Positions 1-64,000 of a DNA stretch of 64,000 nt are shown one piece after another (position 1 is the stretch's first letter; the number at the start of each line of letters is the position of its first letter). The DNA comes from Gilliamella sp. ESL0441. Its GTDB lineage: Bacteria > Pseudomonadota > Gammaproteobacteria > Enterobacterales > Orbaceae. Location: assembly GCF_019469185.1 (NCBI RefSeq), contig NZ_CP048264.1, positions 1,178,001 through 1,242,000 of the forward strand, written 5' to 3'. The notes under the pieces were generated by a model. The model ran no database searches and was not told the origin of the DNA. It was given only the letters and a program-made list of their open reading frames with translations. The position numbers and the translations under genes are program-made.

Positions 1-1141
1 CAGTAAATTGGTTAAATTGTCGATAAGGATCTTTTTGTTGGATCTCAATTGCGATATCCGGTAAAGCAACAAATGGTAAATTGATACTTTTTGTTGATTC
101 TTTGATTGATGAACTAGATAGGATCATCCGCGGATAATGTTTAAATTTGGCAAAAATTTCATCTGTTTTAGACCAAATGACTGAGGGAGCAAGAAGCGGT
201 CGCATTGGATCAACTTTACGACTTTCAAATCGCTGATTAATATCTTGCCAATATTTGTTAGCAAATCGCTCAATATCAATTGTATTGATGATAAGTGTAT
301 TATCTAAAAAATAAGAAAAAAGCATTGTTAGCGGTTCGTTAAAAAACAGTGCTTGCCAATATTCTATACCGGTCGGTAAAATATGCTTACTTACTTGTTG
401 ATAAATACTTTCGGGTTCTAATCTTACTTCAAATTTTTCACGCCATTGACTGCGAAATAGCTCGATTGCTGCTCTATCAAATGGAAATTCGTGAGCAGGT
501 AAAAGTTCAATTTTTGTGATTTCTTCAAGTGTTCGTTGGCTGTCTACATCAAACGTTCGGATGCTATCAATTTCATCATCAAAAAAATCAATACGATAAG
601 GTCTATTGCTACCCATTGGAAAAATATCAAAAAGTGCGCCACGAGTTGCATATTCACCGTGCTCCATAACTTGACTTACAGAACGATAACCCGCATTTTC
701 CAATTGCATTCTTAAATGTTCACGGCTAATTTGTAAACCCTTTTCCATGATAAAAACATGCCCACCTAAATAACTTTTTGGGCAAACTTTTTGCATCAAA
801 GTATTAATCGGTAAAATCAGAGCGCCTTTCTTTAAATGCGAAAGATGATAAAGACAAGAAAGGCGTTCAGATACAATATCTTGATGAGGTGAAAAACTAT
901 CATAAGGTAAGGTTTCCCAATCAGGAAATGTAAAAGCCGTAAAATCGCTAAATTGTTTTAACTCTTCATAAATACGAGTAGTTTGTTGCATATCATCTGT
1001 GATAATGACAACTAATCCATCATATGCAGCAATAGCTTGTGCACATACTTGTGAAAGCGATGATCCTACAAGTTGACCAAACTGTTTTATTTCACCTGAT
1101 TTTTGTGGAATAAGATCTGAAATATTAAGTATTTTCGACAT
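1..1141 (-). CDS. mfd: Transcription-repair coupling factor Mfd, N-terminal part (gene continues past the window start)
   Basis: Mfd removes RNA polymerase stalled at DNA lesions and recruits UvrA to start nucleotide excision repair. The minus-strand frame is open from an ATG at 1141 to the window edge, giving about 380 residues. This covers the N-terminal UvrB-like module and not the RNA polymerase-binding, translocase or C-terminal domains, which lie outside. Recognisable stretches include DWETLPYDSFSPHQDIVSERL and GEYATRGALFDIFPMGSNRPYRIDFFDDEID, typical of the UvrB-homology region that binds UvrA. It is divergent from lolC, with about 150 bp between them, as in E. coli where mfd neighbours lolCDE. 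The start ATG begins MSKILNISDL, a plausible family start. Identification is firm; completeness cannot be judged. Confidence 0.93.
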   Translation of the reverse strand, partial: MSKILNISDLIPQKSGEIKQFGQLVGSSLSQVCAQAIAAYDGLVVIITDDMQQTTRIYEELKQFSDFTAFTFPDWETLPYDSFSPHQDIVSERLSCLYHLSHLKKGALILPINTLMQKVCPKSYLGGHVFIMEKGLQISREHLRMQLENAGYRSVSQVMEHGEYATRGALFDIFPMGSNRPYRIDFFDDEIDSIRTFDVDSQRTLEEITKIELLPAHEFPFDRAAIELFRSQWREKFEVRLEPESIYQQVSKHILPTGIEYWQALFFNEPLTMLFSYFLDNTLIINTIDIERFANKYWQDINQRFESRKVDPMRPLLAPSVIWSKTDEIFAKFKHYPRMILSSSSIKESTKSINLPFVALPDIAIEIQQKDPYRQFNQFT

Positions 1142-1290
1142 GATAAGTTTTATTGATTTCGCAGCAAAATTATTGTTAGATTATAACGTAATTACTTGGT
1201 TGTTTTCTATAACTGTTTAATCCTGTATGATAAGCATCTTGCATTTAACTAGCAAAACTTTATTAAAAGTTTTAGGTATATAAATAATTT

Positions 1291-2502
1291 ATGTCAAAAA
1301 TATTTCGTCCATTAGCCTTTTATATCGGTCTTCGTTATGTTTACGGTCAAAAAACTGATGGTTTTGGTCGCTTTGTTTCATGGTTATCTATGATTGGTAT
1401 TTTGCTGGGATCATTAGGTTTAATTTTAGTTTTATCGGTAATGAATGGTCTTGAAGATCAGATGCAAAATAGTATTTTGAAATTTTTACCACAAGCGCAA
1501 ATTACGACTTCTCAAGGAAGGGTTAATGTTAATAACACGCCGAGTACGCCATTTGAAAAACTTAAAGGCGTTGTTCATGTCACAGAATTAGTTACCAGTG
1601 ATGTTGTTTTACAAAGTGAGCACAGTATCACCGTCAGTACCTTAATGGGCATTAAACCTAACGAAGGTGATCCTATCACTGATTTTATTTACAGCGGTTC
1701 GATTTCTGATTTACAAGCTGGAAAGTATAATGTCATTTTAGGGCAAACATTAGCCAATCAACTTGGTGTTAGTGTGGGGGATAAAATCCGTTTAATGGTT
1801 ACTGATGCAAGTCAAGTCACTCCGGTTGGGCGTATACCTTCTCAACGTCTTTTTAATGTTGCAGGTTTGTTTTCAGTCAATCATGATATCAATCAAGCGC
1901 TAATTTATGTTAATCAATATGATGCAAAAAATTTGCTACGGTATCCGGCCGATACAATTACCAGCTGGCGATTATTTTTAGAAAAACCGCTAAAAATTGC
2001 TGAAGTAACAAATTCCTCTTTACCCGAAGGGTTACAATTTAAAGATTGGCGAGTAAAACGAGGTGAATTATTTCAAGCGATCAAGATGGAGAAAAATGTA
2101 ATGGGGCTTCTTATTAGTCTCATTGTAATAGTTGCTGCTTTTAACATTATCACTTCCTTAAGTTTACTGGTAATGGAAAAACAGGGCGAAGTGGCTATTT
2201 TAAAAACACAAGGTCTTTCTCGGTTTCAAATTATGTCGATTTTTATGATTCAAGGGGCTACATCTGGTGTAATTGGAACTATATTAGGTAGCGTTTTGGG
2301 TCTTCTTCTTGCTTATTACTTGAATGAAATTATGCAAGCGTTAGGTCTGTCATTTGCAGGGATAAAACTACCATCATTGATAGAACCAACGCAAATTGTG
2401 TTTATTATTATTGGATTACTTATGTTATCACTATTATCAACTTTATATCCTGCATATCGTGCAGCCAAAATTCAACCAGCCGAGGCTTTACGTTATGAAT
2501 GA
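1291..2502 (+). CDS. lolC: Lipoprotein-releasing ABC transporter permease LolC
   Basis: Inner-membrane permease of the LolCDE complex, which extracts mature outer-membrane lipoproteins from the inner membrane and passes them to LolA. The 403 residues have the family layout: one N-terminal membrane helix (about residues 25-50, start of the FtsX/MacB-like fold), a periplasmic domain of about 200 residues, then three C-terminal helices. The end, [18 protein letters not shown], is the conserved FtsX-family C-terminus. It is the first gene of a lolC-lolD-lolE operon and its stop overlaps the lolD start by 8 bases. LolC and LolE are paralogues; I chose LolC from its position before lolD, as in E. 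coli. Confidence 0.93.
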
Positions 2503-3202
2503 TTTGCAACCGCTTCTTTCAGCAAAAAATCTTTATAAGACTTATAATGAAGGCAAAATGGTGACAGAGGTTTTAAAAGACGTTTCATTTGATATTCATC
2601 CTCAATCATTATTAGCCATTATTGGTAGTTCCGGCTCAGGAAAAAGTACACTTTTACATCTGCTTGGCGGGTTGGATAAACCAACATCTGGCGAGATTAC
2701 TTTTCAATCACAGCATTTAAGTCAACTTACTGAAAAAGAAAAAGCTCGATTACGCAATCAAAAAATTGGTTTTGTTTATCAGTTTCATCATTTATTACCC
2801 GACTTTACCGCACTCGAAAATATTGTTATGCCATTGTTGATAGGGGGGGTATCGCCTAATGAGGCTAAAAAACGCGCAATGGCAATGTTGGAATCGGTTA
2901 ATTTGGTTAACCGTGCTAATCATCGACCCTCTGAACTATCTGGTGGTGAGCGTCAACGTGTAGCAATTGGGCGAGCTTTAATTAACAATCCTGCACTAGT
3001 GATGGCTGATGAGCCGACAGGTAATTTAGATAAATCAACTGCAGATTCAATTTTTGATTTGCTAATAAAATTAAATCGAGAACAAGGTACAGCATTTTTA
3101 GTTGTAACACATGATTTGAATTTAGCTAAAAAGTTAGATAAACAACTCGTTATGAGCGATGGAAAACTTTCCGAGAGTAAATTAACAGACAACCTATTTT
3201 AG
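2495..3202 (+). CDS. lolD: Lipoprotein-releasing ABC transporter ATPase LolD
   Basis: ATPase that powers LolCE-mediated lipoprotein release at the inner membrane. The 235-residue protein has a Walker A (GSSGSGKST), a Q-loop region ([17 protein letters not shown]), an ABC signature ([16 protein letters not shown]), a Walker B with catalytic Glu ([12 protein letters not shown]) and a switch His (VTHD). The length matches the roughly 230 residues usual for LolD. The start at 2495 gives MNDLQPLL and overlaps the lolC stop, consistent with translational coupling. The frame is open further upstream inside lolC, but that extension is lolC read in another frame. Confidence 0.95.
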
Positions 3203-3214
3203 CGGATAAGCATT

Positions 3215-4453
3215 ATGAATTTATCTTTAATGACGGCAATACGATTTCGTAAAGGACGCCGCAAGAGTGGTATGGTTTCTTTAATATCGATTATCTCAAC
3301 GCTAAGTATTGCGATTGGTATCGCTGCACTTATCATAGGTTTAAGTGCGATGAATGGTTTTGAGAAAGAATTGAACAATCGTGTATTATCAGTAGTGCCA
3401 CACGCTCAACTATATTCACAATATGGTAATTTGGATGATTGGAAACATATTCAAAAGGAGTTGAAAGGTGCCAAAAATATTGTTTCATCAGCTCCGTTTG
3501 TCAGTTTTACTGGGCTTATTGAAAATGGAAGCAAACTAGCTGCTGTTGAAGTTCAAGGCGTTGATCCTGAACAGGAGAAAGCAATCAGTACCTTGCCTAA
3601 TTTTGTACTGAATAACAAATGGCAAGCTTTTAAAGCAGATAACCAACAAGTTATTATTGGTTCAGGTTTAGCCAATACTTTATCTGTGAAAGAAGGCGGA
3701 TGGGTATCATTACTGATTCCTGTTTCAAGTAATCCCAATCAACTAAAACCCCCTAAACGAGTGCGATTACAGGTAATTGGTATTTTGGATTTGAATGGTA
3801 GCTTAAGTAATAATGTGGCTTTAGTACCATTATCAGATGCGCAAAAATTATTAAACATAGGTGACAGTGTCACGGGGTTAATGGTTAATGTTGAACACGT
3901 TTATCAAGCTAGCCAAATTATTGGTCGAGCTGTTTTAAATCTTGATGAAGATATCTCATTCACCAGTTGGGAAAACTCTTATGGTTTTATGTATCGCGAT
4001 ATCCAAATGATAAGGCAAATAATGTATTTAGCTATGATAGTCGTTATTGGAGTAGCATGTTTTAATATTGTGTCGACATTAGTTATTGCTGTAAAAGATA
4101 AACAACGTGATATTGCAATATTAAAAACGCTAGGCGCAACAAATGGCTTAATTAGAAATATTTTTATTTGGTATGGGGTCATATCAGGATTAGTGGGAAG
4201 TTTACTTGGCGTAATCCTGGGAGTATTGTCAGCCTGGCAACTTTCAAACATTATGAAATGTGTTGAATCCCTTTTGGGTCATAAGTTTTTAAACAGTAAT
4301 ATCTATTTTGTGGATTTTCTTCCTTCCCAAATTTATTTTTTTGATGTCGTAATTGTTTTTGTTACTGCAATGTTACTAAGTTTAATTGCTAGTTATTATC
4401 CGGCAAGAAGGGCATGTAAAATAGAACCAGCCAAAATATTAAATAGTTTTTGA
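3215..4453 (+). CDS. lolE: Lipoprotein-releasing ABC transporter permease LolE
   Basis: Second permease of LolCDE, paralogous to LolC and the partner that binds the lipoprotein substrate in E. coli. The 412 residues have an N-terminal cytoplasmic segment (FRKGRRKSGMVSLISIIS), a first membrane helix, a large periplasmic domain and three C-terminal helices ending YYPARRACKIEPAKILNSF. The start lies 12 bases after the lolD stop, so the three genes form one operon. A hairpin follows (4478-4509). Nothing is truncated. Assignment as LolE rather than a second LolC rests on operon position. Confidence 0.92.
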   Translation: MNLSLMTAIRFRKGRRKSGMVSLISIISTLSIAIGIAALIIGLSAMNGFEKELNNRVLSVVPHAQLYSQYGNLDDWKHIQKELKGAKNIVSSAPFVSFTGLIENGSKLAAVEVQGVDPEQEKAISTLPNFVLNNKWQAFKADNQQVIIGSGLANTLSVKEGGWVSLLIPVSSNPNQLKPPKRVRLQVIGILDLNGSLSNNVALVPLSDAQKLLNIGDSVTGLMVNVEHVYQASQIIGRAVLNLDEDISFTSWENSYGFMYRDIQMIRQIMYLAMIVVIGVACFNIVSTLVIAVKDKQRDIAILKTLGATNGLIRNIFIWYGVISGLVGSLLGVILGVLSAWQLSNIMKCVESLLGHKFLNSNIYFVDFLPSQIYFFDVVIVFVTAMLLSLIASYYPARRACKIEPAKILNSF

Positions 4454-4477
4454 TTGGTGTTTTTGTCCTTTAAATCA

Positions 4478-4516
4478 AGGCGCTGGGTTTCATAATACTA
4501 TCAGCGCCTAACAGTT
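4478..4516. terminator. Probable terminator between convergent lolE and rhomboid genes
   Basis: An 8-bp perfect stem (AGGCGCTG with CAGCGCCT) separated by 16 bases is followed on the plus strand by AACAGTTTTTA. It sits in the 64-bp gap between the converging genes and could serve either strand. The T-run is short, so strength is uncertain. Confidence 0.6.
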
Positions 4517-4517
4517 T

Positions 4518-5252
4518 TTAGTTATATATTTGTTGAATTATCTCTGGCAGTTTAAAATGTTCATACACCAGATAAATACATCCTGTAGTAGCAATAAACA
4601 CTATACTAATAAGAAAAGATGTTAATTTTGTAGAAAAGTAGAACCATTTTATCAATAATGATATCAGAGCCCCTAGAATAAATCCTGCAAGTGCACCACC
4701 TAAGTGAGCCATGTTATTTATTGATGGCAGTAAACCTAATCCAGCGGTAAGAATTAAGCTTACTATGATTGCTCTAACTGGCATCTCTTTCAAACTTTCT
4801 CGATTAACCAGACTGTAAGCTAATAAAGCAGAAATAATGCCTAAAATTGCGCCTGATGCTCCACAACTAATTACATTGTTATTAATGGTTGCGATATCAC
4901 TGGTTAAACTACTGATTATGCCAGATAAGATATAAATTCCAAGAAAAGCAAACCAAGGTATTTGTCTTTCTAAGATGTTACCAACACTGAATAGTGCAAG
5001 CATATTCATTGCCAGATGAGTAATACTTACATGCATAAAAAGGCAGGTAAACATTCGCCAATATTGACCGGAAAATGTTAATTGTGAGACATCTGCTCCC
5101 CACCGAATAAAAAAAATGCCGTTCAATGAATCGACAAAACTCAAGGGGTAAGATAAACGAGATATCGCAAACCATACAATATTAATAATGATTAATAAAC
5201 TTGTAACTTTGGTTTGACGTCCTAAATAAATTAGATTTTTTAAAATGGTCAT
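4518..5252 (-). CDS. Rhomboid-family intramembrane serine protease
   Basis: Predicted polytopic protease that cuts transmembrane segments within the inner membrane. The 244 residues form about six hydrophobic helices. The catalytic Ser lies in the GASGA motif at the start of TM4, and the catalytic His in NNMAHLGGALAGF in TM6. The TM2 motif HVSITHLAMNMLALF supplies the conserved His and Asn that form the oxyanion site. There is no large N-terminal cytosolic domain of the GlpG type, so I call it a minimal bacterial rhomboid rather than GlpG. The substrate is unknown. It is convergent with lolE and about 50 bp from the acetyltransferase gene upstream on the same strand. Confidence 0.88.
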   Translation of the reverse strand: MTILKNLIYLGRQTKVTSLLIIINIVWFAISRLSYPLSFVDSLNGIFFIRWGADVSQLTFSGQYWRMFTCLFMHVSITHLAMNMLALFSVGNILERQIPWFAFLGIYILSGIISSLTSDIATINNNVISCGASGAILGIISALLAYSLVNRESLKEMPVRAIIVSLILTAGLGLLPSINNMAHLGGALAGFILGALISLLIKWFYFSTKLTSFLISIVFIATTGCIYLVYEHFKLPEIIQQIYN

Positions 5253-5305
5253 TTAAACTTGTATCCTCTAAATAAATTGAAAAACTTATTTGTTATGTAC
5301 AACGT

Positions 5306-5800
5306 TTAGATAAGTGATTTCCCTAAAATGATTAAATCACGCTTAATACCATCAAGTTCGGCAACTTTTGGAAAAAATCCCCATTGTTGATACTGCATTT
5401 TATTAAAAAGACCAATACTAGGAATATTATGTCCAAATACATAACTTAATATTACGTTGATACCGATTTTGCGGGCATATTCTTCAATTTGAGCAAGCAT
5501 ATATTGCCCAATTTTTTTTCCTCGAAAATGTTCATGTATATATAAACTTACTTCAACCGTGCCAGAATATGCGGGTCGCCCATAAAACGAAGATAAACTA
5601 ATCCAACCACAAGACTGATTTTGATATTTAATTAACCAAAGAGGTCGGTTATTCGAATTGTGTTGATGAAACCATGCCAATTTACTTTCTAAAGAAACAG
5701 GGGAAGTATCCGCAGTAACCATCCGACTGGCAATAGTGGAATTGTAGACATCAACAATGAAAGGTAAATCATCTAAATTTGCATCGCAATAAGTGATCAT
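5306..5800 (-). CDS. GNAT-family N-acetyltransferase (phosphinothricin/methionine-sulfoximine type)
   Basis: 164-residue GCN5-related acetyltransferase that would transfer acetyl from acetyl-CoA to an amine. The acetyl-CoA-binding motif A is visible as VEVSLYIHEHFRGKKIGQYML, with the basic R/GxxG-like loop. The later GHNIPSIGLFNKMQYQQWG matches the N-x-x-S-x-x-L-(F/Y) segment common in the phosphinothricin acetyltransferase (PAT/YncA) subgroup. The N-terminal ADTSPVSLESKLAWFHQH also fits that subgroup. Likely substrates are glutamate or methionine analogues, but the sequence does not settle this. It has the same orientation as the rhomboid gene. Confidence 0.85.
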   Translation of the reverse strand: MITYCDANLDDLPFIVDVYNSTIASRMVTADTSPVSLESKLAWFHQHNSNNRPLWLIKYQNQSCGWISLSSFYGRPAYSGTVEVSLYIHEHFRGKKIGQYMLAQIEEYARKIGINVILSYVFGHNIPSIGLFNKMQYQQWGFFPKVAELDGIKRDLIILGKSLI

Positions 5801-6330
5801 AAATATTATGTGTCAATGGATAAGGGAAGGTATTGTAATGAGATTAAGTACAACAGACAACAAATTAATTATCACAATAGAATCAATTGTCATTTGGGTG
5901 AACTTAAAAAAGAATAACAAAACAATACGGGAAAACAGCGGAGATAAGGTACTTCTTTTACGCAGGGATAACCGTTTTTTGAATGATCAAAAAAATTAAT
6001 ATATTGATCAAACTCCAAACTATTTTTTTACTATCACTTCTGTCAGCGTGTTAATAGTTATAACGTTCAGTATAGAGCTAATAAAACAGAGGAACAATGG
6101 TGAGATCAACCTTCAGTAGTTCGTTAAAATCAACCGTCAAAAATTAATATGTTACGTTGTTATGAAAAATTGCTCGGTACATTGGAAAAGTTGCCAAAGA
6201 GAGTACCGGTAAAAAACTACGAAAGTGAAATTAACTATATGATAAATATAAAATTATATCTCTAGTGCGAATTAAAAATAATCGCCTAAAAAAGCAACAA
6301 AAAATCGGTAGAATTTTACACCCTCCTATT
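5801..6330. other. Gene-poor AT-rich intergenic region
   Basis: No convincing gene. A 68-codon frame at 5793-5999 overlaps the acetyltransferase start and has no family character. A 38-codon frame at 6149-6265 begins MLRCYEKLLG but lacks a clear ribosome-binding site. An inverted pair CGGTAC/GTACCG lies at 6175-6180 and 6203-6208. A short stretch near 5950-5974 ends GCAGGGATAACCG and faintly resembles the CRISPR repeat at 6361. The region may be decayed DNA around a former CRISPR locus. Confidence 0.5.
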
Positions 6331-6389
6331 TTAATTATTAAACAATAGGTTATAATTAGAGTGTTCCCTGTATACACAGGGATAAGCCG
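6331..6389 (+). CRISPR. Solitary type I-E-like CRISPR leader end plus one 29-bp repeat
   Basis: Positions 6361-6389 read GTGTTCCCTGTATACACAGG then GATAAGCCG. This is a 29-bp repeat with an inner palindrome (CCCTGTATACACAGGG) and the GATAA(A/G)CCG end typical of type I-E repeats. The 30 bases before it (TTAATTATTAAACAATAGGT then TATAATTAGA) resemble the leader end at E. coli I-E arrays, which I recall as an AT-rich run with AATAGGTTAT and TTAGA just before the first repeat. No second repeat follows at the expected 61-bp period and no cas gene is in the window. The unit looks like an orphan or collapsed array. Confidence 0.6.
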
Positions 6390-6465
6390 ATCAATGGTTC
6401 AAAGATCCTAACCCTGTTCAAGATAGTATAAATAAAAAGAAAACTAAATTAAGGAGAAATCAAAA

Positions 6466-6708
6466 ATGAGTATTAAAGCTATTCTTTTTTCGATTATATA
6501 TATAAGTATTGCGGGGGGGGTGATATGGTACTTAATTTTTAATAAAAAACATCCTTTATCTGTTAAAAAACAAGAAGATAATTGGATTAAAGAAAATGAT
6601 TTTCCTCATCCTGATTCTATGTTCTCAAAATATTATATGAGAGAGGAAATTTTACCTAAGTCTGATATAGAAAATCCACCTAGTACAACAGATATATTAG
6701 ATCATTAG
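6466..6708 (+). CDS. Small single-pass membrane protein of unknown function
   Basis: 80-residue protein with one N-terminal membrane helix (about residues 4-24, AILFSIIYISIAGGVIWYLIF), a basic stop-transfer segment (NKKHPLSVKK) and a polar acidic tail ending in a proline-rich stretch (ENPPSTTDILDH). The start is supported by AAGGAG about 9 bases upstream of the ATG. It lies exactly between the two CRISPR-like repeats and has no operon partner. I recognise no family. The clean ribosome-binding site and membrane topology suggest a real gene. Confidence 0.6.
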   Translation: MSIKAILFSIIYISIAGGVIWYLIFNKKHPLSVKKQEDNWIKENDFPHPDSMFSKYYMREEILPKSDIENPPSTTDILDH

Positions 6709-6811
6709 GAATAAAAATAAATGAGTTTTAACAATAAACACTTAACTCAAGGTGGGCAAGTCATCTTTTATATGATAAGCATGTTCTTGCAAATAAATAA
6801 AATCATATTTA

Positions 6812-6840
6812 GTGTTTCCTATATACACAGAGATAAACCA
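6812..6840 (+). CRISPR. Degenerate second copy of the type I-E-like repeat
   Basis: The 29 bases GTGTTTCCTATATACACAGA then GATAAACCA match the repeat at 6361-6389 at 24 of 29 positions. All five differences are transitions toward A/T. The bases just before it (ATAAAATCATATTTA) weakly echo the leader end before the first repeat. It lies 451 bp downstream, too far to be the next repeat of one array, so it is either a decayed second locus or array debris. An inverted pair AGTTATC/GATAACT follows at 6899-6925. No gene is seen between 6709 and 7027 apart from this. Confidence 0.5.
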
Positions 6841-7027
6841 GCAAACGAATGAAAAACACATTCTATATCGCTTTATTTCTTGCTTGCTCAGAGTATAGAG
6901 TTATCGGTAGTGCTCAGTGATAACTTAAGAATTTCATAGCAACCATTTTTTAATAAAAAAACTTTAGCAATATTAGAAAAAGAGTGATGTTATGACTATG
7001 TTTACATTCAACAAAAATTAATAGGAT

Positions 7028-7609
7028 TTATACTGGTATTATCACTCTACCACGAGTAATATCACTGATGCTTTTTTGTAGCGAAAGCAATTTGTCTTGC
7101 GTAATGGCAATATTGACGTTTACCCCAATGGCATCAAAATCTTGATTTTCAATCAGTGCACCCAGTTCTTTTAAGCGATTTTCTATAATTGACCATTCAT
7201 TATAATAGCAGTGAAACTGCAAAGGTATTCGGGCAATAAGTTCAATCAATTCTGCTTGTTGTAGACAATGACTTGCTGACCCACCATAGGCTCGTATCAA
7301 GCCTCCTGTGCCAAGTTTGATTCCGCCAAAATAACGAGTTACCACCACCACTACTTGATCACAATCTTGTCCTTCAATCGCTGATAGAATTGGACGTCCT
7401 GCGGTGCTGGTTGGTTCGCCATCATCATTAAATCGATACTGTTGACCGATTTTCCATGCCCAACAATTATGTGTTGCGTTAGGATCGCTAATTTGATCGA
7501 TAAAATCCGTTGCTTGCTGGGCATTAATAACGGGCGCCGCATTGACAATAAAGCGGCTTTTTTTAATTTCTTCTGTCAGTTCGGTCGGATTTGCTAATGT
7601 ATATGGCAT
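7028..7609 (-). CDS. yigZ: YigZ/IMPACT-family protein
   Basis: 193-residue member of the UPF0029/IMPACT family. The N-terminal domain carries the hallmark [12 protein letters not shown], then [12 protein letters not shown], then [16 protein letters not shown], then [24 protein letters not shown]. The C-terminal 60 residues match the small ferredoxin-like domain (DUF1949 type). The length is near the roughly 205 residues of E. coli YigZ. The biochemical role is unsettled; family members have been linked to translation control or ribosome-associated functions. It diverges from nfi with a short shared promoter region. Confidence 0.92.
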
Positions 7610-7663
7610 ACTAATTCTGGTAAAATCATTTTATTGCCGTTAATAATACTCAGCAGAAAGAAA

Positions 7664-8335
7664 ATGTCTATTAATTTAGAACAATTGAAACTAACCCAGC
7701 AGCAATTAGCTGAACAAGTAAACCTAACCGATGATTTTAATACATCAATCACTTTAATTGGTGGTACCGACGTAGGCTTTGAAGATGAAGGCAAAATCAC
7801 CCGAGCCGCTATTGTGATCTTAACGTATCCGGATTTTCATGTGGTTGAATATCATGTCGCGCGATTAAAAACCGAGTTTCCTTATATCCCTGGTTATTTA
7901 TCTTTTCGGGAGTATCCTGCTTTACTTTCTGCTTGGGAGCAGGTCGAACATAAACCTGATTTATTGTTGGTTGATGGTCAAGGCGTTGCGCATCCAAGGC
8001 GATTAGGTATTGCCAGTCATCTTGGTTTACTATTGGATATGCCAACCATTGGTGTCGCTAAAAAACGTCTTTGCGGTCATTATAATCCATTACCTAAAGT
8101 CGCCGGTCAAATGACACCACTCACCGATAAGCAGCAACAGATTGGTTGGGTATTACAAAGCAAGAATAATTGTAATCCGTTATTTATTTCATCGGGTCAT
8201 CGTATCAGCCAAGATAGTGCGTTGAAATGGGTCAATTTATGTTTACGTGGTTATCGTTTGCCTGAACCTACACGCTGGGCGGATGCGGTGGCGTCGAATA
8301 AACCGTTATTTAAAAAATTTATCCATGCAAAATAA
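7664..8335 (+). CDS. nfi: Endonuclease V (deoxyinosine 3'-endonuclease)
   Basis: Endonuclease V nicks DNA one base 3' of deaminated bases such as hypoxanthine. The 223-residue protein has the catalytic Asp in GGTDVGFED, the [15 protein letters not shown] segment carrying the Pro-Tyr wedge and catalytic Glu, the acidic [22 protein letters not shown] segment, and [11 protein letters not shown] placed the start at the ATG at 7664, which has AGAAAG upstream and gives MSINLEQL. The frame also allows an upstream TTG at 7634. Its end overlaps the start of trmN by 11 bases, suggesting an nfi-trmN operon. Confidence 0.94.
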
Positions 8336-9071
8336 ATCACAATCGTTAAAAAAAGGGGGCTTTACGTTTAAGCGCTTTTTTGTTGCGCATGACAAAAGTC
8401 CGATGAAAATCACCACTGATAGTTGTTTACTTGGGGCATGGGCTCCGATCTTTTCTTCAACTCATAAGGTGCTTGATATCGGTTGTGGTTGTGGCGTGAT
8501 TGCGTTAATGCTTGCACAACGCCTTGAACATCAAGCTTGTCAAATTGATGCTATCGATATTGATGTACAAGCCGTTAACCAATGTCAACAAAATAGCCAA
8601 CAAGCAGGCTTTCAATCCATATCAACAATACAAGGGGATGTGAATCATTTTAATAGGGATGATGCCAATAGCTATGATTTGATTGTGACCAATCCACCTT
8701 ATTTTGAGTCGGCCGTGGATTGTCGAACGAACCAAAGGCAATTAGCCCGTTATACAGAAAGTTTAAACTACACACAGCTTATTGATTCAGTCAAACGATT
8801 ATTAAAGCCAGACGGTCTATTCTGTTTGGTGCTGCCTTATCATTTAGCAGATCAATTTAGGCAATTATGCGAATCAAATCATCTATTTTTACAACAATTG
8901 TTGCAGGTAAAATACATGGCAGATAAAGAGTTTTCTTTATCATTAATGGCGTTTGCTACAAAGCCTAATGCTCATGTCATTGAACAACAACTGTGTATGC
9001 GTTGTGATGATGGGCAGTATTCGCCTGCTTTTAGAGCGCTATTAGCAGATTTTTATTTGTTCCAAAAATAG
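8325..9071 (+). CDS. trmN: tRNA1(Val) (adenine37-N6)-methyltransferase TrmN
   Basis: SAM-dependent methyltransferase (YfiC/TrmN6) that makes m6A37 in tRNA-Val. The 248 residues hold [19 protein letters not shown] near the N-terminus, motif I ([18 protein letters not shown]), an acidic motif II ([11 protein letters not shown]) and the N6-adenine catalytic motif NPPYFESA. E. coli YfiC is about 245 residues, supporting the start at 8325 (MQNKSQSL). The frame is open upstream to 8247, but that part is nfi coding sequence in another frame. Translation is probably coupled to nfi through the overlap. Confidence 0.92.
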
Positions 9072-9084
9072 CACCAAGGGTTAG

Positions 9085-10494
9085 TTAATCCAGTATGACA
9101 TAAAAATACATAACGGCAATAATGGCTAATATTATGATTGCGATTGAATAGATTTTGTCATGAACATAACTGAAGGCAGATAGGGATCGCTGCTTGCGTG
9201 CGTATAAATAAAATAGGAGTCCTATCGCATACAGTATCATTGATAATAATAGGTAAGACATCCCGCCAGCATAAATTAACCATACCCCATAAATCGATCC
9301 CGCAGCCCCAATAAAAATTAGGTAAGCTTTGCGAGATTTTATGGCTAATTTAAAGACGAATAGTGCTGATAATAAATAGGGTATCAGTACCATTGAAGTC
9401 GATAATTGGATTAAAGTGTTATAACCCGAATGGTAGAAATGTGCAAGCACAATCAATAGGCTGATCAAGCTTGATGTTAAGTATAATGCATTGGCAGGCG
9501 TGCCATTTTTATTTAATTTGCCAAAACAGCGTGCAACGGTATGATTATTGCCTTGTCCGGTTAAAAATAGCATTTCTGCGGCAAGCATTAACCAGGATAA
9601 TAATCCACCACTAACCGAAACAATCAGCCCAATATTAATTAACGTTGCTCCCCAACTGCCAACTACATGCTCAATGACTAAAGCCATTGAAGGATTTTTC
9701 ATTGCAGCCAGTTCTTGTTGAGGAACAATACCCAGCGACAAAACAGACACACAGATGAGCAATAAACTGGTAATCGCAAAACCAAAAAAAGTTGCCCGGC
9801 TTATGCTTAAAATGTTTTTGGCTCGTGAAGCATAAACAGTTGCGCTTTCGATACCTAAGTAAACCCAAACGGTATAAAGCATAGTATGCTTTATTTGATC
9901 CACGATTGAGCCAAGTTGTGGCGTTCCCCAAAAGTCAATTTTGAATGTTGAAACCTTGAAAGCAAGAATAATGCAGACAATAAATAGACCAATCGGGACA
10001 ATTTTTGCTAATGTAACTAAGCAATTTAATAAGAAAGCATGATAAATCCCTTTTAGAACAAGGGCATTAACCAGCCATAAAAAGATAAGTCCGACTATGA
10101 CTGCTGGCAAGGTTGTGCCATTACCAAAATAACTAAAACAATCAAATGATCCTAACGCGCTAAATAGGATAACTAAATAACTGGCACACGACATCCATGC
10201 AGATATCCAGTATCCCCAAGCTGCGTTGAATCCTATATAATCACCAAAGCCTTCACGGACATAACCATATAAACCATCATTAATCTTATAAAAACGAATC
10301 GAAAGATACTGAAATATCCGTGTCAGCATTAACATGCCAAAAAGCGTTATGATCCACGCAATTAAAATAGCGCCGGCACCAGACGCTTCAGCCATGTTTT
10401 GCGGTAAACTAAAAATACCACTTCCAACAATACTGCCAACCACAAGTAAGGTTAAAGGAAGTATGCCTAGTTTTGTACGGGTAGGTGTATTCAT
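9085..10494 (-). CDS. APC-superfamily basic amino acid antiporter (arginine:ornithine type)
   Basis: 469-residue inner-membrane transporter with about 12 hydrophobic helices. The first helix carries the APC signature LLVVGSIVGSGIFSLPQNMA. Overall it resembles the basic amino acid/polyamine antiporter group (ArcD/YdgI type) rather than the lysine permeases. It lies downstream of the dimethylargininase gene on the same strand with about 45 bp between them, and a perfect ARG box precedes the pair. Import of arginine or methylated arginine in exchange for ornithine or citrulline is a reasonable inference; substrate specificity cannot be read from sequence. Confidence 0.82.
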   Translation of the reverse strand: MNTPTRTKLGILPLTLLVVGSIVGSGIFSLPQNMAEASGAGAILIAWIITLFGMLMLTRIFQYLSIRFYKINDGLYGYVREGFGDYIGFNAAWGYWISAWMSCASYLVILFSALGSFDCFSYFGNGTTLPAVIVGLIFLWLVNALVLKGIYHAFLLNCLVTLAKIVPIGLFIVCIILAFKVSTFKIDFWGTPQLGSIVDQIKHTMLYTVWVYLGIESATVYASRAKNILSISRATFFGFAITSLLLICVSVLSLGIVPQQELAAMKNPSMALVIEHVVGSWGATLINIGLIVSVSGGLLSWLMLAAEMLFLTGQGNNHTVARCFGKLNKNGTPANALYLTSSLISLLIVLAHFYHSGYNTLIQLSTSMVLIPYLLSALFVFKLAIKSRKAYLIFIGAAGSIYGVWLIYAGGMSYLLLSMILYAIGLLFYLYARKQRSLSAFSYVHDKIYSIAIIILAIIAVMYFYVILD

Positions 10495-10539
10495 AATTTT
10501 GTCTTATTTTGCGTTTTATTCGGCTTTGGCAGCGTTTAA

Positions 10540-11310
10540 TTAAAATCGTAATGACATGCAGCTAACACCACCATCGACTTTGCGATATTCTGATGTATCC
10601 ACCTCAATCACTTGATAACCTAAAGCTTCGATTTTAGCTTTAGTGATTGGATAACCAGCAGGCATGATGACCCGATCATTAACCCAAATACAGTTAGCGG
10701 CATAGCTTTCTTGTTCAGGAATTTCAATAATGTTCAGATGTTGAAATTCGGGTTTGGTAATAAATTCGCCGGCTGCTAATAAATTGTTGTTTTCCAGATA
10801 AGCCAATCCTGTTTTTAGGTGTAGAACTTTTTCAAGCGTGACCACCGAACCGGTTAAGCCATATTTTTGTAATATAGCAATCATTTGATTAGCTCCTTCT
10901 TGATTAGTACGTGCCGATAATCCGATATAATAGTGATTTTCCACCATCATAATATCACCGGCTTCAACCGTGCCCGGAGCCGTAATCTTTTCGACTTTAT
11001 TTGGGTAAAATCGTTCAATGGTATCGATGATGATTTCAGTCTCGTTACGTCTACTTTCTGCCCCTGGTCTGGTAATAATGGCACAGTGTGGCGTACACAG
11101 AGCAACATCTTCAACAAAGACCGAATCTGGAAAACGTTCATCGGCGGGTAATAGGGTGATATCAACATCACATTGCTGTAAGGCTCGGATATAGTTATTG
11201 TGTTGGTCTAAGGCTTTTTGATAATCAGGCTTGCCTAAATTTGCTGAAGTTAATCCATGAATCAGGGATTTGGCAGGCGTTCTGGCAATGATATGGCTAA
11301 ATTTTTTCAT
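10540..11310 (-). CDS. ddaH: Dimethylarginine dimethylaminohydrolase (dimethylargininase)
   Basis: Hydrolyses N-omega-methylated arginines to citrulline plus methylamines, within the guanidino-group-modifying (amidinotransferase/arginine deiminase) fold. The roughly 256-residue protein shows PDSVFVEDVAL (substrate-binding Asp/Glu), VEAGDIM, the catalytic His in VLHLKTGLAYL, and the catalytic Cys in the terminal GGVSCMSLRF. The length and C-terminus fit bacterial DDAH (about 254 residues) and are too short for arginine deiminase (about 400). I prefer the internal ATG at 11310 (MKKFSHII), which has GGGAAA upstream; an ATG at 11328 is also in frame. It pairs with the transporter downstream and has an ARG box 38-55 bp upstream. 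Confidence 0.85.
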   Translation of the reverse strand: MKKFSHIIARTPAKSLIHGLTSANLGKPDYQKALDQHNNYIRALQQCDVDITLLPADERFPDSVFVEDVALCTPHCAIITRPGAESRRNETEIIIDTIERFYPNKVEKITAPGTVEAGDIMMVENHYYIGLSARTNQEGANQMIAILQKYGLTGSVVTLEKVLHLKTGLAYLENNNLLAAGEFITKPEFQHLNIIEIPEQESYAANCIWVNDRVIMPAGYPITKAKIEALGYQVIEVDTSEYRKVDGGVSCMSLRF

Positions 11311-11347
11311 GTTTGATTTATTTCCCATTTAATAATTATGCGATATT

Positions 11348-11365
11348 TTTGAATAATAATTCACA
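11348..11365. promoter_or_regulatory. ARG box (predicted ArgR operator) upstream of ddaH-transporter
   Basis: TTTGAATAATAATTCACA matches the E. coli ARG box consensus wnTGAATwwwwATTCAnw at every defined position. It lies 38-55 bp before the ddaH start, where it would overlap a promoter. A partner box at 3-bp spacing is at best weak (around 11369-11386). A single strong box in this position suggests arginine-responsive control of the operon. Sequence between here and apt (11366-11592) holds no gene, only a GGGCGA/TCGCCC hairpin at 11563-11579. Confidence 0.7.
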
Positions 11366-11592
11366 TTAAAATGTAAATCAAGCATTAAGTTGATTTTTTA
11401 TTCACTTTTTGATGGCGTCTTTTTTAGGCGTGTGGTCGATTTAAATGGAGTATTATTGCGTAGCGTCAGTTGTGGTAGTTGGCGATCAGTATTGAATAAA
11501 AACGAAGTTGATATACAACATGGACAAAAAGTGAAGGGAGGAGTTAGCTCGTAGCATGAGTAGGGCGACAACATCGCCCCAGTAGACTAAGA

Positions 11593-12144
11593 TTATTCAC
11601 CGGCAAAATCAACGAGGGTAAAACAGTTGATACCCAGATCGGTTAATTTTGTTTTACCATGCAGATCAGGTAAATTAATAACAAATGCGGCATCTTCTGC
11701 TATACCACCTGCTTTTTGAATTAATTTAGCGGTTGCAGCAACCGTTCCACCTGTTGCAAGTAAATCATCAATAATCAGTACTCGTTCATTTGGTTTAATT
11801 GCATCTGAATGGATTTCAAGTGTATCGGTTCCGTATTCAAGTTGATACTCTTCTTTAAATACGTGACGTGGTAACTTATTGGGTTTTCGAACTGGCACAA
11901 AACCAACGCCTAACGCTAATGCAATTGGTGCTGCAAAAATAAAACCACGCGCTTCAGTACCGACAACTTTATCGATTTTTTTATCTCGATAGTGATCGAT
12001 TAACAATTCGACCGAAGTTCTAAATGCGACAGGATCTTCAAGCAGACTGGTAATATCACGAAATAAAATTCCTTGCTTAGGATAGTCTGGAATGGTGATA
12101 ATGCTGTTTTTGATAAGCGCAAGTTTTTCTTGTAACTGAGTCAT
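11593..12144 (-). CDS. apt: Adenine phosphoribosyltransferase
   Basis: Converts adenine and PRPP to AMP in purine salvage. At 183 residues it equals the E. coli enzyme in length. The PRPP-binding loop is [20 protein letters not shown], and the N-terminal [21 protein letters not shown] and central [21 protein letters not shown] segments are diagnostic of Apt. It is a single gene, divergent from the VWA gene at 12449. The 304-bp gap between them contains the promoters for both and no gene. Confidence 0.96.
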
Positions 12145-12448
12145 ATTAAATGTTCTCTAAATATTCTCTTTTTAAGAATGGCTAATTTTGTATTATATAC
12201 CTTCGTTCTTTGTGCTTGCAATAAACAAACCGTAACAATGCAGTAAAATCGGTCGATTGTTCATCATTTGATTGATATATTGCAAGTGGGGATGAGATGA
12301 TCTGTTTTTTTATAAAAGAAAATTTTATTGGCGTTTTCCTGTTCTAAAATGGTATTTTTTACAACTTTTTACAATTAAATACAACTATCTGACAGTTTGA
12401 ATGATCAAATCAATATAATGACATAAACTTTTTATATAAGGAAAAACA

Positions 12449-13786
12449 ATGAAATTAATTAAAACAGTCCTATTAGCAGGGCTTTCAATATTAAGTTTAT
12501 GCAGTCATGCACAAGTCAATAAGCAAATTGAAATTCGCTCGGAACTTGCATCGCCAATTGTTATGCAAAATACCCAAGAGAAAAATTATTTAAAAATTTC
12601 GTTAACCGGCCATGAATTTGATTCTGCAAAACGGGTTCCCATTAATTTGGCAATAGTAATTGATCGCTCAGGCTCGATGTCAGGTGATCGTATTGTTAAA
12701 GCAAAAGAGGCGGCTATCTTTGCCATTAACATGCTTAATGAGAATGACACTTTATCTGTCGTTGCTTATGATAATGATGCAAAGGTAATTATTCCTTCTA
12801 CCAAAGTTAACAATAAACAAAAATTGATTAATTTAATAAAAGAAAATATTGTTGCAGGTGGTGGCACAGCGTTATTTGCCGGATTAAGTAAAGGTATCTA
12901 TCAAGTTGAAAAACAGTTGTCTAAAGATAATGTGAATCGCATTATTTTATTATCGGACGGGCAGGCGAATATTGGTCCGACATCTGTTCAAGAACTTTCT
13001 GAACTTGCCATTATTGCCGCCAAAAAGAATATTTCTGTCAGTACCTTTGGTATCGGTGAGGATTATAATGAATTATTGATGTCATCAATTGCCAGTTATA
13101 GTGATGGTAATCATGTATTTGTTAATGATTCTTTAGATCTTGAAAATGTATTTGTTCGTGAGTTCAAGGATGTAATGTCAACGGTTGCCCAAGATGTTAT
13201 GATCAATATCTATTTAAAAGATGGGGTAAAACCGGTTCGTTTATTAGGTAGAGATGGCATAATCAAAGGTAATCAAGTAACGGTAACAATGAATCAAATT
13301 TATTCTAATCAAGAAAAGTATATTTTGTTAGAGGTCGAGCAACCACAAGGTAAAGTAGGCGAAGAAAGAACAATAGCGGAAATTGATTTAGTGTATGATG
13401 ATTTGTTAGATAAGAAAACTCAAAAAGAAAAACAATCAGTAAAACTTGCTTATACCGATAATCTGGAAGCCGTAAAAAAAGCCTTGCGCCAAGATGTCGT
13501 TACTGAGATTGAAATACAAGAAGTGAATGAAAATAGCGTTAAAGCATTAGAACTCTATAATAAAGGCGATCGAAAAGCTGCGCAGAAAATTCTAGAGGAT
13601 AACAGTTATAGGCTTGGAGTAGTTGCTGATATGTATCCAGAATATGCGGATAGAGTGCTAGATGATATAAAATGGAATAAAAAAATGGCAGCAGATGCAG
13701 TTAATGAAAATGCGAATAGCAAAGCTTATCGTAAAGGAATGACCGAAAAGCAACAAAATACTAAACTGGGTGTAATTAAAAAATAA
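12449..13786 (+). CDS. Exported von Willebrand factor A domain protein
   Basis: 445-residue predicted periplasmic or surface protein. The signal peptide is MKLIKTVLLAGLSILSLCSHA followed by QVNK. A VWA domain spans about residues 64-240 with an intact MIDAS metal site: DRSGSMSG (residues 72-79), GGGTALFAGL for the Thr, and LLSDGQAN for the Asp. A beta-rich segment and a charged helical C-terminal part follow, ending in a Lys-rich tail. The layout resembles YfbK-type VWA proteins without their long N-terminal lipoprotein region. The gene ends 7 bp before a histidine kinase gene, so I infer it works with, or is sensed by, that two-component system. The ligand is unknown. Confidence 0.8.
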   Translation: MKLIKTVLLAGLSILSLCSHAQVNKQIEIRSELASPIVMQNTQEKNYLKISLTGHEFDSAKRVPINLAIVIDRSGSMSGDRIVKAKEAAIFAINMLNENDTLSVVAYDNDAKVIIPSTKVNNKQKLINLIKENIVAGGGTALFAGLSKGIYQVEKQLSKDNVNRIILLSDGQANIGPTSVQELSELAIIAAKKNISVSTFGIGEDYNELLMSSIASYSDGNHVFVNDSLDLENVFVREFKDVMSTVAQDVMINIYLKDGVKPVRLLGRDGIIKGNQVTVTMNQIYSNQEKYILLEVEQPQGKVGEERTIAEIDLVYDDLLDKKTQKEKQSVKLAYTDNLEAVKKALRQDVVTEIEIQEVNENSVKALELYNKGDRKAAQKILEDNSYRLGVVADMYPEYADRVLDDIKWNKKMAADAVNENANSKAYRKGMTEKQQNTKLGVIKK

Positions 13787-13793
13787 CGAAAGT

Positions 13794-15263
13794 ATGAAAA
13801 AATTAGCAGCGATTCTCTCTTGTATAATATTTGTAATGGCACTTAGCTATCTTGGTTGGCGTAGTATTGAACATGAAGTTTTAATGCGTCAACATCAGCA
13901 AAGATCGTTAGCACAAAGCCGATTGGAGAATATAAAATCATCGATTGAATCGCTGTTAAATCAGCGTTCCGTTTATTTGATTAGCTTAATTCAACTTTTG
14001 GAAAAGGGCGCCGGTACGTTTGATAATCTGTTACAATCGCAATCAGATATTAAAAATGCTTTCGAAATTCGCCATAATAACATTGTTTATATCAGTAATA
14101 GTAACGATCTGCAATGGGTTAAATTTGTTGAGTCGATTAAGTATGATAATGCAATTTTAATCAACCCCAATTCGTCGAATGAATTATCTCTGCCAACCTC
14201 GGGTTGGTATCAGTCTTATGATCATCTGATTTTTTGGTCTAAAAAGGGTAACATTATCAAGGGATTTGAGTTATCAACGATTAAATTTGCGTTAGATATT
14301 ATTCGGTTATTTGAAGATCAATCTATCGATGATAATTTCAGTCTCTATGAGGGTTCAAAACAAATCTATGCTCATGGTCACTCGACAATCAATGACATTA
14401 ATGTGATGCTTGACTATCCACTACAGAATTGGCAATTAACTTATTATTATTCATCACCAAACTTTGTTACCTTTTATTGGTTAGGGGGTGGAATATTATT
14501 TTTGTTTATTGTGTTAGTTATTGGTATCGTTTGTTATGTTTATCGAGAATATACACGAGCGATTCGTTTAGCTAAACAACAAGTTAGCTTTGTTGGGCAA
14601 GTTTCACATGAGTTTAAAACGCCATTAACTAATATCACACTTTATTCAGAAATGTTAAAAGAACAGTTAACCGATGAACCTTTCCCTGTACCTGAATATT
14701 TGGATGTGATCACCAGTGAAAGTCAGCGATTAACTCGCTTAGTGCAAAATGTACTTAATTTAAGCAAGCCAGCTAAACAGAATTTTAAAGCCGTTAATTT
14801 AACGTTGCTCATTGAGCGAGTTTATCAAACTTTCAATCCCGTTCTTAAAACAAAATCTTTACAACTGAATTTGATTTTAAATTCGAATAAAAATCACACT
14901 ATCTTTACCGATGAAGATAGTGTGATGCAAATCATAAGTAATTTTTTAAGCAATGCAGAAAAATATGCTGTAGATGGCAAAAAAGTTGATTTATCACTGA
15001 CGACCCAAAATAATCAGACTATTATCACCGTGCGGGATTATGGTCGTGGTATTCCTAAGCATCTATTAAAGAAAATTTTTAACCCCTTTTATCGGATAAA
15101 TTCATCCATTACCGAAGGCGTTTCGGGAACAGGAATTGGGCTTACTATTGCCAACCAATTAGCGCAGCAATTGCAGGGTACTATCAAGGTAACCAATGAA
15201 AATCCGGGTACTGCGTTTTCATTAATTTTAACGGAGCATGTGCATGAAGATTTTAATCGCTGA
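13794..15263 (+). CDS. Membrane-bound sensor histidine kinase
   Basis: 489-residue kinase. An N-terminal membrane helix (residues 4-22) and a second at about 226-250 (WLGGGILFLFIVLVIGIVCYVY) enclose a periplasmic sensor region of about 200 residues with no domain I recognise. The cytoplasmic part has the H-box VSHEFKTPLTNI, the N-box ISNFLSNAEKYAVDG, G1 RDYGRGIPK, an F-box FNPFYR and G2 GTGIGLTIANQL. It starts 7 bp after the VWA gene and overlaps the response regulator gene, so the three are co-transcribed. No HAMP domain is obvious between TM2 and the H-box. The stimulus is unknown. Confidence 0.88.
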   Translation: MKKLAAILSCIIFVMALSYLGWRSIEHEVLMRQHQQRSLAQSRLENIKSSIESLLNQRSVYLISLIQLLEKGAGTFDNLLQSQSDIKNAFEIRHNNIVYISNSNDLQWVKFVESIKYDNAILINPNSSNELSLPTSGWYQSYDHLIFWSKKGNIIKGFELSTIKFALDIIRLFEDQSIDDNFSLYEGSKQIYAHGHSTINDINVMLDYPLQNWQLTYYYSSPNFVTFYWLGGGILFLFIVLVIGIVCYVYREYTRAIRLAKQQVSFVGQVSHEFKTPLTNITLYSEMLKEQLTDEPFPVPEYLDVITSESQRLTRLVQNVLNLSKPAKQNFKAVNLTLLIERVYQTFNPVLKTKSLQLNLILNSNKNHTIFTDEDSVMQIISNFLSNAEKYAVDGKKVDLSLTTQNNQTIITVRDYGRGIPKHLLKKIFNPFYRINSSITEGVSGTGIGLTIANQLAQQLQGTIKVTNENPGTAFSLILTEHVHEDFNR

Positions 15264-15927
15264 GGATGATCATAACATTCGTAAAGGAATGTCGGATCTT
15301 TTACAACAAGAAGGTTATACCATTCTTCAAGCTGAAAATGGGAAAACTGCGCTTAAATTGTTTAAACATGATAAACCTGATTTTATCATTTTAGATATTA
15401 TGATGCCCGAAATGGATGGGTATTGTGTTTGTCGTGAGATTCGAAAATTAGATGATGATATACCGATTCTTTTTTTATCGGCTAAAGATGAAGAAATCGA
15501 TCGCGTTATTGGTTTAGAGCTTGGCGCTGATGACTATATGAGTAAGCCTTTTGGCATTCATGAACTACGAGCAAGAATCAAAGCCATCGCTAAACGCTAT
15601 TTAAAATCAAAACATGCTAACCATATAAACGATGAATTTTTTTATTTTGGTGATTTGACGGTTTATCCAATCGAGTTATGTGCAAAACGTAATCAACAAG
15701 TAATCGAGCTTTCACTTCGAGAAATCAAAATTATATCGTGCCTGTATCAACATCAAAATCAAGTTGTGACAAGGGACATGCTTTTTGATTATGTATGGGG
15801 ATATGATTATTCACCAAATAGTCGAACACTTGATCAGCATATCTCTAAATTACGTAAACAAATTGAACTCGATCCATTGAATCCTGTTTTAATTAAAACC
15901 ATTCATGGCGTCGGTTATCGACATTAA
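15244..15927 (+). CDS. OmpR/PhoB-family response regulator
   Basis: 227-residue regulator with an N-terminal receiver (acidic pocket AEDD, phospho-acceptor Asp in PDFIILDIMMPEMDGY, Thr/Ser site LFLSAKDE, Lys in YMSKPF) and a C-terminal winged-helix DNA-binding domain (ELSLREIKIISCLYQHQNQV, SRTLDQHISKLRKQIE, IKTIHGVGYRH). I prefer the ATG at 15244: GGAG ends 7 bases upstream of it, whereas the in-frame ATG at 15238 has only one base after that GGAG. It overlaps the end of the kinase gene by 20 bases. It presumably controls the VWA gene or other envelope genes; targets cannot be read. Confidence 0.9.
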   Translation: MKILIAEDDHNIRKGMSDLLQQEGYTILQAENGKTALKLFKHDKPDFIILDIMMPEMDGYCVCREIRKLDDDIPILFLSAKDEEIDRVIGLELGADDYMSKPFGIHELRARIKAIAKRYLKSKHANHINDEFFYFGDLTVYPIELCAKRNQQVIELSLREIKIISCLYQHQNQVVTRDMLFDYVWGYDYSPNSRTLDQHISKLRKQIELDPLNPVLIKTIHGVGYRH

Positions 15928-16056
15928 AATCGGGTGATTTATTAAATCGTTTTGCCTGAATTGAAATTTAAAAGCGATGTAATTGTTGTTTTATCAAAGC
16001 TTGAAAAGAGGTATTATTAACGCTAAATGTATTTATTTTGATAACTAAACGAATTT

Positions 16057-16662
16057 ATGCAAATTAGCCCATTATTAGAATCACTCATGGAAGCATTACG
16101 TTGCTTACCTGGCGTTGGTCCCAAATCTGCACAACGGATGGCTTTCCATTTATTACAGCGTAATCGACAAGGCGGTATTAAATTGGCTCATGTACTTCAT
16201 GAAGCGATGATTAATATCGGTCATTGCCAAGAGTGCCGAACTTTTACGGAACAATCCATTTGTACCATTTGTGCCAATGCTCGTCGTCAAAGTAGCGGTC
16301 AACTCTGTGTTGTTGAAACCCCAGCAGATATTGTTGCTATTGAACAAACCGGTCAATACAGCGGTCGTTATTTTGTATTGTTAGGTCATCTTTCTCCTTT
16401 AGATGGTATTGGTCCAAGTGATATTGGTCTGGATCTATTAAAGCACAAACTATCTTCAGAAACGATCAGTGAGGTTATTTTAGCGACGAACCCAACAGTT
16501 GAAGGGGATGCAACCGCCAACTATATTGCTCAAATGTGTGCAGAGTTTGATGTAACGGCAACCCGTATCGCTCATGGCGTGCCAGTTGGTGGAGAACTTG
16601 AAATGGTAGACGGTACAACGTTATCGCACTCGTTTGTTGGTCGTCAAAAAATTGAATGGTAA
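16057..16662 (+). CDS. recR: Recombination mediator RecR
   Basis: RecR acts with RecF/RecO to load RecA on gapped DNA. The 201-residue protein has the helix-hairpin-helix start ([20 protein letters not shown]), a four-cysteine zinc finger ([16 protein letters not shown]) and a Toprim domain ([33 protein letters not shown]). Length equals the family's usual 200 or so. In E. coli recR follows dnaX and ybaB; here neither is upstream, so the gene appears to have its own promoter. Confidence 0.96.
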
Positions 16663-16785
16663 ATCAGTTGTAGATTAAGCATTAGTGTTTGCTAATTAGT
16701 TACCAAATCATTCGTTAAATTAGCCAAAATCGAATGATGTAAAAGGGTGTAGGAATCGTTATTTGAAGATAGAAAGAGGAATAAA

Positions 16786-17604
16786 ATGAAGTATAAAGCC
16801 GTTGCCTTTGATATGGATGGTACTTTACTTGCCAGTAATCGTCTAATTTTACCTGAGACAGTTTCGATGATTGAAAAAATCAGTGCCAAAGGTGTTAAAG
16901 TTATTTTAGTTTCTGGTCGTCACCATTCTGTTATTTATCCGTATTATTATCAACTTAAATTATCAACACCTGCTATTTGTTGTAATGGATCTTACCTGTA
17001 TGATTTTGAAAAACAGCAATCATTTGCCGGTAAACCCATGACAAAAGAGCAAGCAAAAACATTGCTTAATATGGTCAATCAATATGGTATTCATACGCTT
17101 ATTTACACTGACCAAATGATGACTTATGAAGTGCTCGATGATCATTTAGAAGGTTTTTTTAAATGGGTAAATTCGTTGCCATCATTTTTACAACCTGAGA
17201 TTAAAAAAGTAGATAGCTTTGATAAGGTAATTGACGAAGCAGGAGCGGTTTACAAATTTGCCACAAGTAGTCATGATCTGCCTGCATTACGACAATTTTC
17301 GGATGCTGTTGAAGCACTTAATCAATTTTCGTGCGAATGGTCTTGGTCGAATCGCGCTGATGTCGCCGTGAAGGGCAATACTAAAGGAAATGGATTAATG
17401 CATTGGGCTAAACACGAAAATATCGATCTTAGTGAAATAGTCGCATTTGGTGATAGCTATAATGATATTTCAATGTTGACGTTGGCGGGGCTGGGTATTG
17501 CGATGGGCAACGCAGATGAAGAGGTGAAAGCCAAAGCCGACCATGTTATTGGTGACAATAACAGTACCAGTATTGCGAGTGAACTTGAAAAACTGTTTTT
17601 ATAG
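16786..17604 (+). CDS. ybhA: HAD-IIB phosphatase of the YbhA (pyridoxal phosphate phosphatase) type
   Basis: 272-residue haloacid dehalogenase phosphatase. Motif I is FDMDGTLLASN (nucleophile Asp and acid/base Asp), motif II VSGRHH, motif III Lys in VKGNTKGNG, and motif IV AFGDSYNDISML. The stretches GRHHSVIYPYYYQLKLSTPAICCNGSYLYDF and EWSWSNRADVAVKGN closely follow E. coli YbhA, a phosphatase active on pyridoxal 5'-phosphate and some sugar phosphates. It lies 13 bp upstream of truC on the same strand, a likely two-gene operon. Confidence 0.87.
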   Translation: MKYKAVAFDMDGTLLASNRLILPETVSMIEKISAKGVKVILVSGRHHSVIYPYYYQLKLSTPAICCNGSYLYDFEKQQSFAGKPMTKEQAKTLLNMVNQYGIHTLIYTDQMMTYEVLDDHLEGFFKWVNSLPSFLQPEIKKVDSFDKVIDEAGAVYKFATSSHDLPALRQFSDAVEALNQFSCEWSWSNRADVAVKGNTKGNGLMHWAKHENIDLSEIVAFGDSYNDISMLTLAGLGIAMGNADEEVKAKADHVIGDNNSTSIASELEKLFL

Positions 17605-17617
17605 TATTTGTTAAATA

Positions 17618-18325
17618 ATGTTCGAAATTCTTTATCAAGATGATGCTTTAATTGCGATTAACAAGCCATCCGGTTGGCTTGTGCATCGCAGTTGGTTAGA
17701 TAAACATGAAACAACGGTCGTCATGCAAACTTTGAGAGATCAGATTGGGCAACATGTGTTTCCTATTCATCGCTTGGATCGTCCTACATCTGGGGTATTA
17801 ATGTTTGCTTTATCTAGTGAAACTGCTCGCTTAATGTCACAACAGTTTGCAACTAAACAGATTGAAAAAACGTATCATGCGATTGTTCGGGGTTATGTTG
17901 AAGGTGAAGCGATTATTGATTATCCATTAGTTGAAGAGCTGGATAAAATTGCCGATAAGTTCTCGACACCGAATAAACCCGCACAAGATGCAATTACTTT
18001 TTATCGAGGCATCAGTAAGATCGAAGTACCGATTAAAGTTGGTAAATTTGATACAGCAAGATTTAGTTTTGTGGAATTAAAACCCCAAACCGGTCGAAAA
18101 CATCAATTACGCCGCCACATGAAGCATATATTTCATCCTATTTTAGGTGATAGTAAACATGGTGATCTTCATCAAAATCGAGCTTTTACTGCTTACTTTG
18201 GTATTAAAAGACTAATGTTACATGCAAGTTCGCTTAATATTATTCACCCTCTAAATCATTCACCAATAACCATAAAAGCTGAGTTGGATCACAATTGGCA
18301 AAGTATTTTGGAAAATTTTAATTAA
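17618..18325 (+). CDS. truC: tRNA pseudouridine(65) synthase TruC
   Basis: RluA-family pseudouridine synthase that modifies U65 of tRNA-Ile and tRNA-Asp in E. coli. The 235 residues include the N-terminal ILYQDDALIAINKPSGWLVHRSWLD, the catalytic motif HRLDRPTSGVLMFALS with its Asp, and the later LKPQTGRKHQLRRHMKHI (motif III). The HRSWLDKHE insertion near the N-terminus is characteristic of TruC rather than RluA/C/D. There is no S4 domain, as expected. It is slightly shorter than E. coli TruC (about 260). Confidence 0.9.
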   Translation: MFEILYQDDALIAINKPSGWLVHRSWLDKHETTVVMQTLRDQIGQHVFPIHRLDRPTSGVLMFALSSETARLMSQQFATKQIEKTYHAIVRGYVEGEAIIDYPLVEELDKIADKFSTPNKPAQDAITFYRGISKIEVPIKVGKFDTARFSFVELKPQTGRKHQLRRHMKHIFHPILGDSKHGDLHQNRAFTAYFGIKRLMLHASSLNIIHPLNHSPITIKAELDHNWQSILENFN

Positions 18326-18444
18326 ACGCTTAAATTTCTTTATTAAATATAAATTAGTTATTATTATTTATAATGCTTTAATTGATAATTTAAAGTAGAG
18401 TAAATCACAACGTTTATTGATCAATTTAAATAGGAAAACTAATA

Positions 18445-18852
18445 ATGAAAATAGCCTCTAAGATAATTGGATTGTTTTTATTTGCATTTGTGCTTATCGC
18501 TTGTTCAACAGCCGAAAGTACACCAGAAAAATTAGCGGAAACATATGTAAAGGCTATGTTTGATGGTGATGCAGATAAAGTTTATAAATTACTATACATT
18601 CAAAAGAATGATGACAATTCAGAAACAAAAACCTTTATTAAAGGTAAACTCTCCCAGATGATAGCGAAGACAGCAGAACAAGCAAAAAAACATGGCGGTT
18701 TTGATAAAACTGAAATATTAAATGTCAATTACCGAAACGAAGCGAAAGATGCTGCTATAGTTATCACATCTATCATTTTTAAAGATGGTACAAAAAAGGA
18801 AGAAAGAATAAAGGTTATTAAAATTGATGACAAATGGTTACTTAATTTTTAA
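18445..18852 (+). CDS. Small lipoprotein with an NTF2-like (DUF4878-type) fold
   Basis: 135-residue lipoprotein with signal peptide and lipobox (FVLIAC-S, Cys about residue 20). The mature part begins PEKLAETYVKAMFDGDADKVYKLLY and ends IKVIKIDDKWLLNF, a layout typical of DUF4878 proteins, which adopt an NTF2-like cone. It is a clear paralogue of the gene at 19124: both have (A)xx(Y/F)VKA..DGD.DK..KLLYI, a central helical segment with KHGG/LHGG, and the same ending. The function is unknown; probably an envelope protein. Confidence 0.75.
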   Translation: MKIASKIIGLFLFAFVLIACSTAESTPEKLAETYVKAMFDGDADKVYKLLYIQKNDDNSETKTFIKGKLSQMIAKTAEQAKKHGGFDKTEILNVNYRNEAKDAAIVITSIIFKDGTKKEERIKVIKIDDKWLLNF

Positions 18853-18938
18853 TTAAATCTTTTCAAAATTAAAATGTCATTTTAGTTTTGATAAAACAGT
18901 TTCAATTTAATAACTTTCAATATAGAGTTCTTCAAACA

Positions 18939-18970
18939 AAGGGTAAGAAAAGTTACCCTTATTTTAAATA
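18939..18970 (+). terminator. Probable intrinsic terminator after the first lipoprotein gene
   Basis: An 8-bp perfect stem AAGGGTAA/TTACCCTT with a 6-base loop is followed by ATTTTAAAT. The same AAAGGGTA/TACCCTTT design recurs after the second lipoprotein gene (19559-19591), consistent with tandem duplication of gene plus terminator. The T-run is short. Confidence 0.65.
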
Positions 18971-19123
18971 AAAAATTTTTATTTAAACCAAATAATAAGC
19001 GGATCATTCTAAAAAAGCTACTTTAAAAAAAAATGATTAAATAGTATTATTTTCATGCCTTTTCTTAATTTATAAATATAGGGAAAAGCCAATTAACTAT
19101 AATCAAAAAAGGGTAAAGAAAAA

Positions 19124-19534
19124 ATGAAATTAGCATTAAAATATTTAAGTATTTTTTTATTAGCTATTATTGTTACAGCATGTTCTTCCGATAATAAACC
19201 TGAATTGGTCGCTCAAGAATTTGTAAAAGCTGGTTATGATGGCGATTTAGATAAACTTTTAAAGTTACTGTACATCGATGAAAAACAAAAATTCGATGAA
19301 ATTGACACTAAAGAGTTAATGAAAAGCAAATTTAAAGAGGTTATTAAAGAAGCTCAAGCTATTTCTAAATTACATGGTGGTCTAGATAAAATTGAAAATT
19401 CATCAGTAAATTATAAAAGTAATAAAACTGAAGCAGATGTTGAATCAGTTATTCTTTTTAAAGACGGATTTAAAGCTGATTCTAAATTATCTTTAATTAA
19501 GATCAATGATGACTGGCTTATCAATTTTTACTAA
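19124..19534 (+). CDS. Small lipoprotein, paralogue of the 18445 gene
   Basis: 136-residue lipoprotein with lipobox IIVTAC-SS and a DUF4878/NTF2-like mature region (PELVAQEFVKAGYDGDLDKLLKLLYIDE ... LSLIKINDDWLINFY). It matches the preceding lipoprotein along its whole length at moderate identity. A ribosome-binding site-like GGGTAAAGAAAA precedes the ATG. Tandem paralogues with separate terminators suggest gene duplication and divergence. No partner enzyme is visible except the YiiX-like hydrolase immediately downstream. The function is unknown. Confidence 0.75.
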   Translation: MKLALKYLSIFLLAIIVTACSSDNKPELVAQEFVKAGYDGDLDKLLKLLYIDEKQKFDEIDTKELMKSKFKEVIKEAQAISKLHGGLDKIENSSVNYKSNKTEADVESVILFKDGFKADSKLSLIKINDDWLINFY

Positions 19535-19558
19535 GTATTTAGAAAGTTCTCATCAGCT

Positions 19559-19591
19559 AAAAAGGGTAAATGAAACAATAATACCCTTTTT
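19559..19591 (+). terminator. Intrinsic terminator after the second lipoprotein gene
   Basis: Stem AAAAAGGGTA / TACCCTTTTT with a 13-base loop, followed by AATTAA. The right arm supplies the T-run. Confidence 0.75.
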
Positions 19592-19617
19592 AATTAACAC
19601 ATTAGTTAAATTTAAAT

Positions 19618-20232
19618 ATGCTATCTAGTCGCTATCTTTTTATTGTTCTTTTTTTGGGGATTTCATCTGTTTTTGCCAATCCGCCCAGCAATGTTTTTGA
19701 TAAAACTTTCGACTATCGTTCGAAAATAAGAGTGGGAGATTGGATTTTTAGAAAAGGGGTGAATATTGATAGTATGATCATTAATCAATTAGGGGGCGGA
19801 GAATTTTCCCATATTGGTATGGTCATTTCGGTTGAGGATGAAATTAAAATAATTCATGCGACAACAGATGATGATGGAAATAACATAAATCAAGTTATTA
19901 TATCAACGCTAGCAGAATTTATAACGCCAGAACTTGCACAAAAATATGCAATAGCAAGACCTAATTTTATTTCAGATACACAATTTGAGCAAATTATTGC
20001 TGAACTAGTTAGCAAACAAGGCGCACCATTTATTTTAGCGCCTCGTGATAAAGAACATTTATACTGTACGACTTTCCTTTATGACGCTATTATTAAATTT
20101 CAACCTAATTTTAAAGTCGAATGGAAATATGCAAATTTCCCATTACTTAACGGTGTTTATCTTTTTCCAAGCGCATTTGCTAATCACGAAAATATTTCGT
20201 GGATCTACCGATATCCAGAAGAAAATCAATAA
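19618..20232 (+). CDS. Secreted YiiX/YebB-like permuted papain-fold hydrolase
   Basis: 204-residue protein with an N-terminal signal peptide (LFIVLFLGISSVFA followed by NPPS). The mature region matches the circularly permuted NlpC/P60 (YiiX-like, DUF830) fold: RVGDWIFRKG, then the His motif GEFSHIGMVISVE, and the Cys in the C-terminal LYCTTFLYDAI. Family members are thought to be amidases or thioesterases acting on peptides or lipids; the substrate here is unknown. The expected Cys-His pair is present. It lies 84 bp after the second lipoprotein gene, behind that gene's terminator. Confidence 0.78.
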   Translation: MLSSRYLFIVLFLGISSVFANPPSNVFDKTFDYRSKIRVGDWIFRKGVNIDSMIINQLGGGEFSHIGMVISVEDEIKIIHATTDDDGNNINQVIISTLAEFITPELAQKYAIARPNFISDTQFEQIIAELVSKQGAPFILAPRDKEHLYCTTFLYDAIIKFQPNFKVEWKYANFPLLNGVYLFPSAFANHENISWIYRYPEENQ

Positions 20233-20418
20233 CAAAGTACTTGTTTAATCTTTGTATTAAATAGGAACTTATATATTATGTCTTCAAATTTTAAATCATG
20301 CTCAATGATTAACCTAACTGAATTGTCAATTCATGTCTATTTTGTGTCAGGATAAGTGCGAAAAATGACTAATTATGTTATAAGATAAATGATTGCTGTA
20401 ATTATAATCTAATTGATC

Positions 20419-20447
20419 TTGACGTATAAACATGCCAATGCTAATAT
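20419..20447 (+). promoter_or_regulatory. Predicted sigma-70 promoter for tRNA-Cys
   Basis: TTGACG (20419-20424), a 17-bp spacer and TAATAT (20442-20447) lie 27 bp before the tRNA gene. A GCC discriminator-like stretch follows, as at many stable RNA promoters. Confidence 0.65.
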
Positions 20448-20474
20448 TTGCCACCTATTCAGTTAGACCTCAAC

Positions 20475-20548
20475 GGCGCGTTGGCAGAGTGGCCATGCTG
20501 CGGATTGCAAATCCGTCTACCTCAGTTCGATTCTGGGACGCGCCTCCA
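20475..20548 (+). tRNA. tRNA-Cys (GCA)
   Basis: 74-nt cloverleaf including an encoded CCA end. Acceptor GGCGCGT pairs fully with ACGCGCC. The anticodon arm CGGAT-TGCAA-ATCCG places GCA at 20507-20509, and the T arm contains GTTCGATTC. A single tRNA gene with its own promoter. Confidence 0.95.
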
Positions 20549-20688
20549 TTAAATTCCTAAAAAACCCATATCCCTTTCAAACTTAATCTTACGTTATTTT
20601 ATTAAATTTTATTTTAAACTAATTGCTATATTGTTTAAAAAAGAGTACAAATAATAGTCAATTATAGGTATTCTTTAGTTGACTAACT

Positions 20689-20880
20689 ATGAGCTACTTT
20701 AATTATCATGCAAAAGCAAAAAAATTAATCAAAGATGGTTTTCTTCTTGGCTATGAGTTTGTAGATAATTGGAATGGAATTAAACCCGCTTTGGTGTTGT
20801 ATTTTGTGAACGAGAAGCCTATGCCAATCAGAGAGTATCGCTGGGAAGAGTATTTCCCCCTTATTGATAAAGAAATCTAA
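20689..20880 (+). CDS. Small conserved protein (63 aa), function unknown
   Basis: The 63-residue protein MSYFNYHAKAKKLI...LGYEFVDNW...ALVLYF...PMPIREYRWEEYFPLI resembles a widespread family of 60-70-residue bacterial proteins that databases often label 'thermostable hemolysin delta-VPH'. That name is doubtful and I do not endorse it. It has no signal peptide or membrane helix. It is monocistronic between tRNA-Cys and yegQ. Confidence 0.7.
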   Translation: MSYFNYHAKAKKLIKDGFLLGYEFVDNWNGIKPALVLYFVNEKPMPIREYRWEEYFPLIDKEI

Positions 20881-21166
20881 AACGGTTAGTGGTTAGCCAG
20901 ATAGCTATCCATTCACTGTTATATGATTGGTAAAATAATAATTACATTTGGTTGGAAAATTTAATAATTGCGTATTTAAATAATCAGCTATGAATTTAAT
21001 CGTATTTTTAATGAAATTCCCTTTTAAATTCTATCAAGTTAGGATTTGTTAAGTTCATCTTTAAATAAATTTGCCAAGCTCTAGCCTAAAGCGTAAAATG
21101 CCCACCTATTTTTGCTTAACCTATTACTGCTGAGTAATACTGACTTGAAATCAGAGGCATTTTTTA

Positions 21167-22510
21167 ATGACAAATTTATACCCAAAACCTGAGTTACTTT
21201 CGCCTGCCGGTTCTCTTAAAAATATGCGTTATGCGTTTGCTTATGGTGCAGATGCTGTTTATGCCGGTCAACCTCGTTATAGTTTGCGTGTTCGCAATAA
21301 TGAATTTAATCATGAAAACTTAGCTATCGGGATTAACGAAGCCCACGCACAGGGTAAAAAGTTTTATGTGGTTGTGAATATTGCACCACATAATTCAAAA
21401 CTCAAAACGTTTATTCGTGATCTTGAACCCATTGTTAATATGAAACCCGATGCCTTTATTATGTCTGATCCGGGGTTAATTATGCTTGTTCGTGAGCATT
21501 TTCCAGAAATGGAGATTCACTTATCGGTGCAATCCAATGCTGTGAACTGGGCAACGGTCAAATTTTGGCACAAAATGGGATTAACACGTGTTGTGTTATC
21601 TCGAGAACTGTCTCTTGATGAGATTGCCGAAATACGTGAAAAAGTTCCTGAGATGGAATTAGAAGTGTTTATTCATGGTGCACTTTGTATGGCGTATTCT
21701 GGGCGTTGTCTGTTATCAGGTTATATTAATAAACGTGATTCTAACCAAGGTACATGTACTAACGCATGCCGTTGGGAATACAAAGTTGCCGAAGGAAAAG
21801 AAGATGAAGTAGGGCAGATCGTTCATAAATGTGAACCCATACCGGTACAACAAGTTGAACCTACACTTGGCATTGGTCAAACAACAAATAAAGTATTTAT
21901 GTTAGAAGAATCAGGTCGACCGGGTGAATACATGCAAGCATTCGAAGATGAGCATGGAACTTATATCATGAATTCTAAAGATTTAAGAGCGGTAGAACTA
22001 GTAGAAGATTTGACTAAAATAGGTGTCCACTCATTGAAAATTGAGGGGCGTACCAAGTCCTTTTATTACTGTGCAAGAACGGCACAAGTGTATCGTCAAG
22101 CGATAGATGCTGCAAGCGAAGGTAAGCCATTTGATCCTCGTTTGTTGGCTGAACTTGATTCTTTAGCGCATCGCGGTTATACCGAAGGCTTTTTGCGTCG
22201 TCATAAGCATGAAGATATGCAAAATTATGTTCACAGTCATTCTGTATCCGACAGACAACAGTTTGTGGGGGAATTTAGTGGTGAACGTCTAAATGGTTTA
22301 GCAGAAATTATTGTTAAGAATAAGTTCTCAGTGGGTGATAGTGTTGAGATGATGACACCAAAAGGTAACATGACTTTTACTATTGAACGTATGGAGAATA
22401 AAAAAGGGCAACCAGTACCTGCGGGATTAGGTGATGGGCATATTGTTTATATCCCTATCCCAGAAGAAATCGATTTAAATTATGCATTATTAATGCGTAA
22501 TTTTGACTAA
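21167..22510 (+). CDS. yegQ: U32-family tRNA 5-hydroxyuridine synthesis protein YegQ/TrhP
   Basis: Peptidase-U32-like protein (YegQ, renamed TrhP) that hydroxylates U34 in a set of tRNAs to 5-hydroxyuridine using a prephenate-dependent route. The 447 residues begin with KPELLSPAGSLKNMRYAFAYGADAVYAGQPRYSLRVRNN. They contain the EVFIHGALCMAYSGRCLLSGYI and CTNACRW cysteine motifs, which probably hold an iron-sulfur cluster, and SLKIEGRTKSFYYCARTAQVYRQAID. These distinguish it from RlhA (YdcP) and the shorter UbiU/UbiV. It converges on proA. Confidence 0.9.
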   Translation: MTNLYPKPELLSPAGSLKNMRYAFAYGADAVYAGQPRYSLRVRNNEFNHENLAIGINEAHAQGKKFYVVVNIAPHNSKLKTFIRDLEPIVNMKPDAFIMSDPGLIMLVREHFPEMEIHLSVQSNAVNWATVKFWHKMGLTRVVLSRELSLDEIAEIREKVPEMELEVFIHGALCMAYSGRCLLSGYINKRDSNQGTCTNACRWEYKVAEGKEDEVGQIVHKCEPIPVQQVEPTLGIGQTTNKVFMLEESGRPGEYMQAFEDEHGTYIMNSKDLRAVELVEDLTKIGVHSLKIEGRTKSFYYCARTAQVYRQAIDAASEGKPFDPRLLAELDSLAHRGYTEGFLRRHKHEDMQNYVHSHSVSDRQQFVGEFSGERLNGLAEIIVKNKFSVGDSVEMMTPKGNMTFTIERMENKKGQPVPAGLGDGHIVYIPIPEEIDLNYALLMRNFD

Positions 22511-22518
22511 ATATTGAA

Positions 22519-22553
22519 GTATCAACTGTCAGGTGTTACTGAACAGTTGATAC
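22519..22553. terminator. Hairpin between convergent yegQ and proA
   Basis: A perfect 11-bp inverted repeat GTATCAACTGT/ACAGTTGATAC with a 13-base loop fills the 47-bp gap between the two stop codons. It is placed to act as a bidirectional terminator, but neither side has a strong T-run. Confidence 0.55.
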
Positions 22554-22557
22554 AGAT

Positions 22558-23811
22558 TTATTGACGAATTAAATCATCCCCAATACCTATCCACTTATAG
22601 GTTGTTAATGCTTCAAGTCCCATAGGGCCTCTGGCATGTAATTTTTGAGTACTTACAGCCACTTCAGCGCCTAAGCCAAATTGTCCACCGTCGGTAAAAC
22701 GTGTCGAGGCGTTGACATATACCGCTGCTGCATCGACTTGATTAACAAATTGTTCAGCATTAGTTAAGTTACGGGTTAAGATTGATTCTGAATGACCACT
22801 TCCATATTCTCGTATATGTTCTATTGCATTTTCGAGAGAATCGACGATAACAACATTAAGGTCTTTTGATAGCCATTCTTGACGTAACTCTTCATCTTTT
22901 ATCGGAAATACATGAGCTTTATTTGAGTTTAACATTTCAATTGTGCGCTTATCTGCATGTAAGGTAACCTCATTATCCGTCATTATTTGACTGAATATCG
23001 GCATGAACATTGGCGCAATTTTATGATGAACTAATAATGTTTCCAGTGTATTACAAGTACTAGGCCGCTGTGTTTTGGCATTAATAATAATGGCTAAAGC
23101 TTTATCAAAATCAGCACTTTCATCAACAAAAATATGACAGACACCAATACCACCTGTAATGACAGGGATAGTAGATTGCTCACGGCATAACTGATGGAGT
23201 GCCATGCCACCTCTCGGAATAATCATATCAATGTACTTATCGAGTTTAAGTAATTCGTTAATATATTTTCGGTCAGGATTGTCTATATATTGTATGGCGG
23301 TTTGTGGTAATCCAACTTGTGATAAGGCTTGTTGAATAACGTCAATAATCGCTATATTAGTTTTGAGCGTTTCTTTGCCGCCTCTGAGTATCGCTGCGTT
23401 ACCTGTTTTTAAGCAAAGCGTTGCGATATCTATGGTTACATTTGGACGAGCTTCATAAATTACACCAATTACACCTAATGGCACTCTGTGACGTTGTAAC
23501 TTTAAACCACTGTCTAACGTTGACCCATCAATAATTTCACCTATAGGATCCTTCAATGTGATAACTTTACGAACATCATTGGCAATCGATGATAATCGTT
23601 CAGGGGTTAGCAGTAGTCGATCAACAATGGCATCACTTAAACCTTGTTCTTTTGCTAATTTTATATCGTGCGCATTAGCTGTTAGAATCAGGGTACTTTG
23701 TGCTTCTAATAAATCGGCAATGACCGTAAGTACTTTATTTTTCGTAGCAGTAGGGCATTGTGCTAATTGGTATGCAGCTTGTTTTGCTGATTTTCCGATT
23801 TTATTTAACAT
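22558..23811 (-). CDS. proA: Gamma-glutamyl phosphate reductase ProA
   Basis: Second step of proline synthesis: NADPH-dependent reduction of gamma-glutamyl phosphate to glutamate semialdehyde. The 417 residues equal the E. coli enzyme in length. Visible signatures are [53 protein letters not shown], and the active Cys region [18 protein letters not shown]. In E. coli proA directly follows proB; here about 1.9 kb with three small genes and duplication debris separates them on the same strand. Confidence 0.95.
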
Positions 23812-23822
23812 TCATTAGACCT

Positions 23823-24353
23823 TTAAAGATTACTTTTTAAACTTTGCTTTATAAGCTCAACTTTTTGCAAAAACAATTGTTTTTCATCGTCTAACATCAT
23901 ATCAAGATCAACTGAGTAAAGTTGAGCTTCATTATTAACAAAATGATGAATGATTATTTCATTGCGATTTATATTATCAATATCAATAATATTTTTAAAT
24001 AAGATACAACTCATTTTATTTTTATTTGAACTATTAATAAAAATATAAACTATAAAAAACAGGGTAAAGAGTAATAAATCGATTAATCTAAACCTATTAT
24101 CATTAATTGTTATAAATGTATCACCTAAAATAATATATTTTTCCGTCCAGCGTAATAGTAAATAAATTATCATTAAAATAATGATATAACCAAATTGTAT
24201 GGATATTTTTATAAATGGTGCAACCAAAAAGAAAATGACATATAACGCAATCAAAATTATGATAAAAGTTTTAATATATCGACGTCGGTAGAATATTATA
24301 TCTTTTCCATCTTTTTGCCAATTTTCACGATAACTATCAATTTGAATACTCAT
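23823..24353 (-). CDS. Membrane protein of unknown function, paralogue of the 24546 gene
   Basis: 176-residue protein with two N-terminal hydrophobic helices as a hairpin (about residues 28-70), a third hydrophobic segment near residues 90-110, and a cytoplasmic C-terminal part ending DDEKQLFLQKVELIKQSL. The C-terminus is related to that of the neighbouring 24546 gene (DDRQEFLETLHTIF), and both have the twin-helix hairpin (bacterial PH-domain-like layout). I cannot name the family with confidence. It lies between proA and proB on the same strand. Confidence 0.65.
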   Translation of the reverse strand: MSIQIDSYRENWQKDGKDIIFYRRRYIKTFIIILIALYVIFFLVAPFIKISIQFGYIIILMIIYLLLRWTEKYIILGDTFITINDNRFRLIDLLLFTLFFIVYIFINSSNKNKMSCILFKNIIDIDNINRNEIIIHHFVNNEAQLYSVDLDMMLDDEKQLFLQKVELIKQSLKSNL

Positions 24354-24545
24354 TTGATATAACCTTATTTGATTATTTTTATAGAAAATTAAACTAAAAA
24401 TAATGCTAACAATATACTCTATTTATACAATATTTTTGATAGTCAATGAAAAAAGAAAAGATAACTAAATATTCTGATATAGTGATTGGAATATAATTAA
24501 TTTTTCCAGTAAAGATTAGTTGTTCTTTACTGGAAAGCATTTATT

Positions 24546-24965
24546 TTATACTTCTTTATCTTTGAAAATGGTATGTAAAGTCTCTAAAAACTCTTGTCTG
24601 TCATCTTTTTTCAGCACTTGTAAAGATATTTTCAAAGTTGATTCTTCACCAGTTATTTTATTACAATAATCTATAAACACTTTTTTGGGGTCATATCTAA
24701 CTGATTTTACTTCATCAAAAAGCACACTTGTTTTTCCTCTTGCAATTCCTGGTTGATGAGAAATGAAGTCTTTATCTATAATGACATATTCCATAAAATA
24801 TTGTACAATCAGTAAAATTAAAACTATTATGAATATAACAGTATTAAACCATAGCTCTGGGGCAATGCTTAGTAAAAAAAACATAGCAATTAAGATAAAT
24901 ATAATGCGGAATATAACTAAGTTTCGTGCATAAAAGTATTTTATATTTTGATCTTTGGTTTCCAT
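24546..24965 (-). CDS. Membrane protein of unknown function (PH-domain-like layout)
   Basis: 139 residues: two adjacent hydrophobic helices (about residues 13-58, IIFILIAMFFLLSIAP and FIIVLILLIVQYFMEYVI) followed by a soluble segment (ISHQPGIARGKTSVLFDEVKSVRYDPKKVFIDY) that resembles small bacterial PH-like domains. A strong AAAGGAGGA site precedes the ATG. It is a paralogue of the 23823 gene and of the decayed fragment at 25621-25682. The function is unknown. Confidence 0.65.
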   Translation of the reverse strand: METKDQNIKYFYARNLVIFRIIFILIAMFFLLSIAPELWFNTVIFIIVLILLIVQYFMEYVIIDKDFISHQPGIARGKTSVLFDEVKSVRYDPKKVFIDYCNKITGEESTLKISLQVLKKDDRQEFLETLHTIFKDKEV

Positions 24966-25001
24966 TAGTATCCTCCTTTTCTAATAATATCCTTATTAAT
25001 C

Positions 25002-25292
25002 CTAAATATTGCGTCGTTCATCTAAGGATTTGTCAACTCCTTGATTGAAAATCTTTTTACCACCGAATACACCTATTAATCCTAAAGGAATGAAAAAAAT
25101 ACTGCCAATAATGATTAATGTACCACTTAATTTTTTATTGCTTCCGGCTAGAAATATCCCGATTGTGCTGATTGTTGCAAATATTAATGCTATAGGTGTT
25201 ATAGCCCTATGTAAATCATTAAACTCCCCATTTAATGCAATTATTAATGTACCAAACCAATTCACTATTAATCCTGCTATAGCTAATCCCAT
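25002..25292 (-). CDS. Small three-helix membrane protein, unknown function
   Basis: 96 residues with about three hydrophobic helices (MGLAIAGLIVNWFGTLIIAL, ITPIALIFATISTIGIFLAG and LIIIGSIFFIPLGLIGVFGG) and a charged C-terminal tail (GVDKSLDERRNI). AAGGAAATAAA precedes the ATG. It forms a likely operon with the 24546 gene (36-bp gap). It lies just before the duplicated proB fragment. I do not recognise the family. Confidence 0.6.
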   Translation of the reverse strand: MGLAIAGLIVNWFGTLIIALNGEFNDLHRAITPIALIFATISTIGIFLAGSNKKLSGTLIIIGSIFFIPLGLIGVFGGKKIFNQGVDKSLDERRNI

Positions 25293-25313
25293 AATTTTAT
25301 TTCCTTATTGTAA

Positions 25314-25455
25314 TTATCTGATAATCATATCATTCCGATTTACGGTGACTGATCCATATTTATAGCCAATAATCTGGCAAATTTTTTGTGAGTGTTGCCC
25401 TGCATTCTGTCTTAATATATCGCAGCTATAAAAGCTCACAAAACGAGCAACATTT
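25314..25455 (-). pseudogene. Decayed duplicate of the 3' end of proB
   Basis: The minus strand reads ...NVARFVSFYSCDILRQNAGQ then HSQKICQIIGYKYGSVTVNR then NDMIIR-stop. This aligns without gaps to the last 45 or so residues of the complete ProB at 25721 ([20 protein letters not shown], then [20 protein letters not shown], then NDMIIKLNI). The nucleotide match is also collinear over about 135 bp. Upstream of residue IENVAR the similarity ends. It encodes part of the PUA domain only and lacks any start, so it is a non-functional remnant. Confidence 0.85.
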
Positions 25456-25620
25456 TCTATTAATTTATTATAATTATCAATAAGTTTCTAAAAATTCTTC
25501 TCTATATTGATAATACATCTAAGTGATAATGCACGGTTATCGGGCTTGTTTTCTTAACTTTTTCGATTTTAGAGGTGGTAATCAATTTCAATACAAAATT
25601 TTATAGTCTTTTAATATAAT

Positions 25621-25682
25621 CTATCTTCTTTATCACTAAATACGCAGTGTAAGATATTCAAAAAGTCAGTTTTCGTTTTATT
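25621..25682 (-). pseudogene. Decayed C-terminal fragment of a third paralogue of the 24546 membrane protein
   Basis: The minus strand encodes TDFLNILHCVFSDKED, matching the C-terminus QEFLETLHTIFKDKEV of the 24546 gene, with collinear nucleotide similarity over about 60 bp. No start or upstream coding part remains before the proB stop at 25721. With the proB fragment at 25314-25455 this fits an old tandem duplication of a block [small membrane gene + proB 3' end]. The DNA between 25456 and 25620 shows nothing else. Confidence 0.7.
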
Positions 25683-25720
25683 TATTAAATTAATTATAGA
25701 GAGGCTAAATGTGAAATATT

Positions 25721-26839
25721 TTATATGTTTAATTTAATAATCATATCATTTCGATGAACGGCAACTGAACCATATTCATAGCCAATAATTTGGCTAATTT
25801 CCAATGAGTGATGTCCTGCGATCTGTTGTAGTGCATCGCTATTATAACGACTGACTCCTCGGGCAATGGATTTGCCTGATTTATCACATATATCAACCAC
25901 TTCACCACGTGAAAAGGTTTGTGCAACTTTTGTAATTCCTTTTGGTAAAAGCGAACTACCATTATTTAAAATTGCATTAACTGCACCATCATCCAATATA
26001 AGTTTTCCTGCTATCGGTGCACCAAATATCCAATGTTTGCGATGTTCTAATGGTGTTTTTTGAGCAAGAAAACGAGTGCCGACCGATTTATTATTCATGA
26101 TATCGATAATTACATTGGGTCTGTTTCCTGCCGCTATAACAACTTCGATACCGGCACTTCCTGCGACTTCGGCAGCTTGTATTTTTGTGCTCATTCCACC
26201 GGTACCTAACCCTGAAACACTATCGCCTGCGATACTACGCAAATGATCGTCGATCTGTTCGATTTCTGAAATTAATTTAGCGTTTTTATCTGATCTAGGA
26301 TCGGCAGTATATAAACCTTCGATATCAGTTAATAAAATAAGTTTATCGGCTTCTGCTAAAATAGCCGCAAGTGCAGATAAATTATCATTATCGCCAACTT
26401 TAATTTCTGCTGTTGCTACCGCATCATTTTCATTGATAACGGGTACAATTTGGTTATCCAACATTGCTTTTAACACATCTTGAGCATTTAGGAATCTTTC
26501 ACGATCTTCTAAATCTGCACGTGTTAATAGCATTTGACCAATGTAAATTTTATAAATTGAAAACAGTTGTTCCCAAAGTTGGATGAGTTTACTTTGACCT
26601 ACAGAAGCAAGTAATTGTTTTGATGCAACCGTATTAGGTAGGTTAGGGTAGTTTAAATACTCTCGTCCGGCAGCAATCGCACCTGACGTTACAATAATAA
26701 CTTTATGACCTTCTTGATGTAAGATTGCACATTGTCGTATTAATTCTACTATCCGTGCACGATCTAGCTGTTTTGTCCCACTTGTTAATACGCTTGTACC
26801 CAATTTAACCACGACAACTTGCTGTTTTATGTTAGTCAT
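25721..26839 (-). CDS. proB: Glutamate 5-kinase ProB
   Basis: First step of proline synthesis: ATP-dependent phosphorylation of glutamate, feedback-inhibited by proline. The roughly 372-residue protein has an amino acid kinase domain ([73 protein letters not shown]) and a C-terminal PUA domain from about residue 280. I chose the ATG at 26839 (MTNIKQQ), nearest the E. coli length of 367; an ATG at 26851 is also in frame. It is upstream of proA on the same strand but separated by accessory genes, and 24 bp after frsA. Confidence 0.94.
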
Positions 26840-26863
26840 AACAATACTCATTTTATACTGGTA

Positions 26864-28120
26864 TTACAAAATAGACTTCATCCATGTTACTGATTGTGTT
26901 AATGCTTGATGTAAACTTTTTTGTAATGGTGTTTTTGGAATAGTGATAATTTTATTTTGCTTAGCTGAATGTACAAGTTTTGCTTCAGTTAAGGTACTAA
27001 GCTTATCATTTTCGAAAATAATATTCATCACAGGAACTGGGCAAGCTCGAGTTAAAAGACCCTGATTTTTCAGTGAGAAATAATTTAATTCGGCGGCTAA
27101 TTGTTGGTTGGATATTAGCGGTAATCCCAAACGACTAGCTAGCATATCTTTGTAGCTATTAGGTAGATTCTTTTGTAGTTCTTTATCAGTGAAAATTTGA
27201 TGAACAAAAGGTGTAAAATTAAATAATCCTTTGATTTTATTGGGCATCAAATAGGTTAATCGTGTTGCAATATGCGAACCAAAACGAAAACCTGCCACAA
27301 TTAAACGATTATTATCCACCCAAGGCACGGTAGAAAGTTGCTCAATAATGGCTTGATGAATCTGACTACTATTTTGAGTTAAAGTGAAGTTACGACTGTA
27401 TCCAACACTGGGTAAATCCACAGTTAACATCGCAATGCCTTGCGGTGCTAAATATTCACTAAAATATCGATAAAAATCAATTTGCAAATTACCAAGTGCA
27501 TTACAGATCACAACGACAGGGCATGTACCTTCAGTTTTAGGTAAATGAAGTAGCGTTTTGACATTACGATCTTCAACTTTGAATTCAAGTTCTTTAATCT
27601 TATAAGGGGAATAATTGAGTGCTTTTGTATAAGCTTGATATGCACATGTTTGGGCATACATCGCTAACTCGTCATTTTTAAAATGAGGATAGCTTGCAAT
27701 ACTTGCATATTCGCTTGCAATCAAATAAAAAGTATTTAGGTTTTTTTTATCGTCTTCGCTTAAATTTGTGGGATCGATTGCATCGGCTTTTGCTGACCAT
27801 TCAGCAGCTTGATTCAAAAATTCGTAAATCCAATTACCAGGTTGATAACCAATAACTGAATCTAACCATTTATCATTGGTGTGTTTTTTAGTTGAAGCAG
27901 CAATTCGTGATATAACTGCTTCAACTTCAAGCTTTGGCAAACCACGCCAAAACCACAAAATGGGATTGATAATTCTATACCATCTTGAATCTAGGTCGCC
28001 GTCTAACGGACTAATACTACTACCGTCACTGTAATCAATACGATTAATAAGCCCCGAAGTTTCTGGATAATCATATTGCTGTTTAAATATCTGTTCTGAT
28101 AGATTTTTAGTCGCTGACAT
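26864..28120 (-). CDS. frsA: FrsA-type alpha/beta hydrolase (fermentation-respiration switch protein)
   Basis: About 418 residues, matching E. coli FrsA (414) along its length. Shared stretches include NLSEQIF...PETSGLI, DSVIGYQPGNWIYEF, GIAMLTVDLPSVGYSRNFTLTQNSS, VPWVDNNRLIVAGFRFGSHIATRLTYL and LTRACPVPVMN. E. coli FrsA binds enzyme IIA-Glc and has esterase-like activity; its physiological role is debated. The nucleophile elbow is GFRFGSH, without the usual Ser at the central position, as in E. coli FrsA. An upstream TTG is in frame but the ATG at 28120 is preferred. It lies between gpt and proB as in E. coli; crl is absent. Confidence 0.9.
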   Translation of the reverse strand: MSATKNLSEQIFKQQYDYPETSGLINRIDYSDGSSISPLDGDLDSRWYRIINPILWFWRGLPKLEVEAVISRIAASTKKHTNDKWLDSVIGYQPGNWIYEFLNQAAEWSAKADAIDPTNLSEDDKKNLNTFYLIASEYASIASYPHFKNDELAMYAQTCAYQAYTKALNYSPYKIKELEFKVEDRNVKTLLHLPKTEGTCPVVVICNALGNLQIDFYRYFSEYLAPQGIAMLTVDLPSVGYSRNFTLTQNSSQIHQAIIEQLSTVPWVDNNRLIVAGFRFGSHIATRLTYLMPNKIKGLFNFTPFVHQIFTDKELQKNLPNSYKDMLASRLGLPLISNQQLAAELNYFSLKNQGLLTRACPVPVMNIIFENDKLSTLTEAKLVHSAKQNKIITIPKTPLQKSLHQALTQSVTWMKSIL

Positions 28121-28150
28121 AACAGCCAATTATCCCTTATGGTAGATTAA

Positions 28151-28684
28151 TTATTCATGATCACTAATTGGTTTAACAAACATGACACCGGTATCCCAAG
28201 GCTGTTCAATCCAAGTATCTTGTTCAATATCTACAACATAATCATCAACAAGAGGTTTACCAGCCGGTTTTGCAAAAATAGTGACAAATCGTGCTTTAGG
28301 ATACATATCACGAATGGTGTGAGCGGTGTTACCGGTATCAACTAAATCATCAACAACAATAAAACCTTCACCATCACCGTTAGCTTGTTTAAGAATCAGT
28401 TTTTCACGCTGATGATCATGATCATAGCTTGAAATACAGACAGTATCAACATAACGAATGCTTAATTCTCGAGCAAGAATCGCAGCTGGAACTAAACCAC
28501 CACGGCTTACTGCAATAATGCCTTTCCATTGATTTGCGGGTAATAAACGTTTTGAAAGTTGACGTCCATAGGCTTGTAACATTTCCCAGGTAACGTTGAA
28601 TTTTTCTTTTTCAGCGATGATTTCAGCTTTATGCTGTTTTTTAGCTTTAATTTCTTCTTCAGTTAAATTTTGTTCTATTGACAT
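28151..28684 (-). CDS. gpt: Xanthine-guanine phosphoribosyltransferase
   Basis: Salvages guanine, xanthine and hypoxanthine with PRPP. The PRPP loop is [22 protein letters not shown]. Other family segments are [40 protein letters not shown] and [28 protein letters not shown]. The 177 residues exceed E. coli Gpt (152) because of an N-terminal Lys/Glu-rich extension of about 25 residues ([20 protein letters not shown]). The first ATG carries this extension; the internal frame offers no better start. It sits between pepD (divergent) and frsA. Confidence 0.94.
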
Positions 28685-28834
28685 GAGTAACTCGCAATTT
28701 TAATCGAATGTGTAAATATAATAAATTAATATTAATGGACTAAAAATAGATGTAAAATTGCACCTTATTATAGAGCGATTACACAAAAAAAACCACTCAT
28801 TAATTAATTACTCACTTAATATTGAGGATATATT

Positions 28835-30298
28835 ATGCTTTCCACATTAGAGCCAAAATTTACTTGGCAGATTTTTAATGATATTTGTAAAATTCCACAT
28901 CCTTCGCATCATGAACAAATGATAACTAAATATATTGTTGATTTTGCCAATTCTCATCATATTGCTTATCAAATCGATAAAGCAGGGAATATTTTGTTAA
29001 CAAAACCAGCAACCAAAGGTTTGGAACATTGTCCTTCAATTGCGTTACAAGCCCATATGGATATGGTTCCTCAAAAAAATGAAGGCACAGTACACGATTT
29101 TTTGACTGATCCTATTCAAGCTTATGTTGACGGTGAATGGGTCAAAGCTAAAGGAACAACTTTAGGAGCTGATAATGGTGTTGGGCTGGCTTCCGCATTA
29201 GCTGTTTTAATTGATCCGACTGTTGAGCATGGGCCGTTAGAAGTGCTTGTTACCACATCAGAAGAGACCGGTATGCACGGGGCATTTGGTCTTCAACCTA
29301 ATTGGCTTAAAAGCAAATACTTAATTAATACCGATTCTGAAGATGAAGGTGAAATATTTACAGGATGCGCTGGAGGCGTTGATTTTACCACAACGTTCGC
29401 GATTACTTATGCTGTTATGCCAGAAAAACATGATTGTTATATGCGTATCTCATTAAAAGGTTTAAAAGGTGGGCATTCTGGGTGTGATATTCATCTTGGG
29501 CGAGGTAATGCCATTAAACTTATGGCAAGGTTTTTGGCGGAGTATGCTCAGGATTTTTCATTTCGATTGGCGGATATACAAGGTGGATCATTACGAAATG
29601 CAATCCCAAGAGAAGCATTTGCCGAAATTTCATTGAATAAACAAGATTTACCTAAGCTTGAGTCAATCATTCAGCAATACAAATCGACCTTAAAAAACGA
29701 ATTAGGTAGCGTTGAACCAAATATTGAAATAAATTTGAGTGATGTTGATGAAACTAAAGTTAGACGTGTATTAACAACCGAGCATCAAAACAAAATCATC
29801 AATTGGTTGAACTCAGCACCAAATGGTGTGGTGAGAATGAGTAATCAAATACATGGCGTCGTTGAAACATCTTTAAATTTAGGCATTGTGAATATCAAAG
29901 AGAATCAACTCTATGTAAATTTCTTAATCCGTTCACAAGTAGATTCTGCTAAAGATGCGGTTGTTTCGACCTTAATTTCATTGAGTCAATTAGTCAATTC
30001 AAATTATGAAATTAGTGGCGGTTATTCTGGTTGGGAACCGAAATTAGATTCTAGTTTGTTGCAACTTGCAAAAGACAAATATCATGAACTTTTTTCGCAA
30101 AAAGCAAAAATTATGGTAATACATGCTGGGCTAGAATGTGGTCTATTTAAGCAATCTTATCCTGATATGGATATGATTTCGATTGGGCCAACAATTGTAT
30201 CTCCTCATTCTCCTGATGAAAAAGTGAATATTCAAAGCGTTCATCGTTATTGGGATCTACTTATTGCAATTTTAAAATCAGCAACACTTTTAAAATAG
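28835..30298 (+). CDS. pepD: Aminoacyl-histidine dipeptidase PepD
   Basis: M20-family metallodipeptidase (carnosinase-like, broad Xaa-His and other dipeptides), cytosolic. The 487 residues carry the zinc ligands in LQAHMDMVPQ, GTTLGADNGVGLAS (bridging Asp), TSEETGMHGAFG (catalytic Glu) and LINTDSEDEG, and a final IHAGLECGLF...DMDMISIGPTIVSPHSPDE. Length equals E. coli PepD (485). It diverges from gpt, exactly as in E. coli. A clean terminator follows. Confidence 0.95.
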   Translation: MLSTLEPKFTWQIFNDICKIPHPSHHEQMITKYIVDFANSHHIAYQIDKAGNILLTKPATKGLEHCPSIALQAHMDMVPQKNEGTVHDFLTDPIQAYVDGEWVKAKGTTLGADNGVGLASALAVLIDPTVEHGPLEVLVTTSEETGMHGAFGLQPNWLKSKYLINTDSEDEGEIFTGCAGGVDFTTTFAITYAVMPEKHDCYMRISLKGLKGGHSGCDIHLGRGNAIKLMARFLAEYAQDFSFRLADIQGGSLRNAIPREAFAEISLNKQDLPKLESIIQQYKSTLKNELGSVEPNIEINLSDVDETKVRRVLTTEHQNKIINWLNSAPNGVVRMSNQIHGVVETSLNLGIVNIKENQLYVNFLIRSQVDSAKDAVVSTLISLSQLVNSNYEISGGYSGWEPKLDSSLLQLAKDKYHELFSQKAKIMVIHAGLECGLFKQSYPDMDMISIGPTIVSPHSPDEKVNIQSVHRYWDLLIAILKSATLLK

Positions 30299-30307
30299 TA
30301 TCAATTT

Positions 30308-30340
30308 AAAAAACCTGCGGATCGTTGTCGGCAGGTTTTT
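30308..30340 (+). terminator. Intrinsic terminator of pepD
   Basis: AAAAACCTGC / GCAGGTTTTT stem with a 12-base loop and a T-run, starting about 10 bp after the pepD stop. Confidence 0.88.
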
Positions 30341-30370
30341 AACTGTCTTAAACATTACTTTAAATCGATA

Positions 30371-30409
30371 AATGAAATTAAATTCACAAAAAGTGAATAA
30401 AAATTCATT
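30371..30409 (+). promoter_or_regulatory. Double ARG box: ArgR operator of argC
   Basis: Two 18-bp ARG boxes, TGAAATTAAATTCA core at 30373-30386 and TGAATAAAAATTCA core at 30394-30407, are separated by 3 bp. That is the classical spacing for an ArgR hexamer operator. The second core is a perfect match to TGAATwwwwATTCA; the first has one deviation. The pair lies about 70-110 bp before the argC start and would cover the promoter, indicating repression by ArgR with arginine. Confidence 0.88.
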
Positions 30410-30480
30410 TTAGGGCTTGTGTCGGTTTAATAAATAACCTACTATATATTCATTATTTAATAATAAATTATAGGAATGGT

Positions 30481-31491
30481 ATGTTAAAAGCGGTTATTGT
30501 TGGAGCGAGTGGTTATGCAGGTGCAAAATTAGCCTATTACTTGACTAAACACCCACATGTTGAACTTGTTGCTTTAACGGTTTCAGAAAATAGTCAAGAT
30601 GGGGGAAAGCTTATCTCAGACTATAATCTTCATCCTCAATTAAAAGGGGTGGTTGATTTACCCTTGATTGCAACCTCAGATTATTCTTTTTTAATTAATG
30701 ATATCGATTTGGTATTTTTGGCAACTGAGCATGCTGTTAGTCATGCTATCGCCCCTTATTTTTTAGAGCACGACTGTACGGTTTTTGATTTGTCGGGTGC
30801 TTTTCGTGTTAATTCTTCCTCATTTTATCAAGATTTTTATGGTTTTACTCATCAACATCAACAATGGTTAGACCAAGCGATTTATGGTTTAGCCGAATGG
30901 AATTTTAAGGCAATTAAACAAGCAAAATTAATTGCCGTTCCCGGTTGTTATCCAACGGCCAGTTTGTTACCTTTAAAACCATTAATAGAAGAAGATTTAA
31001 TAGATAAATCGCAATTACCTGTCATCAATGCGGTAAGTGGCGTGAGTGGTGCAGGGCGTAAACCTTCACATAATAATTTATTTTGTGAAGTCAGCTTACA
31101 TGCCTATGGATTGTTTACTCATCGTCATCAACCTGAAATTGCAACGCATCTAGGTCAAGAGGTCATTTTTACCCCTCATTTAGGATGTTTTAAACAAGGT
31201 ATTCATGCAACGATAACCTGCCTTGTAAAAGCCAATGTGTCTTCTAATGATATTCTTTCGGCTTTAAATAAGTATTACAGCGATAAGCCTTTAGTTAGAG
31301 TTTATCAAAAAGATTGGCCAGCTTTAAAAGCTGTCATTGGATTACCTTATTGTGATATAGGATTTGTTTTAAAAGGACGACATTTAATTTTAATTTCAGT
31401 GGAAGATAACTTATTAAAAGGTGCAGCAGCACAAGCTGTGCAGTGTATGAATATTCGATTTGGTTTTGATGAAACAACGGCGTTACTTTGA
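30481..31491 (+). CDS. argC: N-acetyl-gamma-glutamyl-phosphate reductase ArgC
   Basis: Third step of arginine synthesis: NADPH reduction of N-acetylglutamyl phosphate. The 336 residues have the nucleotide-binding start [17 protein letters not shown], the LATEHAVSH segment, the catalytic Cys in [14 protein letters not shown], and [12 protein letters not shown]. Length matches E. coli ArgC (334). It is the first gene after the double ARG box, followed by argB after a 71-bp gap. argE is not found between or beside them, unlike the E. coli divergent argE-argCBH layout. Confidence 0.95.
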
Positions 31492-31562
31492 AAATTGGGA
31501 TATTTATCGATAAATTAAGATGAATAGCGGTTAACGATAATCTAAGTTAATAGGGAATTGAA

Positions 31563-32342
31563 ATGAAACCATTAATTATTAAGCTTGGCGGCGTACTACT
31601 CGATAATAAAGATGCACTCAATAAATTGTTTGTAGTTATTCGTGATTATAAACAGAATTTTAACCGTCCTTTAATTATTGTACACGGTGGGGGCAGTGTC
31701 GTTGATTCCTTAATGGATAGGTTATCGATCCCCGTTGTTCGTCGTAATGGATTGAGGGTTACACCGGCAGATCAAATTGATGTGATTGTTGGTAGTCTTG
31801 CTGGTAGCGCAAATACCACTTTACTCTCTGAAGCTAAAAAACAGCATATACCAAGTATAGGGCTCTGTTTAGCGGACGGTGATAGCGTCAAAGTTAAGCA
31901 GATTTCGGAAGAGCTTGGGTATGTTGGTGAAGCTCAGGCTGGGGATCCAACTTTAGTGAATCTTCTAATAAAAAATGGTTATTTGCCGATCGTAAGTTCA
32001 ATTGGTATAACAGATGAAGGCCAAATGATGAATGTTAACGCTGATCATGCAGCAGTGGCGTTAGCTAAAACATTAGATGCTGATTTAATTTTGCTTTCTG
32101 ATGTAGTTGGCGTTTTAGATGAGAATAAACAGCGCATTGAATCATTAACACAATCACAAGCTGATCAACTTATCGCTAATGGGGTGATTACTGATGGCAT
32201 GATAGTTAAAGTTAATTCTGCATTTGAAGCTGCTGAAGCGTTAGGCAGGGGAATTGATATAGCAAGTTGGAAAGAACCGGATAAACTGATTGAATTATTT
32301 AATGGAAAATCCGGTATAACGGGCACAAGAATTATTGCTTAA
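31563..32342 (+). CDS. argB: Acetylglutamate kinase ArgB
   Basis: Second step of arginine synthesis: phosphorylation of N-acetylglutamate. The 259-residue amino acid kinase shows [81 protein letters not shown] and [17 protein letters not shown]. It lacks an N-terminal extension like that of arginine-inhibited kinases, matching the E. coli-type enzyme (258). It follows argC and precedes argG. Confidence 0.95.
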
Positions 32343-32464
32343 ATAGCGATCAAATATTATATTACATCGGTTATCATTATAACTGTTTTAAGAAAAAAAG
32401 TGATGTAGGTTTCAAGATTTTTTAACTTATTCGTCGATCGTCGTTCATTAAGAAAGGGTATAAC

Positions 32465-33814
32465 ATGAAAAAAAGTAGCACAAAAAAGGTCGTTTTAGCC
32501 TATTCAGGTGGTTTAGATACATCCGCTATTATTCCTTGGTTAAAAGAAAATTATGGTGGATGTGAAGTTTATGCGTTAGTGGCTAATGTCGGTCAAGATC
32601 CAAAAGAATTGAAAGATGTAGAAAAGAAAGCCAAAGCTTCTGGCGCTGTAGCATGTAAAGTGGTCGATTTACGAGAAGAATTTGTTAAAGATTATGTTTA
32701 CCCAGTCTTAAAAACCGGTGCTTTATACGAAGGAACTTATTATCTTGGTACATCAATGGCACGTCCAATTATTGCTAAAGCACAAGTCGAATATGCGATA
32801 GAAGTTGGCGCCGATACGCTTTGCCATGGTGCGACAGGCAAAGGTAATGACCAAGTCCGTTTTGAAACAACTTATACAGCGCTTGCTCCCCAATTAAAAG
32901 TGATAGCACCTTGGCGTGAGTGGGATTTACGCTCACGTGAAGCCTTAATTGATTATTTAAAAGTAAGAAAAATACCAACAACCGCAACGGTCGAAAAAAT
33001 TTACAGCCGTGATGAAAATGCATGGCATATCTCAACCGAAGGTGGCGTTCTTGAAAGTACTTGGAATCAAGCAAACGCAGATTGTTGGGCTTGGACGGTT
33101 TCTCCTGAAGATGCACCAAATAAACCTGAACTTGTGACTATTGGTATTGAAAAAGGTGAGGTAGTTTCAGTTAATGGTAAAAAACTTTCGCCTTACAACT
33201 GTGTTGCCACATTGAATAAAATTGGTGCTAAACATGGAGTAGGTCGGGTCGATATTATTGAAAATCGTTTAGTAGGAATCAAATCACGTGGTTGTTATGA
33301 AACGCCTGGTGGTACCATTATGATGACCGCTTTGCGAGGGCTTGAGCAGTTGATTTTAGATCGTGATAGTTTCAAATGGCGTGAGCAGTTAGGTCTTGAA
33401 ATGGCTTATGTTGTTTATGATGGTCGTTGGTTTGCCCCTTATCGTCGCTCTATTCAAGCAGCAGCCGATGTGTTAGCTGAGGATATGACAGGTGAAGTTG
33501 TGGTGAAGCTTTATAAAGGCAGTGCTACCGCAGTGCAGAAAAAATCACCGAATAGCTTATATAGCGAAGAGTTTGCTACATTCGGCGAAGATGAGGTTTA
33601 TGATCACAGCCATGCTGGTGGTTTTATTCGATTATTTTCTTTATCTTCACGCATTCGAGCATTGAATGAAGAGAAGAAAAAACAGCCAGCTAAAAAAGCT
33701 AAAGCTGCTACAAAAACATCTGATTCACCAAAAAAGGTAAAAACGGAGAGTAAAGCTAAAGCAGCAACCAAAGAAGTAACTAAATCTAAAACAACAAAAA
33801 AATCGGAAAAGTAA
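32465..33814 (+). CDS. argG: Argininosuccinate synthase ArgG with a Lys/Ala-rich C-terminal tail
   Basis: Condenses citrulline and aspartate using ATP. The catalytic body (about residues 1-403) shows the ATP P-loop [52 protein letters not shown] and [18 protein letters not shown]. This is the shorter ArgG class, as in Vibrio or Bacillus, not the E. coli class. After the usual end ([19 protein letters not shown]) the frame continues for about 46 residues of Lys/Ala/Thr/Ser repeats ([17 protein letters not shown] ... [11 protein letters not shown]). The tail resembles histone H1-like or AlgP-like low-complexity tails and has no catalytic counterpart. It is part of the arg cluster. Confidence 0.95.
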
Positions 33815-33842
33815 TTTTTTGATATTGATCTAGATAAGTGAG

Positions 33843-33886
33843 ATAAAAGATATATATAGGCTATGTCCTGTATATATCTCTTTTAT
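33843..33886 (+). terminator. Strong hairpin after argG, probable terminator
   Basis: ATAAAAGATATATATAGG and CCTGTATATATCTCTTTTAT form a long stem with one mismatch and one bulge around a 6-base loop. The right arm ends in TTTTAT. It separates argG from argH by position, so argH probably has its own promoter in 33887-33973. Confidence 0.6.
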
Positions 33887-33973
33887 AGTCTGTTAGCTAT
33901 TTTATTCAAAATAAGAACAATAAATTCAGATTGTTTAGCAATTAAAATTGATTAATAAATATTTGAGGTAGGT

Positions 33974-35350
33974 ATGGCATTATGGGGTGGGCGTTTTAGC
34001 CAAGCAGCAGATCAACGTTTTAAACATTTTAATGATTCTTTGCGCTTTGATTATCGTCTTGCTGAGCAAGATATTATTGGATCTATAGCTTGGTCTAAAG
34101 CATTAGTCACGGTTAGTGTCTTATCCTATGATGAGCAAAAAAAACTCGAAAAAGCCTTAAATGAATTATTAGTCAGTGTTCAACACAATCCTCATCAAAT
34201 TTTAGAAAGTGATGCTGAAGATATTCACAGTTGGGTCGAACAAAAATTAATTGAAAAAGTGGGTGATCTTGGTAAAAAATTACACACAGGACGAAGTCGT
34301 AATGACCAATCCACTACTGATTTAAAATTATGGTGCAAATCTGAAATTCAACAGTTGATTTCAGCCATTAATCACTTAAGACAATCTTTAGTTAATACGG
34401 CTGATAAGCATCAAGAGACTGTGATGCCAGGTTACACCCATTTACAACGAGCACAACCCATTACATTTGCGCATTGGTGCCTTGCTTATTATGAGATGTT
34501 AACGCGTGATGTAAGCCGTTTACAAGATACGTTAACACGTTTGGATGTGAGTCCATTAGGTAGTGGGGCACTAGCCGGTACCGCTTATCCAATGGATCGG
34601 GAGGAGCTTGCAAGCTGGTTAGGGTTTGCTCAAGCAACAAATAACAGTTTAGACGCTGTTTCTGACCGTGACCATATTCTGGAATTATTAAATAACGCTT
34701 CAATTGGTATGGTACATCTATCACGTTTTGCAGAAGATTTGATTATTTTTAATAGCGGTGAAGCTAATTTTGTTGAATTGTCTGATCGTGTTACATCGGG
34801 TTCTTCATTGATGCCTCAAAAGAAAAATCCGGATGCTTTAGAGTTAATTCGAGGAAAAGTCGGGCGAGTTGTGGGGGCTTTAACTGGTGCAATGGTCACT
34901 TTTAAAGGATTACCGCTTGCTTATAATAAAGATCTACAAGAAGATAAAGAACATCTGTTTGATGCTCTAGATACATGGCTTGAATGCTTAGATATGGCCG
35001 CTTTAGTATTGGAAGATATCAAAATTAATAACGATAGATGTCGAGAAGCCGCCAAACAAGGTTATTCAAATGCGACTGAACTGGCAGATTATTTAGTTGC
35101 TAAAGGTATACCATTTCGTGAAGCCCATCATATTGTGGGTGAGGCCGTGGTCGGTGCTATCGCTAAACAAAAAGCTTTAGAAGAACTCTCATTAGAAGAA
35201 CTAAAAGCGTTTAGTTCGGTAATCGACAATGATGTTTACCCAATTTTGTCTTTGGCATCTTGTCTTGCCAAACGTTGTGCAAAAGGGGGCGTATCACCAG
35301 ACCAAGTAAAAATGGCGATTGAAAATGCTAAACGACAATTAGCAATTTAA
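33974..35350 (+). CDS. argH: Argininosuccinate lyase ArgH
   Basis: Last step of arginine synthesis: splits argininosuccinate to arginine and fumarate. The 458 residues match E. coli ArgH (457). Family landmarks are [73 protein letters not shown] (catalytic His), [13 protein letters not shown] and the signature [21 protein letters not shown] terminator follows. There is no C-terminal ArgA-like fusion. Confidence 0.96.
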
Positions 35351-35369
35351 TTGTTCATCTCACCTGTTT

Positions 35370-35394
35370 AGCCAGTATTTTGCTGGCTTTTTAT
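35370..35394 (+). terminator. Intrinsic terminator of argH
   Basis: AGCCAG / CTGGCT stem with a 7-base loop followed by TTTTTAT, 20 bp after the argH stop. Confidence 0.85.
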
Positions 35395-35549
35395 ATTATC
35401 ACTGTTTTTATTACTCAATAATCTTATCAAATATACAAAACAAATTTGACGGCAATTATTCAAAAAATCTTGATAAAAATCTGATTGTATATCTTGCCAG
35501 ACAGTGTAAAAATGTATGTCTATTTTTTGAAGGATTAAAGTGAATTGCA

Positions 35550-36635
35550 ATGAGTAAGAGTTATAACTTTAGTGCAGGTCCGGCTAAAATACCTGCTGAT
35601 GTTTTACAACAAGCACAGGCTGAATTATTAAATTGGCAAAATACGGGCGCTTCGGTGATGGAATTAAGTCATCGAGGCAAAGAGTTTGATCAATGTGCGA
35701 TTGAAGCAACCAATGATCTGCGTGATATTTTAAAAGTACCCAATAATTATAAAATATTATTTTGTCAGGGTGGGGCTCGCGCACAATTTGCAGCTGTTCC
35801 TTTAAACATTTTAGGGAATAAAACCAGTGCTGATTACATCAATAGTGGATATTGGAGTGAATGTGCAGCTAAAGAAGCAAAAAAATATTGCAATGTTATC
35901 GAACAAAATATTGTTATTAAACAGGCAGGTATCACATCGGTTAAACCTATGTCTGATTGGCATTTAAATAGTGATTCGGCTTATGTCCATTATTGCCCAA
36001 ATGAAACCATTGATGGTATCGAAATATTTGAAGAACCTAATTTTGGCGATAAAATTGTAGTGGCTGATTTTTCTTCTTGTATTCTATCTCAACCTATTGA
36101 TGTTAGCCGTTATGGTATCATTTATGCAGGTGCCCAAAAAAATATAGGTCCTTCAGGTATTACCATTGTTATTGTCCGAGAAGATCTTCTTGGTCATGCT
36201 AAATCTATTCTGCCTTCCGTTTTAGACTATAAAGTGTTGAACGATTACGATTCTATGTTTAATACTCCGCCAACCTTTGCTTGGTATATGTCAGGTCTAG
36301 TTTTTAAATGGATTAAAAAACTTGGCGGATTAGAAGCGATGGCAAAACGCAATCATACTAAAGCGCAACAACTTTATCAATTTATTGATCAGTCAGACTT
36401 TTATCGAAACACTGTGGCTAAAAATAATCGATCCATCATGAATGTAACGTTTTTATCACCCAATGAAGAGTTAGATAAAAAGTTTGTCAGTGAAGCAACG
36501 CAAGCCAATATTATTGGTATAAAAGGGCATCGTATTGCCGGTGGAATGCGAGCATCAATTTATAATGCGATGGATATTGAAGGTGTGAATTACTTAATTG
36601 AGTTTATGAAACAATTTGAAGCTCAAAATGGATAA
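35550..36635 (+). CDS. serC: Phosphoserine aminotransferase SerC
   Basis: PLP-dependent transaminase converting 3-phosphohydroxypyruvate to phosphoserine, also used in pyridoxal phosphate synthesis. The 361 residues match E. coli SerC (362). Seen are the N-terminal [55 protein letters not shown], the PLP Lys in [12 protein letters not shown], and ending [16 protein letters not shown]. It is a single gene; aroA, the usual enterobacterial downstream partner, is absent. Confidence 0.96.
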
Positions 36636-36657
36636 TTAAAATTTATTTTGTGAATAA

Positions 36658-36680
36658 AAAAGGGGAGTACTTCCCCTTTT
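36658..36680. terminator. Bidirectional terminator between serC and the DUF4156-type lipoprotein gene
   Basis: AAAAGGGGA / TCCCCTTTT stem with a 5-base loop; each arm supplies a T-run for one strand. The two genes converge on it. Confidence 0.88.
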
Positions 36681-36688
36681 AATCAATC

Positions 36689-37048
36689 TTAATTACAACG
36701 ATAAACATCACCAACCATAATCGCATCAGTTGGTGCAACATCTGAAATATATTGTAATGATGCATCTTGAGCATCATATATCACATTTCCCCCCATAGCG
36801 GCAGCTTTGTTCATCAAATCAGATGCAGCATCACGTATCAGTTCGCTATGTGTTTTTGTACCAGAAAAAAATGTTCCACGACGTCCTTCTGCTTTACCTA
36901 ACAGTTGACAATTAGCCGTTGGTTTAGTATCAACAAACTGAACTTGACGCCCAGCTTGGGTAAGCTCATATTGAGAATTACTACATGCATTTAAAAATAA
37001 CGCTGTAGACACTGTTAAACTAACTAATAATAATTTTTTGCAAGACAT
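36689..37048 (-). CDS. DUF4156-type lipoprotein (YjeI-like)
   Basis: 119-residue lipoprotein with lipobox FLNAC-SNS. The mature part, with LTQAGRQVQFVDTKPTANCQ, LGKAEGRRGTFF, IRDAASDLMNKAAAMGGNVI and a final VGDVYRCN (paired cysteines), matches the DUF4156/YjeI family of small outer-membrane or periplasmic lipoproteins. The function is unknown. It is convergent with serC. Confidence 0.82.
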   Translation of the reverse strand: MSCKKLLLVSLTVSTALFLNACSNSQYELTQAGRQVQFVDTKPTANCQLLGKAEGRRGTFFSGTKTHSELIRDAASDLMNKAAAMGGNVIYDAQDASLQYISDVAPTDAIMVGDVYRCN

Positions 37049-37269
37049 AATATTTCCTCAGCCATTAGAACAACAGAACATTAATTATAACCTAAAACAT
37101 TGTAACAGGTTAATGGGTTTAAAAATATCAGTTATTAAAATCCAAAGTATCCAATAGATTAAAGATTAAGAAATAAGCAAACCGACTTAATTTATGCATT
37201 TAACTATAGCAAAATCGATTTAAGTCTATTATAATCGCAACCCTACTAACTTAGTAGCACATCACTAAA

Positions 37270-37346
37270 GGCCCCTTAGCTCAGTTGGTCAGAGCAGTCG
37301 ACTCATAATCGATTGGTCACTGGTTCAAGTCCAGTAGGGGCCACCA
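37270..37346 (+). tRNA. tRNA-Ile2 (CAT, lysidine-modified)
   Basis: 77-nt cloverleaf with encoded CCA. Acceptor GGCCCCT pairs with AGGGGCC and the anticodon CAT is at 37304-37306. The sequence closely follows E. coli ileX/ileY (GGCCCCTTAGCTCAG ... GACTCATAATCG ... GGTTCAAGTCC), so this is the isoleucine tRNA read as k2CAU after TilS modification, not a methionine tRNA. It lies immediately upstream of the accessory phage-tail region. I found no second copy of its 3' end that would mark an att site inside the window. Confidence 0.92.
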
Positions 37347-37655
37347 TCATAAGAATCAAGCAAATTTATAAACGTTCAAAAAAACATTATTTATTAAGTC
37401 ATCCATATCTAACTGTAAAAGCATCCATCTTTTTTATCAATTCTGATTCGAAAGTTAGAACTTTAAGTTGAATCATTAAAAATTATTAAAGTGAGCTTTA
37501 TCGGCAATTTATTTTTAGCATAAACGAAAATTGAACTTATGTTTAAAAAATTATTTTATTAATTTAATATATTTATAATCATATAGTTATCTATTTTATT
37601 TTAATGAGACATATGTATTTTTAATTAAATAAAACCGATAATTTAGCTTGATTAA

Positions 37656-37683
37656 TTGACACCGTACATTTTTGGTGTATAAT
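37656..37683 (+). promoter_or_regulatory. Perfect-consensus sigma-70 promoter with internal dyad
   Basis: TTGACA (37656-37661), a 16-bp spacer and TATAAT (37678-37683) match both consensus hexamers exactly. The spacer is bounded by the inverted pair ACACC (37659-37663) and GGTGT (37674-37678), which could be a repressor operator. It drives the short region ending in the terminator at 37711-37740. Confidence 0.75.
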
Positions 37684-37689
37684 TAACCT

Positions 37690-37740
37690 AAACTAAGATA
37701 ATTTTATTTAAAGCCCCGCTATAAATAGTGGGGCTTTTTT
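37690..37740 (+). ncRNA. Candidate small RNA or attenuated leader ending in an intrinsic terminator
   Basis: From the expected start about 7 bp after TATAAT, only about 20 bases precede a strong terminator: AAGCCCCGCT / AGTGGGGCTT stem (one G-T pair), loop of about 8-10, then TTTTTT. No open reading frame fits. The unit would make an RNA of about 50 nt, or act as an attenuator limiting read-through into the tail genes 500 bp downstream. The RNA family is unknown. Confidence 0.5.
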
Positions 37741-38162
37741 ATTTCTCGAAAACATTAATGGGTTACTAAAATAATAATTTCCCGTTTTTTAGTTGATAGA
37801 AATGAAATTGATAGTTTATAAAATATTTCAGATTTATTTTTTATATGATCAATGCCAAATTATTTAAAAAGGAGGTTTTCAAAAAACGTAAACAAATAAT
37901 TAATTTTATCTTACTAACAGTGTCATCAGTATAAAAAAGATGTTATATCTTTTCTTACAACTTTTTAAGTTAACATAAGTAACGTTTTCAATTTTTAGAT
38001 TTAAACCTTAAACATCATCTCCATCGTGAGTTTATTCAAACTCTCAATAACTTTCTAATAATACAATCTCAAAAAATTAAATCAGAAATCTCATCAGTAT
38101 ATTAGATGAATTGATAGCCTCAATTCTAACGATTTATTTAGAAATTCTGATAATCAACCACC

Positions 38163-38195
38163 GCAAAATAGCAATATTTTCAATTGTTATTTTGC
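38163..38195 (+). repeat. 13-bp stem hairpin upstream of the tail tube gene
   Basis: GCAAAATAGCAAT and ATTGTTATTTTGC form a 13-bp stem with one G-T pair around ATTTTCA. It ends 37 bp before the tube gene start and lacks a T-run, so it is more likely a 5'-UTR structure or protein-binding site than a terminator. Confidence 0.55.
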
Positions 38196-38232
38196 AAATA
38201 CAACTAAAACATTTAATTAATTAGGAAATAAT

Positions 38233-39774
38233 ATGAATACAACAAAAACAATTGACAGTAATGTTACAAGTTTATACATCGCAGAAGAAGATGATTTAAA
38301 AATACTTCCTAGCAATCCTGTTTGGCATGGTATCGAAGTAAATAGCTATAGTGATTTCGGCGGTTCTACAACCTTACTACAGCGAGAAACGATCAATCCT
38401 TCACGACAAAATCAAAAGGGTAAAATTGTTGATATTGATGCTTCAGCAGGTTTTAGCCTTGATATGACTAAAAATATTTTTCCATGGCTAATGCGAGGCT
38501 TCATGTTTGCAGAAGCAAGAGAAAAATTTACAACTCAATCACTTAGCGGTAAAACATTACCTATTAAGAGTGTATCAAAAGGTTATAATTTTCCAGATAG
38601 TCATAAATTACCGCAAAAATTACTGACCGGCACGATTATTCATGCTTCAGGGTTTAGCAATTTTGCAAACAATGGTTTAAAAATTGTATCTTCTTGCTCT
38701 GATAACAATATTTCAACTAACTCAAGTACACCACAAATAGAAGAATTGAATCCGCCAGCTAGCGCAAAAATTTCTGCTGTAGGTTTTAAATTCAGCTCTG
38801 GTAGTTGTTCAATGGAAGTTAAAAAAGGAACATTACCTAAATTAGTTTCTACTTCGACTGATTTAACTAAGCTCGGATTAATTGAAGGTGAATGGATTTG
38901 GGTTGGTGGTGATGCATCGGACTCTTATTTTCCAAAAAATAGAGGTTGGGCAAGAATAACCGAAATTACTGCGAAAACAATAACTTTTGATGATACCGAC
39001 TTTGTGCCTGAAAATGATACCGGTGCTAATATTAAATTAGAAATCTATTTTGGAACGGTAATTAAAAATGAAAAAGAACAAAATAAAATTGTTAAAAAAA
39101 CCTATTGTTTTGAACGAACACTCGGTTCAGTTAATAACGAAATTCAAGCCCAATACGTAAATGGGGCAGTTGCAAATGAATTAACCATTAATATGGGTTC
39201 AGCGCAATATGTTACTGCAGATTTGAATTATGTTGGATGTAATTCTTTCACGAAAAAAGGGAAGGATCGAATTATAGGTGAACGTTTAGAATGTGATAAA
39301 TCATCACCTTTTAACGCAACTTCTAATATTTATCGACAAAAATTAAGTATCAATGATACGAAAAGTTCAACACCAAGTGCTTTATTTGCTTATGTTACTG
39401 ATTCCAGTTTAGCTATTTCTAATGGTGTTACAGGAGTTAAAGGACTTGGAATTTTAGGAAGCTTTGATGTATCTGTTGGTAATTTTAGTGTAACCGGATC
39501 AATTACCGCATACTTTTCTTCGGTTGATGCGATAGAAGCGATTCGAAACAACGCAGATGTTGGCTTTTCGACAATTTTAGCTGCGGAAAATTCAGGTGTC
39601 ATTTTTGACATTCCTTTATTAGCATTAAGTGGTGGTATGCCTAATATAGAAAAAGATCAGAAAATTACGATACCACTTGAGAAAACAGGGGCGGAAAACA
39701 AACATGGTTACACAATGATGTATCAAACATTTGAATACCTTCCTGATTCAGCAATGCCATATGTTAACGTTTAA
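38233..39774 (+). CDS. Phage-type tail tube protein
   Basis: 513-residue structural protein, first gene of the tail module. The opening (LYIAEEDDLKILPSNPVWHGIEVNSYSDFGGSTTLLQRETINPSRQNQKGKIVDIDASAGFSLDMTKN, shown here only as a named region, residues 13-80) fits phage tail tube proteins of the Phage_tube_2 type, and Ser/Thr-rich beta segments follow. It is well-formed with AATTAGGAAATA before the ATG. It should polymerise into the inner channel of a non-contractile tail; no sheath gene is present. The next genes are the tail chaperones, the normal order. Confidence 0.75.
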   Translation: MNTTKTIDSNVTSLYIAEEDDLKILPSNPVWHGIEVNSYSDFGGSTTLLQRETINPSRQNQKGKIVDIDASAGFSLDMTKNIFPWLMRGFMFAEAREKFTTQSLSGKTLPIKSVSKGYNFPDSHKLPQKLLTGTIIHASGFSNFANNGLKIVSSCSDNNISTNSSTPQIEELNPPASAKISAVGFKFSSGSCSMEVKKGTLPKLVSTSTDLTKLGLIEGEWIWVGGDASDSYFPKNRGWARITEITAKTITFDDTDFVPENDTGANIKLEIYFGTVIKNEKEQNKIVKKTYCFERTLGSVNNEIQAQYVNGAVANELTINMGSAQYVTADLNYVGCNSFTKKGKDRIIGERLECDKSSPFNATSNIYRQKLSINDTKSSTPSALFAYVTDSSLAISNGVTGVKGLGILGSFDVSVGNFSVTGSITAYFSSVDAIEAIRNNADVGFSTILAAENSGVIFDIPLLALSGGMPNIEKDQKITIPLEKTGAENKHGYTMMYQTFEYLPDSAMPYVNV

Positions 39775-39811
39775 TTATATTAATCATAATTGTGCTTTTT
39801 AGGAGAAGAAA

Positions 39812-40231
39812 ATGAGTTTATTTGAACAATTTGAAACAGATAGAAATAAAGAAAAAGATGGGGTTCCAGTGACTTATGGAGCCAATAAAGATGGAACAAT
39901 TCCAACGTTCTATTTAGCCCGAATGGGAGGCGTAAATTCTAAATACTCGATGTTAATCAAAAAACTAACTAAACAATACAAAAGACAAATACAGTTAGAT
40001 TCTTTGCCAGAAGATAAAGTCATTGAAATTTCGATGCAAGCTTTTGTTGGTGGTGTACTAAGAGGCTGGGAAAACATACAAGGACGTGACAATAAAATTA
40101 TACCGTTCACTTCTGAAAATGCCATCAAACTTTTAACTCAATTGCCTGATTTATTTAATGATTTAATTGCACAAGCAAGTGATATTGATTTATTTAAAAC
40201 GGTTGAGCTGGAAAAAGATATAAAAAACTAA
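39812..40231 (+). CDS. Tail assembly chaperone, short form (lambda gpG-like)
   Basis: 139-residue protein between tail tube and tape measure genes, the position of lambda G. It starts MSLFEQFETDRNKEKDGVPV and has YGANKDGTIPTFYLARMGG and a helical C-terminal part. The last codons contain the slippery heptamer A-AAA-AAC at 40222-40228 directly before the stop, so a fraction of ribosomes should shift -1 and make a longer fusion. RBS AGGAGAAGAAA precedes the ATG. Family assignment rests on gene order and the frameshift. Confidence 0.78.
   Translation: MSLFEQFETDRNKEKDGVPVTYGANKDGTIPTFYLARMGGVNSKYSMLIKKLTKQYKRQIQLDSLPEDKVIEISMQAFVGGVLRGWENIQGRDNKIIPFTSENAIKLLTQLPDLFNDLIAQASDIDLFKTVELEKDIKN
40222..40228 (+). 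promoter_or_regulatory. Programmed -1 ribosomal frameshift site AAAAAAC
   Basis: In the upstream frame the bases read ATA AAA AAC TAA. The heptamer A-AAA-AAC is a canonical -1 slip site, and after the shift the reading continues CTA ATT GAA GTC CTT without a stop into the frame of the next gene, ending at 40563. The stop codon lies immediately after the heptamer. Confidence 0.88.
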
Positions 40232-40563
40232 TTGAAGTCCTTGAATATCAACTTGATATGAATGGAAAGGACGAAGATATCATCAGAATGTCTCAACAAA
40301 TGGGACAAGCACTTCCAGATAAAATCAAAAATAAACCCGAACTTGACGAACATCTTGAATTTTACTATCAAGCTTTTCTCGATTTAGATACGACACGTTC
40401 ACATTCAATGGGCCCAACACCTATTTCATGGTTAGCAATCATTGAATACGCTCGGTTTTATCAATTAGATAATGAAGATACGAATGATTTTGTTTATCTA
40501 ATACGTGAAATGGATAAGGTAAATTTAAAATATGTTAATCGGGCTTTTAAATCAAAAAACTAA
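40228..40563 (+). CDS. Frameshift extension of the tail assembly chaperone (lambda gpGT-like T part)
   Basis: Read after the -1 shift at 40228, this adds about 111 residues (LIEVLEYQLDMNGKDEDIIR ... VNLKYVNRAFKSKN) to the 139-residue chaperone. In isolation the frame has an ATG at 40258, but no good ribosome-binding site precedes it, favouring expression as a fusion. The acidic, helical sequence with LDTTRSHSMGPTPISWLAIIEYARFYQLD fits a tape-measure-binding T domain. It lies 247 bp before the tape measure gene. Confidence 0.75.
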   Translation, partial: LIEVLEYQLDMNGKDEDIIRMSQQMGQALPDKIKNKPELDEHLEFYYQAFLDLDTTRSHSMGPTPISWLAIIEYARFYQLDNEDTNDFVYLIREMDKVNLKYVNRAFKSKN

Positions 40564-40809
40564 GTAACATTTTTTAAAAGTAGATGATTATTCATCTTTA
40601 TTAAGCTTAGTTCATTAAATTTTTTATTGAAAATAGAGTGGTTATATAAGGCTAAAATGAACTTGTATAACTACTACTATTTTGTAAAAAGTTTACCTAT
40701 AAATAATTTAAATCAGCGCTTTAAAAATATATCAACATGAGAGACAGACTTATTAGTTAATAAATATTGTACCTCAATTTGATTATATTCAGGCAAAAAA
40801 GGGGTTTAT

Positions 40810-42426
40810 ATGGCAATTGAAACATTACAGTTTTCAGAGAATATTCCTTCCTCAATCAAAACAAAGCTAAAAGGTATCGATAGTGCTTCAGTTTCAGCAA
40901 GAATAAATTTAAACAAATTAAAAACATTGTTAAAAAATAGTTGGAATACAGATCCGTTTAAGAAAGCTGAAGATAGTATTAAAAACTTAAGTAACGAAAT
41001 ATTAAAAAGCTTTGAGGTTGTAATAAATCGTACAAAAGTATTGAAGAATCCAAATGAAAATTTCAATACATTGACGACAAAAACAAAAAATACTGGGATA
41101 GCACAACATCAATCAACAGCTAAAAATACAGATAACACATTAATAACTCCAGATGAACAACTTTTACTAAGTTCGTTAAATCCAATAAATGATAAACTAA
41201 GCGAATTCAACAAAAAACAATCAGAATTGGCAGGCATCTATCAAAAAGCAGCAATTAGTCAAAATGAGTACAATGACTATATGACATTATTGAATCAGCA
41301 ATATGATGAATCAATAGATCCACTTGGTAATTATAATAAAGAGTTAGGGCGAACATGGGAACTGATGAAACTCTCTTCTCAAGAAAGGGCTATAGAAAAT
41401 GAATTTAATCGTATCACCCTAGATCTGATGAATAAAGGTTTAATATTAAATCAACAGCAAAATGCTGAATTAAGAAAAACAATCGAATTGAATCAGGAGT
41501 ATTTGAGAATACTTGCGATTAAAGACGGCTTAGAGAACAATTCAAAAAAACAAAAGCAACAAGATTTTGGTGATTTGGTTAATGCTTTAAGTCTGTCCGA
41601 ATTAGATGATAATGAAATAATCAACGTGTTGAACACAGATAGTCGAAGTCCATTTACAGGAATGTTCGAAAACTCTTGGAGCTTATTAAGTTTGCAGATT
41701 GAACAATATCAATCGATGTATGATCAAATAAATGTTCTTACAGAAAAATTCAATCTTGATCAGTCGGTTGCCGCATCATTAAGAGCACAAGTTTGGGCCA
41801 AACAAAATGATGTTATTTTAAGTCAGGCAGATAAATTTTTTGGCAATGTGGCAAAATTACAAAGTTCAAATAATGCTACGATGGCTAAAGTTGGTAAAGC
41901 AGCAGCGATTGCACAGGCCATTGTAAATACTTATCAATCTGCTAATGCTGCCTATGCATCTATGGCAGGTATTCCTTATATAGGCCCGGCTCTGGGTGCA
42001 GCAGCTGCGGCGGCGGCTATTACTTCCGGTATGGCGAATGTCGCAGCCATTCGATCTCAATCAACAGGCTTTATGAAAGGTGGTTATACGGGGAACCTGG
42101 CACGAACTCAGGTAGCAGGTCTAGTACATGGTCAAGAATTTGTGATGAATGCGTCAGCAACGCAACGAATAGGGGTTAATAACCTTGAAGCCTTACAACG
42201 TGGAGATATGAGTAGCATACAAGTTCCTCAAATTACAAATCAAAGTTCAACATCTGAAAAAGCTGAAAGTAGCTTACAAACTATTGCCCCAATCATTAAT
42301 ATTGCTTTAGTCAATGACAATGACAGTGCACAGCAATGGTTATCTACTCAAGAAGGTGTCAAGCGAATAATGCAAATAAATCGAGAAAATGGTGATGAAC
42401 TAGCAACAATAGTGAAAGCTTGTTAA
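40810..42426 (+). CDS. Tail tape measure protein
   Basis: 538-residue protein with an N-terminal coiled-coil part and a C-terminal hydrophobic Ala/Gly-rich segment (about residues 360-410, ending IPYIGPALGAAAAAAAITSG), followed by GFMKGGYTGN and VAGLVHGQEFVMNASATQRI. That last region is the signature of lambda-like tape measure C-termini. The tape measure sets tail length at roughly 0.15 nm per residue, so this would give a short tail of about 80 nm if complete. It is at the short end for siphoviruses. A terminator follows. Confidence 0.82.
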   Translation: MAIETLQFSENIPSSIKTKLKGIDSASVSARINLNKLKTLLKNSWNTDPFKKAEDSIKNLSNEILKSFEVVINRTKVLKNPNENFNTLTTKTKNTGIAQHQSTAKNTDNTLITPDEQLLLSSLNPINDKLSEFNKKQSELAGIYQKAAISQNEYNDYMTLLNQQYDESIDPLGNYNKELGRTWELMKLSSQERAIENEFNRITLDLMNKGLILNQQQNAELRKTIELNQEYLRILAIKDGLENNSKKQKQQDFGDLVNALSLSELDDNEIINVLNTDSRSPFTGMFENSWSLLSLQIEQYQSMYDQINVLTEKFNLDQSVAASLRAQVWAKQNDVILSQADKFFGNVAKLQSSNNATMAKVGKAAAIAQAIVNTYQSANAAYASMAGIPYIGPALGAAAAAAAITSGMANVAAIRSQSTGFMKGGYTGNLARTQVAGLVHGQEFVMNASATQRIGVNNLEALQRGDMSSIQVPQITNQSSTSEKAESSLQTIAPIINIALVNDNDSAQQWLSTQEGVKRIMQINRENGDELATIVKAC

Positions 42427-42528
42427 TTAAAATGTCTAAGTAAGACCAAATTGCATCAAAATTGAAAATCCCAAATGATATAGTTATAAGATCAAAGTGG
42501 ATTTAAAACTTGAGTAACTAATAAAATT

Positions 42529-42553
42529 AAGCGCCTCAATTGGCGCTTTTTCT
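42529..42553 (+). terminator. Intrinsic terminator after the tape measure gene
   Basis: AAGCGCC / GGCGCTT stem with a 6-base loop and TTTTTCTTT, about 100 bp after the tape measure stop. It splits the tail module into two transcription units, or attenuates the distal genes. Confidence 0.8.
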
Positions 42554-42656
42554 TTATAAACATTCAAGAACAAATTAACAAAAGCGCATTTAGCTAGCCT
42601 TTCACCATTGTCAACATATCAAAAATTGCTTAATTCTTATTTTAAAGAAGGCCAAC

Positions 42657-43835
42657 ATGTCAAATATCATTACAGAACAACCCATAAAAGGGGCTAAAGA
42701 AACATTTTCCTGGCTAACTGATATCATCGAAACAAAAAACGGTAGAGAGCACAGAATAGGTTTACGTGCTTTACCACGAGTTTCTTATGAATACTCATTT
42801 TTAACTCATATTCATAATCGTAACTATTATTTAAATTCACTCAGAAATAATTTTACTGAGATATGGTTGATACCAGATTGGTTGTCAGGAATATATCTTG
42901 GGGAACTAGAATTAGGTCAGAAAACTATACCTAATATCTTAAATCAAAAAGTGGGTGATAAGTTTTTGATTTATCAGAATGCTGAACATAGTGAAGTAAA
43001 TGAATGGCTACAATTACCAAAACAAAAGCCATTAGAATTTGTTTTCATAGAACCCAAAAAAACCAAATTAGTGTTTGAACTAAAAAAAAGAGTTCCTGTT
43101 GAAAAGCAGGTCAATATAAAACCGATAAATTATCATTATAAAGCAGCGTATATTCTTCCATTAATGCCATGTTATCTTACTAATACTAAATACACGACTT
43201 CAGGGTATGAAAGTCAAATAGATATTAGTGTTGAGCTAAGTCATGAATTGAATTTTAGCAGCGGCGCTAATTATGGTATCAAGTATCTTGGATTAGAAGT
43301 ATTGCATAATTGTTATGGAGTGAATGAATCAACAATTCAAAAAGATATTGAAATTGTTGATTATGATCTAGGTAAAATTACCCGAATTGAGAATTGGCAA
43401 TATTCAAAGCTGTCTCGATCTTTGACTTTTTACCTTGATGGACTGAAAGAAATCCAGGCTTTTAAAAAATTTATTTATCGAATCGAAGGAAAACTTAACG
43501 CATTTTGGTTATGTGATAACGATGAAAATCTTGTTAAAACACATATATTAGGCGATAAGATTTATATAGAAAATCAATCATTTAACCCATCATTCAAATA
43601 TTTAGCATTATTTCATCCAGATAGTGTTTCGTATGTGAAAATTATCAATATTAAAAATACGGGTAAAAGTATTCAATTAACGATTGATCAAGTTATCACT
43701 AAGCCTATAACAAAAATTAGTCACTTAATGTTATGTCGTTTTGACACCGATGATATACAAATTGAATACGATACCTATTTACAAGCTCAATCTAACATTC
43801 CAATAATCGAGGTTTTCGATGATCAATATTTTTAA
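42657..43835 (+). CDS. Minor tail protein, distal-tail-like
   Basis: 392-residue protein that starts MSNIITEQPIKGAKETFSWL and contains NGREHRIGLRALPRVSYEYSF, a pattern common in distal tail proteins located after the tape measure gene. It has two similar beta-rich halves (FTEIWLIPDWLSG and FKYLALFHPDSVSY). The stop overlaps the next start by 17 bases. The role is inferred from order: between tape measure and tail tip. Confidence 0.65.
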   Translation: MSNIITEQPIKGAKETFSWLTDIIETKNGREHRIGLRALPRVSYEYSFLTHIHNRNYYLNSLRNNFTEIWLIPDWLSGIYLGELELGQKTIPNILNQKVGDKFLIYQNAEHSEVNEWLQLPKQKPLEFVFIEPKKTKLVFELKKRVPVEKQVNIKPINYHYKAAYILPLMPCYLTNTKYTTSGYESQIDISVELSHELNFSSGANYGIKYLGLEVLHNCYGVNESTIQKDIEIVDYDLGKITRIENWQYSKLSRSLTFYLDGLKEIQAFKKFIYRIEGKLNAFWLCDNDENLVKTHILGDKIYIENQSFNPSFKYLALFHPDSVSYVKIINIKNTGKSIQLTIDQVITKPITKISHLMLCRFDTDDIQIEYDTYLQAQSNIPIIEVFDDQYF

Positions 43836-44604
43836 ACAAGCTGAATTATATGTTTTTAATGATGGAATCAATACATATCGTTATACCAATGGTATGCGTG
43901 AACTAAATATTGATAATCAGACATATAAAAAAGAGTCCATCAATCGCACAGCGATAAAACGGGATGCCGCTATTTCCAAAAATAAAATTGATATAACCAT
44001 GCCAATTACTAATGAAGTCGTGAAATCATGGATAAACCCGGATATCACGAAGCATTTACTTGTTGATATCTATATTCTCGATAAAAAAAATATGACTACG
44101 ATGTCATGGAGTGGGCGTTTAACTCAGACATCAACATCAGAAAAAGAGATGGTGATGACATTTGAATTATTGATTACACGCTCAGGGCAAACTGGTGTAA
44201 ATGAAAAAATTCAGCGTAATTGTCGTTATTCTCTTTATGGCGAACATTGTGGTCTAAATAGAGAGGATTTTAAGGTAAAAGGCACTGTGTTAGCTTATGA
44301 AAATGATATCGTCACGGTTGAATTTGAACGTGAAATTGAAAATGGTTATTTCACGGCAGGTATTTTAAGGACGCCTGAAGGCGAACAGACGTTTATTAAA
44401 GAACATAATCAATCATCAATAGTCCTAATCAGAAAAAATCAGCAATTGTTGGACAATTTAAATAAAGGGATATTACAAATTACGCTGTACAAAGGTTGTT
44501 TAAGAACCCTAAATTCTTGTCATTCATTCAATAACACCATCAATTATGGTGGATTTCCTTATTTACCTTTAGAACCGTTAAATAACGGTAATTCAATTGT
44601 TTAG
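43819..44604 (+). CDS. Minor tail protein of the phage BR0599/DUF2163 type
   Basis: 261-residue protein with the conserved cysteine motifs NCRYSLYGEHCGL and GCLRTLNSCHSFNNTINYGG then FPYLPLEPLN, which are hallmarks of the BR0599 family of tail-tip components (related to lambda gpL). The cysteines may bind metal or an iron-sulfur cluster, as in gpL. It overlaps the previous gene and is followed 9 bp later by the next, so it is co-translated. Confidence 0.78.
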   Translation: MINIFKQAELYVFNDGINTYRYTNGMRELNIDNQTYKKESINRTAIKRDAAISKNKIDITMPITNEVVKSWINPDITKHLLVDIYILDKKNMTTMSWSGRLTQTSTSEKEMVMTFELLITRSGQTGVNEKIQRNCRYSLYGEHCGLNREDFKVKGTVLAYENDIVTVEFEREIENGYFTAGILRTPEGEQTFIKEHNQSSIVLIRKNQQLLDNLNKGILQITLYKGCLRTLNSCHSFNNTINYGGFPYLPLEPLNNGNSIV

Positions 44605-44613
44605 GAGCGAAAT

Positions 44614-44853
44614 ATGTTTTTTTTAATTTCTGCATTAGTTGCTGTTGTTGTTGGAATGGTCGTTGGGATGGTGTCTTCAAAGGGCAAAGCAAATCAACAA
44701 AAAATAGAAGCTGATGAATTTAAAACGGGAACTTCAACAGAAGGAACGGGAATACCCATTGTATTTGGTACCGTTAAGATAACCAATCCAATTTATACCT
44801 GGATTGGAGATAAAAAAACGTCAGCTATTAGAAAAAAAGGTGGCAAAAAATAA
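44614..44853 (+). CDS. Short tail-tip accessory protein
   Basis: 79-residue protein with an N-terminal hydrophobic helix (FFLISALVAVVVGMVVGMVS), then STEGTGIPIVFGTVKITNPIYTWIGD, the IPVVFG...W.GD pattern seen at the start of tail-tip complexes next to J-like proteins. Its stop overlaps the next start by one base (TAATG). Confidence 0.6.
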   Translation: MFFLISALVAVVVGMVVGMVSSKGKANQQKIEADEFKTGTSTEGTGIPIVFGTVKITNPIYTWIGDKKTSAIRKKGGKK

Positions 44854-45071
44854 TGAAAATAATTGTAACCAGAGACGATATGATTGCAGTAAAACAATGT
44901 AGTCGTGGTGGACGGGAGTTTTTTAAACGTCATGGACTCGATTGGAACCAATTTTTGAAAGAAGGAATAGATGCTGAAATTTTAAAATCAACCAATGATG
45001 CAATGGCAAATCAAGTTATAGAACATGCGGAGCGTAGAACATGGGCGGAAGTAAGAAAAAGCAAACTGTAG
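44853..45071 (+). CDS. Small tail-module protein, function unknown
   Basis: 72 residues beginning MKIIVTRDDMIAVKQCSRGG and continuing REFFKRHGLDWNQFLKEGIDAE. Proteins with this CSRG..F...HGLDW..FL..G pattern are common just before tip genes in tailed phages. It overlaps the previous stop and the next start (31 bases), so it is coupled to both. Confidence 0.6.
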   Translation: MKIIVTRDDMIAVKQCSRGGREFFKRHGLDWNQFLKEGIDAEILKSTNDAMANQVIEHAERRTWAEVRKSKL

Positions 45072-47854
45072 GTTATAAATATTACGCTGGAGTCAGTATG
45101 GTTTTGTGTCAAGGCACTATCGATAAATTGACTAATATTAGCGTAGCAGACAGGACAGCATGGCGAGGTGCTGTGCAAGATGGACAAATAGCCATAAATA
45201 AACAAGGATTATTCGGTGGTGACAAAAGGGAAGGTGGTGTATCAGGTACAGTTGATGTGTATTCAGGTCATCATCAACATAATCGAAATAGTTATTTGGC
45301 AAGTAAATTATCAGCTATTGTACCGGCTTATCGTCATGTCGCGGGTCTTGTATTCCGACAATTTTATTGGGGAAATAACCCTTATATGAAAGATATTTCG
45401 GCAGTTGTTCAGCGGATTCATTATCAAGACTCCAAAAAAACACGACAATGGTATGACAGTAAAGCAGAGATAAAAACTGAAAATGGAAGTGCAAATACAG
45501 CTATCCATTTTATATTGGATACTTCAATGAGTATGAGTGGAGGGCGAATCCAAGCACTTAAATCAGCGATGAAACGTGCTATACAAAATCTTTCAACTTC
45601 AATCGATTTGATGACATTAAGATTAGATATTCTGATAACCACTTATCAAGGCGGAAATCCACAAACAAAACTAGTTAGAAAAGTTTCTCAAAACGATATT
45701 GTAGGTCTTTTATCTTTTATTGATAATTTAAAAATTGTTGGCGGAGAAAATCTTGAAAATGTGTTATCTCATTCTATAAATTTCTTTAAAGACACATTCA
45801 ATCAAACAATGAATCGATGTTGTATTTTTGTTAGTGATGGTGAATTAGAAAATGCTGACCATATCAAAAATGAAGAAATTCATAATATGATTGATAAAAA
45901 AGGGCAATTTAATGAACAAGATGAACATGATGTCAAAATATTTTGTATCAATGTTGATAATACCAATAAATCATTAAGTTCAAAAATTGATAATACGCCA
46001 GAAGATGGGATACCAGTAATAAAGGGAACCGATTCGAACATTATTTATGATACCATCATGAATGCAATCAATAATCTCAATGCAGATATGAATCCCGCCC
46101 ACATACTAAGAGAATTAGTACTTAATCAGCAAAATGGTTTTAATTCGAGCCTAATCAAGAACAGCATTAACGAAGATTCATTTAGACAAGCTGCTGATCT
46201 CTTTTATCGAGAAAAACTTGGTCTTTCTTATATATGGAATGATCAAAGTAAGTTTGAAGATTTGAAGAAAAATATTGAAAATACTGCAAACTGTGTTTTA
46301 TATCAAAATGCTAAAACAAATCAATTTGAAATAAAAGTAATTCGAAATGACTACCATATTGAAAAATTACCTCTTTTTGATAAAACGAATATAGTCAAAA
46401 TTTCCGATATTAAAAAAAATATCATCACTGAGATGATTAACTCGGTTACCGTCAATTTTATAGACAGAACAAATGACTATAAACAAGGTTCGGTGACTGT
46501 TCGGGATGATGCTTTAATTTTGATGGCTGGACGTGAAAATAATACGACTGTTACTTATGATATGGTTTACAATCGTTCATTAGCTTCTAGACTAGCACTT
46601 CGTGATTTAGCCGCATTATCTTCAGATTTAGCTTCTGTTTCATTAACCCTTAATTTAGACGGAAGAATGCTTAATCGTGGTGATGTTTTTGTATTGGATA
46701 TGCCACAGCTAGGGCTAAATAGAGCCGTAATGCGTGTAACTTCACTTGATTACGGTACTCAGAAAAGTAATCAAGTTACCGTTGAATGCATGAGAGATGT
46801 GTTTTCATTGCCATCATCGACAGTGGTAAGTAATCAACCCGTCATTATACCCACAACCGATATAAATTTAGCTAAACCAGCTAAACATTACGCTATTATG
46901 GAATGTCCCTATTATGAACTGGTTTATAATTACGGGCAAAGAGAAGTTGATTTTATGATTCAAGATGATAAGTCGATCGGTCAAATAGCTGCAACAATTG
47001 CATCGCCACCAGAGGGGACTTTTCATAGTGAGTTGGTTACATCTCTTTCGAATACTTTTGAGAATCCAGAAAATATCATAGATTGTGAAATGAGATTAAT
47101 AGAGCATGAACTTGATCAAGTTACATCAATTATTACACTCAACTTTAATCCACCAGAACAAGACTATAACTGGATCTTGATTGGAAACGAAATTTTATAT
47201 GTTCAATCTTTTTCTAACAATCAGCTGACCGTCAAAAGAGGGTGTCTTGACACATTACCAGAAAAACATGAAAAAGGGAGTAAAGTCTATTTTTGTGGGG
47301 GACAATTATCATTAAAAAGTGATGAATATTATCAAGGTGATAAAGTTGATTGCCGAATTATTACAAATACTTCTACTGATTCATTAGATCCTTCATTAGC
47401 GACAGGTGCAATGATTAATATTCAAGGTCGAGCTGCAAAACCTTATCCTCCTGCAAATATTACGATAAATAATTTTTATTTTCCCGATAAACTTAGTACC
47501 GACCAACTCTACATCAAATGGTCATCGAGAAATCGACTTCAACAAACATCAGGAGAACTTATTGGATGGTATGAAAGCGATATTACACCAGAAAGTGGTG
47601 TTAAATATCATCTGACCATCAAACTCAATAAAAGAATAATTGTAGATCAAATTATTGATGTTACTGCATTTGAATTGGATGTTTCTGAATATCTTCAGGG
47701 AACGCTAGATATTCAAATATCAAGTATTGTCGATAATATTTATTGTTTTACACCATTTTCTCATTCGATTGAACTTCATAATGACTTAATTTTTAAAATT
47801 CATGAAGAACAATCAGCAATTGATAAAAATAATCTACTAGTCAAAATTAAATAG
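45041..47854 (+). CDS. Tail tip (J-like) protein with an inserted VWA domain
   Basis: 937-residue tip protein. The N-terminal region (KKKQTVGYKYYAGVSMVLCQ, GLFGGDKREGGVSG, PYMKDISAVVQRIHY and QWYDSKAEI) and the region after residue 348 (DMNPAHILRELVLNQQNGF, NCVLYQNAKTNQFEIKVIRND) match the conserved frame of GTA/J-like tip proteins. Between them, residues 154-347 (nt 45500-46082) form a VWA domain: FILDTSMSMSGG (D160, S162, S164), GGENLEN where the usual MIDAS Thr is Glu, and IFVSDGELEN. C-terminal beta domains follow. The gene should determine host attachment. The VWA insertion is unusual. Confidence 0.8.
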   Translation: MGGSKKKQTVGYKYYAGVSMVLCQGTIDKLTNISVADRTAWRGAVQDGQIAINKQGLFGGDKREGGVSGTVDVYSGHHQHNRNSYLASKLSAIVPAYRHVAGLVFRQFYWGNNPYMKDISAVVQRIHYQDSKKTRQWYDSKAEIKTENGSANTAIHFILDTSMSMSGGRIQALKSAMKRAIQNLSTSIDLMTLRLDILITTYQGGNPQTKLVRKVSQNDIVGLLSFIDNLKIVGGENLENVLSHSINFFKDTFNQTMNRCCIFVSDGELENADHIKNEEIHNMIDKKGQFNEQDEHDVKIFCINVDNTNKSLSSKIDNTPEDGIPVIKGTDSNIIYDTIMNAINNLNADMNPAHILRELVLNQQNGFNSSLIKNSINEDSFRQAADLFYREKLGLSYIWNDQSKFEDLKKNIENTANCVLYQNAKTNQFEIKVIRNDYHIEKLPLFDKTNIVKISDIKKNIITEMINSVTVNFIDRTNDYKQGSVTVRDDALILMAGRENNTTVTYDMVYNRSLASRLALRDLAALSSDLASVSLTLNLDGRMLNRGDVFVLDMPQLGLNRAVMRVTSLDYGTQKSNQVTVECMRDVFSLPSSTVVSNQPVIIPTTDINLAKPAKHYAIMECPYYELVYNYGQREVDFMIQDDKSIGQIAATIASPPEGTFHSELVTSLSNTFENPENIIDCEMRLIEHELDQVTSIITLNFNPPEQDYNWILIGNEILYVQSFSNNQLTVKRGCLDTLPEKHEKGSKVYFCGGQLSLKSDEYYQGDKVDCRIITNTSTDSLDPSLATGAMINIQGRAAKPYPPANITINNFYFPDKLSTDQLYIKWSSRNRLQQTSGELIGWYESDITPESGVKYHLTIKLNKRIIVDQIIDVTAFELDVSEYLQGTLDIQISSIVDNIYCFTPFSHSIELHNDLIFKIHEEQSAIDKNNLLVKIK

Positions 47855-47862
47855 GAAAAATT

Positions 47863-48693
47863 ATGGCAAAAATAGCAATTATATCTAATAGCACCTCTCG
47901 ACAAGACATCAAGAATGTATTTGAAGGGTTAGGTCACCAAGTTGATTATCTGATAGATGACAATATAACTTATAATCAATTGATGACCTACGATTTAATC
48001 GTATCAACAAACCAATATTCGCGTAAAGAGGTAATTAAACAGTGTGTGGATAATGGTATTCCTGCAATTGTAGCGGAAGGAAATTCATCGTCAGTTTCTT
48101 TAGGTAAAGATTTAGGTATGTTTGATCAAAATGAACATCAAGTTCGTGATTGGAATTACTTAAGACCATTAAAAATATCTTTAATAACACAAAAGATCCC
48201 TAAATTGGGTTGTGCCCCTTATTTGAAACCAACATGGTGTACGTCTTTTCCTCTTTCTTCAATGGCACCTGGGGGTGAAGCACTGTGCGCCTTGTATCAT
48301 GACCGTGATGATTTTATCATTTGTGCACAATTTAAAAAAGGAACGGTCGATAAATATGGGGGAACTTTTGGCGCAAATTGTATTTTTATGTCATTCTTAG
48401 ATCGTGAATATTTAACAAGAAATGCGATAAAAATGCTCGATAATGCTATCAATTTTTGTTTTCAGAATTATACAACCCTATCGGGGAAAGTGGTGGATGA
48501 AACAGATCAACCAATCTCAAGAGAGGTAAAAATATATGATCAGAAAACAGGAGAATTAGTTTCGGAAATAACAAGTAATGAAGACGGTTTATTTTCTGCT
48601 GAAGTATTTTCTGGACAAAGCTACTATGTCATTGCATTTGATAAAGATAATGGAAAGAAAAATGCAGTAATTATAGATAATATCAAAGTTTGA
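47863..48693 (+). CDS. Tail-end protein of unknown function, paralogue of the 48948 gene
   Basis: 276 residues in two parts. The N-terminal 200 start MAKIAIISNSTSRQDIKNVF and look alpha/beta (Rossmann-like), with NGIPAIVAEGNSSSVSLGKDLGMF. The C-terminal 75 (LSGKVVDETDQPISREVKIYDQKTGELVS ... YYVIAFDKDNGKKNAVIIDNIKV, described as residues 205-276) resemble a carboxypeptidase-regulatory-like beta-sandwich. The position straight after the tip gene suggests a fibre or receptor-binding protein. No family is recognised for the N-terminal part. Confidence 0.6.
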   Translation: MAKIAIISNSTSRQDIKNVFEGLGHQVDYLIDDNITYNQLMTYDLIVSTNQYSRKEVIKQCVDNGIPAIVAEGNSSSVSLGKDLGMFDQNEHQVRDWNYLRPLKISLITQKIPKLGCAPYLKPTWCTSFPLSSMAPGGEALCALYHDRDDFIICAQFKKGTVDKYGGTFGANCIFMSFLDREYLTRNAIKMLDNAINFCFQNYTTLSGKVVDETDQPISREVKIYDQKTGELVSEITSNEDGLFSAEVFSGQSYYVIAFDKDNGKKNAVIIDNIKV

Positions 48694-48947
48694 TTAATCA
48701 TAATAATAACAAATCAATATAAGTCCCATAAAATTAACCTATTAAATAATTTTAAATAATACTTAAAACCGAAATTCTAATCTAACCAACTATAACTTCT
48801 CAATTTAACCATTCATTTTATCACGATATTAAAACGACGTTTAGAACTAAAAATCACTTGTACATGCTAATAATAGATTTTCAATGAATGGTTAATTGTT
48901 TTTATCAATCTTTTAAATTTTATAATTACGTTTTTCAGGAGGTCAAA

Positions 48948-49793
48948 ATGGCCAAAATTGTTATATGCAGTGAAGAACTTATAAGAGTACAATCAATGAT
49001 AGATGCACTAAATCCATATCATGACATTACTTTTTGTATAGCAAGCTCGACAGATTACAATGAACAGTATTTATCGACATTCGATCTAATTATGGATTAT
49101 CGAAATGGAACAGAATATACCACATCATTTTGCATTAAAAACTGCTCTAAAAAGGGTATTCCAGTTATAGCGGGTGGAACCAGAAATAGTACGGGCAGTA
49201 TTATGTCACTGGGAATGACCAAAAAACCTATGTATTATTCAAGTGGAAATTTAAATAGGATAATCAATGTTAGCGACGTATTAACCTGTGATAAAAAAAT
49301 CGAAACAGGCGCAATTATCAATAGCGGTGACACGTTTATGATAAGAGAAGATTTAAAAATAGAGTATGGAATCGAAATTTTATCAGTGAATCAGATGGTC
49401 AATGGGGTTTATGATATTAATACCGCCATATTCCGCCAAGGCAGTTTAAATGTCAATGGTGAAGTTTTTGGTAGCGATTGTGCTTTTATCGGTTTTCCTT
49501 TTAGCCGCCCCTTAACGGAAGAAGCAATACAGATTGTCAATGATATTATTAGTTGGCTTGTTAATCGTAAAGATGTTGTCGCACAGGTAAAAGATGAAGA
49601 GGGTAACCTTTTATCGCATTACGAAATTCAGCTTTGTTTAAGAAAAACGGGAGAAGTCATGATGACTTATACCACAGATGAAAATGGTCAAGTGAGTTTA
49701 AGAATAAGACCTAATCATGAATATTATGCCGTGGCCTTTGATCAAGCAACCGGTAATAAAAATGCCGCTATTATAGATAATATTAAGGTTTGA
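48948..49793 (+). CDS. Tail-end protein of unknown function, paralogue of the 47863 gene
   Basis: 281 residues with the same two-part plan: N-terminal MAKIVICSEELIRVQSMIDA, GIPVIAGGTRNSTGSIMSLGM, and a C-terminal domain ending YYAVAFDQATGNKNAAIIDN then IKV. I place the start at the ATG at 48948, which has AGGAGG 7 bases upstream, rather than at 48888. A 254-bp gap without a gene separates it from the first paralogue. Overall similarity is low in the N-terminal half and high in the last 25 residues, consistent with diversification of a shared fibre scaffold. Confidence 0.6.
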   Translation: MAKIVICSEELIRVQSMIDALNPYHDITFCIASSTDYNEQYLSTFDLIMDYRNGTEYTTSFCIKNCSKKGIPVIAGGTRNSTGSIMSLGMTKKPMYYSSGNLNRIINVSDVLTCDKKIETGAIINSGDTFMIREDLKIEYGIEILSVNQMVNGVYDINTAIFRQGSLNVNGEVFGSDCAFIGFPFSRPLTEEAIQIVNDIISWLVNRKDVVAQVKDEEGNLLSHYEIQLCLRKTGEVMMTYTTDENGQVSLRIRPNHEYYAVAFDQATGNKNAAIIDNIKV

Positions 49794-49849
49794 GCCAAAG
49801 AATATAGAGTATTTTTTATAAATCAAATTAATCAATTAAATAATAAATT

Positions 49850-49874
49850 AGCCTCAACACGAGGCTGTTTTTAT
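49850..49874 (+). terminator. Intrinsic terminator closing the tail module
   Basis: AGCCTC / GAGGCT stem with a 5-base loop followed by GTTTTTATC, about 57 bp after the last tail gene. Confidence 0.82.
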
Positions 49875-49875
49875 C

Positions 49876-50557
49876 ATTAAGCATACATAGAAATTGTTAC
49901 TTAGCTAAATTAAGTTTTATCACTGTTCATCTTTTAATCGTTAACGTATTAAGTTCATTCGAATCAAATGCGGTTATCTCTCATGAAGTTCTATAAAAAA
50001 TAAAAATACAATGCAATATATTTATTTGTTTTATATTTAAAACATTGTATTAACAAATACGTGCGTAAATTTAACTTAAAAGTAAAAATATATCTAATTT
50101 AGATAACAAAAACATTGACTATTGAAAAAATAATATTATTTTATGTTTAGCTATTTATATTTTATTAAATATTTGTATGCTAATGTTTATTGGTTTTTGA
50201 ATGAGTAAAAAGAAGTTATATAGATTCAAACAGGGATTGGAATTAGATATAGGGATAATAGATTTGATGGTAATTTGCTTTACCATTGAAATAAAAAATT
50301 TGTAGTTTAGTAATGATTTTTGAATAAATGATAATATTTTATATTTTAAATCAATAGGTAAAATTATTTACATATACGGTTAATTTAATTGAAATTAATG
50401 TTGATTTGCCAAACTGATTAAAATAGAAAATATTTGAATTAATTTCATAATAGGTAAACGCAGATAATATAGTCTTCGCAAATAGAAATTTTCCTTCTAA
50501 AAGCTTATATAAAATTAGCATGTTATAAAGTTTTGGTGAAATAAAGGAAGATTTTTA
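49876..50557. other. 680-bp AT-rich intergenic region, no gene seen
   Basis: Very AT-rich with many stop codons in all frames. I see no convincing gene, tRNA or terminator. It probably contains the promoter of the metallopeptidase gene, since AAAGGAAG is its ribosome-binding site at 50544-50551. Composition suggests acquired or decaying DNA. Confidence 0.5.
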
Positions 50558-52153
50558 ATGCTAAAAAAACCAAGAAAAAAATTAATTTGTGATTTCCCCA
50601 AAGCCAGTTCAGCCGTGGAAACCCCGTCTTCAAGTTGTTTAAAAAAATTTATCATTAATTTCAGAAGACCTGACAACATTAAGCAAAAAAATAATGTTCC
50701 CTATGATGGTGAATATGGGTTTGATTGGTTACGAGATGAATATATCTATCCGATTGAAATGGTTTATAACCGATTTGGTGTGAATTTGGGGAAATACTTA
50801 CCCGTATGTCTTGAACCTTTACGAATTCGTCAAGAATATTTGAAAGATGTAAAAAATCCCATAAAACCTTATAAAAAGGATTACTATCCTGCTTGGCTAT
50901 CCATTTTTGCTTGCGGAGTAAAATCCAATGCTGCTTCTAATATGCATAGTAAAGGTGTTGATTTAAACTTGCAATTAGATGAAATTGATGTGATTCATAA
51001 CGATGAAACTGAAATTATTTTAGAATCAAATAATCCTTTTTTAAAAATAAAACCGAAAACAATTCCCATATCAGAATTTTTAAAAACAAAGCGTAGAACG
51101 AGATATCTAAATGAGTTTGGTAGTGCAAAGATCAATTATTATGAACTTGAAAATGCCGTAAATGTCCTTTGTCATGGCGGTTTACTAAAAGAACATGAAG
51201 AGATAAAAGTATTTGCTAAATTAGGTCAATGCAAGGTAGAAGTTGGTAAACTTATGGTTTATAAAAATAGCCATGTACCTAAAATGAAAATTGGTATAAT
51301 CGATGTAATAACAGAACGTGATGACGAAGGCAATAAGATCCGACCGATAGATCAAATCATATCACTAAGCAATTTATTGAAACGTCATGCATTTAATCAA
51401 GCACTAATACAGCCTGAAATAATTGTTCAGGAACTTGATTTATTGGCGTTAAAAAATCAACAAGATGACTACGTTGACGGTTTTTTTAAGCAAATTGAAG
51501 ATCGAAAATTTATGAATGGTGATTATGATAAGTTGTTAGGATTTTCAGTTGTAAGGGGACTTTTAATCCAATTGAACCATATTTACGATGATGAGATTTC
51601 AAAAATTAATAATTCAGAACAAAAAAACAATACGCCAAATTTTTATGAACATGAAGATATTATTCCAACTTTTTTAACCACATTAAAACCTTACTTTGGT
51701 ATAGTTAATGGGGTAACAAGCTTTGACAAAAATAAAAGTCTTATTCTTGAAAATAAAGTTTTCCCAAGTAAGCCATCAAATCGTGCGGATATTATTTTTT
51801 TTAAAAATGCATTAAACAAAAATCACACAATTATTCATGAAGTAGGTCATGCATTATATTTAGAACATATATTTGATACTGAAGAAGCAAAACCTGGAGT
51901 GTTACGTACATTTAGTTGGTTCAATGTTGATTTTCCGATAACTAATGCTCTCATTCAACCTAAACATTATACTTTTTATCAAGGTTATACTGATAATGCA
52001 ATGGATTATACGTACAAATTTAAAAATATGAAGGATGAAAATAATAAACTTAATTTTGAAGAAGTATCAAGTAAATTTGAAAAGCAAATGAATTCATTTT
52101 ATAAATGGCAATGGGATATTATGAGATCATATCCTTTTTTAATAAACGAATAA
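50558..52153 (+). CDS. Metzincin-like zinc metallopeptidase, possible secreted toxin or tail cargo
   Basis: 531 residues. Near residue 427 is HEVGHALYLEH, the HExxHxxxxxH zinc motif of metzincins, followed at residue 482 by the Met-turn NAMDY. The N-terminal 300 residues do not resemble a classical protease prodomain. They contain YDGEYGFDWLRDEYIYPI, a FDWLR motif I recall from the N-termini of polymorphic-toxin or type VI effector proteins, but this is memory and weak. There is no signal peptide. It lies about 760 bp downstream of the tail module on the same strand with no immunity-like partner visible. The next gene belongs to the lipid operon. Confidence 0.65.
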   Translation: MLKKPRKKLICDFPKASSAVETPSSSCLKKFIINFRRPDNIKQKNNVPYDGEYGFDWLRDEYIYPIEMVYNRFGVNLGKYLPVCLEPLRIRQEYLKDVKNPIKPYKKDYYPAWLSIFACGVKSNAASNMHSKGVDLNLQLDEIDVIHNDETEIILESNNPFLKIKPKTIPISEFLKTKRRTRYLNEFGSAKINYYELENAVNVLCHGGLLKEHEEIKVFAKLGQCKVEVGKLMVYKNSHVPKMKIGIIDVITERDDEGNKIRPIDQIISLSNLLKRHAFNQALIQPEIIVQELDLLALKNQQDDYVDGFFKQIEDRKFMNGDYDKLLGFSVVRGLLIQLNHIYDDEISKINNSEQKNNTPNFYEHEDIIPTFLTTLKPYFGIVNGVTSFDKNKSLILENKVFPSKPSNRADIIFFKNALNKNHTIIHEVGHALYLEHIFDTEEAKPGVLRTFSWFNVDFPITNALIQPKHYTFYQGYTDNAMDYTYKFKNMKDENNKLNFEEVSSKFEKQMNSFYKWQWDIMRSYPFLINE

Positions 52154-52236
52154 ATAAGCCTCTGTTAAATGAATTCAAATAAAAGTTTATACAAAACAAT
52201 TATATATTTTTGATATAGTTACGTTCAAGAAACTTA

Positions 52237-52265
52237 TTTACATTGTTCATTCTAGATACTATGAT
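52237..52265 (+). promoter_or_regulatory. Predicted sigma-70 promoter of the lipid operon
   Basis: TTTACA (52237-52242), a 17-bp spacer and TATGAT (52260-52265), 50 bp upstream of the ketoacyl synthase gene. Each hexamer has one mismatch to consensus. Confidence 0.5.
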
Positions 52266-52314
52266 GTCTTAGGTGACAAAATAAATGATTTAATTTAAAA
52301 AGTAATAATCAGTT

Positions 52315-53313
52315 ATGAAAAAGAATTTTGAATTTTTGCCTGTAAAAATAATTGCTTCAGCGATAGCTTTGCCTAATCTGAAAGTAACATCAGAACAAAT
52401 TGATAAAAAACTTAATAAGTCAATTGGTTATTGTTACAAAAGGTCTGGTATAGAGTATCGATATCATGCGGATTTGCAAATTCAACAATCAGACTTGGCG
52501 GCACAAGCTATTGCTAATGCTTTGAATTGTCACCAGATTTCTCCAGATTCGGTCGATTTACTCATTTCTGCAAGCGCTATACCTGTTCAAGCCCTTCCAT
52601 ATACTGCATCTCATATTTTACAAGCGAGCTGTTTACCACAAGGTATTGCCACTTTAGATATAAACGTTAGTTGTGTTAGTTTTCTCGCTGCATTAAATAT
52701 CGCAGCCAGTTTATTGAATTCTAATACTTATCGACGTATTGTCATTGTATCTGCTGATTTGGCATCACGAGGCTTAGATTGGCAAGATGAAGAGTCGTCA
52801 TTTATTTTTGGCGATGGGGCAGCTTGTGTCGTTGTGGAAAAAGGTGATGGGCAAAGTGGAATAATAAGTTATCTTCTAGAAACATATACAGACGGTATAA
52901 ATTATTGTGAAATAAGAGCAGGAGGAACACGCTGTAACTTTCATACTGGTTTAGAAAATGATGATTTATTATTTCATATGCAAGGTAAACCATTGTTTAA
53001 AATGGCATCTGCAATTGTAGAACCTTTCATTGAACGTTTACTTGCTTTGGCAGATATGTCAATAAATGACATTGCGACAGTAATACCTCATCAAGCAAGC
53101 CATCTTTCTTTAGAACATATGCGAAAACGATTAAATCTTTCAGAAGAAACAATAATCAATATATATCGTTTTAGAGGCAATCAAGTGGCAGCATCAATAC
53201 CAAGTGCTTTGCATGAAGCTATCATTACTGAACGATTTAAAGCTGACTTACCTGTCATGCTTATAGGTACTGCAGCGGGATTAACTTTAGGTGGAATGAT
53301 TTTATTACCATGA
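52315..53313 (+). CDS. 3-oxoacyl-ACP synthase III-like (FabH/OleA-type) enzyme
   Basis: 332-residue thiolase-fold enzyme that condenses acyl units. The catalytic triad is intact: Cys120 in DINVSCVSFLAALNIA, His259 in VIPHQASHLS and Asn289 in RGNQVAASIPSAL. SSFIFGDGAACVVVEKG and LMLIGTAAGLTLGGMILL-like end segments fit. It is shorter on the substrate side than FabH and lacks the usual fab gene neighbours; it heads a seven-gene cluster of lipid-modifying enzymes, so it probably starts a specialised lipid. It could be a FabH-like or OleA-like condensing enzyme; the sequence does not decide. It overlaps the next gene by 4 bases. Confidence 0.82.
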   Translation: MKKNFEFLPVKIIASAIALPNLKVTSEQIDKKLNKSIGYCYKRSGIEYRYHADLQIQQSDLAAQAIANALNCHQISPDSVDLLISASAIPVQALPYTASHILQASCLPQGIATLDINVSCVSFLAALNIAASLLNSNTYRRIVIVSADLASRGLDWQDEESSFIFGDGAACVVVEKGDGQSGIISYLLETYTDGINYCEIRAGGTRCNFHTGLENDDLLFHMQGKPLFKMASAIVEPFIERLLALADMSINDIATVIPHQASHLSLEHMRKRLNLSEETIINIYRFRGNQVAASIPSALHEAIITERFKADLPVMLIGTAAGLTLGGMILLP

Positions 53314-54326
53314 GATTTCTTGTTACCGGAGCTACGAGTGGTTTAGGCCGAAATGCTGTTGAATGGCTTTTAAAACAGGGTTTTGAAGTTCATGCTACTG
53401 GTCGGAATAAGTTTGTAGGAAAAGAACTTATGGACTTGGGAGCACGTTTTACTGAACTTGACTTAGTTGATGCCGACGAACATGATTTGCGTAATTTATT
53501 GAAAGATTGTGATATTATATGGCATTGTGCCGCTCTTTCATCACCTTGGGGTAAATATAAATGGTTTTATCAGGCAAATGTGGCTGTAACAGCTAAATTA
53601 GCCTATTGGGCTGGAAAACTGGCTATTAAACGATTTATACACGTATCAACGCCTTCTATCTATTTTGATTTCCAATCACATATCGATATTCCTGAAACTT
53701 ATTTGGCAAATAAATTTGTAAACCATTATGCTGCAACAAAATATTTGGCCGAACAAAATATTCAGCAAAATGTAATTAATTTTCCTAATACGACTTATCT
53801 TATTTTACGACCTCGAGGCATTTTTGGACCACATGACCGAGTCGTATTCCCTAGAGTTTTAGCTCAAATAAAAAGTCGTAATGGTGTTTTACCGTTACCC
53901 AATGGGGGACGAGCATGTATAGACCTAACTTTTGTTCTGAATGTTGTCTATGCTTTATTTCTTGCAACAACTAATAATTCTTTGTCATCCGGTGAAGTAT
54001 TTAATATCAGTAATCAGCAACCTTCTTATCTTTATGAAATGACTGAAAAGTTATTCAAAGATAATCTTAAAATGGACTATAACATCCGATCAATACCATA
54101 TTCTTTTTTGTATAGTATTGCGACTGTATTAGAATTGAGTTCTAAATTCACTGGTCAGGAACCGTTGTTAACTCGATACAGTGTCGGTACCATTTATTTT
54201 GATATGACGCTGAACCAACAAAAAGCAATAAATCGACTTGGCTATAGACCAATGTATACTCTAAATCAAGGCTTTGAAATAACCGCTAATTGGTTACGCA
54301 ACAATTTGGATGACTTGAATGGCTAA
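53310..54326 (+). CDS. NAD(P)-dependent epimerase/dehydratase (3-beta-HSD/OleD-like)
   Basis: 338-residue extended short-chain dehydrogenase. The nucleotide-binding TGATSGLGRNAVEWLL is at residues 6-21. The catalytic YxxxK is YAATK, and RPRGIFGPHDRVVFPRVL matches the substrate-binding region of 3-beta-hydroxysteroid dehydrogenase/OleD-type enzymes. ATGA overlaps at both ends (4 bases upstream, 8 downstream) couple it to its neighbours. The likely role is reduction of a 3-oxo lipid formed by the synthase. The substrate is unknown. Confidence 0.8.
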   Translation: MRFLVTGATSGLGRNAVEWLLKQGFEVHATGRNKFVGKELMDLGARFTELDLVDADEHDLRNLLKDCDIIWHCAALSSPWGKYKWFYQANVAVTAKLAYWAGKLAIKRFIHVSTPSIYFDFQSHIDIPETYLANKFVNHYAATKYLAEQNIQQNVINFPNTTYLILRPRGIFGPHDRVVFPRVLAQIKSRNGVLPLPNGGRACIDLTFVLNVVYALFLATTNNSLSSGEVFNISNQQPSYLYEMTEKLFKDNLKMDYNIRSIPYSFLYSIATVLELSSKFTGQEPLLTRYSVGTIYFDMTLNQQKAINRLGYRPMYTLNQGFEITANWLRNNLDDLNG

Positions 54327-55125
54327 AGTGACGACATTTGAAGCAGGTTATTGTACCCATCTAGCTTGTATGGCTCAAAAAGGGGCTGGATTTAATGTTT
54401 GTAAATTTCCAGCGCGTGCTTGGCTAATCGAAATAGGCATCCATCGTTGGTTATGGGATACTGGTTATGCTGACCATTTTGAACGTTATACTCAATCAGG
54501 TATTTTCAAGCTTTACCGCAAAGTTACTCCTGTTTATTTAAATGAAGGGGAATCTTTAAAACAACAATTCTTATCTAACGGTATCGACTTAGCAAGTATT
54601 GAGCATATTATTTTATCCCATTTTCATGGCGATCATATTGCTGGATTAAAAGATTTTTCGTTTAGTTCATTCATATGCTCACACAAAGGATGGCAAAAGA
54701 TTAAAACATTACGAGGTTTTTCTGCTTTAATGCAAGGCTTTGTGCCAGATTTAATACCTGATAATTTTGAGCAAAAACTGACGTTTATCGAAAGCTTTGA
54801 AAAATGTAATTTACCGTTGGATTTAGCTCCATTTACAGAAGGATATATCGTACCCAATAGTCAAAAACAGATAATACTAGTTGATTTACCAGGTCATGCA
54901 ATTGGTCATATTGGTGCATTTATTGAAACGGATCAAGGTTGGCTCCTATTAGCAAGTGATGCAGCATGGACACCCGCCAATTATAAGCAACTTAAAGGAC
55001 CGGCACAATTAGCTAATTTTATTATGGATGATCCCATTGCCTATTATCAAACGCTGTCCAAACTTAACCAATTATCACTTAATCCAAATGTGACCATTTA
55101 TTTAAGCCATGAGGGATATTTATGA
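54319..55125 (+). CDS. Metallo-beta-lactamase-fold hydrolase
   Basis: 268-residue MBL-fold protein with the zinc motif SHFHGDHIAGL (H101, H103, D105, H106), a GHAIGHIGAF His, SDAAW for the bridging Asp, and a terminal LSHEGYL. The layout resembles lactonases and thioesterase-like members. In this cluster it could hydrolyse a lactone or thioester intermediate; that is inference. It overlaps its upstream neighbour by 8 bases and the downstream gene by 4 (ATGA). Confidence 0.82.
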   Translation: MAKVTTFEAGYCTHLACMAQKGAGFNVCKFPARAWLIEIGIHRWLWDTGYADHFERYTQSGIFKLYRKVTPVYLNEGESLKQQFLSNGIDLASIEHIILSHFHGDHIAGLKDFSFSSFICSHKGWQKIKTLRGFSALMQGFVPDLIPDNFEQKLTFIESFEKCNLPLDLAPFTEGYIVPNSQKQIILVDLPGHAIGHIGAFIETDQGWLLLASDAAWTPANYKQLKGPAQLANFIMDDPIAYYQTLSKLNQLSLNPNVTIYLSHEGYL

Positions 55126-56414
55126 GTTTATTTAACCTGTTATGGTCTTATTTTAAAACTAAGCGGTTAAAATTTAAAACTCGTCAAGCGTTGGAAGCTT
55201 ACCAATTAAAGCAATGGAAAAAATTCAAAAATAAAGTATTAATTAAAAGTTCGTACTTTAAACGTTTTATTGATCTTCCTTTAGAGCAATGGCCTTTGAT
55301 GGATAAGCAAATCATGATGACGTTTTTTGATGATATGAATACTGCTCAACTCAAATGTAAACAGTTGATAGCTTGCGCAATTGAGAGCGAATCTTCAAAG
55401 GATTTTAGTCCAAAAGTAGGGAAATTTAGTGTTGGTCTTTCATCTGGTACTTCAGGTCAACGAGGAGTCTTTGTGGTTAGTCCTAAAGAGCAATCAATCT
55501 GGGCTGGGGGAATGCTTGCCAAAATGTTACCTCGTGGACTTATGGCTAAAGAGCGAGTTGCTTTATTTTTAAGATCGGATAATAATCTTTATCAAAGTGT
55601 AAATAATCGTTGGCTAACGCTAAAATATTTTGGTCTATTTGAAAATTTTCAATTATTGTTGTCTTCCCTTATAGAGTTTAAACCGACTATTATTGTCGCA
55701 CCGGCTCAAGTACTAACAACAATTGCACACGAAAAACTAGCGAAAAATTTACCGATAAATCCATATCAAGTCATCTCAGTTGCCGAAGTATTGGAACCTC
55801 AAGATAAGCAGGTTTTGAAAAAAGCATTTGAACGGATTGGTGAAGTGTATCAGGCAACAGAGGGATTTTTAGGGGCAAGTTGTCCTAATGGTGTATTACA
55901 TCTGAATGAAGAGTTTTTACTTGTTGAACAAGAATGGCTGGATGAAGAGCGTTTTATTCCGATTATTACTGATTTTACTCGACAAACTCAGCCTATAATT
56001 CGCTATCGCTTAAATGATGTGTTAGTAAAACGAAAAGAACCTTGTTCTTGCGGTCGTCAAGGCATGGCAATTTCACATATTGAAGGGCGTCAAGATGATC
56101 AGATCATTTTAAATGACGGGCAGGGAAAACCTATCACCATCTTCGCAGATTATTGCAGTCGTATTATTGCAAACACCTTACCCTTAACTTGTGATTATCG
56201 CTTAATACAACGCTCATCAACTGTTTTCGAATTGATTGGATGCTGTGAATCACTGTATTTAGAAAAGTTAAAAAACCAGCTAATGAAACATTTTGAGCAG
56301 CAAGGAGCAAATACTGAACATTTAAGTTGGAATATCAATGCTGTTAACAAACTTCCCGATGAATTTAACCAGTTTTTGCTAAAGCGCCGTCGAATACTTC
56401 GTCAAAGGCATTAA
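55122..56414 (+). CDS. Adenylate-forming enzyme related to F390 synthetase
   Basis: 430-residue ANL-type enzyme. The phosphate-binding loop is VGLSSGTSGQRGVFVVSP. Other features are YQATEGFLGASCPNGVLHLNEE and IIRYRLNDVLVKRKEPCSCGRQGMAISHIEGRQDD, a pattern of the phenylacetate-CoA ligase/F390 synthetase-like subgroup often labelled 'putative adenylate-forming enzyme' (TIGR02304-type). A CxCG motif may bind zinc. It activates a carboxylic acid as an adenylate, then forms a thioester, amide or ester. It starts inside the previous gene (ATGA) and is 1 bp before the PAP2 gene. Confidence 0.8.
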   Translation: MSLFNLLWSYFKTKRLKFKTRQALEAYQLKQWKKFKNKVLIKSSYFKRFIDLPLEQWPLMDKQIMMTFFDDMNTAQLKCKQLIACAIESESSKDFSPKVGKFSVGLSSGTSGQRGVFVVSPKEQSIWAGGMLAKMLPRGLMAKERVALFLRSDNNLYQSVNNRWLTLKYFGLFENFQLLLSSLIEFKPTIIVAPAQVLTTIAHEKLAKNLPINPYQVISVAEVLEPQDKQVLKKAFERIGEVYQATEGFLGASCPNGVLHLNEEFLLVEQEWLDEERFIPIITDFTRQTQPIIRYRLNDVLVKRKEPCSCGRQGMAISHIEGRQDDQIILNDGQGKPITIFADYCSRIIANTLPLTCDYRLIQRSSTVFELIGCCESLYLEKLKNQLMKHFEQQGANTEHLSWNINAVNKLPDEFNQFLLKRRRILRQRH

Positions 56415-56415
56415 T

Positions 56416-57009
56416 ATGAGTGAGCTACTTAAACGTTTAGCATATTTAGTAAGTGGATGGACTTGTGTTGGTTTAGTTTATTGTGGCTCGCTTCTTTTAC
56501 AAGGTAAGCCTACTTTAATAAACTATAGTCAAATTGATTTACTCATTCCTTTTAATTATCACGTTGTATGGATATATCTCTCTTTTTTTGTGATTATTCC
56601 ATTTGGCTTTTTTTATGCGCCTTATACAAAAGTTCGTTGGATGTGTTTTAGTTTCATTGCAATTGCATTCATAACAGGTTTATGTTTTATAATTTATCCT
56701 ACAGTGATAATGGTACCGCCTGTTGATACTTCCTTTTCATTAAGCAGCAAAGTATATCAGCAATTAATTGAATTTGATGTCAATCAGAACTGTTTCCCTT
56801 CATTACACGTTTCATTAACAACAATTGCTGTTTGGGGGGTATTAAATATAAAACATCCTATAATCACAATTGTAATGATAATCTGGGGGACAATGATTTG
56901 TCTTTCAGTTATCCAATTACGCCGTCATGTATTTATGGATTTAGTTGGCGGTATCATGCTAGCCATCATTTTAGGATGGTTGATCCACTGTTGGTTGAAA
57001 AAACATTAG
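56416..57009 (+). CDS. PAP2-superfamily membrane phosphatase/phosphotransferase
   Basis: 197-residue membrane protein with about five or six helices. PAP2 motifs are NCFPSLHVSLT (His in the second motif) and RRHVFMDLVGG (third motif, His and Asp); the first, KxxxxxxRP, is not evident. PAP2 enzymes dephosphorylate lipid phosphates or transfer head groups. In the operon it could trim or attach a head group on the new lipid. The gap to the next start is 29 bp. Confidence 0.75.
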   Translation: MSELLKRLAYLVSGWTCVGLVYCGSLLLQGKPTLINYSQIDLLIPFNYHVVWIYLSFFVIIPFGFFYAPYTKVRWMCFSFIAIAFITGLCFIIYPTVIMVPPVDTSFSLSSKVYQQLIEFDVNQNCFPSLHVSLTTIAVWGVLNIKHPIITIVMIIWGTMICLSVIQLRRHVFMDLVGGIMLAIILGWLIHCWLKKH

Positions 57010-57038
57010 GAAATGAATTTATAAAAGGAATTGAGAAT

Positions 57039-58133
57039 ATGGAATTAATCGTACCTATCATTATAATGTTAATCATGGTTACAGCAGAAGCTTTGATACT
57101 ACAATTTGTCAAAAAACAGACTGTAAATTGGACAGATATTATTTTTAATTTAAATTCAGGTCATTTGGTATTATGGTTGTTTCGCGGTTTAGAATTAATC
57201 TGTTATCAATATGTTTTTTCACACTTTAGTTTTGATTTGTTTATAAATATTCCTGATTATTTCCTTTGGATCTTTGCTATTTTAGCTTGGGACTTAGGCT
57301 TTTATTGGGAACACCGCTTAATTCATAAAATTCCTTTTTTATGGGCTGTGCATATTGTTCATCATCAAGGTGAGCATTTTAATTTATCTTTAGCGGTTCG
57401 TAACTCTTGGTATTCTTCATTAACTTCAATTCCTTTTTTTGCTATATTAGCAATTATTGGTGTGCCAACACCTGTTTTCTTTGCCGTTTCATTGTTTCAT
57501 TACAGCATTCAATTTTTTAATCATAATGCGTTAACACCCAAATTAGGAATATTAGAATATATTTTTGTCACTCCTCAGCATCATCGAGTACATCATTTGA
57601 AAAACGAGTATTATTCAAATCATAATTTTTCTGGCTCATTTATTTTCTGGGATAAATTATTTGCCAGTTTTGCACCGCACCCTAAAGATGAAATTAATCA
57701 TTATGGCAGTTCAGGAGTAATTTCTTTAAATCCTTTTTGGGCGAATAATCTACCTTTCATGAAATTGCTGAACATTAAATTTCGTCCGATAGAAAATCGA
57801 AGTTATTGTATTTCAAATCTAGCTTTAGTCACTGGAGGACTACTGCTGTTTGCCTTGACTATTTGTTATATCTATGACTATGGATATGGGTATCATGATG
57901 TAAATTTAGATCAATATTTATTATTTATAGTTCTAGTGCTCGGTACGATAGCATTAGGGGGAGTATCAGAAGGTAGAAACTGGGGAATTTATTGTTGGTT
58001 ATGTGTTAGTTGGTTTTTACCACTTTATTTTATTTTACATCAACATTGGGGCGCTTGTTATTGGCTAATATGTATGTGGCTAATAGCGATGCACAGTATT
58101 TTTATTTTGATAATGTGGTTTAAAAACAAATAA
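57039..58133 (+). CDS. Sterol desaturase/fatty acid hydroxylase-family membrane oxygenase
   Basis: 364-residue di-iron membrane oxygenase. The histidine clusters are WDLGFYWEHRLIH, AVHIVHHQGEHFN and TPQHHRVHH, the FA_hydroxylase (sterol desaturase superfamily) pattern. Hydrophobic helices surround them. I chose the start at 57039 (MELIVPIIIML), with AAAAGGA about 10 bp upstream; the frame is open further upstream inside the PAP2 gene but that is another gene's coding sequence. It probably hydroxylates or desaturates an acyl chain. Confidence 0.85.
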   Translation: MELIVPIIIMLIMVTAEALILQFVKKQTVNWTDIIFNLNSGHLVLWLFRGLELICYQYVFSHFSFDLFINIPDYFLWIFAILAWDLGFYWEHRLIHKIPFLWAVHIVHHQGEHFNLSLAVRNSWYSSLTSIPFFAILAIIGVPTPVFFAVSLFHYSIQFFNHNALTPKLGILEYIFVTPQHHRVHHLKNEYYSNHNFSGSFIFWDKLFASFAPHPKDEINHYGSSGVISLNPFWANNLPFMKLLNIKFRPIENRSYCISNLALVTGGLLLFALTICYIYDYGYGYHDVNLDQYLLFIVLVLGTIALGGVSEGRNWGIYCWLCVSWFLPLYFILHQHWGACYWLICMWLIAMHSIFILIMWFKNK

Positions 58134-58170
58134 CTAGTAGCAAAGTTATAAGCTGTCGAGAGATAATGGT

Positions 58171-59271
58171 ATGCGAAAATTAACCTCATTACAATTCGAT
58201 GATCAGCAAGATCAAGCATTACTTAAAGATATTCAGGATGCGGCAACAAATTATTTAATCAATAATCATGATCATCGTTATGCAGATGTTGGTATGTTTG
58301 CTAAGTTAATATTATTGAGCCTTTTAACTTGTGGGTTTTATGTTGCATGTTTATTGTGTGAACACGCCTTATGGTACTTTGTAATCTATTATTTTTTATT
58401 TATTTTTATGGCAATGCTTTTAGCGGTTAATGTTGTTCATGATGCTTCACACAATGTTTTTTTTAAAACACCTCAAGCAAATCGATGGCTAAATCGAATT
58501 ATTACCATACCGCTAGGTATTGATCCAGATTGTTGGCAAGTAAGACACGTTGCTCAACATCATCCTTATACTAATATCGAACACTATGACTTTGATATTG
58601 ACTATAATGGTTTTCTTAGACAAACACCTTATCAACGCCGTCATTGGTATATGCGTTATCAACAGTATTATTGGCCTTTTATTGCAGCAATGACCTTTCC
58701 TACAATTATTTGGTTCTTTGATTGGCAAGATAGACTGGGAATTAAATTTGAAAAAAATAAATTTACTGAAAATGGTGCTTATAATGGACTAGTTGGTTGG
58801 TTGTTATTTTTTATCCCTAAAATGTTACATTTAACTATCACGATTATTTTGCCGATTTTAGTCTGTGAATGGTTAAACTTAGGGATAATGTTGATTATAT
58901 ATTTGCTAAGCCAAATGTTCTCTTCAATGATATTTGTGATGTTATTACTTGGTACGCATTGGGCTAAAGCGACATTTTATCCCATTCCCAAAGACGGAAA
59001 AATGCAACATAGTCAAGTTAGGCATACGTTTGATACCTCGCTAAATTGGCGTTTAAAGCATCCGTTATTTGAGTATTGGATTGGTGGCTTAAATTTACAT
59101 TTAACTCACCATCTTTATCCAGGATTTTGTCATCGTCACTATTTTGAGTTAACGATTATCATTCATCAAATAGCTAAAAAGCACGGTATCCCTTGTCAGG
59201 ATATTACCTTATCAGAACTCTTTTATTACCAACAAAAATTTTTAAAAAATATGGGTAAAAAGCAGCAATAG
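58171..59271 (+). CDS. Membrane fatty acid desaturase
   Basis: 366-residue acyl-lipid desaturase. The three histidine boxes are HDASHN (residues 90-95), HVAQHHPYTN (126-135) and HLTHHLYPG near residue 310, typical of the acyl-lipid/linoleoyl-CoA desaturase family. About four membrane helices are visible. The 37-bp gap from the preceding gene keeps it in the operon. The final gene of the cluster, it suggests the product carries a double bond. Regiospecificity cannot be read. Confidence 0.85.
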   Translation: MRKLTSLQFDDQQDQALLKDIQDAATNYLINNHDHRYADVGMFAKLILLSLLTCGFYVACLLCEHALWYFVIYYFLFIFMAMLLAVNVVHDASHNVFFKTPQANRWLNRIITIPLGIDPDCWQVRHVAQHHPYTNIEHYDFDIDYNGFLRQTPYQRRHWYMRYQQYYWPFIAAMTFPTIIWFFDWQDRLGIKFEKNKFTENGAYNGLVGWLLFFIPKMLHLTITIILPILVCEWLNLGIMLIIYLLSQMFSSMIFVMLLLGTHWAKATFYPIPKDGKMQHSQVRHTFDTSLNWRLKHPLFEYWIGGLNLHLTHHLYPGFCHRHYFELTIIIHQIAKKHGIPCQDITLSELFYYQQKFLKNMGKKQQ

Positions 59272-59386
59272 ATTTAACCAAATTTCTAACTAACTATAGC
59301 GTAGTAAAAATGATACTATCGTTTATAAAGATACTCGCGACCAGAGATCTAAAAAAATGATTAAATTCATAGGGAGATAGGTAAAA

Positions 59387-60901
59387 ATGAAACATTGTCT
59401 ATTATTTTTGACGATATTAAGCTGTTTTAGTACTTCCAATTTTGCAAACGCCAATGATAACGAACGTTGCCAAACATTAGTAAACCTTAAATTTGATGAT
59501 GCTAAAATTATCAAAACAGAACTTATTGCCGGTCATTTTACACCGCCGTCTAATTTAGCTGATTCATTGCGCAATGCGGATACAAAAGAGATATCTCAAC
59601 TTCCTCAGCTTTGTCGGATTGAATTGGTGATTCAACCTAAGATCAACGTTGAAGTTTGGTTGCCAACTCAATGGAATCATCGTTTACAAGCGATTGGAGG
59701 AGGGGGATATGCTGGTTTTATTCCTTTTGACGAATTAGCTGTTGCAGTTCAAGGAGGGTACGCAGCAATGGGAACAGATACCGGACATCGTGGGAATCTG
59801 TTTGAAGGTGATTTTGTATTCAAGAATAATCAGTTACAAGCCGATACGATAGCGGATTTTGCTTATCGTAGTGTTCATGAAATGACAATTAAAACTAAAC
59901 ACATTATTCAAGCGTATTATGGTAAACCAGCTGACTATTCTTATTGGAATGGTTGTTCAACGGGAGGGCGACAAGGATTAATGGAGGCGCAAAGATTTCC
60001 CGCTGATTATGACGGTATCTATATTGTGGCACCAGCAATTCAATGGGACAAATTTATCCCTTCTGAATTGTGGCCTCAAGTTGTTATGCAAAAGGAGTTA
60101 GGGCATCCGATTGATACTCATAAACTTATAATGTTACGAAAGGCAATAATTCAATTAGCTGATGAACAAGATGGAATTAAAGACGGTATAATCAATGATC
60201 CAACAGCATTAGAAATTTTTGATAACTTTTTAAAAGAACATAGTTTTAATGATGCTGAAATTATAGCATTACGAAAAATTTGGCAAGGTCCGACGAATCA
60301 ACTTGGAGAATCCTTATGGTTTGGTGTGGAAAAAACCGCACCGCAAGAGGCACTTGCTGGTAGTGAACCATTTCCAATCCCTGTTGATTATCTAAAATAT
60401 TGGATAGCACAGAATCCAAATCTTGATTGGAAAAACATGGACTACCAAAGCTTTGTCGATTATTTTAATGAATCAGTCGATTTATTCAGACCTATTATGG
60501 GTACGGATAATCCAGATTTGAGTCAGTTTAAAAAATCTGGTGGAAAAATGATTATTTGGCATGGTTGGGATGATCGTTTAATCCCACCAAAAGGGACGAT
60601 TCATTATTACAATCACGTTGTAAAATTAATGGGGGGACAGAAACACACGGATGAATTTGTTAAGCTTTATATGGCACCTGGCGTTGATCATTGTAATGGT
60701 GGTGATGGTGCAGACCAGATCAATGGTTTTGAATCACTGGTAAATTGGGTCGAAAAACAACAACCGCCAAAAAACCTAACAGCCAAAAAAATAGAGAATG
60801 GTAATCTTACTTTGCAACGACCATTATGTGCATATCCACAAAAAACAGTTTACAAAGGTGAGGGTAATACCAATAATCCTGCTAATTTTGAATGTCAGTA
60901 A
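59387..60901 (+). CDS. Secreted tannase/feruloyl esterase-family protein
   Basis: 504 residues with a signal peptide (about 22 residues, LLFLTILSCFSTSNFANA). The mature protein is a tannase/feruloyl-esterase (PF07519-type) alpha/beta hydrolase: GNGCSTGGRQGLMEAQRFPADYDGIY-like nucleophile Ser and adjacent Cys, acidic residue in GWDDRLIPPKGT, and His in GVDHCNGGDGADQI. The family cleaves gallate or hydroxycinnamate esters from plant polyphenols or cell walls, which fits a plant-diet insect-gut bacterium. The Ca-binding DEQDGIKDGIINDP loop is present. It has its own promoter region (116 bp after the desaturase). Confidence 0.85.
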   Translation: MKHCLLFLTILSCFSTSNFANANDNERCQTLVNLKFDDAKIIKTELIAGHFTPPSNLADSLRNADTKEISQLPQLCRIELVIQPKINVEVWLPTQWNHRLQAIGGGGYAGFIPFDELAVAVQGGYAAMGTDTGHRGNLFEGDFVFKNNQLQADTIADFAYRSVHEMTIKTKHIIQAYYGKPADYSYWNGCSTGGRQGLMEAQRFPADYDGIYIVAPAIQWDKFIPSELWPQVVMQKELGHPIDTHKLIMLRKAIIQLADEQDGIKDGIINDPTALEIFDNFLKEHSFNDAEIIALRKIWQGPTNQLGESLWFGVEKTAPQEALAGSEPFPIPVDYLKYWIAQNPNLDWKNMDYQSFVDYFNESVDLFRPIMGTDNPDLSQFKKSGGKMIIWHGWDDRLIPPKGTIHYYNHVVKLMGGQKHTDEFVKLYMAPGVDHCNGGDGADQINGFESLVNWVEKQQPPKNLTAKKIENGNLTLQRPLCAYPQKTVYKGEGNTNNPANFECQ

Positions 60902-60950
60902 ATGCCTTAGTAGTTCTATATAGGTCTAGAAATTGACTTAATGACATAAG

Positions 60951-60997
60951 TTTAATCTAACAGTTAGCTTTTTCTATAAGCGCTCTGTTAGATTAAA
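60951..60997. repeat. Perfect 13-bp inverted repeat downstream of the esterase
   Basis: TTTAATCTAACAG and CTGTTAGATTAAA pair perfectly around a 21-base loop (which contains a GCTT...AAGC inner pairing). It sits about 50 bp after the esterase stop. It may act as a terminator, but no T-run follows. A decayed miniature inverted-repeat element is an alternative. No gene occupies 60902-61161. Confidence 0.5.
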
Positions 60998-61161
60998 TCC
61001 CATCTTTTTAAACAATCCAGAAACTTTCACTCCTTTTTAACAGCTATCATCCATGATATTTAATATATTAGTGATTTCAATAGTTGCTAGTTTTTTTGTT
61101 CTTTTAATAATTTGATAATTCCCATTGTTTGATTTGGTTAAATCTTTCCCTAGCGATATAT

Positions 61162-64000
61162 TTAAAAAAACAATTTATTATCTTGTTTAGCGAATAAGTA
61201 TTTGGCTAACACTCCTCTCGGTGATTTTGAAGAAGGATCCAATATATCCATATCACCAAAGACTAAAAAGCTATCTTTTGCCCGTGAAATTGCCACATTC
61301 AACATGCTCGGTTTATCATCAATAAAATTACCATTGGCATGTTTTGAGTAAACTGTTGAAAAGATAATGATCTTTCTTTCTGCTCCCTGTAAGGAGTGAA
61401 TTGTACCGACAGTTAATGAATCCTCTTCATCATCAACGTTGATTCCACATTCTGACTCCTTAATCACTCTCTTTATTTCTGCAACTTGTGCTCCAAAGGG
61501 GGTAACAATGCCAACAATTTTATTTATTGGTTCTTTATACTGATTTTCTAAAATGTTTTTATTTTCGACAAGCCATTTCGCAATAACTGTCGCCTCCAAT
61601 TTATTGAAACGACTGCCGGTATGGGCCTTTTGACAGACACCATCAATATGCAAATAACCTAACGCCGGAAGGTTTGCTTTTTCAGGTGAGCTACCCCGCA
61701 TTGGTTTGAGTTTTCCTTTATAGACTAATTCGTTACAAAAACCAATGATTTCATCGTAACATCGGCGATGCTCATATAAGAACATTCCGGGCTCCATATC
61801 TGGATCATAATGATAATTGGAAGCTTGTTGTGCAATTCTCATCACACTACCGAAGGATGCCGTTTTTCCTAGTTTTTTAAGATGCTCATACTCCTCTTCA
61901 ATATCTGAACTGCAAATAATTTTAGCCTTTTGCAAATTACCAATATCGACTTTAGGAGGGACAGACCATATAGGTTCAATTTGGAATGTATCACCAATAA
62001 CCAGTGCTTTTTTACTTAAAGAAAATGATGCCCCTGCAACCTCGGGTAATACCTGACCAGCCTCATCCACAATAAGTAAATCTGCAAAGCTATATAAGTA
62101 ATTTTTCTTATATTCTGCTCCGGTGTAGATAAATTTAGCTGGTAACATAAAAAATGTGGAAACAATACAGGGTGTTAACTTCATACGTAAATGCCAACGC
62201 TTTTTAGTTGGTGCAGCACCATTTTTTCTTTTCCAATTTTCTAGGTCTGGAAGCAGCTCTTCCATATCCATTAACCAACGTCCTTCCCAATAATGGGTTG
62301 TCAGTAAGAATACATGAAAGCGAATTTTAATATCTGTAAGCTTATCAACTTGAGTGAATGTTATTTCTTGGTCTTTATCAGTTATACCCAAAGGCTGTAA
62401 TGCAATATGCCAATCATTCAAAGATTGATTTAACTTTAAAATAATATGATCTATCTCTTTGAGCGTTTTTTGATTTTTTTGTATTGTTAGTTCGAGTGTG
62501 TTAAGTTTATTTTCAACAAATTGGGAAATACTATTTATCGTTTGCCATTGTTGTTTTTGTTCGGCCGGCCATATTTTTTTAAGGTGAAGTTTGGCGTTTG
62601 ATAAGCGTTTTTGAGCTACTGCCGGTATCCATGAAAATAGTGGAAGCCATATGCTTTCATTCGCAAGATATTGTAGCCAAGATGTTTCCACATTTTGCCA
62701 AAGACTTTTGCTTGCTTGTTCAGTTTGTAACTGTTGATCATATTTATTTTTTGTATCTGTTAGAGAATCTCCATAAAGCTGCTTTACCTCTTGGCGTAGG
62801 TTGGATAAGTTTTGCCATGATTTTTCAATATATTCTAATTTATTCGCTTCTTTTTTTAATGCTTGGTGGAGTTTATTTACGATATCTTTGACAGAGCAAT
62901 CTTTTAAATCTAACTCAGGGAAGGCTTGTAGCGCACAATTTATATAGTGTTGTTTTGCTTTTTCATAGTATTGTTGAGTTTCAATTTGAGTAAAAAAAGA
63001 TTCGGTTTGATATGTTTTTTCAGCTTTCTCTGATTTACTTCGAGAAGGGTAATAGGCACCAAAGCTAGCAATATCAGGTAACCATCTACCTGCAAAAACG
63101 CCTTCTCCTATAGAAAAGTCTTTCCCAAACGCATCTATAACGTTAGTAACGGCTTGATTGTTGGTGGAAGCAGCTACAATGACGGGAGGTTCACTTTCAT
63201 CCAGTGCATGTTGTGCCCATATTGAGGCCACCACAGAAAGTAGCATGGTTGTTTTTCCTGTTCCGGGTGGGCCATTTACTGCTAATATTTCACCATTTTC
63301 AGTACTTAACAAATGATTCAATGCATCTCGTTGCGCATCTGCTAAAGGAAATTGATCACCTGAGTGAGCCAACCGTTTTGAAAAAAGACTATTGTCTGCT
63401 AAACAAGGTTGTTTCTTCGTTGAATGTATTGAGGCGAATTTGCTAAAAAGAGGGATGTCATCTGTAGAATCACCTAACTTGTCATATAAAGAAACTATGT
63501 GCATAGCTGCATTTTTGATAACATCTTTTTTGATGATATAGCCGTAATTTAATGACTCAAAAGTATTATCACTTTCAAGCCAATCCTTAGCGATGGCTTT
63601 AAGCAGTGAATCACAATCTTTTAAATAGGTTTTCCAAGCTACGGTATATTCTTCTTCTGTTAATTCACAATTTCCTTGCTCATCTTCCTGATAATTAATA
63701 CCCGACACAATATTAGAGGTTAAATAGCGGTCAAGGTTATCTACCGAACCTACTGAAAATGATCCCTTTACCAGTGGCTCTAAAATATCACGAGATATAA
63801 TAGTTTCATTGTTCAAGGGGTATAGTCTGCCATTTTTTGCTAATAATGCATTGGTTGCTACTGGTACAACAAACTCAGGAATATTTTTTTTGGCAAAAGT
63901 ATGTTCAATTATATTTCGATAAACTTTAGGTCTTAAAACGACCTCAATAATTTTGCGATCTTCTGGCTCATTTTGAAAAAGTTGTTGAGTTAATTCACTG
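61162..64000 (-). CDS. Large superfamily 1 (Upf1-like) helicase, 5' end beyond the window
   Basis: The frame is open without a start to the window edge; residues upstream of 63816 (TTG) continue as LAKNGRLYPLNN and further to SELTQQLF, so at least 945 residues are encoded. Helicase motifs are Walker A VNGPPGTGKTTML, Walker B LLIVDEAGQV, motif III VIGDTFQIEPIW, motif IV FLYEHRRCYDE, VGIVTPFGAQV, motif V SLQGAERKIIIFS and motif VI LNVAISRAKDSFLVFGD. This is the AAA_11/AAA_12 SF1B group. A long coiled segment (about residues 260-480) splits the helicase core. Such proteins occur in defence islands and in housekeeping, so the role is open. Confidence 0.85.
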   Translation of the reverse strand, partial: SELTQQLFQNEPEDRKIIEVVLRPKVYRNIIEHTFAKKNIPEFVVPVATNALLAKNGRLYPLNNETIISRDILEPLVKGSFSVGSVDNLDRYLTSNIVSGINYQEDEQGNCELTEEEYTVAWKTYLKDCDSLLKAIAKDWLESDNTFESLNYGYIIKKDVIKNAAMHIVSLYDKLGDSTDDIPLFSKFASIHSTKKQPCLADNSLFSKRLAHSGDQFPLADAQRDALNHLLSTENGEILAVNGPPGTGKTTMLLSVVASIWAQHALDESEPPVIVAASTNNQAVTNVIDAFGKDFSIGEGVFAGRWLPDIASFGAYYPSRSKSEKAEKTYQTESFFTQIETQQYYEKAKQHYINCALQAFPELDLKDCSVKDIVNKLHQALKKEANKLEYIEKSWQNLSNLRQEVKQLYGDSLTDTKNKYDQQLQTEQASKSLWQNVETSWLQYLANESIWLPLFSWIPAVAQKRLSNAKLHLKKIWPAEQKQQWQTINSISQFVENKLNTLELTIQKNQKTLKEIDHIILKLNQSLNDWHIALQPLGITDKDQEITFTQVDKLTDIKIRFHVFLLTTHYWEGRWLMDMEELLPDLENWKRKNGAAPTKKRWHLRMKLTPCIVSTFFMLPAKFIYTGAEYKKNYLYSFADLLIVDEAGQVLPEVAGASFSLSKKALVIGDTFQIEPIWSVPPKVDIGNLQKAKIICSSDIEEEYEHLKKLGKTASFGSVMRIAQQASNYHYDPDMEPGMFLYEHRRCYDEIIGFCNELVYKGKLKPMRGSSPEKANLPALGYLHIDGVCQKAHTGSRFNKLEATVIAKWLVENKNILENQYKEPINKIVGIVTPFGAQVAEIKRVIKESECGINVDDEEDSLTVGTIHSLQGAERKIIIFSTVYSKHANGNFIDDKPSMLNVAISRAKDSFLVFGDMDILDPSSKSPRGVLAKYLFAKQDNKLFF

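Follow-up and report, generated by a model that had tools for sequence, protein, structure and literature searches.

We asked what is made by a group of seven genes in Gilliamella sp. ESL0441 that exactly spans positions 52315 to 59271 of the window, the whole 64,000-nucleotide stretch of DNA analyzed. The original prediction was an operon for a modified lipid. Judged by the enzyme families encoded, such a product is probable, and it could plausibly be hydroxylated and unsaturated and bear a modified head group.

Layout of the operon

ORF analysis of the window resolved the span into seven plus-strand reading frames, A to G (Table 1), and the families originally assigned to them match the domain models listed there. 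Genes A and B overlap by 4 bases (ATGA), as do C and D (ATGA), and B and C overlap by 8 bases, while gaps of 1, 29, and 37 bases separate D from E, E from F, and F from G, respectively. Gene F starts at the ATG at 57039; a longer TTG start from the ORF list falls within E. This layout, together with recurrence of the gene order in related loci (see below), bears out the predicted tandem operon: A to G form one intact biosynthetic operon. The host is probably a bee-gut bacterium. Base composition gave no sign of recent import (34.1% G+C in the operon versus 33.9% in the window). Promoter-like sites numbered 33 (mean after shuffling, 36.1) and terminator-like sites 6 (4.6), both counts at chance level, and no carrier protein is encoded within the operon.

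Table 1. Genes of the operon, with coordinates in the window
Gene	Predicted product	Length (aa)	Coordinates	Strand	Domain evidence
A	Ketosynthase III-type, MxnB/CorB-like	332	52315..53313	+	ACP_syn_III domains
B	Extended SDR reductase	338	53310..54326	+	Epimerase/3Beta_HSD; OleD models below cut-off
C	MBL-fold hydrolase, lactonase-like	268	54319..55125	+	Lactamase_B
D	TIGR02304 adenylate-forming enzyme, PaaK-like	430	55122..56414	+	TIGR02304, 528 bits
E	PAP2-superfamily membrane protein (PAP2_3 group)	197	56416..57009	+	PAP2
F	FA_hydroxylase (sterol-desaturase family) membrane oxygenase	364	57039..58133	+	FA_hydroxylase
G	Membrane fatty acid desaturase	366	58171..59271	+	FA_desaturase

A conserved core with differing partner genes

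The operon recurs in many other bacteria. The same seven genes occur in the same order in Escherichia coli LF82, between narI and the tyrT region. About 12% of the complete E. coli genomes searched (about 671 of 5,426, an uneven sample of the species) carry at least 80% of the LF82 block; strain ABU 83972 is a carrier, and the block is absent from E. coli K-12. A stretch of CFT073 did not contain the block's site and was set aside. Scanning genome contigs with a single sequence returned no match, while an alignment-based scan recovered the related loci. Among 110 such loci, all four of genes A to D were present in 107, E, F, and G together in 68, and the whole order A to G in 63, an ordered association far beyond chance. 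The conserved block that the original prediction proposed to seek in other genomes is thus real. Across 100 loci, A, B, C, and D have correlated pairwise distances (r = 0.93 to 0.96; highest value after shuffling, 0.21), a correlation to which shared species history contributes.

The 110 loci were not de-duplicated by genome (L034 and L065, for example, come from one genome). Outside them stand two plasmid loci that carry D and no annotated ketosynthase (L013, with D only, and L057, with an MBL-fold gene and D), a second E. coli copy from a record labelled plasmid (L010), L054, and L055. The short loci L001 to L008 and L015 to L033 are also outside the survey; L005 to L008 are weak matches, L004 corresponds to the window, L019 was excluded along with L033 (D with five stops), and the remainder are covered by the longer L034 to L053. 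Residue counts given below refer to distinct rows per protein, taking the best match per locus at an identity of at least 30% for B, F, and G and at least 25% for E, after removal of rows with stops or odd length (three for A and one each for C, F, and G).

At least six different add-on sets accompany the core, and the PAP2, hydroxylase, and desaturase genes of the window are one of them. The original prediction, which described two membrane oxygenases and a PAP2 protein as the additions, was right for this sub-type. Elsewhere the add-ons are glycosyltransferases, a sulfotransferase, DUF3419, ATP-grasp with GNAT, or an NRPS-like protein; by locus, we counted ATP-grasp in 10, GT21 in 7, DUF3419 in 3, a divergent sulfotransferase in 3, and an NRPS-like gene on the same strand in 2. 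GT21/HpnI enzymes, BtaA-like DUF3419 proteins, and sulfotransferases decorate hydroxylated lipids in other settings. Genes A to D are inherited together, keep their active sites intact, and are paired with differing add-on sets across bacteria, and since one core is found with several such sets, the pattern suggests a common backbone with exchangeable finishing chemistry. A shared acceptor is likewise suggested, although several of the add-ons could act on ordinary diacylglycerol.

Proposed pathway

The reading that we tentatively put first, while doubting it slightly more than we believe it, is a modular lipid pathway in which A joins two acyl chains by chemistry like that of MxnB and CorB, B to D process the product, and the add-ons finish it. 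Gene product A would join two chains, at least one of them as a beta-ketoacyl thioester (or, less likely, extend one chain), and B would convert the beta-keto group to a hydroxyl. C may hydrolyze either the thioester or a lactone such as MxnB-type fusion forms, and D would turn the freed acid into an acyl-adenylate or acyl-CoA, ready to be passed to an acceptor, leaving an amphiphilic hydroxylated backbone. In the window and in E. coli, F would then hydroxylate and G desaturate an acyl chain, with E removing or transferring a phospho-group. In other lineages, the same backbone might instead carry sugar, sulfate, aminocarboxypropyl, or amino acid groups. Counting against this reading are the lack of a carrier protein in the operon and the two D-bearing plasmid loci with no annotated ketosynthase.

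Ketosynthase, hydrolase, and adenylating enzyme

A profile of 16 core A proteins searched against the PDB scored MxnB at 314 bits and CorB at 299 bits, above every FabH chain (at most 260 bits) and far above OleA (about 112 bits). The window's A alone returned MxnB at 156.5, FabH 2ebd at 141.2, and CorB at 140.1 bits. OleA as the query placed FabH (89 bits) above CorB (51) and MxnB (42), so the ranking seen with core A does not arise with just any ketosynthase query. In a tree with five FabH sequences and one OleA, and neither PpyS nor DarB, core A grouped with MxnB/CorB apart from FabH at moderate support (92/92; the core itself, 88/64). The Cys-His-Asn triad of gene A (C120-H259-N289) is unchanged in all 102 distinct core rows. 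Three features link core A to MxnB and CorB and are missing from the pair of FabH chains in the alignment: a Q-x-x-P motif (102/102 core rows), a C-x-S-F motif (Ser in 92/102), and a Gly-Gly-[Thr/Ser] block. Both the profile and the tree place gene A nearer to MxnB/CorB than FabH; by single sequence, only MxnB leads FabH. In vitro, MxnB joins a pair of beta-ketoacyl chains (PMC5724707).

The FabH scores bear on a different route, in which D would make an acyl-CoA and a FabH-like, decarboxylating A would condense it with malonyl-ACP, after which B would reduce the beta-keto group and C would free a beta-hydroxy acid; this acid would be built into the lipid on which E, F, and G act. FabH structures do reach 260 bits with the profile, and a search with the window's A alone puts 2ebd level with CorB. 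At the position of OleA Glu117, a glutamate shared with PpyS, core A has Leu in 95 of 102 rows and Ile in 7, and Leu suits a decarboxylating enzyme; the residue is Val in MxnB and Phe in FabH, so Leu/Ile does not separate these two. D is a clear member of TIGR02304, "F390 synthetase-related protein" (528 bits, cut-off 252), and its nearest solved sequences are PaaK-type ligases, makers of acyl-CoA. Its catalytic K421, D299, R323, and T246-E247 are kept in 108/108 rows, with variation only at T110 (kept in 107/108) and G112 (93/108). There is also a precedent in PQS synthesis, where PqsA, PqsD, and PqsE are an adenylating enzyme, a KASIII-type enzyme, and an MBL-fold thioesterase acting on anthranilate. 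However, PqsE is not among the 14 PDB matches of C, the best of which are lactonases, and MxnB and CorB lead every FabH chain by profile and join the core in the tree. We therefore consider extension of one chain unlikely, while ranking it first among the alternatives. C keeps all seven metal ligands in 106/106 rows; its best model is 4-pyridoxolactonase (59 bits, cut-off 325), an AHL lactonase model is also below cut-off, and we regard C as a candidate thioesterase or lactonase.

Membrane enzymes

N125, PSLH, H171, and D175 of gene E are kept in 73/73 rows. PAP2_3 was matched by 32 of 32 E members scanned and PAP2 by 31, while models for phosphoinositol dihydroceramide synthase and undecaprenyl-diphosphatase were each matched weakly by 11 (E-values of 1.8e-4 or worse); the window's own E matches neither of these two. 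The assignment of E as a putative phosphatase or phosphotransferase is accordingly equivocal. Gene F matches an OlsE model below cut-off and keeps eight of its nine listed histidines in 70/70 rows (H181 in 59/70). Gene G, the only FA_desaturase match in its own genome, keeps eight histidines in 67/67 rows.

These proteins also weigh on whether the product is a membrane lipid at all. The operon might instead yield an alkyl-pyrone, a butenolide, or another such diffusible signal or antibiotic, tailored by E to G. In favor of this, alpha-pyrone antibiotics are what the solved ketosynthases closest by profile produce, and distribution is patchy, with signs of horizontal transfer. We hold this to be improbable: the annotated E. 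coli locus has no regulator, receptor, or exporter in the block, and the main sub-type includes three membrane enzymes of lipid families.

The reductase and head-to-head chemistry

The original prediction likened the first four genes to head-to-head hydrocarbon or beta-lactone (Ole) logic. Here, a nondecarboxylative condensation and OleD-type reduction, with D replacing OleC and C replacing OleB, would yield a beta-lactone, olefin, or 2-alkyl-3-hydroxy acid. The gene content (A, B, an adenylating enzyme, and a hydrolase) does resemble OleABCD, and two OleD models are the best curated NCBIfam models for B, whose catalytic S113-Y140-K144 is kept in 107/107 rows. At 149 and 139 bits against cut-offs of 580, however, the "OleD-like" label stands as a resemblance only. 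D returned no AMP-binding (OleC-type) match in the domain search, which supports the original view that the adenylating enzyme is not OleC. When the genes were compared by BLAST (E-value 1e-3) with L146, a region that carries true oleA and oleD, only A (22%) and B (27%) matched, with none for D. The Glu117 position, set by alignment with an OleA verified at 683 bits to 3row, is Leu or Ile throughout core A, followed by a Pro kept in 102/102 rows, and OleA scores well below MxnB, CorB, and FabH with the core profile. Among the OleA proteins aligned in PMC7064751, only two lack Glu117, the OleA base. We accordingly rejected OleA-type condensation as the leading mechanism, and an Ole-type pathway seems very improbable.

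Novelty and significance

As to the lipid being unnamed, no database family names a product, and no description of the block was found in open PubMed Central text. Xenorhabdus "irlbacholine," considered as a possible known product, was dropped, with no relevant paper in the same open text. As the fourth gene of a conserved core, D gives TIGR02304 a reaction context, and the core with its varying add-ons offers a genome-mining handle on a possible family of undescribed lipids. It is a rather speculative extension, more doubtful than any single-chain extension by A, that A to D make an undescribed class of membrane lipid backbone, neither glycerol nor sphingoid based, from two chains fused by an MxnB-type ketosynthase, with head groups (phospho, sugar, sulfate, homoserine-like, or amino acid) varying by bacterium. 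If true, one scaffold would underlie a whole family of new lipids, including one in a minority of E. coli. Since the block, with its membrane hydroxylase and fatty acid desaturase, is found in 12% of the complete E. coli genomes searched and not in K-12, the strains that carry it may depart from the lipid composition usually assumed for E. coli. Because the site where K-12 lacks the block is known, heterologous expression and lipid profiling in that strain offer a direct way to look for the product.

Comparison with known systems

The closest likeness of A is to MxnB (4v2p) and CorB (4yuc) of myxopyronin and corallopyronin synthesis, which are the top PDB matches of the core profile and share its motifs and Cys-His-Asn triad; both have, like A, a hydrophobic residue where OleA and PpyS have Glu (PMC4578411). 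MxnB differs in serving large PKS assembly lines and making an alpha-pyrone, whereas A stands with a reductase, a hydrolase, and an adenylating enzyme and no PKS. OleABCD likewise combines a KASIII-type enzyme, an OleD-like reductase, an adenylating enzyme, and a hydrolase, but the operon lacks the OleA Glu, has TIGR02304 in place of an OleC-type AMP-binding enzyme, and encodes an MBL-fold C rather than an OleB-type alpha/beta hydrolase. The NCBIfam name of TIGR02304 assigns no reaction; a gene annotated as F390 synthetase is mentioned in a D. psychrophila fatty-acid cluster, in a ladderane context, in PMC2649909. PqsA-PqsD-PqsE unites the same three enzyme types in one pathway, but C resembles lactonases and the operon has no quinolone partner genes. 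Finally, families of lipid head-group enzymes, namely PAP2_3/AUR1-type transferases, GT21, and BtaA-like DUF3419, recur as add-ons to the core; diacylglycerol, ceramide, or hopanoids are the substrates of the members known so far.

Seven-gene block and flanking genes

Seven plus-strand ORFs, A to G, fill window positions 52315 to 59271 (see the table), with spacings of -4 (A/B), -8 (B/C), -4 (C/D), +1 (D/E), +29 (E/F) and +37 (F/G) bases, in agreement with the original prediction of a tandem operon with overlaps and short gaps. G is the sole match to FA_desaturase across the whole 2.75-Mb genome, and the G+C contents of operon (34.1%) and window (33.9%) are equal. Just upstream, at 42657 to 49793, lie phage-tail-like genes. 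The adjoining 531-aa protein matches no Pfam family above cut-off, has weak similarity to Peptidase_M10/M43, and contains an HEVGHAL motif. The downstream helicase shows below-cut-off similarity to the antiphage PLuB and ProA helicase proteins.

Features of the block and its surroundings (window positions; block families from Pfam and NCBIfam)
Feature	Position	Strand	Length (aa)	Family	Placement
DUF2460	42657-43835
Phage_BR0599	43819-44604
Phage-tail_3 domain + VWA domain	45041-47854
531-aa protein	50558-52153		531		adjoins operon upstream
A		+	332	KASIII
B		+	338	extended SDR, nearest OleD
C		+	268	MBL-fold
D		+	430	TIGR02304
E		+	197	PAP2
F	start ATG 57039	+	364	FA_hydroxylase
G		+	366	FA_desaturase
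Tannase/feruloyl esterase family protein	59387-60901				adjoins operon downstream
AAA_11/AAA_12 helicase	61162-63816	-

A conserved core with different add-ons

The core formed by A to D is conserved, intact, co-inherited, and paired with different add-ons. We surveyed 110 loci, comprising 3 annotated records, 20 genome stretches, 7 further plasmid records, and the best 80 of at least 563 D relatives, which an alignment search of GTDB representatives confirmed from at least 595 candidate stretches. The core is complete in 107 loci and contiguous in 104, an ATP-grasp gene being inserted between A and B in three of the 107 (L012, L046, and L059). Among the three loci with an incomplete core, A was undetected at L119 and L122, the latter having a G-like gene in its place, and the contig of L124 begins 160 bases ahead of D.

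E, F, and G occur together in 68 of the 110 loci, 66 of them with a full core. The seven-gene block that the original prediction proposed seeking in other genomes was found, in the window's order, at 63 of the 110 loci; four others have G upstream. Other add-ons are ATP-grasp (10 loci, 9 with GNAT), GT21 (seven loci, five without E to G and two alongside them), DUF3419 (three), a divergent sulfotransferase (three), and a same-strand NRPS-like gene (two). Ten loci have A to D alone among the genes sought; in L066 and L109 the contig stops less than 400 bases past D. A glycolipid-like sub-type, seen in Buttiauxella, Mangrovibacter (two loci), Leminorella, and Citrobacter, carries behind the core a second OleD-like SDR, an HpnI-like GT21, an uncharacterized 194-aa protein, and a GT1-like enzyme (L084:9309-13207 and relatives).

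Across 100 loci, the distances for the four core proteins A to D are correlated (0.93 to 0.96; top shuffled value, 0.21), with a contribution from shared species history. On a quick tree of 75 concatenated cores, with long branches flagged, add-on labels change 15 times against a minimum of 8 and a shuffled mean of 29; add-ons are therefore mostly inherited, yet also gained, lost, or exchanged.

Conservation of active sites was counted in distinct rows, leaving out rows with stops or off length (three for A and one each for C, F, and G). Invariant positions are the A triad C120/H259/N289 (102/102 rows), B S113/Y140/K144 (107/107), the seven C metal ligands (106/106), D S107, G109, S111, T246, E247, D299, R323, D326, and K421 (108/108), E N125, PSLH, H171, and D175 (73/73), eight of nine F histidines (70/70), and the eight G histidines (67/67). 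Less constant are D T110 (107/108) and G112 (93/108), E R170 (72 rows), and F H181 (59 rows).

Distribution

Of 24 genomes sampled from the genus, 4 have a TIGR02304 match above cut-off (G000, G015, G016, and G018, the window's own among them), as do 21 of 394 from the order and 7 of 398 in a phylum sample to which the window's genome and further members of its order also belong. Genera among the best 80 D relatives include Gilliamella, Snodgrassella, Pseudomonas, Serratia, Pectobacterium, Providencia, Xenorhabdus, Erwinia, Ralstonia, Burkholderia, Cupriavidus, Janthinobacterium, and Chromobacterium. Gilliamella-type cores (L034 to L036, L066, and L129) cluster with Neisseriaceae assemblies in a quick tree (SH-aLRT 100), suggesting either that the core has moved between symbionts of the bee gut or that the metagenome assemblies contain binning errors. 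Two large Pseudomonas plasmids, pMPPla107 and pBASL58 (L013 and L057), have a TIGR02304 gene without an annotated ketosynthase, alone on one and beside an MBL gene on the other.

In E. coli LF82, the seven genes keep the window's order, overlap by 4 to 23 bases, and occupy the interval from narI to the rttR/tyrT region. LF82 block DNA matched 672 of 5,426 complete E. coli genomes, 671 of which have at least 80% of the block; identity at the best place is ≥99% in 102, 95 to 99% in 568, and 90 to 95% in 2. K-12 has no block at this site, where the narI-rttR interval is just 539 bases and contains the small ORF ychS. Named carriers include LF82, NRG 857C, ABU 83972, and E2348/69, all probably of phylogroup B2. 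A record labelled as an E. coli plasmid, NZ_CP141085.1 (L010), has a chromosome-like narK-to-tdk stretch including the block and may be a chromosome fragment or misassembly.

Affinities of the ketosynthase

A profile built from 16 core A proteins scored MxnB at 314 bits, CorB at 299, the best FabH at 260, PqsD at 171, and OleA at about 112. The margin is smaller with the window's A as lone query (MxnB, 156.5; FabH 2ebd, 141.2; CorB, 140.1), and a genuine OleA (from L146; 683 bits to 3row) ranks them differently (FabH, 89; CorB, 51; MxnB, 42). The proposed phylogeny of the ketosynthase against OleA, run on 42 rows, places core A in a single group (88/64) that joins MxnB/CorB (92/92), with five FabH separate (98/97) and OleA on a very long branch.

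At the position of the OleA base Glu117, core A has Leu (95/102 rows) or Ile (7/102). This Glu is described as equivalent to PpyS E105, with Val taking its place in both MxnB and CorB (PMC4578411), and Glu followed by Pro is reported for all but two aligned OleA proteins (PMC7064751). Chain joining by A, if any, should therefore use a beta-ketoacyl partner whose alpha-carbon is acidic, an argument also made for MxnB (PMC4578411). MxnB is reported to condense two beta-ketoacyl chains in vitro and to have two chain tunnels (PMC5724707). The chain-fusing systems known so far are described as very few, with MxnB and CorB among them (PMC12304814).

Proposed route and comparison with the Ole pathway

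The best PDB match of B is sterol-4-alpha-carboxylate 3-dehydrogenase, which, like OleD, acts on a beta-hydroxy or beta-keto acid. C resembles lactonases (below-cut-off NCBIfam models and PDB relatives), and D, a TIGR02304 member, resembles PaaK-type ligases. All 32 E members scanned fall in the PAP2_3 group; transferase models weakly match 11 and phosphatase models likewise 11, and the window's own E matches neither. The OlsE model matches F with a score under its cut-off, and E, F, and G have no PDB sequence relatives at the limits used. In the proposed route, A would fuse or extend acyl chains, B would reduce, C release, and D activate the product, with tailoring by the add-ons after D. The add-on families suggest that the core product may bear a hydroxyl or carboxyl able to accept a head group. 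Ordinary diacylglycerol could instead be the substrate of several add-ons, which counts against such a head group on the core product.

No description of the block was found in searches of an open-access library; subscription journals or other names may hold one. The original prediction likened the first four genes to the logic of head-to-head hydrocarbon or beta-lactone pathways, while noting that the adenylating enzyme is not OleC. By three features the block falls outside the Ole pathway: OleA Glu117, the OleD equivalog cut-off, and an OleC-type AMP-binding enzyme with an OleB-type alpha/beta hydrolase.
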